Origin: Lachnospiraceae bacterium
GTDB taxonomy: Bacteria; Bacillota; Clostridia; Lachnospirales; Lachnospiraceae
Direction: 5' to 3'
DNA: 42,645 nucleotides
Assembly: GCA_017453865.1 (NCBI GenBank)
Contig: JAFTEC010000029.1
Coordinates: forward strand, 1 to 42,645
Part shown: piece by piece, positions 1 through 42,645 of the stretch
How the letters are laid out: the number at the start of each line of letters is the position of its first letter
Numbering within the stretch: the stretch's first letter is position 1
The notes under the pieces: model-generated
The model's database searches: none
What the model was told of the DNA's origin: nothing
What the model saw: the letters and a program-made list of their open reading frames with translations, nothing else
Program-made: the position numbers and the translations under genes

Positions 1-1254
1 CCCAATATTTCCTTCCTTAATCTCTCCGATCTGACAAACGGCTTTGGTCCTATGATGGGGAGGAGCAAGATAAAAAAATCCTCAAAAGAGGATATGAAGA
101 AGGAATTTGACTTTTCAAAGGTTGAGAAGCCCCACAAGGTAAAGGAAATGCTGGACCGCTATGTGGTGGGGCAGGAGCGTGCGAAGAAGACCATATCCGT
201 TGCGGTCTACAATCACTACAAAAGAGTGCAGGCAGATATCGAGGACGATAATGATGTGGAGCTCGAAAAGTCAAATATCCTGCTACTCGGTCCCACGGGC
301 TGCGGAAAGACCTATCTCGTAAAGACACTTGCAAGGCTCTTGAATGTTCCCCTTGCCATAGCAGACGCCACCAGCCTCACGGAAGCGGGCTATATAGGCG
401 ATGATATAGAGTCGGTGGTATCAAAGCTCCTGGCGGCTGCAGATAATGATGTAAACCGGGCCGAGCGCGGGATAATCTTTGTGGATGAAATTGACAAGAT
501 CGCAAAGAAAAAGGAGACACGCACAAGGGACGTGAGCGGCGAATCCGTGCAGCAGGGAATGCTTAAGCTCCTGGAGGGGTCTGAGGTGGAGGTTCCGGTC
601 GGTGCTAACAGCAAAAATGCCATGGTACCCATGGTAAAGATAAATACCAAGGATATTCTTTTTATCTGCGGCGGAGCATTTCCGGATCTCGATGAGATAA
701 TAAGGCAGCGCCTTTCAAAGGAAACCTCCATAGGCTTCAATGCGGAGCTAAAGGACAGGTGGGATAAGGAAAAGAACATACTGAAGAAGGTCACGGCCGA
801 GGACATACGTGAATTCGGGATGATACCTGAATTTATCGGCCGTCTGCCGGTTATATGCCCCATGGAGGGGCTTTCGGAGGATATGATGGTGGAGATACTG
901 AAGGAGCCGAAAAACGCCATCATAAAGCAGTATGAAAAGATGCTTTCCATGGATGGGGTGAGTCTAAGGTTTACGGACGAAGCCATGCACGCCATAGCGA
1001 AGAAGGCCATGGAAAAGGATACAGGCGCCAGGGCACTCCGTTCCGTGATAGAGGAATTTATGCTGGATATCATGTTCCAGGTTCCGAAGGATGAAAATAT
1101 CGGACGTGTGACTATTACGGAGGACTATGTAAACGGAACAGGCGGACCCATTATAGATCTTAAGGGGGTAATGGAGCTTGAGGAAGAACGTGAAATATAT
1201 CCTGACGGGAGCATTTATAACGGCTATCGATCAGTCGGTGAAGCTCCATGCTGA
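1..1254 (+). CDS. ClpX-like AAA+ unfoldase paralogue (5' end probably outside window)
   Basis: A second ClpX-type ATPase besides the canonical one at 6183. Counting from the first in-window ATG (52), it shows Walker A GPTGCGKT (80-87), pore loop GYIG (113-116), Walker B IIFVDEID (141-148), an IGF ClpP-docking tripeptide (227-229), the arginine-finger box FIGRLP (261-266) and sensor-2 GARALR (325-330). ClpX unfolds substrates and usually feeds them to ClpP. The RKH substrate loop of canonical ClpX is replaced by an unrelated Asn/Lys/Val-rich stretch, and no zinc-finger cysteines are visible. The frame stays open to base 1 and ATG 52 has no Shine-Dalgarno, so the true start is probably upstream; a zinc domain further upstream cannot be excluded. 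The 3' end overlaps the LspA-like gene by about 65 bases. Family is clear; partner and substrates are not. Confidence 0.85.
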   Translation, partial: PNISFLNLSDLTNGFGPMMGRSKIKKSSKEDMKKEFDFSKVEKPHKVKEMLDRYVVGQERAKKTISVAVYNHYKRVQADIEDDNDVELEKSNILLLGPTGCGKTYLVKTLARLLNVPLAIADATSLTEAGYIGDDIESVVSKLLAAADNDVNRAERGIIFVDEIDKIAKKKETRTRDVSGESVQQGMLKLLEGSEVEVPVGANSKNAMVPMVKINTKDILFICGGAFPDLDEIIRQRLSKETSIGFNAELKDRWDKEKNILKKVTAEDIREFGMIPEFIGRLPVICPMEGLSEDMMVEILKEPKNAIIKQYEKMLSMDGVSLRFTDEAMHAIAKKAMEKDTGARALRSVIEEFMLDIMFQVPKDENIGRVTITEDYVNGTGGPIIDLKGVMELEEEREIYPDGSIYNGYRSVGEAPC

Positions 1255-1606
1255 TCTGCATCCCGAAAAGTACAGGGAGGTAGTGCGTAACAGAGGCTTT
1301 GCCGGAGAGAGATTAAAAACCAGACCGGAGATCGTAAGGGCGGTATCAGCCGTCCTTACGGTTTTCGGTATTTCCATGATCTTTTTTCTGCCGGATGACA
1401 CGGAAATGGAGAAGCTAAAGAAGGCTGGCTGGACCCTGCTCACGGCAGGGGGATTAAGCAATACGCTGGACAGACTGATAAGGCATTATGTGGTAGACTA
1501 TATCCCGAAAGGCAGATATGTATATAATCTTGGCGATTTTGCCATAGCAGCGGGAGCCGCCGGTTTTGTGGCGGGAACGGTTCTCGACAGGAATAAGGAG
1601 GCTTAA
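1190..1606 (+). CDS. LspA-like (signal peptidase II family) small membrane protein
   Basis: About 138 residues from GTG 1190, preceded by GAGGA at 1180-1184; TTG 1178 is the alternative start. The layout matches lipoprotein signal peptidase: an early DQSVK, an N-R-G-F box, then GGLSNTLDR and YNLGDFAIAAG, which carry the two aspartates of the LspA catalytic dyad (D94 and D116 in this numbering). LspA cleaves the signal peptide of diacylglyceryl prolipoproteins in the membrane. It is shorter than the usual 150-165 residues, with polar sequence between the first and second hydrophobic segments, so it may be a divergent paralogue rather than the housekeeping enzyme. It starts inside the ClpX-like gene and shares TAATG with malQ, so the three genes are probably translationally coupled. 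Confident about the family resemblance, unsure about activity. Confidence 0.65.
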   Translation: MKYILTGAFITAIDQSVKLHADLHPEKYREVVRNRGFAGERLKTRPEIVRAVSAVLTVFGISMIFFLPDDTEMEKLKKAGWTLLTAGGLSNTLDRLIRHYVVDYIPKGRYVYNLGDFAIAAGAAGFVAGTVLDRNKEA

Positions 1607-3096
1607 TGAGGACTGCCGGTATATTGATGAGTATTTCTTCCCTTCCGTCGGATCACGGTATAGGCTGTTTTTCAAAGGAAGCCTATGACTTTGTGGATAA
1701 GATAAGCGAAGCCTCGCTGTCAATGTGGCAGCTTCTTCCGCTGGGACCTACGGGATACGGGGACAGTCCCTATTCATCCTTTTCGACCTTTGCGGGAAAT
1801 CCTTATTTCATAGATCCGGAAACCCTGGTGGAAAAGGGGTGGCTTAGAAGAGCAGAGCTGAAAAAATTTGATTTCGGAAGTAACGAACGGTATATCGATT
1901 ACGAGAAGCTGAACGACAACCGTCTGAGGATGCTGAAAAAGGCCTTCCGGAGAAGCGGGATAAGTGAAGAAAAGGCCTTCCGGAGCTTTGACAGAAAAAA
2001 TGGCTTCTGGCTGAATGACTATGCCCTTTTTATGGCGTTAAAGACGGCTAAAAAAGGAGCTCCCTGGACAGAGTGGGACGAAGGCAAAAGAAGGAGAAAA
2101 GCCGGGGACATAAGAGAAGCCCGTGAAAGGTACGCGGATGAGATTCTTTTCCACAAATTCCTGCAGTTTGAATTTGAGGAGGAGTGGAAGAAGCTAAAGA
2201 AATATGCCAATGACAGGGGAATAAAGATAGTAGGGGATATTCCCATTTACGTGGCATCTGACAGTGCCGATGCCTGGGGCAATCCGAAGCTTTTTCAGTT
2301 TGACGGGAGCCTTCACCCCGTAGCCGTGGCGGGATGCCCGCCGGATGCCTTTTCCGTAACCGGACAGCTCTGGGGGAATCCTCTCTACGACTGGCAGTAC
2401 CATAAGGATACAGGCTTTAAGTGGTGGATGAAGCGCTTAAAAAGGGTCTTTGAGCTCTATGATATTGTGAGGATAGATCACTTCAGGGGCTTTGACGAGT
2501 ATTATGCCATTCCTTTCGGCGATAAGACCGCGGAACACGGACACTGGGAAAAGGGACCGGGCTATGCCCTCTTTGACCGGATGAAGAAGGAGCTGGGGGA
2601 CAGAGAGGTTATAGCGGAGGATCTGGGCTTCCTCACGCCATCTGTAAGGCGCCTTCTCAGGAAAACCGGCTATCCCGGAATGAAGATCCTGGAATTTGCC
2701 TTTGATGCGGAGGGAGATTCCGATTATCTTCCCCATAATATCGTAAAGAACTCGGTGATCTACACAGGAACACATGATAATGATACCTGTCGGGGCTGGT
2801 ACGCAGCATTGTCAAAAAAGGACAGGCGATTCGCGGATAAATATCTGGATATCGGGAGCGTGCCCGAAAAGGAGATCTCCTGGAGCTTTATCCGGGTAGC
2901 AATGATGAGTGTTTCCGACTGCTGCATCATTCCCGTGCAGGATTTCCTGGGGCTCGGAAGCGAAGCCCGGATCAATACGCCCTCAACCCTGGGTGATAAC
3001 TGGAAATGGCGCATGAAGAAAAACGAGCTCACGAAGAGGACCGTTAAGCGGATCTCCGATATGGTGAAGCTTTACAGAAGGGTAAGCGTCAATTGA
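1606..3096 (+). CDS. malQ: 4-alpha-glucanotransferase (amylomaltase, GH77)
   Basis: Cytoplasmic enzyme that transfers 1,4-alpha-glucan segments between maltodextrins, for maltose or glycogen metabolism. The 496 residues match the GH77 length. It opens with the typical GILMSISSLPSDHGIG and has LPLGPTGYGDSPY (45-56). The catalytic triad is recognisable: nucleophile D291 in RIDHFRGF, acid/base E338 in VIAEDLGFL and D391 in YTGTHDND. The start ATG overlaps the stop of the LspA-like gene by one base. The 3' end overlaps the TTG start of the CYTH gene. The company of a Clp ATPase and a CYTH protein does not suggest a starch-specific operon. Confidence 0.95.
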   Translation: MRTAGILMSISSLPSDHGIGCFSKEAYDFVDKISEASLSMWQLLPLGPTGYGDSPYSSFSTFAGNPYFIDPETLVEKGWLRRAELKKFDFGSNERYIDYEKLNDNRLRMLKKAFRRSGISEEKAFRSFDRKNGFWLNDYALFMALKTAKKGAPWTEWDEGKRRRKAGDIREARERYADEILFHKFLQFEFEEEWKKLKKYANDRGIKIVGDIPIYVASDSADAWGNPKLFQFDGSLHPVAVAGCPPDAFSVTGQLWGNPLYDWQYHKDTGFKWWMKRLKRVFELYDIVRIDHFRGFDEYYAIPFGDKTAEHGHWEKGPGYALFDRMKKELGDREVIAEDLGFLTPSVRRLLRKTGYPGMKILEFAFDAEGDSDYLPHNIVKNSVIYTGTHDNDTCRGWYAALSKKDRRFADKYLDIGSVPEKEISWSFIRVAMMSVSDCCIIPVQDFLGLGSEARINTPSTLGDNWKWRMKKNELTKRTVKRISDMVKLYRRVSVN

Positions 3097-3575
3097 AAAA
3101 CGTAGAGATCGAACGAAAATGGCTCATAGACAAGCTCCCCTTTGATCCTGAGGAATACAGCTGTCTCGTGATCGAGCAGGCATATCTGTCCGTATCTCCC
3201 ACGGTGAGGGTCAGACGGGAAAATGATGACTTCTACCTGACCTACAAGGGCGCCCGGGGGACGGATGGTAATAATGACCTTTCCCACTCGGAGTATAACC
3301 TTCCCCTTGACAGGGCTTCCTATGAACATCTGAGGGAAAAAAGGGACGGACGCCTCATATCCAAGAAGCGCTACCTGATTCCTGAAAAGGAGGGGCTCAC
3401 GATTGAGCTCGATATCTTTGACGCCCCTTTTGATGGACTTATCCTCGCCGAGGTTGAGTTTGAGAGTGAAGAGGAGGCTCTTGCCTACAGGGCTCCGGAC
3501 TGGTTCGGAAAAGACGTGACAGGGGAGCGGCAGTATAAGAACGCATTTCTGGCTTTGTCAGAGCTTAAAGGATAG
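3093..3575 (+). CDS. CYTH domain protein (inorganic triphosphatase/adenylate cyclase-like fold)
   Basis: A 160-residue single-domain CYTH protein. The hallmark EIERKW lies at residues 5-10, followed by the alternating charged strands of a triphosphate tunnel: TVRVRR, LTYKG, KKRYLIP, TIELDIF and AEVEFESEEEA. Bacterial stand-alone CYTH proteins commonly hydrolyse inorganic triphosphate or other triphosphates with a divalent metal; which substrate applies here cannot be read from sequence. The start is TTG overlapping the malQ stop (TTGA), with AGAAGGG about 11 bases upstream. It is co-transcribed with malQ and the DJ-1 gene. Confidence 0.85.
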   Translation: MKNVEIERKWLIDKLPFDPEEYSCLVIEQAYLSVSPTVRVRRENDDFYLTYKGARGTDGNNDLSHSEYNLPLDRASYEHLREKRDGRLISKKRYLIPEKEGLTIELDIFDAPFDGLILAEVEFESEEEALAYRAPDWFGKDVTGERQYKNAFLALSELKG

Positions 3576-3588
3576 AAAGGAGCGCACT

Positions 3589-4137
3589 ATGAAAAAAGCA
3601 GCGGTTTTTTTGGCAGACGGATTTGAAGAGATAGAAGGGCTTACGCCGGTTGATATGATGAGACGGGCGGGAGTGGAGGTGACGACTGTTTCCATAAGCG
3701 GAAGTAACGATATCCACGGGAGCCACGATATTATCATAAAGGCAGATAAGCTGTTTGAGGAAGTAGATTTTGACGATATGGACCTCCTGCTCCTTCCCGG
3801 AGGAGGCAAGGGAACCGAAAACCTGGAGAGCTGTGAGAAGCTGCTCGCCCTCCTTAAGAAAGCCGACAGTGATAAGAAGCTTATAGCAGCGATATGTGCG
3901 GCTCCGAGGGTCCTCGGAAGGCTGGGGCTCCTAAAGGGTGAAAGAGCCATCTGCTTCCCCGGAAATGAGAAATATCTTGAGGGTGCTGAGATAGCAGCCG
4001 GAGAAAAGGCGGTAATAAGCGGAAGATTCATAACCGCAAGAGGAATGGGCGTTTCCGTTGAATTCGGAGGGGCGGTGCTTAAGGCACTTCTCGGGAAGGA
4101 AAAGGCTGAGGAAATATTAAATAAGGTACAATATTGA
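3589..4137 (+). CDS. DJ-1/PfpI family protein (YajL-like)
   Basis: A 182-residue protein of the DJ-1/PfpI superfamily, a flavodoxin-like fold with a reactive cysteine at a nucleophile elbow. Visible features are the opening AAVFLADGFEEIE, with E16 at the position of DJ-1 Glu18, the LLLLPGGGKG loop (67-75) and the nucleophile C103 in AAICAAPRVL. Members are described as redox or aldehyde/glyoxal-responsive protein and metabolite repair proteins, chaperones or proteases; the exact activity here is unknown. AAAGGAG lies 7 bases before ATG. It is the last gene of the first cluster, and a new promoter follows directly. Confidence 0.9.
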   Translation: MKKAAVFLADGFEEIEGLTPVDMMRRAGVEVTTVSISGSNDIHGSHDIIIKADKLFEEVDFDDMDLLLLPGGGKGTENLESCEKLLALLKKADSDKKLIAAICAAPRVLGRLGLLKGERAICFPGNEKYLEGAEIAAGEKAVISGRFITARGMGVSVEFGGAVLKALLGKEKAEEILNKVQY

Positions 4138-4163
4138 TTATTTCAGCGTCCTTATGGTATAAT
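4134..4163 (+). promoter_or_regulatory. Sigma-A type promoter for tig-clpP-clpX
   Basis: TTGATT at 4134-4139, an 18-base spacer, and TATAAT at 4158-4163 preceded by TGG (extended -10). It starts inside the DJ-1 stop region and leaves a leader of about 75 bases before tig. No CIRCE or CtsR-type box was recognised beside it. Confidence 0.65.
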
Positions 4164-4246
4164 CCCAAGGTTGTGATTATCGTGGTACTTGGAGCCGTGG
4201 CAGAGAAAGCAGATACTGGGCACGGATCCGCAGGAAGGAAAGAGAA

Positions 4247-5566
4247 ATGAGTTTACAGGTTGAGAATTTAGAGCACAATATGGCACGCCTTACCATAGAG
4301 GCTTCCGCCGAGGATTTTGAGAAGGCATGTCAGAGTGCTTATCAGAAGCAGAAGGGAAGGATAACCGTTCCCGGTTTCAGAAAGGGAAAGGCTCCCAGAA
4401 AGCTTATAGAAAAGATGTATGGTGCAGGGGTGTTCTTTGAGGAAGCTGCAAATGAACTCATCCCTGAGGCATACAGCAAGGAGACCAAGGAGCATAAGGA
4501 GCTGGAGATTGTATCCCGTCCGTCAGTGGACATAGTGCAGATAGAGGCGGGAAAGCCCTTTATCTTTACCGCAGAGGTCGCATTGAAGCCCCCTGTTGAG
4601 CTTGGAAAATATAAGGGTGTCAAGTGTACAAAGATCGACACCTCTGTTTCAGATGAGGAGATCGACAAGAGGATAGAGGAAGAGAGGGAGAAGGATTCCA
4701 GGATCGTTCCGGTGACAGACCGTGCGATAAAGGATAAGGATATCGCCACAATAGACTTTGAGGGCTTTGTGGATGATGTGGCATTTGACGGAGGCAAGGG
4801 AACCGACTATGAGCTTACCATAGGCTCCCACTCCTTTATCGATAATTTTGAGGAGCAGCTTATCGGAAAGAGCATCGGAGAGGATACAGAGGTCAATGTC
4901 ACCTTCCCGGATGATTACCATGAGAAGAGTCTTGCGGGAAAGCCTGCTCTCTTCAAGGTTTCGGTGAAGGACATCAAAGAAAAGCAGATACCGGAGCTTG
5001 ATGAGGATTATGTTTCCGATAAGGGCTTTGACAGCGTTGATGAATACAGGGAAGACATAAAGAAGGGCATTGCCGGGAGAAAGGAAAACGAGGCGAAGGC
5101 AGAAAAGGAGGATGAGCTTCTGGAGGCCATTATAGAGGATTCAAAGATGGACATCCCCGAGGCTATGATCGATACGGAAGCAGACAGTCTGGTGCGCAGC
5201 TTTACCCGTAACATTGTTTCCCAGGGAATGAGCCTCGAAATGTACATGCAGTACACCGGCATGACCCAGGAAAGAATAAAGGATCAGATGAAGGAGCAGG
5301 CCGAAAAGAACATAAAGAGCCGTCTGGTTCTTGAGGCCGTTGCGGAGGCCGAGGGTATTGAGTCCACGGAAGAGGATTTCGACAAGGAAGTAGAAAAGAT
5401 GGCTTCCCAGTACAGGATGGAGACCGATAAGCTGAAGGAAATGATGATGGATGAGGAAAAGGAAAACATCCACCATGACATAAAGATGCAGAAGGCTGTT
5501 GACCTGATACTTTCCGAAGCAAAGGAAACCGCAGCGAAGAAAACAAAGAAGAAGGATGGTGAATGA
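4247..5566 (+). CDS. tig: Trigger factor, ribosome-associated chaperone and peptidyl-prolyl isomerase
   Basis: 439 residues, the normal size. The N-terminal ribosome-binding domain carries the signature GFRKGKAP (43-50). The FKBP-type PPIase domain spans about 155-245, starting near [15 protein letters not shown], and a long charged helical C-terminal domain forms the substrate-holding arms. It binds nascent chains at the ribosome exit tunnel. AGGAAGG lies about 8 bases before ATG. It leads the classical tig-clpP-clpX cluster and its 3' end overlaps the possible early ClpP start. The lysine-rich tail ([11 protein letters not shown]) is usual for Clostridia. Confidence 0.97.
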
Positions 5567-6182
5567 TATGCTGGTCCCTACAGTCATAGAGACAACCAAC
5601 CGCGGAGAAAGAGCCTATGATATTTATTCCAGGCTGTTAAAGGAGCGTATCATCTTTCTCGGCGATGAGGTTACCGACCAGACCGCAGGGCTTGTAGTAG
5701 CCCAAATGCTGTTTCTGGAGGCAGAGGATCCGGATAAGGATATCCACTTCTATATAGATTCTCCCGGAGGCTCTGTAACGGCAGGTTTTGCGATCTATGA
5801 TACCATGAATTACATAAAGTGCGATGTTTCCACCATCTGTCTCGGAATGGCGGCATCCATGGGAGCCTTCCTGCTTGCGGGAGGAACAAAGGGTAAGAGA
5901 CTGGCTCTTCCCAATGCGGAGATCATGATACATCAGCCCTCCGGCGGAGCGAGAGGACAGGCGACCGAGATCGAGATCACCGCGAGACAGATCCTGAGGA
6001 CCAGGGAGAGACTGAATAAGATCCTTTCCCAGAACACAGGCAAGCCTCTTGAGACCATTGCCCTTGATACGGAAAGGGACAACTGGATGACGGCTGAGGA
6101 AGCAAAGGAATACGGGATCATTGATGAGATCGTGGTTTCCAGGGCGGCCGCTGAGGAAGCTGCTAAGGCAAAGGAAAAGTAA
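5556..6182 (+). CDS. clpP: ATP-dependent Clp protease proteolytic subunit
   Basis: Serine peptidase that forms the tetradecameric barrel fed by ClpX or ClpC. Counted from 5556, the triad is S101 (GMAASMGAF), H126 ([10 protein letters not shown]) and D175 (ERDNWM), with spacing equal to E. coli ClpP. The ATG at 5556 overlaps tig by 11 bases; the family-typical N-terminus ([17 protein letters not shown]) favours the ATG at 5568, giving 204 residues. The Ala/Glu/Lys-rich tail is short. The clpX gene follows directly after the stop. Confidence 0.97.
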
Positions 6183-7433
6183 ATGGCAAAGAACGAACCA
6201 AAGATAAGATGTTCTTTCTGCAATAAGACCCAGGATCAGGTCACGAAGCTGATCTCCGGACCGAACGGAGCATATATCTGTGATGAATGTGTTGCCATAT
6301 GCGCGGACATTCTGGACGAGGAGATGGAGGAAATACCCTTCGGGAATGAGGCGGAGATAAACCTACTGAAGCCCAGGGAGATCCATGAATTTCTGGATGA
6401 TTATGTGGTGGATCAGGACGAGGCAAAAAAGGTTCTGTCGGTAGCGGTCTACAATCATTACAAAAGGATACTTTCAAATAAGGAATCGGATGTGGAGCTG
6501 CAGAAGAGTAATATCCTCATGCTGGGTCCCACAGGATCGGGAAAGACCCTTCTTGCCCAGACACTGGCAAAGATCCTGAATGTTCCCTTCGCGATAGCTG
6601 ATGCCACCAGCCTTACTGAGGCAGGCTATGTGGGAGAGGATGTGGAGAATATCCTTCTGAAGCTCATACAGGCCGCGGATTATGATGTGGAAAGAGCCCA
6701 GATCGGCATCGTTTATATTGACGAGATAGACAAGATCACCAGAAAGGGAGAGAATGTTTCCATAACCAGGGACGTTTCGGGAGAAGGCGTACAGCAGGCT
6801 CTTCTGAAGATCCTGGAGGGAACTGTCGCCTCCGTTCCACCCCAGGGAGGCAGAAAGCACCCCCATCAGGAGCTTATACAGATAGATACCACCAATATCC
6901 TCTTCATCTGCGGCGGAGCCTTTGAGGGTCTGGACAAGATAATTGAAACCAGGCTTGACAAGAAGTCCATAGGCTTCAATGCGGTCATCGGATCCGGAAA
7001 GGATACGGGAATAGGAGAGGCCTTCCACAAGGTGCTGCCCGAGGATCTGAATAAATTCGGGCTTATACCGGAGCTTATAGGAAGACTTCCGGTCACGGTG
7101 GCGCTTGATAATCTTCAAAGGGATGCTCTGATAAGCATACTTACGGAACCGAAAAATGCTCTTGTAAGGCAGTATGTCAAGCTGATGGAGCTGGATGATG
7201 TGAAGCTGACTGTGGAGAAAGCCGCGGTGGAAGCCATAGCGGACAAGGCGCTGGAGAGAAAGACCGGTGCCAGAGGACTCAGATCCATAGTCGAAAACGT
7301 CATGATGGATGTGATGTATAATGTTCCGTCGGACGACAGCGTTCAGGAGGTCATAGTGACAAAGGAAGCCGTTGAAGGAACGGCAGAGCCTCTTCTGGTT
7401 CATTATGACAGGGAGCAGAAGGAAGCGAAATAA
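6183..7433 (+). CDS. clpX: ClpX, ATP-dependent Clp protease ATP-binding subunit
   Basis: Canonical 416-residue ClpX. The zinc-binding domain has C10, C13, C33 and C36. It then shows Walker A GPTGSGKT (115-122), pore loop GYVG (149-152), Walker B IVYIDEID (176-183), the RKH loop (224-226), the ClpP-docking IGF (263-265), arginine-finger box LIGRLP and sensor-2 GARGLR (362-367). It unfolds tagged proteins into ClpP. ATG lies immediately after the clpP stop, with AAGGAAAAG just upstream inside clpP. It keeps the zinc domain and RKH loop that are not seen in the paralogue at the left edge. Confidence 0.98.
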
Positions 7434-7447
7434 AAGAGCTGTTGTAA

Positions 7448-7476
7448 CTGTTCAGAAGCCAGAGGGTTCTGAACAG
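7448..7476. repeat. Perfect 10-bp inverted repeat after clpX
   Basis: CTGTTCAGAA (7448-7457) and TTCTGAACAG (7467-7476) are exact inverse complements separated by nine bases. A T5 run follows only ten bases later (7487-7491), so it is either a weak clpX terminator or a DNA operator. The arm-N9-arm spacing resembles CIRCE, but the arms do not match the CIRCE sequence. Confidence 0.6.
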
Positions 7477-7498
7477 ATACGAGCTGTTTTTGTTTACG

Positions 7499-7526
7499 AG
7501 GGGTGGAGGCTTCGGCTTCCGCCCTT
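7499..7526 (+). promoter_or_regulatory. UUCG-capped hairpin upstream of lon
   Basis: Bases 7501-7510 pair with 7515-7524 around a TTCG tetraloop closed by C-G, the very stable cUUCGg class. The stem is ten pairs including two G-U pairs, and can grow by two more on the outside (7499-7500 with 7525-7526). No T-run follows. It sits about 45 bases before the lon ATG and could be a leader structure, an mRNA stabiliser or part of the clpX-lon boundary. Confidence 0.5.
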
Positions 7527-7568
7527 GATGCTATCTATCGCGGAATAATTTGTAGTGGTAATAAAAAA

Positions 7569-9959
7569 ATGAGAAAAAAGACAGAAAAGCAAGTAAAACT
7601 AAAGAGGCTGCCCTGCATAGTTTTAAGGGATCTTACTATAATGCCGAATGTGATCATGCACTTTGATATTTCAGAGGAAATATCAATAAACGCCATGAAT
7701 CTCGCAATGGCAGGGACTCAGGAGCTTATCGTTGCGACTCCTCTGGATTCCGACAAGGAGACCATAGAGAATGTGGATATCAATGCAATCGGTACCCTTG
7801 TCAGCATAAAACAGGTTATCAAGATGCCGAACAAGATCTCCCGCATAATGGTGGAGGGCAAGGAGAGAGCTGAGATAGTCTCCTTCAGCGGCACAAAGAA
7901 GCTTAGAAAGGTGGATGTGAGAACCTTTTCAAAGGAGGAGCTTAATGATGTGACGCCCAAGAGGGCGGAGGCTATGCGCCGGGAGATACTGCAGCGCTTC
8001 TGGGAATACATCTCCTTTTTCCCCCGGACAGGAAAGACCTTCAGGGCACAGTTTCTGGAGATCGAGGATCTGGGTGATATGCTGGATGCCATCATTGCCA
8101 ATCTTCCGCTGGAAAATAAAAAGAAGCAGCACATCCTGGAATCCCTGAAAATCTCGGAAAGGTATGAGGAGGAGAGCAGGATACTTGAGGAGGAACTGGA
8201 CGTTGCACGTATCCGTTCGGAGCTTGCTGTGAAGGTTAACGGCAAGGTGGAAAAGGATCAGAAGGATTATGTGCTACGGGAGCAGCTCCGGTATATCAGG
8301 GAGGAGCTTGGAGACGATTCACCGGAGACCGAGGCGGATAAGTACAGGAAGGCTCTGGAAAAGCTGGATGCTCCCGAGGAAGTAAAGGAGCATATAGAAA
8401 AGGAGATAGACAGATTTACCAATATACCCTCAGGCTCTTCCGAGAGCGGGGTGGAGCAGGTTTATATCGAAACCCTGCTGGATATGCCTTGGAATAAGGG
8501 ATCTGAGGAGAATAAATCGCTCGACAATGCCGAGAGGATACTGGAGCGGGATCACTACGGCCTGAAGAAGGTTAAGGAAAGGATGCTGGAATTTCTGGCA
8601 GTGAAAAACCTTACCGAGAAGGGTCAGAGTCCGATAATCCTTCTGGTGGGCCCTCCGGGAACGGGAAAGACCTCCATAGCCAAATCCATTGCCGAAGCAC
8701 TGAACAGAAAGTATATACGTATTTCACTCGGTGGTGTTAGGGATGAAGCGGAGATAAGGGGTCACAGAAAGACTTATGTGGGAGCCATGCCCGGAGTTAT
8801 CGCAAAGGGCTTACAGCACGCCAAGGTCAGGAATCCCCTCATTCTTCTTGACGAGATAGACAAGATAAGCTCCGAATACCACGGAGCAACTGCTTCTGCC
8901 CTTCTGGAGGTCCTGGATTCGGAGCAGAACAGGTTTTTCAGGGATCACTATATCGAGGTCCCCCTTGACCTTTCAGACGTGCTCTTTATAGCTACCGCGA
9001 ATACCACGGATACCATACCGGTACCGCTTCTTGACAGGATGGAGGTCGTGGAGGTATCGGGTTATACTGAAAACGAGAAATTCCATATTGCAAAGGAGCA
9101 CCTGATCGGGAAGCAGCTTAAGAAGAACGGCCTTAAGAGAGGAAACCTCAGGATAAACGATTCGGCAATAAGAGCCATGATAACCTCCTATACAAGAGAA
9201 TCCGGGGTGCGAAGCCTGGAACGCCGTATAGGAGAGATATGCAGAAAGACCGCGAGAAAGGTATATTCAGAGGAAAAAAGCCATATCTCGGTAAATGCGA
9301 AAAATCTGGAGGAATATCTCGGAAATGTGAAGTATCTTCCGGAGGATCAGGCAAAGAAGCCGGAGATAGGCATAGTCAGGGGACTTGCCTGGACAAGCGT
9401 CGGGGGCGTGACCCTTGAGATAGAGGTGAACGAGATGCCCGGAAAGGGCGCTCTGACTCTGACGGGACAGCTGGGAGATGTGATGAAGGAATCAGCGAAC
9501 ATTGCCTTCACGCTGGTACGCAGCATGACAGAGAAGTACGGAAAGGACGCCAGGTATTTTAAGAGTCACGATTTTCATCTTCACATTCCGGAGGGGGCGG
9601 TGCCGAAGGACGGTCCCTCTGCGGGAATAACCATGACTACGGCACTCTTCAGTGTGGCAACCGATTCTCCGGTAAGAGGGGACATAGCCATGACCGGAGA
9701 GATAGACCTGAGGGGTAATGTTCTTCCGATAGGAGGCTTAAAGGAAAAGCTGCTGGCCGCGAAAAACGCAAAGATGCAGACAGTCCTCGTTCCCGAAAAG
9801 AATAAGAGGGATTTTTCCGAGATATCCGGGGAGATCACCGAAGGGCTGGATATCGTCTATGTAAAGAGGATAGAGGAAGTACTGGAAAGGGCTCTTGTAA
9901 AAATGCCCGTTGAAAAAGAGGCGGCAAAGAGAACAAGGTCCGGCAGCGGTAAGAAATGA
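7569..9959 (+). CDS. lon: Lon ATP-dependent protease
   Basis: LonA-type protease of 796 residues. The N-domain begins LKRLPCIVLRDLTIMP. The ATPase has Walker A GPPGTGKT (361-368), LILLDEIDK as Walker B, and sensor motifs. The protease domain holds the Ser-Lys dyad S684 (PKDGPSAGITM) and K727 (GGLKEKLLAA). It degrades misfolded and regulatory proteins in the cytoplasm. The frame is open further upstream to a GTG at 7503, but that stretch is a hairpin-forming leader, so ATG 7569 is preferred; its ribosome site is weak (GTGGTAATAAA). The engB start overlaps the stop (ATGA). Confidence 0.95.
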   Translation: MRKKTEKQVKLKRLPCIVLRDLTIMPNVIMHFDISEEISINAMNLAMAGTQELIVATPLDSDKETIENVDINAIGTLVSIKQVIKMPNKISRIMVEGKERAEIVSFSGTKKLRKVDVRTFSKEELNDVTPKRAEAMRREILQRFWEYISFFPRTGKTFRAQFLEIEDLGDMLDAIIANLPLENKKKQHILESLKISERYEEESRILEEELDVARIRSELAVKVNGKVEKDQKDYVLREQLRYIREELGDDSPETEADKYRKALEKLDAPEEVKEHIEKEIDRFTNIPSGSSESGVEQVYIETLLDMPWNKGSEENKSLDNAERILERDHYGLKKVKERMLEFLAVKNLTEKGQSPIILLVGPPGTGKTSIAKSIAEALNRKYIRISLGGVRDEAEIRGHRKTYVGAMPGVIAKGLQHAKVRNPLILLDEIDKISSEYHGATASALLEVLDSEQNRFFRDHYIEVPLDLSDVLFIATANTTDTIPVPLLDRMEVVEVSGYTENEKFHIAKEHLIGKQLKKNGLKRGNLRINDSAIRAMITSYTRESGVRSLERRIGEICRKTARKVYSEEKSHISVNAKNLEEYLGNVKYLPEDQAKKPEIGIVRGLAWTSVGGVTLEIEVNEMPGKGALTLTGQLGDVMKESANIAFTLVRSMTEKYGKDARYFKSHDFHLHIPEGAVPKDGPSAGITMTTALFSVATDSPVRGDIAMTGEIDLRGNVLPIGGLKEKLLAAKNAKMQTVLVPEKNKRDFSEISGEITEGLDIVYVKRIEEVLERALVKMPVEKEAAKRTRSGSGKK

Positions 9960-10564
9960 TCATAAAGAATGTGGAACTGGAAACGGTCATTGGTGTCACC
10001 ACGAAGACCATACCCCTTACGGGGCAGCCGGAAATAGCTTTTGCCGGACGAAGCAACGCGGGGAAGTCAACCCTGATAAACGCCCTTATGAACCGCAGGA
10101 ATTATGCCAGGGTTTCGGAGACACCGGGAAAGACCCGCACCATGAATTTTTATCATATAAATAATGAGTTTTACTTTGTGGATCTTCCGGGCTACGGCTA
10201 CGCAAAGGTGAAGACGGATTTCAGGGAGGAATGGGGCCCCATGATAGAGGGCTATTTTGCAGGATCAAGGGACCTTAGAGCCATCTTTCTACTTATGGAT
10301 ATCAGAAGGGATCCGAATAAGGATGACCTTATGATGCTGGACTGGATGGAGCACTCAGGCTTTGAACCCATAGTAATAGCCACAAAATCCGACAAGGTAA
10401 AAAGGCAGGAAAGGATCAAAAGGCTTGACAGCCTGAAAAACACTCTGGAAGCAAAGCTGAAGAGTGAAGCAAGGATAATCCCTTTTTCTTCCCTGGATAA
10501 ATCGGGAAGGGACGAGATATATGAAGTGATAGATGAGATACTGGAAAGGAGTGTTGAAGAATGA
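9956..10564 (+). CDS. engB: Ribosome biogenesis GTPase EngB/YsxC
   Basis: A 202-residue TrmE-Era-EngA-like GTPase needed for 50S subunit assembly. Motifs are G1 GRSNAGKS (31-38), G2 threonine in ETPGKT (55-60), G3 DLPG (76-79) and G4 TKSD (143-146). The position after lon is the usual Firmicutes order. It overlaps lon and the next gene through ATGA junctions, so it is probably translationally coupled on both sides. Confidence 0.96.
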   Translation: MIIKNVELETVIGVTTKTIPLTGQPEIAFAGRSNAGKSTLINALMNRRNYARVSETPGKTRTMNFYHINNEFYFVDLPGYGYAKVKTDFREEWGPMIEGYFAGSRDLRAIFLLMDIRRDPNKDDLMMLDWMEHSGFEPIVIATKSDKVKRQERIKRLDSLKNTLEAKLKSEARIIPFSSLDKSGRDEIYEVIDEILERSVEE

Positions 10565-11688
10565 CAAAGGTTGACATAATTTCAGGTTTTTTGGGAGCAG
10601 GGAAGACCACCTTAATAAAGAAGCTTATCGCGGAGTCCTTTAAGGGACAGCAGGTGGTACTCATAGAAAATGAATTCGGAGAGATCGGCATTGACGGAGG
10701 TTTCTTAAAGGATGCCGGTATAAATATCACGGAAATGAACTCCGGCTGTATCTGCTGCTCTCTTGTTGGTGATTTCAGTACGGCGCTGAAGGAAGTGGTT
10801 GAAAAGTACCATCCCGAAAGGATAATAATCGAGCCCTCCGGGGTAGGAAAGCTCTCCGATGTGGCGAGAGCCGTGGAGAGAGCAGACGGTGATGAGCTTA
10901 AGGTAAACAGTATGGTCACCGTTGTGGACGGCAATAAGGCAAAGATGTATATGAAGAACTTCGGGGAGTTCTTTAATAATCAGGTGGAGACCGCGGGAAC
11001 CATCATAATAAGCCGCAGTCAGTCGATAAAGCAGGAAAAGCTCGACGAGCTCCACAGTCTTCTTCGTGAGCACAATAAGGAGGCTGTTATCATAACCACT
11101 CCCTGGGATGAATTAAAGGGGGATCAGATCCTTTCGGCAATGGAAAAGGGTCATACTCTGGTGGATTCGCTGCTTGAAGAGATTATGTCAAAGCCCCATG
11201 ATGAGGATGAACACGAACACCATCATCATCACGAGCATGACCACGATCACGAGCATGACCATGACCACGAGCTTGACCACGACCACGAGCATGACCATGA
11301 CCACGAGCATGAGTATCACCACGATCACGAGCATGAGCATGACCATGACCACGGGCATGAGCATCATCATGATCACGATCACCATCACCATCATCACGAC
11401 CATGATGCGGATGAGGTATTCCAGAGCTGGGGCGAAGAAACCGCACGAAAATATGATCAGGACGAGATCAGAGCTATCCTTGAGAAGCTTAAGGAGGGAG
11501 ATAGCTACGGCATGGTACTGAGAGCCAAGGGCTATGTTCCGGACAAAAACGGAGGCGAATGGATACACTTCGATCTTACACCCGGAGAGTATGAGATCCG
11601 TAAGGGATCGGCGGACTACACCGGACGTATCTGTGTTATCGGTTCAGGCATAAAGGAAGACCTTTTGAGGGAGCTTTTCAATGTTTAA
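10561..11688 (+). CDS. G3E family (CobW/COG0523) GTPase with very long His-rich segment
   Basis: 375-residue G3E GTPase, the family of metal-insertion chaperones (CobW, ZNG1/YeiR, UreG, HypB). Walker A GFLGAGKT is at 9-16, the metal motif CICC at 63-66, EPSG at 91-94 and TVVD at 120-123. The base-recognition NKxD is replaced by SRSQ (151-154). Residues about 213-285 are a low-complexity His/Asp/Glu run holding roughly 38 histidines, followed by a short C-terminal domain. Such runs bind Zn, Ni or Co in related proteins, so metal storage or delivery is the likely role. It overlaps engB by four bases and the next G3E gene by eight. The metal is not identifiable from sequence, and no Zur box was recognised. 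Confidence 0.88.
   Translation: MTKVDIISGFLGAGKTTLIKKLIAESFKGQQVVLIENEFGEIGIDGGFLKDAGINITEMNSGCICCSLVGDFSTALKEVVEKYHPERIIIEPSGVGKLSDVARAVERADGDELKVNSMVTVVDGNKAKMYMKNFGEFFNNQVETAGTIIISRSQSIKQEKLDELHSLLREHNKEAVIITTPWDELKGDQILSAMEKGHTLVDSLLEEIMSKPHDEDEHEHHHHHEHDHDHEHDHDHELDHDHEHDHDHEHEYHHDHEHEHDHDHGHEHHHDHDHHHHHHDHDADEVFQSWGEETARKYDQDEIRAILEKLKEGDSYGMVLRAKGYVPDKNGGEWIHFDLTPGEYEIRKGSADYTGRICVIGSGIKEDLLRELFNV
11205..11412 (+). repeat. Imperfect CAYGAYCACGA tandem repeat encoding the His-rich segment
   Basis: A run of short GAY/GAG-CAY units inside the GTPase gene, with variants of CATGACCACGAG repeated many times. It translates as alternating His-Asp and His-Glu. Such a tract is prone to slippage, so its length may differ between strains. 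Confidence 0.8.
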
Positions 11689-12643
11689 GAGTAAGGAAGT
11701 AGCTGTATATCTTTTTTTCGGTTTTCTGGAGGGCGGCAAGACCAGCTTTATCCGGGAGACCCTGAAGGAGGGACAGTTCCGGGACGGGAAAAAGACCGTT
11801 TACATCCTGTGTGAGGAGGGGCTGGAGGAGATCGACGAGGAGACCCTTCTTCTGAATAAGTTCAAGACCGTCAATATAGAGGAACAGTCTGAAATCAGCG
11901 AAGAGCGCTTTCTGGAGATAGACAGGAAGCTGAAGCCCGACAGGGTAATCATTGAATATAACGGCATGTGGGATCAGGATGTCCTGATAGAGGCACTGCC
12001 GGAAAACTGGCTTGTCGCGGAGGGCATTGCGGCTGTTGACGCCTCCACCTACACGGATCATCTGAACAATATGAAGATGCTGATGCTTAATCAGTTTACT
12101 TACTCGGATCTCATACTATTCAACAGATGTACGGAGGAGATGGCGGAGTCCGGGGAGCTTGCCGGCTTCAAAAGGACAGCCAGGGCAAAGAACCGGCGCG
12201 CTCAGGTCATTTTCGAGATGACCGACGGAAGGATAAACAATGATATCAGGGAAGAGCTTCCCTATGACCTGGATTCCGATCTTATCGATATCGAGGACGA
12301 TGACTTCGGCATCTGGTATATAGATTCCTTTGACCATATGGACAACTACATCGGGAAAAGAGTCCGCTTTAAGGGACAGGTATATTTCCCGAAAAAGAGA
12401 GACCGGGATATCTTTGTTCCGGGAAGGTTTGCCATGACCTGCTGCGCCGCGGACATACAGTTTGTGGGCTTCCAGTGCAGATATGAGCATGCGGAGGAGC
12501 TGAAGGAGAAGGATTTCATAACCGTGACCGCTACCGTCAGGGCAGCAAAGATGGACGGAGTCGAGGGTCCGGTCCCCTTCCTCATAGCTGATACGGTGGA
12601 GCCCTCAGATCCGCCGGAAGAAGAAGTGGTAATGTTCAATTAA
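11681..12643 (+). CDS. G3E-like GTPase domain fused to DUF1980/TIGR03943-like C-terminal domain
   Basis: 320 residues. The N-terminal half resembles the preceding GTPase with Walker A GFLEGGKT (14-21), EYNG (92-95) where the neighbour has EPSG, and NRCT (148-151) at the NKxD position. The CxCC metal motif is absent. The C-terminal part (about 205-305) contains KRVRFKGQVYF and RFAMTCCAADIQFVGF, which resembles the cysteine-containing soluble domain of YcgQ/TIGR03943 proteins, themselves often linked to CobW-type proteins and zinc. Inferred role is an accessory subunit or partner of the His-rich GTPase in metal trafficking. The start codon lies inside the upstream gene. The GTPase kinship is well supported; the C-terminal assignment is from motif memory. 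Confidence 0.75.
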   Translation: MFKSKEVAVYLFFGFLEGGKTSFIRETLKEGQFRDGKKTVYILCEEGLEEIDEETLLLNKFKTVNIEEQSEISEERFLEIDRKLKPDRVIIEYNGMWDQDVLIEALPENWLVAEGIAAVDASTYTDHLNNMKMLMLNQFTYSDLILFNRCTEEMAESGELAGFKRTARAKNRRAQVIFEMTDGRINNDIREELPYDLDSDLIDIEDDDFGIWYIDSFDHMDNYIGKRVRFKGQVYFPKKRDRDIFVPGRFAMTCCAADIQFVGFQCRYEHAEELKEKDFITVTATVRAAKMDGVEGPVPFLIADTVEPSDPPEEEVVMFN

Positions 12644-12660
12644 AGGAGCAGAGCGGCATT

Positions 12661-14058
12661 ATGGATCTTTCCAGAAGGGAATATCTGCTTATAATAATCC
12701 TTATGACCGTCGGGGCTTTTATCGTTTCTTTTGCTGCGGGAAAGGTGTTTAAGAAAAAAAAACTCTTCCCGCCGCTTTTTATATTCATAAATTCTCTTTT
12801 GCTCCACAGCTTTTACATAGCTTACACCGATACCTGGGTCAGGCAGCATGATGTCATAGGCTTTGGTAATAAAAAGGGCATCGGTCAGGCTGCACTCATT
12901 GAGTATCTGATGAATGAGGGGCATCTTCCGGATTTTGATCCCACCACGAAATGGGGCTTTTTCCAGCCTCTTCTTCATCATATCATTGCGGCTGCCTTTT
13001 TGAAGCTGAGCCTCCTTAGGGGGATGAAGTTGGGCAGAGCCGCAGAGAGCCTGCAGATACTTACGCTTATATACAGCCTGGTGTTCATACTGTACGGTTT
13101 CAGGATCTTTACCCTGATGGGGCTTAAGGACAGGGCTCTTTATCTTGCAGAGGCACTGCTGGCATTTCATCCGGTTCTGATCCTCCTTTCGGGCAGCATC
13201 AATAATGACCTTCTGAGTCATATGCTACTTGTGATGGCTGTATATTACGCCCTGAAGTGGCAGAGGGACGACAGACTGCCGGACCTTCTCATTACGGCAC
13301 TTATGATCGGTCTTTCAATGATGTCAAAGCTGTCCGGCGTCCTTGTGGCTCCCGCGGTGGCGTATCTGATGGGCTTCAGGCTTTTCACAGAAGGAAAGGA
13401 AGTAAAGAAGCTTATAAAGCGTTTGGGTGAATATTTCCTCTTTGCGCTTGTGGTCTTTCCAACGGGTCTTTTCTTCCCTCTAAGAAATCTGATCCTTTTC
13501 AAGGTACCCCTGACCTTTATGCCGGAGGTGGGAGAGGATCTTTCGGGTTACAGCCTGCTTCAGCGTTTCCTTGACATAAGGACCGGAACCCCATACGCCT
13601 GCATGATAAAAAACGGGAGCCCTTATGACGAGTTCAATATCTTCCTTCTTCTGATAAAAACAGGGCTCACCGGCGAGTATGATTACAGCGTTTTTAATCC
13701 CTATATCACTCCCTTCGCCTGGATCCTATTTATTTCGGGCTCTCTTCTGTTTATCACGGTATCGCTTATCTTCATATTTATTTTAAGGGGAAAGCTCATA
13801 AAAGAAGTGCCAATACGCCTGTTCTGGAGTATACTGATACTTACGGGGATACTCTTCCAGATGAGGCTTATGATATCGGTTCCGAATTTCAGCTCGGGAG
13901 ACCTTAGGTACATTGCCTGGATAATACTGCCGGCCGCCCTTCTTACCGGACTGTACGTAGATACGGGAAAAAGAGGGGTTGTGCGCTTCATATATCTCGA
14001 AAGCGGGGTATTCATACTGTCCTCCGCAGCGGTATATTATCTGCTGGGACTCCCGTGA
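12661..14058 (+). CDS. Polytopic membrane protein, GT-C (PMT/ArnT-like) glycosyltransferase candidate
   Basis: 465 residues with about ten to twelve hydrophobic segments. After the first two membrane segments comes a loop with DTWVRQHDV (57-65), and later QPLLHHIIAAAF and SGSINNDLLSHML. An acidic residue pair in the first outer loop and such HH/NND motifs are typical of GT-C enzymes that use lipid-linked sugars (GT39/GT83 type). Acceptor and donor are unknown. GGAGC lies about 13 bases before ATG, and the gene follows the G3E pair by 17 bases. A repeat element sits after its stop. Confidence 0.65.
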   Translation: MDLSRREYLLIIILMTVGAFIVSFAAGKVFKKKKLFPPLFIFINSLLLHSFYIAYTDTWVRQHDVIGFGNKKGIGQAALIEYLMNEGHLPDFDPTTKWGFFQPLLHHIIAAAFLKLSLLRGMKLGRAAESLQILTLIYSLVFILYGFRIFTLMGLKDRALYLAEALLAFHPVLILLSGSINNDLLSHMLLVMAVYYALKWQRDDRLPDLLITALMIGLSMMSKLSGVLVAPAVAYLMGFRLFTEGKEVKKLIKRLGEYFLFALVVFPTGLFFPLRNLILFKVPLTFMPEVGEDLSGYSLLQRFLDIRTGTPYACMIKNGSPYDEFNIFLLLIKTGLTGEYDYSVFNPYITPFAWILFISGSLLFITVSLIFIFILRGKLIKEVPIRLFWSILILTGILFQMRLMISVPNFSSGDLRYIAWIILPAALLTGLYVDTGKRGVVRFIYLESGVFILSSAAVYYLLGLP

Positions 14059-14063
14059 GAAAA

Positions 14064-14093
14064 GTGATCCTGAGCGCCGGAAGAGGATCTTTA
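14064..14093. repeat. Short intergenic palindromic element, copy A
   Basis: GATCCT (14066-14071) and AGGATC (14084-14089) form a stem around GAGCGCCGGAAG, followed by TTT. It shares CCTGAGCG and AGGATCTTT with two further elements in this window (35175-35265 and 38759-38783). Confidence 0.55.
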
Positions 14094-14125
14094 GCTTGAT
14101 ACAGGAAACAGAAAGGTAAACACAG

Positions 14126-15148
14126 ATGAAGCTCATACACTGTTCAGACATCCATCTGGATGCCGCCATGTCCTCATTAAAGGATGAAAAAAAAGCGGAG
14201 GAGAGACGCAGCGAGATACTCCTGACCTTCGTCCGCATGGTAAGGTATGCCGCAAAAAATGACATAAAGGCAATACTTATAGTGGGGGATCTTTTTGACA
14301 GTATCAGGATAAATCCCACCACTCTGGATATTGTGGAGAAATGTATCATCGGGAATCCGGGCATAGACTTTTACTATACAGCCGGAAATCATGAAAAAGA
14401 GGCCTTTTTCAGCGCTCTGGAGGATATTCCAAGGAATCTGAAGACCTTTGACCGTACCACTACCTACAGGTACGATGAAGGTATCACTATCTCCTCCGTA
14501 TCGGATCCCTCGGAGCTTGACCTCCTTCCCGCTGATTTCAATATAGTGCTCTATCACGGGACTATACGACCCAATGACTGGGCGAATAAGAACATAGACT
14601 ACCTTGCCCTTGGACACTACCACAGTCTGAAGGAGGGCTCTCTCGGCAGCAGGGGCAGGTTCTGCTATTCAGGCTGTCTCGAGGGACGGGGCTTTGACGA
14701 ATGTGGGGAAAAGGGCTTTGTCAGGCTGCATATCGAGAACGGCATTTTAGAGCCCGTATTTATGCAGGCATCGAAGCGGACGATCCATGAAATAAGCATC
14801 GATATATCGGAAGCAGATGGAACAGGAGATGCCGATTCCCTTATTTCCGCTGAGATCGGGAAAAGAGCCATAGCCGCGGATGACCTCATTAAGATAGTTC
14901 TCACGGGCACCGCAAAGAATGAGATCAATACAGGCTTTCTTACAAAGAAGTATGAAGAGGATTTCTATGCCGTGAATATCGTTGACGACACCTCTGCAGC
15001 CGTTATCGAAGACAGTGCAGCGGAGTACGATATCTCACTGAAGGGTGAATTCATAAGGCTGGTTATGGAAAAGGACTGGACAGAGGATGAAAAGAAGGCT
15101 GTTATAGAGATGGGAACGGCAGCTTTGGGAGGAAAGAGTATCTTATGA
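14126..15148 (+). CDS. SbcD/YhaO-like metallophosphoesterase (DNA repair exonuclease subunit)
   Basis: 340 residues with the calcineurin-like metal-binding blocks: DIH (D8, H10), GDLFD (D55), GNHE (N88, H89), VLYHG and LGHYHS. SbcD/Mre11-type nucleases use two metals to cut DNA ends and work with an SbcC/Rad50 ATPase. The next gene, overlapping by ATGA, is exactly such an ATPase, so the two probably form a complex resembling Bacillus YhaO/YhaN. AAAGG precedes ATG by about 10 bases. The C-terminal half is less conserved and probably mediates partner contact. Confidence 0.88.
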   Translation: MKLIHCSDIHLDAAMSSLKDEKKAEERRSEILLTFVRMVRYAAKNDIKAILIVGDLFDSIRINPTTLDIVEKCIIGNPGIDFYYTAGNHEKEAFFSALEDIPRNLKTFDRTTTYRYDEGITISSVSDPSELDLLPADFNIVLYHGTIRPNDWANKNIDYLALGHYHSLKEGSLGSRGRFCYSGCLEGRGFDECGEKGFVRLHIENGILEPVFMQASKRTIHEISIDISEADGTGDADSLISAEIGKRAIAADDLIKIVLTGTAKNEINTGFLTKKYEEDFYAVNIVDDTSAAVIEDSAAEYDISLKGEFIRLVMEKDWTEDEKKAVIEMGTAALGGKSIL

Positions 15149-16722
15149 GGATCCTTGCTTGTTATATAGAGAATTTCGGCTCCCTTCACCATGTGAAGTG
15201 CAGCCTGAATAAGGGGCTTAATTCCCTTAATCAGAGGAACGGCTGGGGAAAGAGCACCTTTGCGGTTTTTTTACGGGCCATGTTTTACGGCCTCGATAAT
15301 CCGAAGAACGTAAGCTCCTATGATCCGAAGGATCACAGAAAAAACCTGAATCCCTGGCAGGGGGGCAATTTCGGAGGCTATCTCGAATTTGAGACCGGAG
15401 GAAAGGAATACAGGGTCACCAGGTTTTTCGGTGAAAGAAAGAGTGATGACTCCTTTGAGCTTACGGATCTCGAAACCATGAAGCCTTCAACGGACTTTAC
15501 CTCATCCTTGGGAGAAGAGCTTTTCGGCATCGATGCATACGGCTATGAGAGGAGTGTATATATACCCCATAATGACCTCTCCATAGGCACCGATGACAGT
15601 GTGAATACAAAGCTTCTTGGCCTTCTTGAAAGTGACGGGAAGGATAATGCCTATGAGGATGCGGTAAAGCTCCTGACAGACGCCAGACGTGAGCTGAAGA
15701 AGACCGGAGGCCGGGGAAAGATAGACCGGGATTCGGAGGAAAAGGCGGGTCTGGAGGTAAGGCTCCGGAAGGCTCTGGACGGTGAAAAGAAGACCGCGGA
15801 GAAAAAGACGGAGCTCGCAGCCGCCGTAAAGGAAAAGGAGGGCTGCAGGGCTGAGAGGGAGCAGGCCGAGAAGGAGCTTACGGAATTCACGGAGAAAAAT
15901 GTTTCCAGAGGCGGCAAAACGGGAATGCTGGTCTTCGGAGTACTCCTTATCATACTCGCAATTGCGGCAGGGGCTGCCGGAGGATTTGCTGTTATGAGGC
16001 TGCCGGCTTTCTATTTTTACGGCCAGGTGGCTTCCCTGGCGGGAGCGGTACTCTTCCTCATAGCTCTTATAATCCTCATTGCAAGGCATTTCGGGATAAA
16101 AAAGAAAACGAAGGAATTTGCGGAGCTTCAGGACAGGGTAACGGATAAGCGGAAGAGCTTTGAAGCCGCATCCGAAAGAGAGGGGGAGCTTAAGCGGGAG
16201 ATAGACGGACTTAACCGTGAATACGAGGATCCGGAGAAGCTTAGGCAGGAGATAGACAGACTTCAGTTAGCAGGAAATGAAGACCGGGAGAAGCTTGGGC
16301 ATATTGAGCGCACCCTGGAGCTTCTTTCTGAGGCGAGGCAGAGCCTTTCCGGTCACTATATGGACCGGCTGAAGTCCAAGTTTTCGACCTACCTCGAGAA
16401 AGCAGGAATGGGAAGCAGCGGGGCTTTGATGGATACTGATTTCAATATCAGCATTGAAAGATCCGGAGCCCTTCATCCGGTAATGTCGGAAAGCAGCGGT
16501 CTAAGGGACATCATAAACCTGAGCGCCCGCTTCGCCCTTATCGATGCGCTGTTTGAGAATGACAAGCCCTGTGTTATACTTGATGACGTAATGAACAATC
16601 TGGATGAGGAGCGCTTCGTAAGCGCCATGCGGATGACAGAGGAATTTGCAAAGGACTGCCAGGTCATATACCTGACCTGCAACAGCAGCAGAACACCGGA
16701 ACAAATAAAAAAAGGAGAGTAA
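15145..16722 (+). CDS. SbcC/YhaN-like SMC-type ATPase with two membrane helices
   Basis: 525 residues. The N-lobe has IENFGSL and Walker A NGWGKST (32-38); the C-lobe has the signature-like SESSGLRDIINLSARFAL and Walker B CVILDDVMNNLDEERF (D480, D481). Between them lies a short charged coiled coil interrupted by two strong hydrophobic segments (about 261-285 and 292-316), which would tether the ATPase to the membrane. Full SbcC is about 1000 residues and YhaN proteins about 950, so the coiled coil here is much reduced. It is coupled to the nuclease gene upstream. Likely a membrane-associated DNA-end processing complex; the target is unknown. Confidence 0.85.
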   Translation: MRILACYIENFGSLHHVKCSLNKGLNSLNQRNGWGKSTFAVFLRAMFYGLDNPKNVSSYDPKDHRKNLNPWQGGNFGGYLEFETGGKEYRVTRFFGERKSDDSFELTDLETMKPSTDFTSSLGEELFGIDAYGYERSVYIPHNDLSIGTDDSVNTKLLGLLESDGKDNAYEDAVKLLTDARRELKKTGGRGKIDRDSEEKAGLEVRLRKALDGEKKTAEKKTELAAAVKEKEGCRAEREQAEKELTEFTEKNVSRGGKTGMLVFGVLLIILAIAAGAAGGFAVMRLPAFYFYGQVASLAGAVLFLIALIILIARHFGIKKKTKEFAELQDRVTDKRKSFEAASEREGELKREIDGLNREYEDPEKLRQEIDRLQLAGNEDREKLGHIERTLELLSEARQSLSGHYMDRLKSKFSTYLEKAGMGSSGALMDTDFNISIERSGALHPVMSESSGLRDIINLSARFALIDALFENDKPCVILDDVMNNLDEERFVSAMRMTEEFAKDCQVIYLTCNSSRTPEQIKKGE

Positions 16723-16728
16723 ACGGTT

Positions 16729-17451
16729 ATGGAGACAATGGACGATTACAAGAAGGAGCTTGACGAATCCCTGAAAAAACTGGACAGAGAGGATGTCATG
16801 GAGGGCAAGGTTGAGGACGAGGAAAGCGCAGAGGAAAACCTGGCCTGGGCTCATGTGAAGGAGCTCTACAAGAACAGAGAGGAGATAAAGGTAAAGGTCG
16901 GGGGAATGGTAAACGGCGGCCTTATTGCCTATATCGAGAACATAAGGGGCTTTATCCCCGCTTCGCAGATCTCTCTTGACTTTGTTGAGAATCTTGAGGA
17001 ATGGCTGGGAAAGGATCTCACGGTACGCATAATAACCTGTGACAGCGCAAGGAAGAAGCTTGTCCTTTCAGCGAAGACGATTCTTAAGGAAAAGGAGGAA
17101 AAGGAGAGGGAAAGGAAGCGTTCCGCCATTGAAAAGGGAATGGTCCTTGAAGGAAAGGTTGAGACTATACAGCCCTACGGCGCGTTCATCGATCTCGGCG
17201 ACGGGGTGAGCGGACTCCTCCATGTTTCGCAGATCTCGGAAAAACGGATCAAGACCCCGGAGGATGTACTGAAGGTCGGCGATACCGTAAAGGTTAAGGT
17301 CATAAAAACAGAGGACAGAAAGATATCGCTCTCCATAAGGGCACTTCAGGCTGACGAGGAACAGGCGGAGGCAGAGGAGGTTTACAAGCTTCCGGAAACA
17401 GCTCCGGTAACCACGTCCCTCGGAGATCTCTTAAAGAATATAAAATTATAA
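16729..17451 (+). CDS. Two-S1-domain RNA-binding protein
   Basis: 240 residues. An acidic N-terminal 40 residues is followed by S1 repeat 1 (about 44-118, with GGLIAYIENIRGFIPASQIS) and a Lys/Glu-rich linker. S1 repeat 2 (about 133-205) has GKVETIQPYGAFIDLGDGVSGLLHVSQIS and ends KISLSIRAL. Similar short S1 proteins in Clostridia are annotated as RpsA-like; this is not a full ribosomal protein S1, which has four to six repeats. It probably binds mRNA or ribosomes. AAAGGAG lies 9 bases before ATG. Confidence 0.88.
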   Translation: METMDDYKKELDESLKKLDREDVMEGKVEDEESAEENLAWAHVKELYKNREEIKVKVGGMVNGGLIAYIENIRGFIPASQISLDFVENLEEWLGKDLTVRIITCDSARKKLVLSAKTILKEKEEKERERKRSAIEKGMVLEGKVETIQPYGAFIDLGDGVSGLLHVSQISEKRIKTPEDVLKVGDTVKVKVIKTEDRKISLSIRALQADEEQAEAEEVYKLPETAPVTTSLGDLLKNIKL

Positions 17452-17454
17452 AGC

Positions 17455-20400
17455 ATGGTGATACTGTTTCTTTTAGCTCTGATACTCTCTCTCGGGGTTC
17501 CGGAAAATGCTTTTGCTGCCGGACGGCCGGCTTTTAATGGCTTTAAGGCAATCGACTATCTGGCCGGCTTTGAGGCTATTCAGTACGGAAAGAGAGACGG
17601 GCTTCTTTCTGCCGAGACAAATGCCATTGTACAAACAGGCGACGGCTATATCTGGGCGGGAACCTATTCGGGTCTTTACAGGTTCGACGGGTCATCCTTT
17701 GAAAGAGTTGCGGACAGCTACAACATAAACAGTGTTATGACTCTTTTTGTGGACAGCCGGGGAAGGCTCTGGATAGGTACAAATGAATCCGGACTCGGCT
17801 GCTATGATCCCGTGGTAAGGAATATGACCTTCTACAGGGAAGAGAACGGACTGGCTGCCGACAGCATCCGTTCCATCACAGAGGATGATAAAGGCTCTGT
17901 TTATGTGGGAACGGTCGAAGGTCTGTCAAAGATAGATAAAGACGGAAATATCTCTGAAATTCAGGACCCTTTATTAAAAACAGGGGTCCGTTCATTATGC
18001 GCCTCCGAAGGGTCGGTTATCGGAGTCACCAATGACGGGAGCCTTTTTTTAATAAAAGATGACAAGGTTGCAGCGAAAACCGATTGCGACGTTCCGGGTG
18101 TGGATTATACCTGCGTTGAATTGGTGAATGGTGAGACCATACTTGCAGGCACGTCAAATGCCTTTATTGACAGGCTTGAGTTTGACGGAGACGGCATCAG
18201 GCGGGTAGGCCGTTACGATACGGGGAACATAAGCTATTTCAGCTCCATTTACTATGACAGCCTCTCGCATGAATATTTCTTCGGTGCCGAAAACGGAATG
18301 GGGGTCGTAGAAGAGGAAAGCGGTGAGGTTATATCTCTTGCCCGGGAGGGCTTTGAAAGCTCCGTATGCCAGGTTACGAAGGACTATCAGGGCAATATCT
18401 GGTTTGTTTCCAATAAGCAGGGCATACTCAAGCTTTCACCGAATCCCTTTACGGATGTTTTTGTAAAGGCAGGCATAGAAGGAAGCGTCGTAAATGCCAT
18501 TGGGTATAAAGGCGACGATATCTATATCGGAAAGGACAACGGCTTAAGTGTTGTAAACAAGGACAGCTATAAGCCCTGCGACTATGACTTCATATCGGAG
18601 TTTGACGGTGTCCGGATAAGGCATATTAATATTGATTCCGGGGGCAATGTATGGCTTAGCACCTACGGGCAGGAAGGACTTTACCGTATAGATGCGGACG
18701 GAGAGGTGGAGTCCTTTCATGAAGGAAGCGGGACTCTCGGGGCGAGATTCCGTTACAGTACCGAGCTTTCGGACGGACGGATACTTGCGGTCAGCAACAC
18801 GGGACTGAACTTTATTGACGGGGACAGGGTAGTAAAGACGATCGGAGCGGATGAAGGACTTAATACTCCTCAGATCCTTACGCTCGTGGAGGATAAGGAC
18901 GGACGGATACTGGCCGGCAGTGACGGCGGCGGCATATACGTGATAAAAGACGATAAGGTAGTTGACAATATCGGTAAGAAGGACGGTCTGGGGACCCTTG
19001 TGGTACTGAGGATCGTTCCCTATGACGATGGCTACTTTTACGTCACCAGCGATGCGATATATTACGATAACGGGAATACGATAAAACGGCTGGATTCCTT
19101 TCCATACAGCAATAATTACGATATTTTCGTGACTCCCGACAAGGAAGCCTGGGTGTCATCCAGCGCGGGCATATATGTTGTGAACGTGGATGAGCTTATT
19201 TCAAACGGTGACTACAGATATAATCTTCTGGATTACACCAGGGGATTTAATACCACGTTGACGGCAAATTCCTGGAATCTCTCACTGGAATCCGGAGACA
19301 GGCTTTTACTTTGCTGCAGCGACGGCATCAGGGAGATAAGGACCAAGGGCTATGATTATGTGGATAAGGATTGCAATATAGACGTAGAGTACATCCTCTG
19401 CGATGAAGAGGAGGTAATCCCGGATGAAAAGGGACTTTTCGTTCTGCCTCCCACTACCGGGCGTATACAGATAAAGGCGGCGATCCTGAATTTTACCCTT
19501 TCGAACCCAACCATCCATATCTTCCTTGAGGGTGCGGATGATGAGGGACGCACCGCATTCCAGAGGGGACTTGGCCAGCTCGAATACACCAATCTTCCCT
19601 ACGGAAACTATAAGCTTCATATTCAGATATTGAATCATAACGACGGATCGGTGCTCCGTGATGAGGTTTTCGGAATCTATAAAAAGCCGAGAATTATGGA
19701 GCTCCTCTTTGTACGTATTCTGATGGCTGTTTTCGGAGCACTGCTGGTGGCCTTCCTGGTATGGAGGGTCATGCAGAGCACCATCATCAGGAGACAGTAT
19801 GAGGAAATAAGATTGGCAAAGGATGAGGCGGACCGTGCAAACAGTGCAAAATCCAGATTCTTTGCCAATATGTCCCATGAGATCAGAACTCCGATAAACA
19901 CGATCATGGGAATGGATGAGATGATACTCCGGGAGGATACGGAGAATGTTCCCGAGGAATACAGTAAGTCCGTAAGAGGCTACGCCAAGGATATAAAACG
20001 GGCCTCCGAGCTGCTTCTGGGGCTTGTGAATGATGTTCTGGATCTTTCAAAGATCGAGTCCGGCAAGATGAACCTTGTGCTCCAGGATTATGATACTCTC
20101 GAATTTCTGAGGGCCCTCACCACAATGATAAGGGTGAAGAGCAATGAAAAGGATCTTACCTTCGAAACGGATATAGACAAGGAGCTTCCGAAAAAGCTGA
20201 GGGGAGACGCCGGAAAATTAAAGCAGGTTGTTCTGAATCTCCTTACAAACGCAGTTAAGTACACGGAAAAAGGCGGATTTACGCTTATTGTAAGGGTGGA
20301 GGAAAGAGATGGGAATAAATGTCTTGTCTATTTCGCCGTCAGGGACACCGGCATCGGAGTAAAGCCGGAGGATATGGAGAAGCTGTTCTCTGCCTTTGAG

Positions 20401-21639
20401 AGAGTTGATGAGGAAAGGAACAGTGCCGTACAGGGTACAGGGCTTGGACTTGATATCTCCAGACATTTTGTACAGCTTATGGGAGGAGAGCTTAAGTGCG
20501 ACAGCGTGTATGGGGAAGGCTCTACCTTTTATTTCCGTGCAGAGCAGGAGATACTGGACGGCGAGGGCATAGGGGAGTATACGGAGAGCAGCCCGGATGC
20601 GGGAATGATGAGGTACCTTCCGGAATTCATCGCGCCGGAGGGAAGGGTTCTTGTTGTCGATGACAACGATATGAACCTCCAGGTCATAAAGGGACTCTTG
20701 AAGAGAACGAAGCTAAGGCTCACCACCGTTATGAGCGGAAGGGAATGTCTAGAGAAGCTAAAAGAGCAGTCCTTCCATGTTGTCCTTCTGGACCATATGA
20801 TGCCTGAGATGGACGGCCTTCAGACCTGTGCCGAGATCAGAAAGGATTTTCCGGATCTTCCGGTGATCGCACTCACCGCAAATGCCGCAACAAGCGGTAT
20901 TGAATTTTACAGGGAGGCGGGCTTCCAGGACTATCTTGCAAAGCCTGTGGAGGCTGACAGGATAGAAAAGACCTTGAAGAAATATTTGCCGGAAGCTATT
21001 TTGGAGGAGCCGGGAGAGGATGATGCCGGAGAAGCCGGGGAGAAGCTTCCCGATGATCTCCTTTGGCTCAATGATACAGAGGGTGTTTCAGTCAAGGACG
21101 GGATAAGATTCTGCGGAGGAGCGGATCCATTTATAAATTCCATCAGGACCTTTTATGAAACTCTTCCCGATAATGCGGATACAATAGAGAAGGCCCGTTC
21201 GGACGGAGATATCGAAATGTTTACCATAAAGGTCCATGCCCTGAAAAGCTCTGCCAGGATAATAGGGGCCGGTGAGCTTTCCGAAATGGCCAGGATCCTG
21301 GAGGATGCGGGAAAGAGCGGAGATACTGCCTGTATTGATGAAAATACCGGACCGCTGTTAAGGAAGTACAGGGAGTACAGGGATAAGCTTAAGAGGTTGT
21401 CCGAAAAAAACGGCAGTGACGATAGAGACCTTATCCCCGCAGGGGAACTTGAGGATGCTTACGCGGCGCTGGAAGAATTGATCTCCGGTATGGACTATGA
21501 TGCCGTGGAAATGGTATTATCCCAGGTAGAGGAATTCCGCCTGCCGGATAAGGACAGTCTTATCTTTGACGGATTAAAGAAGAGGCTTAAGGTCCTCGAC
21601 TGGGACGGTATGGAAGAACTCTTAAAGACGGGTATGTAG
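17455..21639 (+). CDS. Propeller-type hybrid sensor histidine kinase with receiver and Hpt domains
   Basis: 1394 residues. A signal sequence ends near AFA-AG (22-24). Outside the cell it has a two-component-regulator propeller with many blade motifs such as IWAGTYSGLYRFDG and LWIGTNESGLGCYD (about 45-640) and a Y_Y_Y-like domain (about 655-740). A membrane helix follows (about 750-772). The inner part has HisKA with H808 (NMSHEIRTP), HATPase with N932 and DTGIG, a receiver with D1113 (LLDHMMPEMDG), and Hpt with H1261 (VHALKSSARIIGA). No DNA-binding domain is present. The ATG lies three bases after the preceding stop, in the same frame, without Shine-Dalgarno, and the signal sequence lacks the usual Lys/Arg. 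These kinases often sense saccharides in Bacteroides; the ligand here is unknown. Confidence 0.93.
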   Translation: MVILFLLALILSLGVPENAFAAGRPAFNGFKAIDYLAGFEAIQYGKRDGLLSAETNAIVQTGDGYIWAGTYSGLYRFDGSSFERVADSYNINSVMTLFVDSRGRLWIGTNESGLGCYDPVVRNMTFYREENGLAADSIRSITEDDKGSVYVGTVEGLSKIDKDGNISEIQDPLLKTGVRSLCASEGSVIGVTNDGSLFLIKDDKVAAKTDCDVPGVDYTCVELVNGETILAGTSNAFIDRLEFDGDGIRRVGRYDTGNISYFSSIYYDSLSHEYFFGAENGMGVVEEESGEVISLAREGFESSVCQVTKDYQGNIWFVSNKQGILKLSPNPFTDVFVKAGIEGSVVNAIGYKGDDIYIGKDNGLSVVNKDSYKPCDYDFISEFDGVRIRHINIDSGGNVWLSTYGQEGLYRIDADGEVESFHEGSGTLGARFRYSTELSDGRILAVSNTGLNFIDGDRVVKTIGADEGLNTPQILTLVEDKDGRILAGSDGGGIYVIKDDKVVDNIGKKDGLGTLVVLRIVPYDDGYFYVTSDAIYYDNGNTIKRLDSFPYSNNYDIFVTPDKEAWVSSSAGIYVVNVDELISNGDYRYNLLDYTRGFNTTLTANSWNLSLESGDRLLLCCSDGIREIRTKGYDYVDKDCNIDVEYILCDEEEVIPDEKGLFVLPPTTGRIQIKAAILNFTLSNPTIHIFLEGADDEGRTAFQRGLGQLEYTNLPYGNYKLHIQILNHNDGSVLRDEVFGIYKKPRIMELLFVRILMAVFGALLVAFLVWRVMQSTIIRRQYEEIRLAKDEADRANSAKSRFFANMSHEIRTPINTIMGMDEMILREDTENVPEEYSKSVRGYAKDIKRASELLLGLVNDVLDLSKIESGKMNLVLQDYDTLEFLRALTTMIRVKSNEKDLTFETDIDKELPKKLRGDAGKLKQVVLNLLTNAVKYTEKGGFTLIVRVEERDGNKCLVYFAVRDTGIGVKPEDMEKLFSAFERVDEERNSAVQGTGLGLDISRHFVQLMGGELKCDSVYGEGSTFYFRAEQEILDGEGIGEYTESSPDAGMMRYLPEFIAPEGRVLVVDDNDMNLQVIKGLLKRTKLRLTTVMSGRECLEKLKEQSFHVVLLDHMMPEMDGLQTCAEIRKDFPDLPVIALTANAATSGIEFYREAGFQDYLAKPVEADRIEKTLKKYLPEAILEEPGEDDAGEAGEKLPDDLLWLNDTEGVSVKDGIRFCGGADPFINSIRTFYETLPDNADTIEKARSDGDIEMFTIKVHALKSSARIIGAGELSEMARILEDAGKSGDTACIDENTGPLLRKYREYRDKLKRLSEKNGSDDRDLIPAGELEDAYAALEELISGMDYDAVEMVLSQVEEFRLPDKDSLIFDGLKKRLKVLDWDGMEELLKTGM

Positions 21640-21654
21640 TGCGGAGAAAGGGAC

Positions 21655-22428
21655 ATGGAAAAAAAGACCGTTTTCATTGTCGGTGGAAAAGAGAGCTTTA
21701 TCATAAGGGTGCTGGTCAAGAAGCTTAATGAGGCAGGGATCGATGCAGCCTTTGTTAAGGCCGGGGTTAATACAATAAACGCCTCTCTTGAAGGGAGGGA
21801 GGATGTGCTGCTCACCTATTATATGGACAGTGACGAAAGGATCCCACATGAGATCCTGAGCTTCCTTACGGATAAAATGACGGACGAGGGGCGGCAGTTC
21901 ATCCTTGTCGGTGATGCGGCGGACACCCGCAGAGTTATCGACAATGTGCCGGGAAACCTGATCTACAGATGCTTTAACCGGCCCCTGAACAATGATGAAT
22001 TTGTGAAGACCGTTTCCGACCTTTTCGGAAAGATCGAGGCGGGAGAATACAAAAAAAGCATTCTCATAGTGGATGACGACCCCACCTATATGGGACTTGT
22101 GCGGGACTGGCTGAAGGATGAATACAGGGTCTCAATGGCAAATTCCGGCCTGCAGGCGATAAAATGGCTTGGAAAGAACAGCGTGGATCTTATACTATTA
22201 GACCATGAAATGCCAGTTACCAGCGGGCCGCAGGTTCTGGAGATGCTTAGGAGCGAAGCGGATACGATGTCCATACCGGTCATATTCCTTACGGGTAAGG
22301 GAGATAAGGAAAGTGTTATGCAGGTGGTGGCATTAAAGCCCGAAGGCTATCTCTTAAAGACTATTGACAGGGAGGAGCTGCTCGCAAACCTGAGGAACTT
22401 TTTCAGCACCGGAAAGGTACAGGTCTGA
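21655..22428 (+). CDS. Double-receiver response regulator without output domain
   Basis: 257 residues. The C-terminal receiver (about 134-255) is complete: acidic triad DDD (140-142), phosphoacceptor D183 in LILLDHEMP, T213 and K235. The N-terminal half (about 4-125) looks like a degenerate receiver, opening VFIVGGKES and closing with NRPL, but lacks the acidic pocket. There is no HTH, enzyme or RNA-binding output. It starts 16 bases after the hybrid kinase, with GGAGAAAGGG before ATG, so it is the obvious recipient of phosphate from the Hpt domain. It probably acts through protein contact. Confidence 0.87.
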   Translation: MEKKTVFIVGGKESFIIRVLVKKLNEAGIDAAFVKAGVNTINASLEGREDVLLTYYMDSDERIPHEILSFLTDKMTDEGRQFILVGDAADTRRVIDNVPGNLIYRCFNRPLNNDEFVKTVSDLFGKIEAGEYKKSILIVDDDPTYMGLVRDWLKDEYRVSMANSGLQAIKWLGKNSVDLILLDHEMPVTSGPQVLEMLRSEADTMSIPVIFLTGKGDKESVMQVVALKPEGYLLKTIDREELLANLRNFFSTGKVQV

Positions 22429-22443
22429 ACAGAATACGGTATC

Positions 22444-22470
22444 TTGACAAATTGCCGAAACACTTATAAA
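22444..22470 (+). promoter_or_regulatory. Possible promoter for the small membrane-protein pair
   Basis: A perfect TTGACA (22444-22449) is followed after 15 bases by TATAAA (22465-22470). The spacer is short, but the region is AT-rich and lies between the double-receiver gene and the next start. It suggests the pair can be expressed separately from the kinase. Confidence 0.45.
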
Positions 22471-22505
22471 ACTATAAGATATAGAAAGAAAAGGAGGGAT
22501 TTACA

Positions 22506-22910
22506 ATGGCTTGTTTTTTGGTACCCGCAGCAGAAGCGGTTGTAGTGAAGGCCGTGGAAAAGATGGTTGAGCATAGTGAGACGGAGGCCGCACTTTCAAC
22601 CGGAAATAATGAGGAAAAGGAGATAAAGCTTCCCTTAAGCCGGAAGCTTAACTGGCTTTTCAATATGCTTACCGGTGGAGTGGTACTTCTTTTATTCGAG
22701 CATATATGGCATGGGGAGGTTGTGCCCTGGTTTCCGTTCCTGACAGCCATGAGCAGTCCGGAAGAAACCGCGGGAATGCTCCTTGAAATGTCCACGGCGG
22801 GAGTATGCATGGCGGTTCTTGTAACTGTTGTCTGGTTCGTAATGTGTGCGGCTGCCGATTCCATAATGAAGAGGAAGAACAGCGGGGAATACGGGAGGGT
22901 TGAAGAATGA
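22506..22910 (+). CDS. Small membrane protein of unknown function (first of pair)
   Basis: 134 residues. It opens with an unusual hydrophobic ACFLVPAAEAVVVKAVEKM and a charged Glu/Lys stretch (about 21-42). Two membrane segments follow, about 50-70 (LFNMLTGGVVLLLFEHIWHG) and 90-115 (STAGVCMAVLVTVVWFVMCAAAD), with an outer or loop part containing HGEVVPWFPF. The tail is basic then acidic. AAAGGAGGG lies 7 bases before ATG. I do not recognise a characterised family, though similar uncharacterised proteins exist in Clostridia. It overlaps the next gene by ATGA, so the two products probably act together. Confidence 0.8.
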   Translation: MACFLVPAAEAVVVKAVEKMVEHSETEAALSTGNNEEKEIKLPLSRKLNWLFNMLTGGVVLLLFEHIWHGEVVPWFPFLTAMSSPEETAGMLLEMSTAGVCMAVLVTVVWFVMCAAADSIMKRKNSGEYGRVEE

Positions 22911-23215
22911 CCTTGCTTATCACTGTTTTTGCGGCTGTTATGGTGACCGCTTTATGGTACAGCAGGAAGAATGACGAGATGCAGTTATTGACACTTTGCT
23001 TCCTTTACTGGGGTGCTTCCCTTATGTGGCTTGTAGATGCGGTGTTTGGATATGCAGAGGACGGTGCAGCGTTCTTTTCCCCGGCACTTGAGGATATGCT
23101 GAATGATACCTATCTCGGACTCTCGGTGGTTGCCTTAGGGCTCGTGATCTGGATCGTAAAGCTCCTTATCACAGATCCTAAGGGGTCGGTCCGGATGGCT
23201 CTTAAGAAGGACTAA
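22907..23215 (+). CDS. Small membrane protein of unknown function (second of pair)
   Basis: 102 residues with three likely membrane segments: about 3-17, 24-45 (LLTLCFLYWGASLMWLVDAVFG) and 68-88 (TYLGLSVVALGLVIWIVKLLI). The tail is basic. The loop after the second segment is acidic (YAEDGAAFFSPALEDM). No catalytic motif is seen. It is coupled to the preceding gene by ATGA, and its stop overlaps by four bases the stop of the convergent DMT transporter gene. Function unknown; a membrane complex with its neighbour is the simplest reading. Confidence 0.78.
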   Translation: MTLLITVFAAVMVTALWYSRKNDEMQLLTLCFLYWGASLMWLVDAVFGYAEDGAAFFSPALEDMLNDTYLGLSVVALGLVIWIVKLLITDPKGSVRMALKKD

Positions 23216-24135
23216 TTTCCGTCCTTATTCCGGCTATGCTTTCGTTCCGGCAGGGAGACGGGCAGCTCAGACAGGATCACGGCGAGAAAAAGAATCCCGC
23301 AGCCCGCTGTTTCCCTGGGACTTAAGCTCTGCCCCAGGACAATCCAGCCTGTGATGGCTGCAAATACAGACTCCATGCTCATGATAAGTGAGGCTACTGC
23401 GGGGTCTGTATTTTTTTGCGCAACGACCTGCAGGGTATAGCCTATGGCACCGGAAAAGAGCCCCACATAGAGAACAGAAGGGGCTCCCTCGCAGATATCC
23501 GTAATAGAGGGTCTTTCAAAGATAAGGAGACCCGGCAGGACTATCAGGGCAGCGGCCATAAACTGGAGGTTAGAAAGCTTTATTACATTCCTTACCCTGA
23601 CGGAATAATAGCCCACGCAGATTATCTGGAATGAGAACAGAAGGGCACAGAGGATCACAAGGGCATCGCCCATTCCCACGGTGAAGTTTTCTTTTACACT
23701 GATAAGATAGAGGCCTGAAAGTCCCAGAAGTGTACAGATCCAGGTCTTCCTTTCCGCTTTCCTCCCGAGGAAAAGCGAGATAAGAGGGACCAGCACCACA
23801 TAGAGGGTAGTGATAAAGCCGGCCTTTCCTGCGGTGGTGTAACGGATCCCGGCCTGCTGTGCAATGCTGGCAAGTCCCAGAAAGGCGCCGCAGAGAAGAG
23901 CTCCCTTCAGCAGTGTTTTCTTTTCCTCCGGATTTTCTTCTTTTCCCGCCTTTTTCTCACTGAATACGGATACAGGGATAAGTACCAGGGCTGACAGTAC
24001 ATAGCGGGTAAACACGAATGTCCAGGGATCTAAGGATCTTGAACCCACACTTTGAGCCACGAAAGCACTTCCCCATATCAGTGCGGTAATAAGAAGCAGG
24101 AGCGGACTTATTATCTTTGTTTTGTTTAGCTTCAT
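23212..24135 (-). CDS. DMT superfamily transporter (EamA family)
   Basis: 307 residues from ATG at 24135 (minus strand, AAAGGAAAG about 13 bases upstream). It shows ten hydrophobic segments in two EamA repeats. The first repeat begins LLLITALIWGSAFVAQSVGSRSLDPWTF; the second contains GALLCGAFLG through GLSGLYLISV and the closing QSLSPRETAGCGILF. Members export amino acids or other metabolites, or take up sugars; substrate not predictable. A Lys/Glu-rich cytoplasmic loop (EKKAGKEENPEEKKT) follows TM2. It is divergent from the permease-GGDEF gene and convergent with the small membrane gene. Confidence 0.9.
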   Translation of the reverse strand: MKLNKTKIISPLLLLITALIWGSAFVAQSVGSRSLDPWTFVFTRYVLSALVLIPVSVFSEKKAGKEENPEEKKTLLKGALLCGAFLGLASIAQQAGIRYTTAGKAGFITTLYVVLVPLISLFLGRKAERKTWICTLLGLSGLYLISVKENFTVGMGDALVILCALLFSFQIICVGYYSVRVRNVIKLSNLQFMAAALIVLPGLLIFERPSITDICEGAPSVLYVGLFSGAIGYTLQVVAQKNTDPAVASLIMSMESVFAAITGWIVLGQSLSPRETAGCGILFLAVILSELPVSLPERKHSRNKDGN

Positions 24136-24195
24136 TTGTGTTCGGTGCTTTCCTTTCAAAAATGGCAGACCCTCCTACTATACCTCAACTGCGTA

Positions 24196-24225
24196 TTGCA
24201 GTAAAGAGTAAAGTAGGGTTATAAT
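24196..24225 (+). promoter_or_regulatory. Promoter for the permease-GGDEF gene
   Basis: TTGCAG (24196-24201), an 18-base spacer, and a perfect TATAAT (24220-24225). It lies 63 bases before the ATG at 24288. Confidence 0.6.
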
Positions 24226-24226
24226 T

Positions 24227-24236
24227 AAGGAGGTGA
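24227..24236 (+). promoter_or_regulatory. Strong Shine-Dalgarno far upstream of the permease start
   Basis: AAGGAGGTGA is an almost perfect anti-16S match but lies about 50 bases before the permease ATG, which has its own GTGAGGAAA. It could serve GTG 24238, opening a frame of about 42 codons that overlaps the permease start in another frame. It may be a leader peptide or a ribosome standby site. Confidence 0.35.
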
Positions 24237-24287
24237 TGTGGTCCCTGAGAGCGGGGAGAGACGTTACATTTTCAGTGAGGAAATATC

Positions 24288-26510
24288 ATGGATGCTTCTG
24301 AAAATAAGAGTGGAAATGGTCTTGACCGGTATCTGTCGCCTCTTGCCATTTGGGCGATATCCGTAGGTACCGCAATAGGGTGGGGATCCTTTGTTGTTAC
24401 GGGTAATTCCTATCTTTCAAGTGCCGGACCCTTGGGGAGCGTCCTCGGAATCCTGATCGGTGCTGCCGTTATGGTGGTTGTCGCCAGAAATTACCATTAT
24501 ATGATGGAGATTTTTCCTGATTCCGGCGGCGCCTATACATATACCAGAACTACCTTTGGCTTTGACTACGGCTTCCTTACAGCCTGGTTTTTGGGACTGA
24601 CCTATGTGTCCATTTTCTGGGCAAATGTCACCTCACTTCCCATATTTGCCGGTTATTTTTTGGGTGATCTTTTCCGTTTCGGTTTTCATTATTCCGTTTT
24701 CGGTTACGAGATCTATTTCGGGGAAATACTGCTCTCAATGGCAGCCATAGTGATATCGGTGCTTTTTTGCACATTGACGAAAAAGCTGAAGATATTGGTG
24801 GTGATCGTGCTTTCTCTTGTTTTTTCCGTCGGGATCACGGTTTGCTTTGTTTTGGCATTTATCCGGCTCGGAGGGAATTATGAGGTTATGAAGCCGGTCT
24901 TCATACCCGGTGGAAACATTGCTTTCCAGATAGCGCACATCGCCTGCATTTCTCCCTGGGCGTTCATCGGATTTGAAAATATATCCAATCTTACGGAGGA
25001 GATCAATTTCCCCGTAAAAAAGGTATTCAGGATATTGCTTATTTCCATTCTGACGGTTACGCTTCTCTATATTTTCCTGTTTCTTCTTTCGGTGTCTGCC
25101 TTTCCTCCGGAGTATGACAGCTGGCTTTCGTATATCAGAGACACCGGTTCCTTAAGCGGACTAAAGGGTCTGCCCGCGTTCTATGCCGCAAACAGGAATA
25201 TCGGGCCTGCAGGGGAGATAGTACTTCTCTTTGTCCTCTTTTCGGTTGTTATCACCAGTCTTATCGGCAATACTCTGGCATTGAGCCGCCTTATGTATGC
25301 ATTGTCAAAGGATCAGGTCATGCCGGAAAAATATTCAAGGCTTAACAGGCAGAAGAGCCCTGTGGATGCATTCAGGCTCATCGTGATCGTATCGCTCATC
25401 ATTCCTTTTTTCGGACGGACCGCTGTTGGGTGGATCGTGGATGTGACAACACTCGGAGCTACCATTATTTACGGCTTTGTTTCGGGCTCCGCTTTTATAA
25501 AGGCCCGGAAGGAGGGTCGGGTGGTCGAGACCGTAACGGGTCTGTTGGGTGTCATTGTCATGATTGTTTTTGTGGTGATGCTCTTACTTCCGAATTTTCT
25601 GTACACCGGGGCGATGGCTACGGAATCCTATTTCCTTTTTGCTGTCTGGGCCGTGATCGGAATTATATTCTTCCGGCATATCCTGCTCCATGACCATAAG
25701 GACAGAAGGTTTGGAAAAACAGGAATTGTATGGGTGGTACTTCTTATGCTGATACTTATGACAAGCCTTGAATGGGTGAAGCAGATCTCGGCTATTTATA
25801 CCCGAACCTCAATGGAGAATATCATCTCCCATTACAGGCTGGAAAGCACGGAAGAAGAACAGGATCAGACGACGGATGATTTTGTCAGGGCTGAAATGGA
25901 AAAGCTTGGACTGATCAATAATTATTCGATCGGTGTTACCCTTATTCTTTTTACCTTTGCCGTGTGGATCATCTTAAGCAACCAGTCAATAATGGTGAAG
26001 CGTGAAACCGAACACGAAAGAGAACTGAACGAAGCAAGGGCAGCCGCATATACGGATCCTCTTACCGGAGTGAAGAGCAAGGCAGCTTACGCTGCGAGAG
26101 AGAGCCAGTTTGAGAATCTGGTAAACAGCAGGGATATTGAAGAATTTGCAGTAGTAGTCTGCGATATAAACGGGTTAAAGCAGGTAAATGACTCCATGGG
26201 GCATAAGGAGGGGGATGAGCTTATCAAGAGTGCCTGCCGTATGATTTGCGGGCTGTTCAAGCACAGCCCTGTTTTCAGGGTAGGCGGAGACGAATTTGTG
26301 GTGCTGCTGACCGGACAGGACTATGAGAGAAGACTGGAGATCATGGAGGATCTGAACAGAAGGGTCGAATATAATAAAATGAACTGCCAGGTAGTGATCG
26401 CGGCAGGCTTATCCGAATACGTTCCGGAAACGGACAAAACCTACCGCGAGGTCTTTGAAAGAGCCGATGCCCTTATGTATGTGAGAAAAAATGAACTGAA
26501 GAACGGGTGA
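24288..26510 (+). CDS. APC-type amino acid permease fused to a GGDEF (diguanylate cyclase) domain
   Basis: 740 residues. Residues 15-465 form an APC superfamily transporter: opening motif TAIGWGSFVVTG, FPDSGGAYTYTRTTFG (76-91), and about twelve membrane helices. Two extra helices (about 479-497 and 546-566) enclose a polar loop of about 48 residues. A short coiled linker leads to a GGDEF domain (about 586-740) with YTDPLTGVKSK, metal Asp D626 in CDINGLKQVND and an intact GGDEF (666-670). The inhibitory RxxD site before GGDEF is replaced by FKHS. The domain should make cyclic di-GMP at the inner membrane face. Whether the permease part still transports or only senses is open. Ligand is probably an amino acid or amine. 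Confidence 0.9.
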   Translation: MDASENKSGNGLDRYLSPLAIWAISVGTAIGWGSFVVTGNSYLSSAGPLGSVLGILIGAAVMVVVARNYHYMMEIFPDSGGAYTYTRTTFGFDYGFLTAWFLGLTYVSIFWANVTSLPIFAGYFLGDLFRFGFHYSVFGYEIYFGEILLSMAAIVISVLFCTLTKKLKILVVIVLSLVFSVGITVCFVLAFIRLGGNYEVMKPVFIPGGNIAFQIAHIACISPWAFIGFENISNLTEEINFPVKKVFRILLISILTVTLLYIFLFLLSVSAFPPEYDSWLSYIRDTGSLSGLKGLPAFYAANRNIGPAGEIVLLFVLFSVVITSLIGNTLALSRLMYALSKDQVMPEKYSRLNRQKSPVDAFRLIVIVSLIIPFFGRTAVGWIVDVTTLGATIIYGFVSGSAFIKARKEGRVVETVTGLLGVIVMIVFVVMLLLPNFLYTGAMATESYFLFAVWAVIGIIFFRHILLHDHKDRRFGKTGIVWVVLLMLILMTSLEWVKQISAIYTRTSMENIISHYRLESTEEEQDQTTDDFVRAEMEKLGLINNYSIGVTLILFTFAVWIILSNQSIMVKRETEHERELNEARAAAYTDPLTGVKSKAAYAARESQFENLVNSRDIEEFAVVVCDINGLKQVNDSMGHKEGDELIKSACRMICGLFKHSPVFRVGGDEFVVLLTGQDYERRLEIMEDLNRRVEYNKMNCQVVIAAGLSEYVPETDKTYREVFERADALMYVRKNELKNG

Positions 26511-26526
26511 AGGATCTTGATTTCCC

Positions 26527-27816
26527 TCACTCCATACCATCAAAAAGGAGCTCCGCACTTACCAGCCGTACACATACCGTGAAAAGCCTTGCAGCGGTGG
26601 AAAGATCCTCAAGGGTCGGATAAGTCGGAGCTATTCTTATGTTCTTATCCTCGGGGTCATTATGGTAAGGCCAGGTGGAGCCTGCAGGCGTAAGCTTAAC
26701 ACCGGCTTTCATTGCCCTGTCAACTATGAGCTTTGCACTTCCCTTCATCCCGTCGAAGCTTATGAAGTAGCCTCCATTGGGCTTTGTCCATTCAGCGATC
26801 CCGAGTCCTCCGAGATTTTCCTCGAAGATATTTTCCACAGATTCAAACTTTGGCCGGAGTATATCCGCATGTCTTCTCATGTGCTCCGTCATACCGTGGA
26901 TATCCTTGAAGAAACGGACGTGGCGGAGCTGGTTTACCTTGTCATGTCCTATGGTCTGGTTCCTGAGCTGCGTCTTTATGTCCTCCAGATTGTTGGCGCT
27001 GGTGGCAATGGCCGCAAGTCCGCTTCCGGGGAAGGTGATCTTCGACGTGGATGAAAACTTATATACCAGATCCGGATTTCCGGCTCTCTTGCACTCGGCA
27101 AGTATCTCTATAAGGTAATCCTGATGGTCGTCATAAAGGTGGTGTATGCCGTAGGCATTGTCCCAGTATATACGGAAGTCCTTGGCAGCGGGTTTAAGTC
27201 TCGCGAAGCGCCTTACCGTTTCGTCGCTGTAGGAGTAGCCCTGGGGATTTGAGTATTTCGGAACACACCAGATACCCTTTATTGCCTTGTCCTCCGCAAC
27301 CATCTTCTCCACTATGCCCATATCGGGACCTGCAGGCGTCATGGGAACGGGGAGCATCTCTATGCCGAAGTATTCCGTTATGCTGAAATGCCGGTCATAG
27401 CCGGGAACCGGACACAGCCACTTTACCTTGTCAAGCTTACACCAGGGAGTATTTCCCATAACCCCGTGGGTAAAGGAACGGGAGATCTGGTCATACATGA
27501 CATTGAGGGAAGAATTTCCGTAGATCAGGATGTTTTTCGGGTTATTCTCCATCATATCCCCCAAAAGCTCCCTTGCTTCCTGAATACCCTCCAGCAGTCC
27601 GTAATTCCGGCAGTCGGTGCCGTCAGCGCAGGAGAGATCCGCACGGGAATTCAGGGCATCCATCATACCCATTGAGAGATCGAGCTGATCAAGACAGGGC
27701 TTACCCCTGCTCATATCCAGCTTCAGCTCCATTCCCTGATATTTCCTGTATTCTGACCGGAGGCTCTCTATCTCAACGGACAGCTCTTCTTTAGTCATTT
27801 CAAGATATGATTTCAT
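26527..27816 (-). CDS. PLP-dependent aminotransferase, aspartate aminotransferase-like (PF12897 type)
   Basis: 429 residues, fold type I. Landmarks are MSRGKPCLDQLDLS (35-48), YGNSSLNVMYDQ, N190 in KYSNPQGYSYS, D219 in YWDNAYGIHH and the Schiff-base lysine K259 in FSSTSKITFPGSG. This subgroup resembles the MocR-like/subgroup Ic aspartate aminotransferases. It likely interconverts aspartate or alanine with 2-oxo acids in the cytoplasm. GAGAGGTG precedes ATG by 6 bases on the minus strand. It is convergent with the permease-GGDEF gene and divergent from the ECF operon. Confidence 0.9.
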   Translation of the reverse strand: MKSYLEMTKEELSVEIESLRSEYRKYQGMELKLDMSRGKPCLDQLDLSMGMMDALNSRADLSCADGTDCRNYGLLEGIQEARELLGDMMENNPKNILIYGNSSLNVMYDQISRSFTHGVMGNTPWCKLDKVKWLCPVPGYDRHFSITEYFGIEMLPVPMTPAGPDMGIVEKMVAEDKAIKGIWCVPKYSNPQGYSYSDETVRRFARLKPAAKDFRIYWDNAYGIHHLYDDHQDYLIEILAECKRAGNPDLVYKFSSTSKITFPGSGLAAIATSANNLEDIKTQLRNQTIGHDKVNQLRHVRFFKDIHGMTEHMRRHADILRPKFESVENIFEENLGGLGIAEWTKPNGGYFISFDGMKGSAKLIVDRAMKAGVKLTPAGSTWPYHNDPEDKNIRIAPTYPTLEDLSTAARLFTVCVRLVSAELLFDGME

Positions 27817-27875
27817 TTATTGCACCTCTCTTAATGAATGTAATTCTGAAGGCCAAAATGCCGAGGTTTTAATAC

Positions 27876-27899
27876 GTCACTTGCGGTTCCGCAAGTGAC
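27876..27899. promoter_or_regulatory. 24-base near-perfect palindrome in the divergent region
   Basis: GTCACTTGCGG and CCGCAAGTGAC are exact inverse complements separated by TT. It lies in the 224-base gap between the aminotransferase (minus) and the ECF operon (plus), 65-90 bases upstream of the operon's predicted promoter. It could be an operator for the NiaR-like domain encoded in the operon, or an RNA hairpin in the aminotransferase leader. No T-run follows on either strand, so a terminator is unlikely. Confidence 0.5.
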
Positions 27900-27962
27900 T
27901 GTTCTGAATAGTTACTTGGGTCTTCCTTATTCTATCAGAAATCTCCCATTTTGAAAAACCGA

Positions 27963-27991
27963 TTGACTTAAGGGTGTTGAGGCTGTAAAAT
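27963..27991 (+). promoter_or_regulatory. Promoter of the ECF operon
   Basis: TTGACT (27963-27968), a 17-base spacer and TAAAAT (27986-27991). It lies about 50 bases before the first ATG. TGTCTTGTCA lies between -10 and the start, but no clear dyad overlaps the promoter. Confidence 0.6.
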
Positions 27992-28040
27992 CAGTTATAC
28001 ATTTACATCTGTCTTGTCACCTTAAAGGAGCGTAAATTTA

Positions 28041-28607
28041 ATGAAAAAAGATCTTCTGCTTGTCATAGATATGCAGAATGTTTACGGGCAGGGAGGAGCC
28101 TGGTGCTGTCCGGGATCCGGAAGGGCCGCGGATAATATCCTGAAGCTTATCCGAAACGGAGGGGACGGCCTTAATGTTATTTTTACGAGATTTCTTTCGG
28201 ATGACTCAGCGGAGGGTGCCTGGAGGGATTACAACCTGGAAAACGCGGACATCAATAATGATGCCTATGCAAACGAAATGATGGAAGCTATGGAGGAGGA
28301 ATTAAAGAAGCATCCCCTTTACACCAAATCGGTTTATTCCTCTCTTTCGATTCCCGAGGTAAAAAGGGCAGTATGTGAGGCGGACAGGGTTCTTCTGTCC
28401 GGAGTGGTGGCAGAATGCTGTGTACTGTCAACGGCCTTCGCCGCTATAGATGAGGGGGCACAGGTAATTTATCTAAAGGATTGTGTTTCGGGACTGGATA
28501 AGGTGACCGAAAAGGCCACCGAAACCGTTCTTTCAGGTCTCGTTCCTCTTCAGGTCAGGATAATGACAGGTGACGAATATCTTTTGGAAAAGCGAAACGC
28601 CGGATAG
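28041..28607 (+). CDS. Isochorismatase-like cysteine hydrolase
   Basis: 188 residues with the cysteine-hydrolase triad: D10 (LLVIDMQN), K96 (YTKSVYSS) and C127 (GVVAECCVLSTA). Family members hydrolyse amides or vinyl ethers: nicotinamide, isochorismate, ureidoacrylate, N-carbamoylsarcosine. The metal-binding DxH...H of nicotinamidases is not present (FTRFLSDDSAEGAW occupies that area), so a plain PncA assignment is not supported. AAAGGAG precedes ATG by 10 bases. It leads an operon with an ECF transporter and a NiaR-PfkB fusion, suggesting it works on the imported compound or releases it. Confidence 0.85.
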   Translation: MKKDLLLVIDMQNVYGQGGAWCCPGSGRAADNILKLIRNGGDGLNVIFTRFLSDDSAEGAWRDYNLENADINNDAYANEMMEAMEEELKKHPLYTKSVYSSLSIPEVKRAVCEADRVLLSGVVAECCVLSTAFAAIDEGAQVIYLKDCVSGLDKVTEKATETVLSGLVPLQVRIMTGDEYLLEKRNAG

Positions 28608-28636
28608 CCGGAAAGACAGACAAAGGAGAAAAGATC

Positions 28637-29239
28637 ATGTCAAATATTTTCAAAACAAAACTCAATGCAGCTACTATAGTTCTGATACCTGCCTGTATAG
28701 GTATCAATTATCTCGGGAAGCTTTTTGCGCAGTTTCTGAAGCTCCCGCTGTGGCTTGACTGCATAGGCACCTGCATCGGAGCCGCCCTCGGCGGTCCCGT
28801 GATCGGTGGTATCTGCGGAGCGGTCAATAATATCATCTACGGTCTTACCACCGGAGATAATATCTCCCTTGTTTACGCTCTCACAAGCCTTGGAATAGGT
28901 ATTGCGGTAGGTATCACCGCGAGGCTGGGCTTTATGGAGACATTTCCGAAATCCTTCGTATGTGCCCTTGCGGGAGGACTTGCCGCGGTGATCATTTCCA
29001 CTCCCTTAAACGTGATGTTCTGGGGAGGCACCACGGGTAATGTCTGGGGCGATGCACTCTTTGCCGTAACACAGGCAAACGGAATGCCGGTAGTCGTCGG
29101 ATCCTTCCTTGACGAGCTTGTGGTTGATGTGCCGGACAAGATACTGACGGTCATAATCGCCTTCCTGATCCTTAAGGGTCTTCCGGCGAAGCTTAAGGCT
29201 CTTTATGATGTGAATGCGGAGATAGAAAGACTGGATTAA
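28637..29239 (+). CDS. ECF transporter S (substrate-binding) component
   Basis: 200 residues, mostly hydrophobic, with five to six membrane segments. The start ATIVLIPACIGINYLGKLFA has small residues at the TM1 face that docks to EcfT. WLDCIGTCIGAALGGPVIGGICGAVNNIIYGL is typical of S components of the CD3073-like class, as far as I recall. S components bind a vitamin or related compound and are energised by EcfT plus two ATPases, which follow here. The substrate is not readable; the operon hints at a pyridine or nucleoside-like compound. AAAGGAG lies about 9 bases before ATG. Confidence 0.85.
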   Translation: MSNIFKTKLNAATIVLIPACIGINYLGKLFAQFLKLPLWLDCIGTCIGAALGGPVIGGICGAVNNIIYGLTTGDNISLVYALTSLGIGIAVGITARLGFMETFPKSFVCALAGGLAAVIISTPLNVMFWGGTTGNVWGDALFAVTQANGMPVVVGSFLDELVVDVPDKILTVIIAFLILKGLPAKLKALYDVNAEIERLD

Positions 29240-30016
29240 ATGAGCGCATTAAGTCTCTATGTGGATAAGGGGAGCTTCTTAAATAAGCTGCACCCCTATA
29301 CAAAGCTTCTGTATGTTTTTGCGGCGATACTGATCCCGCTTATCGGGGGAAGGCTTCTCATCTTCCCCCTTACCATACTGTTCAGCCTGATACTCCTTCT
29401 GACCGGGAGGGTCTTCAGGCGGGCCCTGCCCCTTGTGGCATTTTCCTTTACCCTTATCATTGTGATCTTTCTGATACAGGGGCTTTTTTATCATAAGAAC
29501 GAGAATCCGCTTTTTAATATCCGGATACTGACCTTTTACAGGGAGGGCGTGATATATGCGGCGGGCATAGCCTTAAATATCTTAAACATGCTCTTAAGCT
29601 TTGCGGTGTTCGTACTCACCACCGCACCGCAGGATCTGGTGGAGGAAATGGAGAAAAACGGTTTTTCACCGAAATTCGGATATGTCATCAATTCTGTTTT
29701 CCAGATAGTACCCCAGATGATGAAGACCAGGGATACCATAGTCGATGCCCAGAGAAGCAGAGGCATGGAAACCGAAGGCTCCCTGTTCACCAGGATCCGG
29801 GCCTTTCTTCCCCTTATCTCTCCCGTTGTAATGAGTGCCCTCATTAATACCAGGGAAAGGGCTATAGCCCTGGAGGTACGGGGCTTCGGGAGAAGGAATA
29901 AGAGAAGCTATATCACGGACAGGAAAAAGAGTTGCGCCGATATAGTCATAAGCATTATTCTGGCGGTCCTTATCCTTGCTGTTTCTGTATGGAGGATACT
30001 GTCATGCCTATCATAA
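29240..30016 (+). CDS. ECF transporter transmembrane component EcfT (CbiQ family)
   Basis: 258 residues. Four to five membrane helices frame a cytoplasmic helical region with the two coupling motifs AQRSRG (170-175) and ALEVRG (210-215), variants of the Ala-Arg-Gly motifs that grip the ATPases. The ATG follows the S-component stop without a gap. The 3' end overlaps the ATPase gene by 13 bases. It is the scaffold of a dedicated ECF transporter. Confidence 0.92.
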   Translation: MSALSLYVDKGSFLNKLHPYTKLLYVFAAILIPLIGGRLLIFPLTILFSLILLLTGRVFRRALPLVAFSFTLIIVIFLIQGLFYHKNENPLFNIRILTFYREGVIYAAGIALNILNMLLSFAVFVLTTAPQDLVEEMEKNGFSPKFGYVINSVFQIVPQMMKTRDTIVDAQRSRGMETEGSLFTRIRAFLPLISPVVMSALINTRERAIALEVRGFGRRNKRSYITDRKKSCADIVISIILAVLILAVSVWRILSCLS

Positions 30017-31653
30017 AAGCAGAGCACTTAAAGGACAGATATCCCAATACGGAGAAGCTTGCATTAAACGATATTTCCCTTGAGATAGAGAAGGGGGAAT
30101 TTATCGGGATAGCCGGAAGGAACGGCGCAGGAAAGAGCAGCCTCGGTCAGGCGATAAACGGTCTGGTGCCAAGATTTTATAACGGTGCTTACGGAGGCAG
30201 GGTTGAGGTGAACGGGAGAGTGGTGGCAGAGACTCCGGTTGAGGAAATGTGCGAGTTTGTGGGACTTATCTTCCAGAATCCCTTTAACCAGCTGTCGGGA
30301 GCGGCGGAAACGGTTTTTAATGAAGTGGCATACGGACTTCAGAACCTCGGAACAGAGCCGGATGTCATCCTGTCACGTGTGGAACAGGTATTAAAGCGGC
30401 TTGATATCTGGCAGTACAGGGACAGAAATCCCTTTGAGCTGTCGGGCGGGCAGATGCAGAGAGTCGCTATTGCAAGTATCCTCTGTATGGAGCCTGACAT
30501 AATAATCCTTGATGAGCCCACGTCCCAGCTTGATCCCCAGGGAACCGAGGAGGTTTTCAGGGTTGTGGATGACCTGACCGAAACCGGCATCACCATCATA
30601 ATGATTGAGCAGAAGCTTGAGAAGCTCGCCCATTACGCTGACAGGATCATCCTTATGAGCGAAGGACGCGTGATCGATTTTGATACTCCGGAAAGGATCT
30701 TTTCAAGGGATGACCTTTCCAAATACGGAGTGCAGCCTCCGGCCTATACAAGGATATGCAGGGAATACGGACTTTCCCTGCCGGACGGTACATATCCTGT
30801 GAAGCTCGAGGATACGAGGAAGCTTTTTCTGGAAAAGAATATAAGGCCAGAGAGAGAAGCGGAGGAGCATATTTCCCGCGTGAGAAATGTATCCTCCGGT
30901 ACTGAGGAGCTCTTCAGGATGGAGAATGTGGATTTCCATTATACGGAAGGAACGCCGATCTTTGATAAGCTTTCCCTGAGCTTAGACAACCGTCCAACTG
31001 CCATAATAGGACAGAACGGTGCGGGAAAGACTACGCTGGTGAGGCTTTTAAAGGGGCTTTTGAAGCCTGTCGGCGGCAGAATATATTTCAAAAAAGATGA
31101 CATTTCGAAGAAAACCGTGGCTATGCTTGCGGATAAGGTGGGATATGTTTTCCAGAATCCCGATGACCAGATATTTAAATATAACGTACTTGATGAGACC
31201 ATGTTCGGACCCTTAAATATCGGGATGACAGCGGAAAAGGCAAGGGAGGAGGCACTGAAGGCTCTGGAACTTATGGGGCTTAAGGGCAGGGAAAACATAA
31301 ATCCCTACGATCTGGAGCTCTATGAGAGGAAGATGACTGCAATTGCCTCGGTGGTCGCCATGGATACGGACGTGATAATTCTTGACGAGCCCACGATCGC
31401 CCAGGATTATGAGGGACGGAAGCTTATCGGAGGGATGATAGGACACCTTTCCTCACGGGGAAAGCTCGTGATAGCCATACTCCATGACATGGATTTTGTG
31501 GAGGAGAATTTTGAGAGAGTTATCGTAATGTCGCACGGCAGGATACTTTCTGAGGGCAGCGCCGGAAAGGTATTTTCAGAGGATGATGTACTGTCGGAAG
31601 CAAAGCTGCAGAAGCCCTATATCACTGCTTTAAGGGAACTGCTTGGAGTCTGA
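30004..31653 (+). CDS. ECF transporter ATPase, two fused ABC domains
   Basis: 549 residues from ATG 30004 (GGAGG 8 bases upstream); an earlier in-frame start is unlikely because it would lie deep in ecfT. Half 1 has Walker A GRNGAGKS (38-45), signature LSGGQ (146-150), Walker B IIILDE, but Gln203 where the H-loop His is expected (MIEQKLE). Half 2 has Walker A GQNGAGKT (336-343), Walker B VIILDE, H-loop His494 (AILHDMD), but the signature is degenerate (LELYERK, 438-443 region). In the head-to-tail dimer the good parts combine into one intact ATP site and the altered parts into another. It powers uptake with EcfT and the S protein. Confidence 0.93.
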   Translation: MPIIKAEHLKDRYPNTEKLALNDISLEIEKGEFIGIAGRNGAGKSSLGQAINGLVPRFYNGAYGGRVEVNGRVVAETPVEEMCEFVGLIFQNPFNQLSGAAETVFNEVAYGLQNLGTEPDVILSRVEQVLKRLDIWQYRDRNPFELSGGQMQRVAIASILCMEPDIIILDEPTSQLDPQGTEEVFRVVDDLTETGITIIMIEQKLEKLAHYADRIILMSEGRVIDFDTPERIFSRDDLSKYGVQPPAYTRICREYGLSLPDGTYPVKLEDTRKLFLEKNIRPEREAEEHISRVRNVSSGTEELFRMENVDFHYTEGTPIFDKLSLSLDNRPTAIIGQNGAGKTTLVRLLKGLLKPVGGRIYFKKDDISKKTVAMLADKVGYVFQNPDDQIFKYNVLDETMFGPLNIGMTAEKAREEALKALELMGLKGRENINPYDLELYERKMTAIASVVAMDTDVIILDEPTIAQDYEGRKLIGGMIGHLSSRGKLVIAILHDMDFVEENFERVIVMSHGRILSEGSAGKVFSEDDVLSEAKLQKPYITALRELLGV

Positions 31654-31657
31654 CCGA

Positions 31658-33112
31658 ATGAAGGGAAACGACAGAAGGAAGAAGATAATCGAATATCTGG
31701 AGGGTGCGAGAGAGCCTGTTTCCGGAAAGAAGCTGGCGTCTCTTTTCAATGTGAGCCGTCAGGTCATAGTGCAGGACATAGCCCTTCTCCGTGCGGAGCG
31801 CTATGAGATCTCCTCAACGAATAACGGGTATCTTCTTTCGAAAAAGAAGAGCGCAGTCCGTGTTTTCAAGGTGAATCACAGCGATGAAGCCGTGGCTGAC
31901 GAGCTGAAGCTTATAACGGATCTCGGGGGACTGGTGCAGGACGTCTTTGTCTACCACAAGGTATACGGGACCGTGAGAGCGGATCTGAATATCGGGAGCA
32001 GGGTGGATATAGAGCATTTTCTGTCGGATATAAAGAGCGGCAAATCCAGTCTTTTGAAAAATGTTACCGCCGGCTATCATTATCACACGGTAAGTGCAAA
32101 TTCCGAGGCGCTTCTCGATATCATACAGGAAAAGCTCAGGGAACGGGGATACCTTGCATCCCTGCAGGACTTTGAACCCGTGGAATTCCGGAAGAAAGGA
32201 AAGGGCTCCCCGAAAAAGAAGGTAAGGATCCTTGGAGCAGGGGTTGCCACCATGGACATCTATCCCGAAAAGAAGAGGATGTATCCCGGCGGAAACGAAT
32301 ATAACGTGGTATGCAATGCAGCGCTCCTAAATGCCGAGGCGGGATTTCTCGGGGTATTCGGGAATTACTTAGCAGGAGAGCTTCTTAAGGAGACCTTGAA
32401 CGAGCTTCGGGTGGATACCTCAAAATGCCGTAATGAAAAGGGCTCCAGCGGTTACAGTATTGTAATACTGAAGGAGGACGGTGACAGGATCTTCCTCGAC
32501 TGGAATAAGGAGGGGGTGACGGATCTCCATCCGGTAAAGTTCACCCCGGAAGAGACAGACTATGTTAAAAGCTTTGACGTTATCACCATGGGACGGGTCG
32601 CGGATGTTACGCCGGAAACCATTAAGCGGCTCCATGAGGATGAGGATATCGGGATATGCTATGACTTCCATTCGGCATTTACCGATGAGGATATCGAAAT
32701 GATAGCGCCGCATGTGAAGTACGGCTTTTTTTCCTGCAGCCACCTCGATGAAGCTGAGATTAGACGGGTATTGAAGAAGGCCGCGGATCTTGGCTGCGGC
32801 ATAGCGGTTGGGACAAGAGGCTGTGATCCCATCATCGCATATGACGGTGAAAGCTATTACGTTCATAAGGTGGAAAAGGTTGATGCAACAGATGCCCTGG
32901 GTGCGGGGGATTCCTTTATCGGAGCCTTTCTGGTCGATTATATTTCGGGCAGAAATGAGGGCCGCCTACGGGAGGAGGGGATAAGACACGCCCTGAAAGC
33001 GGCTGCCTCCCACGCGGCAACGGTGGTCGTAAAAGAGGGCAGTGTAGGTATAGGATATGACTATGATCCGCCGTCCTTCGGAGAAGTAATAAATAAGGAC
33101 AAAACAAAGTAA
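31658..33112 (+). CDS. Fusion of NiaR-type repressor (HTH + 3H domain) with PfkB sugar/nucleoside kinase
   Basis: 484 residues from ATG 31658 (GGAG 9 bases upstream). Residues 5-62 are the HTH of the NiaR/YrxA niacin repressor ([20 protein letters not shown]). Residues about 70-168 are the 3H ligand domain: H74, E82, H141 and H143 match, in spacing, the metal ligands I recall for Thermotoga TM1602, and VYHKVYG is conserved. A short linker precedes a PfkB kinase (188-470) with GGNEYNV (211-217) and catalytic D418 in ALGAGDSF; it most resembles FrlD-type kinases. So one chain could sense a niacin-like ligand, bind DNA and phosphorylate a substrate. It closes the ECF operon. Domain calls are firm; the substrate is inference. 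Confidence 0.85.
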
Positions 33113-33124
33113 AAGTGATATACT
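33096..33124 (+). promoter_or_regulatory. Extended -10 promoter for rubrerythrin
   Basis: TATACT (33119-33124) preceded by TGA forms an extended -10. AGGACA (33096-33101) at 17 bases is a partial -35. It overlaps the stop region of the fusion gene, and no PerR-like box was recognised. Confidence 0.5.
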
Positions 33125-33162
33125 TAGCAGACAAGGTATTTTCAAAAAGGAGGACACAAAAT

Positions 33163-33705
33163 ATGGCAAATAACCCTTACGCTGGAACAAAGACAGAGAA
33201 GAATCTTCAGGAAGCATTTGCGGGAGAATCACAGGCAAGAAATAAGTATACCTACTTTGCATCCGTAGCAAAGAAGGCAGGCTATGAACAGATCGCTGCA
33301 ATGTTCTTAAAGACCGCCGATAATGAGAAGGAGCATGCAAAGCTCTGGTTCAAGGAGCTCGGAATGCTGGGAACGGTTGAGGAGAACCTGGCTGCGGCAG
33401 CAGACGGAGAGAACTTCGAGTGGACCGATATGTACGAGCGCATGGCAAAGGAAGCCGAGGAAGAGGGCTTTACCGCACTGGCGGCAAAGTTCCGCGGCGT
33501 AGCAGCCATCGAGAAGATGCATGAGGAAAGATACAGGAAGCTCCTTCAGAATGTGGAAGCAAAGCAGGTATTCGAAAAGAGCGAGGTAAAGGTTTGGGAA
33601 TGCCGCAACTGCGGGCATATCGTTGTGGGAACAAAGGCTCCCGCTGCCTGCCCCGTATGTGCACATCCCCAGTCATTCTTCGAGGTTCATGAGGATAATT
33701 TCTGA
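33163..33705 (+). CDS. rbr: Rubrerythrin
   Basis: 180 residues from ATG 33163, which has AAAAAGGAGG 8 bases upstream; the longer GTG-started frame is not needed. An N-terminal diiron ferritin-like domain has the ExxR and ExxH blocks ([33 protein letters not shown]). A C-terminal rubredoxin-like domain has CRNCG and CPVC, the four cysteines that hold one iron. It reduces hydrogen peroxide in the cytoplasm of anaerobes. It stands alone with its own promoter between the ECF operon and metK. Confidence 0.97.
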
Positions 33706-33734
33706 TTGACAGAAAAGCACTCTTAGAGTACATT
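33706..33734 (+). promoter_or_regulatory. metK promoter
   Basis: Perfect TTGACA (33706-33711) directly after the rubrerythrin stop, a 17-base spacer and TACATT (33729-33734). Transcription would start just ahead of the riboswitch. Confidence 0.6.
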
Positions 33735-33770
33735 AGTAGTCGAGAGTTCACAAATGAATATGATAATATT

Positions 33771-33876
33771 CTCTTATTAAGAGTGATGGAGATGCAAAGG
33801 ATCTGTGAAGTCACGACAACCTCCCGCGGTAACGGGAAGGTGCCACCCTTGAGCGAGTAATATCGAACAATGAGAG
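33771..33876 (+). promoter_or_regulatory. SAM-I (S-box) riboswitch aptamer upstream of metK
   Basis: P1 is CTCTTA (33771-33776) with TGAGAG (33871-33876). Inside are the S-box landmarks TTATTAAGAG, GATGGAGATG, the ACAACC core block and AAGGTGCCA, in the conserved order. It binds S-adenosylmethionine, the product of the gene it precedes, and high SAM should favour the terminator that follows. The GGAGGGA box of the consensus is altered to GGAGATG, a mild variant. Confidence 0.88.
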
Positions 33877-33892
33877 GATTTGATGAAAAGTC

Positions 33893-33921
33893 GAGTCCAC
33901 TCTGCAAAGGTGGACTCTTTT
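33893..33921 (+). terminator. Intrinsic terminator of the SAM riboswitch
   Basis: GAGTCCAC (33893-33900) pairs perfectly with GTGGACTC (33910-33917) across a nine-base loop and is followed by TTTT. It is the expression platform, about 40 bases before the metK ATG. Confidence 0.85.
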
Positions 33922-33958
33922 CTGCTAATGTCAATTTTTTAAGAAAAGGAGTGAAAAT

Positions 33959-35164
33959 ATGGAAAAAAGGTTATTTACTTCAGAATCGGTTACCGAAGGA
34001 CATCCCGACAAGGTGTGCGACGCCATATCGGATGCGATCCTTGACGAGTGCATGAGACAGGATCCAATGAGCCGTGTTGCCTGTGAGACCATGGCCTGCA
34101 CGGGCTTCGTGGTAGTCACCGGTGAGATCACCACAAAGGCCTATGTGGACATTCAGAAGACCGTCCGCGATACCGTCCGTGAGATCGGCTACACAAAGTC
34201 CGAGTACGGCTTTGATGCGGATACCTGCGCGGTGTTTACGGCAATAGACGAGCAGTCTGCGGATATAGCCATGGGTGTGGACAATGCCCTTGAGACCAAG
34301 GCGGATCTAAAGGCCCTGGAAAAGAATATGTCGGATGATGAGATCGGTGCCATCGGAGCCGGAGACCAGGGAATGATGTTCGGCTATGCTTCAAACGAGA
34401 CACCCGAGTATATGCCCTACCCCATCGACCTTGCCCATAAGCTCACTCTTCAGCTTACAAAGGTAAGGAAGGACGGAACCTTAAAATATCTCCGTCCCGA
34501 CGGAAAGTCACAGGTTTCGGTTGAATACGATGAGAACGGTAAGCCCTCGAGGCTTGAAGCCGTCGTTATCTCCACGCAGCATGATGATGATGTTACCCAG
34601 GAGCAGATACATAAGGACATCAAGAAGTATGTATTTGATCCCGTTGTTCCCTCGGGAATGATAGATGACAGGACTAAGATCTACATTAACCCTACCGGCC
34701 GATTTGTAATAGGCGGACCTCACGGTGACGCCGGCCTTACGGGAAGGAAGATCATAGTCGACACCTACGGCGGGTACGCGCGTCACGGCGGCGGTGCCTT
34801 CTCCGGAAAGGACTGCACGAAGGTTGACCGTTCCGCAGCCTATGCCGCAAGGTATGTGGCAAAGAACATTGTGGCAGCGGGACTTGCGGACCAGGTTGAG
34901 ATACAGCTTTCATATGCCATCGGTGTTGCGGAGCCCACATCGGTACAGGCCGATACCTTCGGCACCGGAAAGGTGAGCGACGAGGAGCTTACGAAGATAA
35001 TCCGCGAGAACTTCGACCTTCGCCCCGCCGGCATCATAAAGATGCTGGATCTCCGCCGTCCTATCTATAAGCAGACCGCAGCCTACGGTCACTTCGGAAG
35101 GACCGATGTGGATCTTCCCTGGGAGAAGGTGGACAAGGCTGATGCGTTGAAGAAATACCTTTAA
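33959..35164 (+). CDS. metK: S-adenosylmethionine synthetase
   Basis: Makes S-adenosylmethionine from methionine and ATP. The 401 residues are close to the family length. Motifs include [12 protein letters not shown] (substrate and metal site), [12 protein letters not shown] (hexapeptide region), [18 protein letters not shown] and [18 protein letters not shown] (P-loop). AAAAGGAG lies 7 bases before ATG. Expression is controlled by the S-box leader. It is single-gene, since a repeat element separates it from dnaE. Confidence 0.98.
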
Positions 35165-35174
35165 GAAAGCTGAT

Positions 35175-35265
35175 GTCATCCTGAGCGTCAGCAACGCATA
35201 TCTCACATCAAAGATGTGAGATGCCGCCCCGGCGAGGGGTTGCGAAGCAACAGTAAGGATCTTTT
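35175..35265 (+). repeat. Multi-hairpin intergenic element, copy B, before dnaE
   Basis: Outer arms ATCCT (35178-35182) and AGGAT (35256-35260) enclose four possible hairpins: GCGT/ACGC (35185-35197), a perfect ten-pair ATCTCACATC/GATGTGAGAT with AAA loop (35200-35222), CCCC/GGGG (35227-35239) and GTTGC/GCAAC (35239-35251). It shares CCTGAGCG and AAGGATCTTTT with copies A and C. Its last part, AAGGA, is at the right distance to act as the dnaE ribosome site. Confidence 0.6.
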
Positions 35266-35267
35266 AT

Positions 35268-38200
35268 ATGAGTTTTGTTCATTTACATACACATACGGAA
35301 TACTCCTTACTGGACGGTTCCAATAAGATAAAAGAATATGTGGCGAGGGTAAAGGAACTCGGGATGAACGCAGCCGCCATCACTGACCACGGGGTCATGT
35401 TCGGCGTGATAGAATTTTATAATGCCTGCAGAGATGCAAACATAAATCCGGTGCTGGGGTGCGAGATCTATGTCTCCCCCGGCTCCAGATTTGATAAGGA
35501 AGCCGGTATGAATGAGGACAGGTACCACCATCTGGTGCTGCTTGCCGAAAACAATACCGGCTACCATAATCTTATGAAGATAGTATCCGTGGGACATACC
35601 GAGGGTCATTATTATAAGCCCAGAGTGGATATGGAGACTCTGGAAAGATACCACGAGGGACTTATCTGTCTTTCCGCCTGTCTTGCGGGGGAGATCCCAA
35701 AGAACATAATAAGGGGGCTTATCGGGGAAGCCGAAAAGGCCGCGCTGAAATACCGGAATATCTTCGGCAGGGACAATTTCTTTCTGGAGCTGCAGGATCA
35801 CGGGATCAGGGAGCAGCAGCTGGTGGATCAGACCCTGATATCCATGTCAAAGAAGCTTGATATTCCGCTTGTCTGCACAAATGACTGTCATTATACCAAT
35901 GCCGCCGATGCGGAGCCCCACGACATACTGCTCTGCCTGCAGACCGGAAAGAAGCTTAGTGACACCGACCGCTTAAGATACGAGGGCGGACAGTATTATG
36001 TGAAATCCGAGGAGGAAATGCGGGCCCTCTTTTCCTATATCCCGGAGGCCTTGGAAAACACCCAGAGGATAGCCGACAGATGTCAGGTGGACATAGAGTT
36101 TCACAGGACGAAGCTGCCGCATTTCGCATATCCGGAGGAATTTCCGGATTCCTACGCATATCTTAAATTTCTTTGTGACAGGGGATTCAAGGAGCGTTAT
36201 CCCGATGATGACGGAAGCCTTTATAAAAGGATGGAGTATGAGCTTTCCGTCATACAGACCATGGGATTCGTGGACTACTTCCTGATAGTCTGGGACTATA
36301 TTAATTTCGCAAAGGAGCATGGCATCTCAGTCGGACCCGGGCGCGGTTCGGCTGCCGGGAGCCTGGTTTCCTATGCACTGAAGATAACGGATATCGATCC
36401 CGTTAAATATGATCTTCTTTTCGAGAGGTTCCTAAATCCCGAAAGAGTGTCAATGCCTGATATAGACGTGGATTTTGCCTTTGAAAAGAGGCAGGAGGTT
36501 ATTGACTATGTGGTCGAAAAGTACGGCAGGAAGAACTGTGTACAGATAGTCACCTTTATTACCCTTGCCGCCAAGGGAGTGATAAGGGACGTATCCCGCG
36601 TGATGGACCTTCCCTACGCCTTCGGGGACAATCTTTCAAAGATGATCCCCAACGAACTGAATATCACCCTGAAAAGGGCCATGGAGGAGAATAACGATCT
36701 ACGGAAGCTCTATGAGGCGGATGAGGATGTAAAGCGTGTCATAGACATGAGCATGAAGCTGGAGGGGCTTCCGAGAAATTCGTCGATCCATGCCGCAGGC
36801 ATACTGATAACTCCTGAGGAAGCGGATAATTATGTGCCTCTGTACAGGGGCCAGAACGGCGAGATAACCACCCAGTTCGTGATGACCACTCTTGAAGAGC
36901 TGGGGCTTCTGAAGATGGACTTTCTGGGACTTCGTACCCTTTCCGTCATCCAGAATGCGGTAAGGTTCATTAATGAGAGACAGGGGATAAGTCTGGATAT
37001 CGATAAGATTGATTATGATGATCCTGAAACCCTTAAGTTTATCTCCACAGGAGAAACGGACGGCGTTTTCCAGCTGGAATCCGCCGGGATGCAGCGCTTC
37101 ATGAAAGAGCTTTCACCGGAAAAGCTGGAGGACATAATAGCCGGTATAGCACTTTACAGACCGGGACCTATGGACTTTATCCCACGTTATATAGAGGGAA
37201 AGAAGAACCGGGATAAGGTCAGCTATCTCTGCCCGGAGCCGGAGCCCATACTTAAGCCTACTTACGGCTGCATAGTCTACCAGGAGCAGGTTATGCAGAT
37301 ATTCAGGGATCTGGCGGGATATTCCCTGGGAGCCGCGGATATCATACGTCGTGCCATGAGTAAGAAAAAGCAGAAGGATATCGATGCGAACCGGGATATC
37401 TTTGTGTACGGCGGAGAAACAAGGGTTCGGGATACGGTGCAGAAGATACCGGGCTGTGTGGCAAACGGCATCAGGGAAGAAGCGGCTCTTGAAATCTACG
37501 CGAGTATGAATGATTTTGCCAAGTACGCCTTCAATAAATCCCATGCGGCCTGCTATGCATATGTGACCATGCAGACAGCATATCTTAAATGCCATTATCC
37601 CGTTGAATTTATGGCGAGTCTTATGACAAGCGTGCTTGACAACATCGTGAAGCTTGCCGGGTATATGATGTCCGCAAGGAGCATGGGCATAAAGATACTT
37701 CCACCGGATATTAACCTCGCGGTTTCCGGCTTTTCTCCCGCAGGGGATTCGGAGATCCGTTACGGGCTTTCCGCCATAAAGTCCGTGGGGGTTCCTGTCA
37801 TAAAGGCTGTGGAAAACGAGAGGGAATGTAACGGGGATTTTACCTCCTTTACGGATTTTATAAACCGAATGGCCGGGAACGAGATCAATAAGCGGACGGT
37901 TGAAGCCTTTATCAAGGCCGGAGTATTCGACTCCTTTAACGGAAACCGGCGTCAGTATATGGAGGTATACGAGTCCATGCTGGACAACGCCGTAAGGGCA
38001 AAGAAAGACAGCATAGCAGGACAGATGTCCATATTTGATATTCTGGATAAGGAGGAGGGGGCTCCGTCAGGTGGGGACGTTCTCCCCGATGTGGAGGAAT
38101 ATCCCGAGGAAGCCAAGCTTCTCTTTGAAAAGGAGGTCCTGGGGATCTATCTCACGGGACATCCTCTGTCGGAATACACGAAGCTCATAAAAAAGCATGC

Positions 38201-38744
38201 GGACGCTTCGAGCACGGATTTTCTCCTGAATCCAGAGACCAATGCCATAGGGATCAGAGAGGGGAAAAGGGTCACCATAGGAGGAATGATCTCCTCTGTG
38301 AGACGGAGGCAGACAAAAAAGGGTGATACCATGGCGGTCCTTACCTTAGAGGATATGCTTGGAGTTGTTGAGTGTATAGCCTGGCCAAGGATATACGCGG
38401 AGTACGGAAGCCTTCTTACAGAGGATTCAAAGGTGTTCCTTACGGGCAGGGTCAAGGCCGATGATGAAAAGGACGGTCAGCTTATGATAGATGAAGTCAT
38501 TGCCTTTGACAAGATCGGGGGTACCCTGTACATACGCTTCAAGGATCTTGATTCCTATAAGGAAAAAACCGCAGAGCTCGAAAAGGCTCTTTCAGCCTCA
38601 CAGGGACGTGACAGGGTGGTGGTCTATCTCGATAAGGAGAAAAAGCAGAAGGCTTATCCCCCTTCGCAAAACGTCAGAGCCGATGATATCCTGATCTCAT
38701 CGCTGAAATCACTGTTCGGAGACGAAAATATTAAGCTTGTGTAG
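35268..38744 (+). CDS. dnaE: DNA polymerase III alpha subunit, DnaE type
   Basis: 1158 residues, normal for DnaE. The PHP domain starts HLHTHTEYSLLDG (5-17) with its metal-binding histidines preserved. The polymerase core has GPGRGSAAGSLVSY and the catalytic D400 and D402 in PDIDVDF; later come SIHAAGI and NKSHAACYAYVTMQTAYLKCHYP. The helix-hairpin-helix and an OB fold (about 1005-1085, TIGGMISSVRRRQTKKGD) complete it. It is the DnaE replicase or lagging-strand polymerase; Clostridia also carry PolC, not present here. The only start with a reasonable ribosome site is ATG 35268, with AAGGA provided by the preceding repeat element. Confidence 0.96.
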   Translation: MSFVHLHTHTEYSLLDGSNKIKEYVARVKELGMNAAAITDHGVMFGVIEFYNACRDANINPVLGCEIYVSPGSRFDKEAGMNEDRYHHLVLLAENNTGYHNLMKIVSVGHTEGHYYKPRVDMETLERYHEGLICLSACLAGEIPKNIIRGLIGEAEKAALKYRNIFGRDNFFLELQDHGIREQQLVDQTLISMSKKLDIPLVCTNDCHYTNAADAEPHDILLCLQTGKKLSDTDRLRYEGGQYYVKSEEEMRALFSYIPEALENTQRIADRCQVDIEFHRTKLPHFAYPEEFPDSYAYLKFLCDRGFKERYPDDDGSLYKRMEYELSVIQTMGFVDYFLIVWDYINFAKEHGISVGPGRGSAAGSLVSYALKITDIDPVKYDLLFERFLNPERVSMPDIDVDFAFEKRQEVIDYVVEKYGRKNCVQIVTFITLAAKGVIRDVSRVMDLPYAFGDNLSKMIPNELNITLKRAMEENNDLRKLYEADEDVKRVIDMSMKLEGLPRNSSIHAAGILITPEEADNYVPLYRGQNGEITTQFVMTTLEELGLLKMDFLGLRTLSVIQNAVRFINERQGISLDIDKIDYDDPETLKFISTGETDGVFQLESAGMQRFMKELSPEKLEDIIAGIALYRPGPMDFIPRYIEGKKNRDKVSYLCPEPEPILKPTYGCIVYQEQVMQIFRDLAGYSLGAADIIRRAMSKKKQKDIDANRDIFVYGGETRVRDTVQKIPGCVANGIREEAALEIYASMNDFAKYAFNKSHAACYAYVTMQTAYLKCHYPVEFMASLMTSVLDNIVKLAGYMMSARSMGIKILPPDINLAVSGFSPAGDSEIRYGLSAIKSVGVPVIKAVENERECNGDFTSFTDFINRMAGNEINKRTVEAFIKAGVFDSFNGNRRQYMEVYESMLDNAVRAKKDSIAGQMSIFDILDKEEGAPSGGDVLPDVEEYPEEAKLLFEKEVLGIYLTGHPLSEYTKLIKKHADASSTDFLLNPETNAIGIREGKRVTIGGMISSVRRRQTKKGDTMAVLTLEDMLGVVECIAWPRIYAEYGSLLTEDSKVFLTGRVKADDEKDGQLMIDEVIAFDKIGGTLYIRFKDLDSYKEKTAELEKALSASQGRDRVVVYLDKEKKQKAYPPSQNVRADDILISSLKSLFGDENIKLV

Positions 38745-38758
38745 CAAAGGAAGCAGAG

Positions 38759-38783
38759 GAGCGAAGCGACGAAGGATCTTTTT
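38759..38783 (+). repeat. Short intergenic element, copy C, after dnaE
   Basis: GAGCGAAGCGACGAAGGATC followed by TTTTT shares the GAGCG and AAGGATCTTT parts with copies A and B but lacks the left ATCCT arm. The T-run could let it help end dnaE transcription, though no strong stem precedes it. Confidence 0.45.
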
Positions 38784-38807
38784 AAGACCATCATTCACTC
38801 AAAAAAC

Positions 38808-38836
38808 TTGAAAAATAACGGTACATTTAATATAAT
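38808..38836 (+). promoter_or_regulatory. Strong promoter for pfkA operon
   Basis: TTGAAA (38808-38813), 17 bases, then perfect TATAAT (38831-38836). The leader to pfkA is only about 25 bases. Confidence 0.8.
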
Positions 38837-38862
38837 TAGCTGGATTTTGCAGGAGGAGAAAA

Positions 38863-39846
38863 ATGGCTAAAGCAAAGAAAGCAATACAGACCATTGCGGT
38901 ACTTACCAGCGGCGGAGATGCACCGGGAATGAATGCGGCCATCAGAGCCGTTGCCAGAAAGGCAATAAAGAACGGCCTTAAGGTTATGGGAATAGATAAG
39001 GGTTATCAGGGTCTTCTTAACGGAGAGATCAGGGAGCTCAGCGCGAAGGATGTGTCGGATACCATACAGAGGGGCGGAACCATCTTAAAGACCGCCAGAT
39101 CCGAAGAATTCGCAACACCTGAGGGCAAGGCAAAGGGTGCAAAGATATTAAGGGAGCACGGTATAGATGCAGTCGTAGTCATCGGCGGTGACGGTTCCTA
39201 TAAGGGAGCTCTCGGACTGTCACATGAGGGAATAGGAGTGATCGGCATACCCGGAACCATAGATCTGGATATTGCCTGCACGGACTACACCATCGGCTTT
39301 GATACTGCCATAAATACCGCTATGGATGCCATAGATAAGGTCAGGGATACCTCCTCTTCCCATGAGAGGTGCTCGATAATCGAGGTCATGGGAAGGCACG
39401 CGGGCTACATAGCCCTCTGGTGCGGGGTTGCAAGCGGTGCTGAGGAGATACTCCTTCCGGAGAAATACGACTTTGACGAACAGAAGATAATAAACCATAT
39501 AGTTGAGACCAGGAAGCTTGGAAAGACCCATTTCCTTATAGTAAATGCCGAAGGAGTCGGACACTCGGTTTCGATGGCGAGACGTATCGAAGCGGCCACG
39601 GGTATGGAGACCAGGGCTACGATCCTGGGATACATGCAGAGAGGCGGATCTCCCACCTGTAAGGACAGGTTCTACGCATCCATTATGGGCGCGATGGCTG
39701 CTGATCTCCTGAAGCAGGGTATCATCAACAGGGTGATAGGACATAAGGACGGAGAGTTCAAGGATTTCGACATAGACGAGGCACTGGCAATGAAGAAAGA
39801 GATCCAGGAATACTATGTGGAAATAGCAGGAGCTCTGGCACGCTGA
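38863..39846 (+). CDS. pfkA: ATP-dependent 6-phosphofructokinase
   Basis: 327 residues. It catalyses phosphorylation of fructose 6-phosphate in glycolysis. It has TSGGDAPGMNA (15-25), GGDGS (108-112, glycine pattern of ATP-using enzymes), the active-site PGTIDLD (130-136), MGRHAGYIAL and GYMQRGGSPTCKDRF. The usual PGTIDND has Leu135 in place of Asn, while both catalytic aspartates (D134, D136) remain. AGGAGG is 5 bases before ATG. It heads a run with an RNA methyltransferase, argF and birA. Confidence 0.95.
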   Translation: MAKAKKAIQTIAVLTSGGDAPGMNAAIRAVARKAIKNGLKVMGIDKGYQGLLNGEIRELSAKDVSDTIQRGGTILKTARSEEFATPEGKAKGAKILREHGIDAVVVIGGDGSYKGALGLSHEGIGVIGIPGTIDLDIACTDYTIGFDTAINTAMDAIDKVRDTSSSHERCSIIEVMGRHAGYIALWCGVASGAEEILLPEKYDFDEQKIINHIVETRKLGKTHFLIVNAEGVGHSVSMARRIEAATGMETRATILGYMQRGGSPTCKDRFYASIMGAMAADLLKQGIINRVIGHKDGEFKDFDIDEALAMKKEIQEYYVEIAGALAR

Positions 39847-39848
39847 AA

Positions 39849-40601
39849 TTGATAAGCTCATATTCAAATCCGAAACTAAAAAACGTGCGGGAGCTTATGG
39901 AACGCTCACGGGCGAGGAAAAAAGCGGGTGCTTTCGTTATCGAGGGCATCCGCATGTTTAATGAAACACCGGAAAGCCTCCTCAAAGAAGTTTACATAAG
40001 TCAATCATTTCATGAGAGTAATCCCGGCATTTCCGGCGAGCTGGTTTCGGATGAGGTTTTTAAGAGGCTGTCAGATACGAAGACTCCCCAGGGTATATTG
40101 GCTGTGGTAAGGAATCCCGAGCATGACATTGAAGAAGCAGTGTCTGGGGAACGCGGACTATTTCTTCTGTTGGAGGGCATACAGGATCCCGGAAATCTGG
40201 GAACCATGATCAGAACCGGAGAAGCTGCCGGAGTGAAGGCCGTGATAATGGATCACGACACGGCGGATATATATTCACCAAAGGTGGTGAGAGCTACCAT
40301 GGGCTCGATCTACCGGATGCCCTTCTTATGCACAGAGGATCTTTTTGAAACTGTGAGGGAGCTTAAGAAAAAGGGTGTGTACGTTTATGCGGCAGATCCG
40401 GCGGGGCAGAGCTATTTTCATGAGACCGACTATGCAGAAAAAAGCGCTGTCCTTATCGGAAATGAGGGCAGGGGACTTAGCCGGGAGGTGCTGGCTCTCG
40501 CGGATAAGGGCTTAAGGATCCCCATGGAGGGACAGACTGAATCCCTTAACGCGGCCGTTGCGGCAGCACTTATCATGTATGATTACAGGAACAGATCGTG
40601 A
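39849..40601 (+). CDS. TrmH/SpoU family RNA 2'-O-methyltransferase
   Basis: 250 residues. It uses SAM to methylate a ribose 2'-OH in rRNA or tRNA. An N-terminal substrate-binding part (about 1-95) with SNPKLKNVRELMERSRARKKAGAF is followed by the SPOUT knot. Motif 1 is LEGIQDPGNLGTMIRT, then VVRATMGS, motif 2 LIGNEGRGLS and motif 3 TESLNAAVAAALIMYD. TTG 39849 is the start, two bases after the pfkA stop and without a close Shine-Dalgarno, so coupling to pfkA is likely. The exact RNA position is unknown. Confidence 0.92.
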   Translation: MISSYSNPKLKNVRELMERSRARKKAGAFVIEGIRMFNETPESLLKEVYISQSFHESNPGISGELVSDEVFKRLSDTKTPQGILAVVRNPEHDIEEAVSGERGLFLLLEGIQDPGNLGTMIRTGEAAGVKAVIMDHDTADIYSPKVVRATMGSIYRMPFLCTEDLFETVRELKKKGVYVYAADPAGQSYFHETDYAEKSAVLIGNEGRGLSREVLALADKGLRIPMEGQTESLNAAVAAALIMYDYRNRS

Positions 40602-40619
40602 TCCGGAAAAGAGGTTTAT

Positions 40620-41618
40620 ATGTCAGAACTGAAGGGCAGGAATTTTTTAACGCTTATGGATTTTACGCCGGATGAGATAAGGCATTTTCTGGATCTCGCC
40701 GCAAAATTCAAGGGCTTGAAAAAAGAGGGGAAGGTGCATGACGGATTAAGGGGAAAGAACATCGCCCTTATTTTCGAAAAGACCAGTACCAGGACAAGAT
40801 GTGCTTTTGAGGTGGCAGCCCATGACCTCGGTATGCAGAGTACCTACCTCGATAATTCCGGATCCCAGCTCGGGAAAAAGGAGAGTGTGGAGGATACTGC
40901 CTCTGTTCTCGGAAGGATGTTTGACGGGATAGAATACAGAGGCTTCGGGCAGAAGAGAGTGGAAAAGATAGCGGAGTATTCAGGTGTTCCAACCTGGAAC
41001 GGCCTTACGGATGAGTACCATCCGACGCAGATCCTCGCAGATATGCTGACCATCAGAGAGCATCTGAAGGATGAAAAGGGAAAGAAGCTTGTTTATATGG
41101 GAGATGCCCGTTTTAATATGGGAAATTCCCTTATGATAGGTTGTTCGAAGCTGGGACTTCACTTCGTGGCCTGTGCACCGTCAAAGTACTTTCCCAATAA
41201 GGAGCTCACGGATAAATGCAGGAAGTATGCGGAGGAAAACGGAGGAAGCATCACACATACAGAGGATATTTCCGCTGCCTTGAAGGATGCGGATGTGATA
41301 TATACAGATGTCTGGGTTTCAATGGGTGAGCCGGTGGAGGTCTGGGAGGAGAGGATCAAAGACCTTTCACCCTATAAGGTAACCATGGACAAGATGAAGG
41401 CTGCGAAGGATACAGCGATCTTCATGCACTGTCTTCCTGCCTACCATGACCACGAGACCGAGATCGGCAGGGAAATGGGAGAAAAATTCGGCCTTCAGGA
41501 TATGGAGGTCACCGATGAGGTCTTTTCAAAATACAGAACGGTACTTTTTGACGAGGCGGAAAACCGTATGCATACCATAAAGGCAGTAATGGCCGCGACC
41601 CTGGGATATGAAGGATAG
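40620..41618 (+). CDS. argF: Ornithine carbamoyltransferase
   Basis: 332 residues. It joins ornithine and carbamoyl phosphate to citrulline in arginine synthesis or, in reverse, in the arginine deiminase pathway. The carbamoyl phosphate site STRTR is at 56-60. HPTQILADM and FMHCLPAYHD, with the ornithine-binding cysteine, are intact. AAGAGG precedes ATG by about 5 bases. No other arginine gene or ARG-box was seen nearby, so anabolic or catabolic use cannot be decided (argF or arcB). Confidence 0.95.
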   Translation: MSELKGRNFLTLMDFTPDEIRHFLDLAAKFKGLKKEGKVHDGLRGKNIALIFEKTSTRTRCAFEVAAHDLGMQSTYLDNSGSQLGKKESVEDTASVLGRMFDGIEYRGFGQKRVEKIAEYSGVPTWNGLTDEYHPTQILADMLTIREHLKDEKGKKLVYMGDARFNMGNSLMIGCSKLGLHFVACAPSKYFPNKELTDKCRKYAEENGGSITHTEDISAALKDADVIYTDVWVSMGEPVEVWEERIKDLSPYKVTMDKMKAAKDTAIFMHCLPAYHDHETEIGREMGEKFGLQDMEVTDEVFSKYRTVLFDEAENRMHTIKAVMAATLGYEG

Positions 41619-41623
41619 AAGGG

Positions 41624-42442
41624 ATGTCCGTAGATCTTTCGTTCAATGCGGAAAGCATACACTCATTTTTAAGAACAGGCTGGCTCGGAAGGAACGGAAA
41701 GCTTGTATTCTTTAAGGAGATCGGATCCACCAATGACGAGGCCGCGATACGGGCAGGAAACGGTGCAGAGGAGGGACTGGTCCTTGTAGCCGACCTGCAG
41801 AATGCCGGAAAGGGAAGACGCGGAAGAGTATGGAAGGGTGAAGCCGGGTTAAATACCGCTATGAGCTGCCTTTTGAGACCGGATATAGATCCTGATCCGG
41901 CCTCTGCCGTAACGCTTATCATGGCGCTTTCGTGCAGGCAGGCTATCAGGAAAGTAACCGGACTGGAAGCACTTATAAAGTGGCCGAATGACATAGTGGC
42001 TAATGGGAAAAAGCTCGTCGGTATTCTTACGGAAATGGCTGTAAAGGACGGAAGGATCGATTATATCGTGGTTGGCACCGGGATAAACATCAATCAGAGT
42101 GTTTTTCCGGAGGAGATAGCCGGAACGGCAAGCTCTCTTTTCCTTGAAACCGGAGAGAGGGTATCCAGAGCGGAGCTGACCGCAGAGTGCGTTAACTGCT
42201 TTGAAGCTTATTATGACATATTCAGGAGAACAGGAAGCCTCGGGGATATGCAGGATGAATATAATGCGGTCTGTGTAAATAACGGACGGCAGGTAAGGGT
42301 ACTTGACCCCCTTGGAAGCTTCGATGGTGAAGCACAGGGCATAAACGAAAGAGGAAGCCTGCTGGTCAGGATCCCCGATGGTACCGTAAAGGAAGTCTAC
42401 GCCGGAGAGGTCAGCGTAAGAGGGGTTTACGGGTACACGTGA
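41624..42442 (+). CDS. birA: Biotin-[acetyl-CoA-carboxylase] ligase, short form
   Basis: 272 residues. It makes biotinyl-AMP and biotinylates carrier proteins. The N-terminal region has EIGSTNDEA. The biotin-binding loop is KGRRGRVWKGEAG, and the catalytic IKWPNDIVANGKKLVGIL is intact. The C-terminal SH3-like domain is present (GRQVRVLDPLGSFDGEAQGI). The N-terminal DNA-binding HTH of bifunctional BirA is missing, so this is a class I ligase without repressor function. ATG lies 5 bases after argF, with AAGGA 8 bases upstream. Confidence 0.93.
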   Translation: MSVDLSFNAESIHSFLRTGWLGRNGKLVFFKEIGSTNDEAAIRAGNGAEEGLVLVADLQNAGKGRRGRVWKGEAGLNTAMSCLLRPDIDPDPASAVTLIMALSCRQAIRKVTGLEALIKWPNDIVANGKKLVGILTEMAVKDGRIDYIVVGTGININQSVFPEEIAGTASSLFLETGERVSRAELTAECVNCFEAYYDIFRRTGSLGDMQDEYNAVCVNNGRQVRVLDPLGSFDGEAQGINERGSLLVRIPDGTVKEVYAGEVSVRGVYGYT

Positions 42443-42645
42443 TCTGGCATTCAGAGCTGTCATCCGGGGCACCGAACATTTTTCCTTTTTGAGCCTTATC
42501 CCGTATAGACTTTCGGAATTGAAGGGCATTTAGGCCATAAATAGCGGGCTTTGCCCCTAATGAACATTGAAAAATAAATACTATCCAAAAAAGAAAGATG
42601 GAAGCGACAATTCTGTGATATACGACCTAAAAAAGGCGTACTTTA
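42443..42645. other. Intergenic end of window, no gene recognised
   Basis: 203 bases. Right after birA are two T-runs (near 42478-42490) behind a very weak CGG/CCG stem, a poor terminator candidate. A small GGGC-TTT-GCCC hairpin lies at 42546-42556. The remainder is AT-rich without a convincing coding frame or promoter. Confidence 0.5.

Follow-up and report, generated by a model that had tools for sequence, protein, structure and literature searches.

A NiaR repressor-PfkB kinase fusion closing an ECF transporter operon in Lachnospiraceae: a probable salvage unit for a pyridine riboside

In enterobacteria, NadR unites an HTH repressor, an NMN adenylyltransferase and a ribosylnicotinamide kinase; the kinase is of the P-loop type and the signal is NAD(P). 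The E. coli sugar kinase PRK09954 has an HTH ahead of a PfkB kinase and no 3H domain. NadR is reported to have nicotinamide riboside (NR) kinase activity (PMC7221760). In a vitamin B3 reconstruction of gut bacteria, PncB/NadV, NadC and NadR are given as the salvage entries, and known B3 transporters are reported in only 25% of the B3 auxotrophs (PMC6593275).

In the present study, we analysed a 42,645-nucleotide stretch of DNA from a Lachnospiraceae bacterium (the window), in which an operon of five + strand genes lies at 28041-33112. The order is cysteine hydrolase, putative ECF S, ECF T, fused A-A and, as the last gene, a NiaR-PfkB fusion (Table 1). An earlier note, made from the sequence alone, had placed an uptake operon closed by such a fusion at exactly these coordinates, and this description was borne out: the fusion is a single 484-aa chain with three domains over cut-off, and the ECF transporter and cysteine hydrolase beside it were recovered as PF02361, TIGR04521 and PF00857 matches. 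We consider that the operon probably salvages a pyridine riboside as a precursor of NAD, the likeliest candidate being either NR or nicotinate riboside (NaR).

Table 1. Features of the operon and of the region upstream of it, in window positions
Feature	Position	Strand	Evidence
Sigma-70-type promoter TTGACT-17-TAAAAT	27963..27991	+	10/12 consensus positions
NiaR operator-like site TTTACATCTGTCTTGTCAC	28002..28020	+	directly 3' of -10 box
Isochorismatase-like cysteine hydrolase	28041..28607	+	PF00857 74.1 bits
Putative substrate-binding S component of the ECF transporter, CD3073-like	28637..29239	+	NF045596 and PF12822, both below cut-off
ECF transporter T component	29240..30016	+	PF02361 80.2 bits, over cut-off
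EcfA-EcfA', two ECF ATPases in one chain	30004..31653	+	two ABC_tran matches; TIGR04521 417 bits (cut-off 330)
NiaR repressor-PfkB kinase fusion, 484 aa (best start ATG 31658)	31658..33112	+	HTH_11 + 3H + PfkB profiles
HTH_11 DNA-binding domain of fusion, residues 6-58	31673..31831	+	profile match, 53.8 bits (cut-off 25)
3H niacin/metal-binding domain of fusion, residues 70-166	31865..32155	+	profile match, 112.5 bits (cut-off 25), whole profile covered
PfkB kinase domain of fusion, residues 204-462, GAGDS with D418	32267..33043	+	profile match, 88.9 bits (cut-off 25.8); alignment

The NiaR half of the fusion keeps the features of a niacin sensor. In an alignment with positions counted by hand, H74, E82, H141 and H143 correspond to His83, Glu91, His150 and His152, which are named as metal/niacin residues of Bacillus halodurans NiaR (PMC7713382), as the earlier note had supposed. 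These four metal/carboxylate residues are conserved in all 27 NiaR sequences compared. The niacin pocket is conserved: seven of its nine residues are identical to those of B. halodurans NiaR, with V79 and I125 standing for Met. Since the pocket is conserved and the HTH is intact, a decayed NiaR was rejected; the fusion is the sole 3H match in its genome (G000). The kinase site is likewise complete, as claimed before, and G415-A416-G417-D418 is invariant in 9/9 aligned kinases. Neither the P-loop NR kinase domain nor the NMN adenylyltransferase domain of NadR was found in the fusion, in which only HTH_11, 3H and PfkB exceeded their cut-offs. It had also been suggested that the chain senses the same compound that it phosphorylates. 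The sequence does not bear this out: what is conserved is the pocket of a nicotinate sensor, and nicotinate is an unlikely kinase substrate because it has no ribose.

Upstream of the operon, TTGACT-17-TAAAAT ranked first among the 14 promoter-like matches obtained in 27800-33250 (6.2 on average after shuffling, sd 2.9), and its TTGAC is common to all eight aligned upstream regions. The adjoining TTTACATCTGTCTTGTCAC is identical in 16 of 19 bases to an EMSA-tested NiaR site of B. halodurans (oligo from PMC7713382), an identity reached by none of 5000 dinucleotide shuffles. The exact TTTACANNTGTCTTGTCAC occurs in seven of the eight upstream regions read, and the eighth has the core TGTCATGTCA with one base changed. 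The core of 10 bases is by itself no rarity (3 matches at one mismatch or fewer in the window versus 2.05 expected), and TGTCTTGTCA, which ends in TCA, is one base off the strict type I operator TGT-N4-ACA; the 19-base site still matches the tested one at 16/19. In the 2.2 Mb draft genome (G000), the site is the sole match with up to two mismatches, so a wider NiaR regulon there was rejected. In the other seven genomes, none of 11 further sites with one or two mismatches adjoins a recognised NAD-related gene, as judged by eye; most fall within a reading frame or at its border, and one (L072) lies between two genes. Four further loci (L041, L042, L043 and L212) also have the core TGTCTTGTCA, in each case at nad-like genes. 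Against the riboside reading, agreement with the B. halodurans 19-mer is only 13-14 positions for the sites at nad-like genes and 11 for the G371 site, and a search for a NiaR-type site in G290 found none. A riboswitch for the operon was rejected: over 23000-42645, the only Rfam match is a SAM riboswitch at 33771-33876.

At seven of the 11 NiaR-linked kinase loci that were read (G000, G004, G006, G008, G016, G026 and G028), the two halves are joined in an open frame, and 14 to 32 residues separate residue 172 from the kinase. The open frame in 7/11 loci shows that no accident of one assembly is involved, and the occurrence of the fusion in seven genomes, which form one clade, led us to reject an assembly artefact. 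In the remaining four (G014, G030, G373 and L032), the halves are neighbouring genes of the same operon; separate halves with no shared context, which the earlier note had named as telling against its proposal, were thus not encountered. In a tree having long outgroup branches, the 11 NiaR-linked kinases group together on a single branch (87/97). The literature matches listed (titles and beginnings of abstracts, covering part of the literature) contain no description of this fusion or of an ECF transporter that imports NR.

The other NAD routes of the genomes that carry the operon were compared in a close set. NadA and PnuC gave no match in 9/9 carriers, and PncB/NadV gave none in five of the nine. 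In related species, which are not independent counts, 9/9 carriers lack the long PncB type, compared with 9/28 other genomes (Fisher 4e-4), with false negatives possible because this type matches PF04095 weakly; any PncB type is present in 4/9 carriers versus 22/28 others (p = 0.09, not significant), which counts against the riboside reading. In G006, which is 99% complete, no match to NadA, NadC, PncB/NadV, PnuC or, with 72 of 96 first-look candidates scored, a NadR-type kinase domain was found, and a clear NAD synthase is present. In several relatives, the operon looks like the only recognisable NAD-making route.

The gene partners of the transporter point in the same direction. The putative S component scores 87.3 bits against NF045596, the CD3073 family (cut-off 180, profile positions 2-173 of 174 aligned), and 24.2 bits against PF12822 (cut-off 30.7), and its gene lies directly 5' of the T and A genes. 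To our knowledge, no substrate is known for CD3073, and the name is not used in the titles and abstract beginnings of the literature matches listed on CD3073/ECF transporters. In 12 neighbourhoods read of close S-component relatives (55-70% identical), a nucleoside phosphorylase gene stands in seven and a PfkB gene in one, never together; four have neither kinase nor phosphorylase, which is against the riboside reading. The partners of S-component relatives are nucleoside phosphorylase or nucleoside hydrolase genes. PncB, which a phosphorylase route would need, is present in 7/7 phosphorylase-type genomes counted, G298 being left out. Two of these partner enzymes are similar to uridine phosphorylase, each scoring 171 bits against a cut-off of 280, as would suit a general nucleoside salvage, for example of uridine, that came under NiaR by chance. 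We regard this as very unlikely, since it gives no reason for the control by a niacin repressor, the site core at nad-like genes or the missing NAD routes.

The hydrolase raises the question of whether the free bases are imported. On this account, niacin or nicotinamide would enter as such, the hydrolase would be a nicotinamidase and the kinase would merely recycle ribose or another nucleoside. The hydrolase does belong to the isochorismatase/nicotinamidase superfamily, its best PDB match is a pyrazinamidase/nicotinamidase (E 5.5e-6), and NiaR of Streptococcus pneumoniae is reported to control niaX, pnuC and nadC (PMC5343564). However, it lacks the D-x-H metal motif of nicotinamidases, having TRFL where four PncA-like proteins of relatives, named by eye, have TRDTH, TLDTH or TADTH, and its identification as PncA was rejected. 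The five of nine carriers without recognisable PncB would also lack this means of using a base, and the nucleoside-related partners of S-component relatives speak against it, so that base import appears quite improbable. D10, K96 and C127 are invariant in 7/7 orthologues, and we take them to be the Asp-Lys-Cys triad of isochorismatase-like cysteine hydrolases. We propose that the enzyme acts as a riboside (or nucleotide) amidase. Two points weigh against the riboside reading here: the gene is absent in G373, and we know of no enzyme of this kind that deamidates NR.

The main rival comes from the kinase, whose best named match, against the riboside reading, is fructoselysine 6-kinase (NF007321, 137.7 bits, cut-off 247). 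If the domain had kept the activity of its FrlD relatives on a fructosamine (a glycated amine), the operon would salvage an Amadori compound and the hydrolase would split an amide in it. Three unfused kinase forms score 145-161 bits against this family. The nearest relative outside NiaR operons (47%, in G057) lies beside GntR-like and ABC transporter genes, recognised by eye, and a weakly FrlB-like deglycase gene, which again tells against the riboside reading; this gene reaches 54.2 of 430 bits, and the FrlB-like gene at a second kinase relative of that genome reaches 125.5. Yet all kinase scores are below the family cut-off, no FrlB deglycase is among the five operon genes, and NiaR, the NiaR-type site, the phosphorylase partners of the transporter and the missing NAD routes are left unexplained. 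We therefore judge a fructosamine substrate unlikely, and the FrlD family is the likely origin of the kinase. The earlier note had offered a nicotinate/nicotinamide riboside or an amino-sugar; the riboside half is supported because of the operator-like site, the alternative partners of the transporter and the missing NAD routes, and the amino-sugar half survives mainly as this likely ancestry.

From the domains, the operon, the conserved operator-like site and niacin pocket and the co-occurrence of genes, we infer the substrate, the order of reactions, the repression and any cross-talk between the two halves as follows. For pyridine riboside salvage, the ECF transporter would import the riboside, and the hydrolase would take off the amide, either converting NR to NaR or acting after phosphorylation. 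Phosphorylation of the 5'-OH by the PfkB domain would yield NaMN or NMN, which NadD and NadE would carry on to NAD. With nicotinate in ample supply, the NiaR half would bind it together with a metal and repress transcription from the site that directly follows the -10 box. The fusion would join the kinase used for salvage to the operon's own repressor. A wider proposal, on which we are evenly divided, is that a niacin repressor, a new PfkB-family NR/NaR kinase and an ECF riboside importer independently realise the plan of NadR and would be the sole NAD route in some Lachnospiraceae without de novo synthesis or PncB, and that other genera would pair the same kind of transporter with a riboside phosphorylase. 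If true, a PfkB riboside kinase and an ECF importer would fill salvage-entry and transporter gaps for organisms that now seem unable to make NAD, and this would bear on which gut bacteria are fed by nicotinamide riboside supplements.

Compared with the known systems, the locus shares its N-terminal half with NiaR (YrxA; structures 7cv0/7cv2, 9ebr and 1j5y), with HTH and 3H at full length, the metal/niacin residues kept and an operator-like site resembling the tested one; it differs by the C-terminal kinase and by its place in a transporter operon and not beside nad genes. The S component aligns over nearly the whole CD3073 profile but stays below its cut-off. FrlD of the PfkB family is the nearest named kinase family, from which the fusion kinase differs by its sub-threshold score, the missing deglycase partner and the single branch of NiaR-linked kinases. 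PRK09954 is alike in having an HTH before PfkB, and the fusion kinase matches it at 23.3 bits only (cut-off 561). The likeness to enterobacterial NadR is one of plan, in that one chain would be both the repressor of NAD-precursor genes and, as proposed here, an NR kinase. The two share no domain, however: NiaR HTH_11, 3H and PfkB stand here with the adenylyltransferase absent, and the expected signal is nicotinate, whereas that of NadR is NAD(P). If our reading is true, a riboside kinase and a NAD repressor have become fused on two occasions in evolution.

In the present study, the five genes of the operon were found on a single strand, spaced by at most 29 bases or overlapping shortly, in the order isochorismatase-like cysteine hydrolase, ECF S, ECF T, a chain holding two ECF ATPases, and the fusion. 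In profile searches, the fusion carries the NiaR HTH and a full 3H domain N-terminal to a PfkB kinase, and comparison of its NiaR part with solved structures of NiaR gave E 2e-32 to 1.6e-30. The profiles thus bear out the earlier note, which had described these domains in one chain beside an ECF transporter and a cysteine hydrolase. An aspartate aminotransferase gene in opposite orientation lies upstream; downstream are a rubrerythrin gene and then metK (named by eye), the latter preceded by a SAM riboswitch (RF00162, 56.5 bits). The window also encodes a 740-aa chain in which an amino-acid permease (PF13520) is joined, at the C terminus, to a diguanylate cyclase (GGDEF) domain; its orthologues in three other genomes (G006, G028, G004) aligned almost end to end.

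Coordinates and start codons of the features discussed
Feature	Contig or locus	Position	Strand
Operon, five genes	window	28041-33112	
ECF ATPase gene, start codon used	window	30004	
NiaR-kinase fusion (start codon used, 31658)	window	31658-33112	+
Permease-GGDEF chain	window	24288-26507	+
SAM riboswitch	window	33771-33876	+
Phosphorylase gene of G386	L193	about 7300-8054	+
Distant S component of G307	L212	7483-8061	+
Protein of ~1200 aa	L207	3898-7446	-
Protein of ~1200 aa	L208	3584-7369	-
Protein of ~1200 aa	L209	3566-7396	-

Matches to the fusion or to one of its halves at 1e-10 were obtained in 23 of 61 related genomes, the window's own (G000) included. Reading of the loci showed the halves fused in seven genomes (G000, G004, G006, G008, G016, G026 and G028; contigs L029, L030 and L031 were taken as the G006, G028 and G026 loci and counted once). 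In G014 and G030 they are two genes standing next to each other, and they are likewise separate neighbours on contig L032 and in G373, from another genus. Where the halves are unfused they thus still share the context without which, according to the earlier note, the sensor-kinase idea would fail. The seven fused forms make one clade next to G014 and G030 both in the kinase-part tree (support 98/96; long outgroup branches, with a tool warning) and in the NiaR-part tree (98/97), so the simplest account would be a single fusion event, in an operon already holding both genes side by side.

All four metal/carboxylate residues of the 3H domain, reported intact in the earlier note, are conserved in 27/27 NiaR sequences compared. 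At nine pocket positions, matched by hand, all seven fusions share the series V L V Y L F I L L; that of Bacillus halodurans NiaR is M L V Y L F M L L. A 3H match occurs in all nine operon carriers of the close set, and in G000 the fusion is the only one. From these residues and this sole match, nicotinate sensing is expected to be retained in the NiaR half. Standalone NiaR genes are 47-61% identical to the NiaR part of the fusion, and stand behind nad-like genes in 8/16 loci read (L033, L040-L043 and L045-L047, by eye); the NadC of L033 was confirmed by profile TIGR00078.

A TTGAC...TAAAAT-like promoter followed by an operator-like site was found in all eight operons with a readable start. 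The site is exactly TTTACANNTGTCTTGTCAC in seven, and TGTCATGTCA takes its place in L032. The site of the window is 16/19 identical to the EMSA-tested B. halodurans 19-mer (PMC7713382); when the 224-base gap was shuffled 5000 times with dinucleotides kept, no shuffle reached 16 and eight reached 15. The 10-base core is by itself not rare, and ends in TCA, one base off the ACA of the type I consensus. In the 2.2 Mb of G000 the operator-like site was the only match at two or fewer mismatches; at three there were 11 (five being one repeated sequence) versus two in the reversed-pattern control. Since real and control counts at three mismatches were of the same order in the other seven genomes (for example 25 and 41 in G014), only near-exact sites are meaningful. 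The exact core also occurs at nadA/nadB-like genes (named by eye) in L041, L042, L043 and L212, where agreement with the 19-mer is only 13-14/19 and the best 19-mer match of L043 lies elsewhere. On L212 (genome G307), a nadABC-like cluster (by eye), whose nadA has a NiaR-type core upstream, has a distant S component (34%) nearby.

The NAD routes were surveyed in the 37 closest genomes, which are related drafts labelled same genus (nine operon carriers and 28 others). NadA and PnuC had no match in 9/9 carriers, and PncB/NadV (PF04095) none in 5/9 (G000, G006, G008, G016 and G026), versus 6/28 non-carriers. The remaining carriers (G004, G014, G028 and G030) have a shorter PncB of ~410 aa, beside which G004, G014 and G030 carry a PncA-like gene (by eye); the G028 stretch read shows none. 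The long PncB type (open frames of 476-538 aa, PF04095 scores weak, 20-40 bits as a rule) was found in 0/9 carriers versus 19/28 others (Fisher 4e-4); for PncB of any type the difference was not significant (p = 0.09). In the six carriers searched further (G000, G004, G006, G008, G014 and G016), no NadC scored over the cut-off, nor did any NadR-type kinase domain among the candidates scored (72 of 96 first-look candidates in G006). Therefore, no entry route among those tested was matched in G006 (99% complete), G008 (91%), G000 (87.5%) or G016 (84%). NAD synthase was matched in 61/61 genomes, 60 over the cut-off (G006, E 2e-51). Its best match is short (open frames of 256-305 aa) in G000, G006, G026, G028 and G019, and of a long type (~650 aa) in most other listed same-genus genomes. 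Because G028 has PncB and G006, with a closely related kinase (branch lengths < 0.02), shows no match to it, operon carriers seem able to do without PncB. G373, having kinase and PncB together, speaks against a strict trade-off.

The nearest kinase profile is FrlD (137.7 bits vs a cut-off of 247), and a weakly FrlB-like gene shares the locus of the nearest relative outside such operons (47% identical); an origin of the kinase in the fructosamine kinase family is thus probable. The 11 NiaR-linked kinases form one branch (87/97, in the tree with long outgroup branches). We infer that a substrate shift from fructofuranosyl-amine to ribosyl-pyridine would be chemically modest. The hydrolase is the first gene in 8/9 NiaR-kinase operons with a readable start (those of G016 and G026, cut by contig ends, are outside this count) and is absent in G373. 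Its catalytic triad is conserved; TRFL replaces the T-x-D-T-H of four PncA-like proteins of relatives, which rules out a canonical nicotinamidase. NadE works on the deamidated dinucleotide, so the amide must come off somewhere, and the hydrolase is the candidate for removing it.

Seven S components were used as queries against 392 genomes of the order, and 45 matched at 1e-20, 15 of them (G000 included) at E < 1e-65 with a free-standing S gene of ~200 aa. Neighbourhoods were read in 12 of the 14 close genomes other than G000 (G298 and G227 were left out), and NiaR lies inside the operon in four. Seven operons start with a nucleoside phosphorylase (G371, G229 and G129, of one genus; G192 and G221, of another; G290; G386), one (G373) ends in NiaR and PfkB without a hydrolase, and four (G160, G193, G169 and G107) have neither kinase nor phosphorylase. 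PF01048 was confirmed in five of the seven phosphorylases, the G229 and G129 genes being near-copies of that of G371; in G386 the frame of the gene is broken close to the start. Two scored 171 bits each against uridine phosphorylase, below the cut-off of 280, so specificity may have shifted. Phosphorylases of this kind are able to handle nicotinamide riboside (NR), as shown by E. coli XapA, which converts nicotinamide to NR (PMC3923242). PncB is present in 7/7 phosphorylase-type genomes, as a riboside reading predicts, since phosphorolysis gives back the base. Upstream, the exact core lies within an inverted repeat in G371 (only 11/19 to the 19-mer), G229 and G129; G192 and G221 have the operator-like TGTCTTTACA, G373 the exact core (15/19), and G386 a 14/19 site overlapping a possible -35 box, while none was found in G290. 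In G057, a more distant S component (33%) lies beside two nucleoside hydrolase-like genes, one profile-confirmed. A riboside is the common thread of these gene partners. Three other proteins (L207-L209) share 33-40% identity with the operon's S component over residues 1 to 170-180. C-terminal to this region they carry beta-propeller repeats, Y_Y_Y and either an HD_5 or a GGDEF domain, and the ECF S-like module might serve in them as a receptor for c-di-GMP signalling.

In the proposed mechanism, the operon would be switched on when nicotinate is low; the riboside would be imported, phosphorylated and deamidated to NaMN, and so reach NAD. When nicotinate is high, the NiaR half would close the operon promoter. 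Fusion would set the amount of kinase equal to that of repressor, and through it the kinase could become responsive to DNA binding or ligand. The closest functional analogue of the fusion is NadR, with which it shares no domains.
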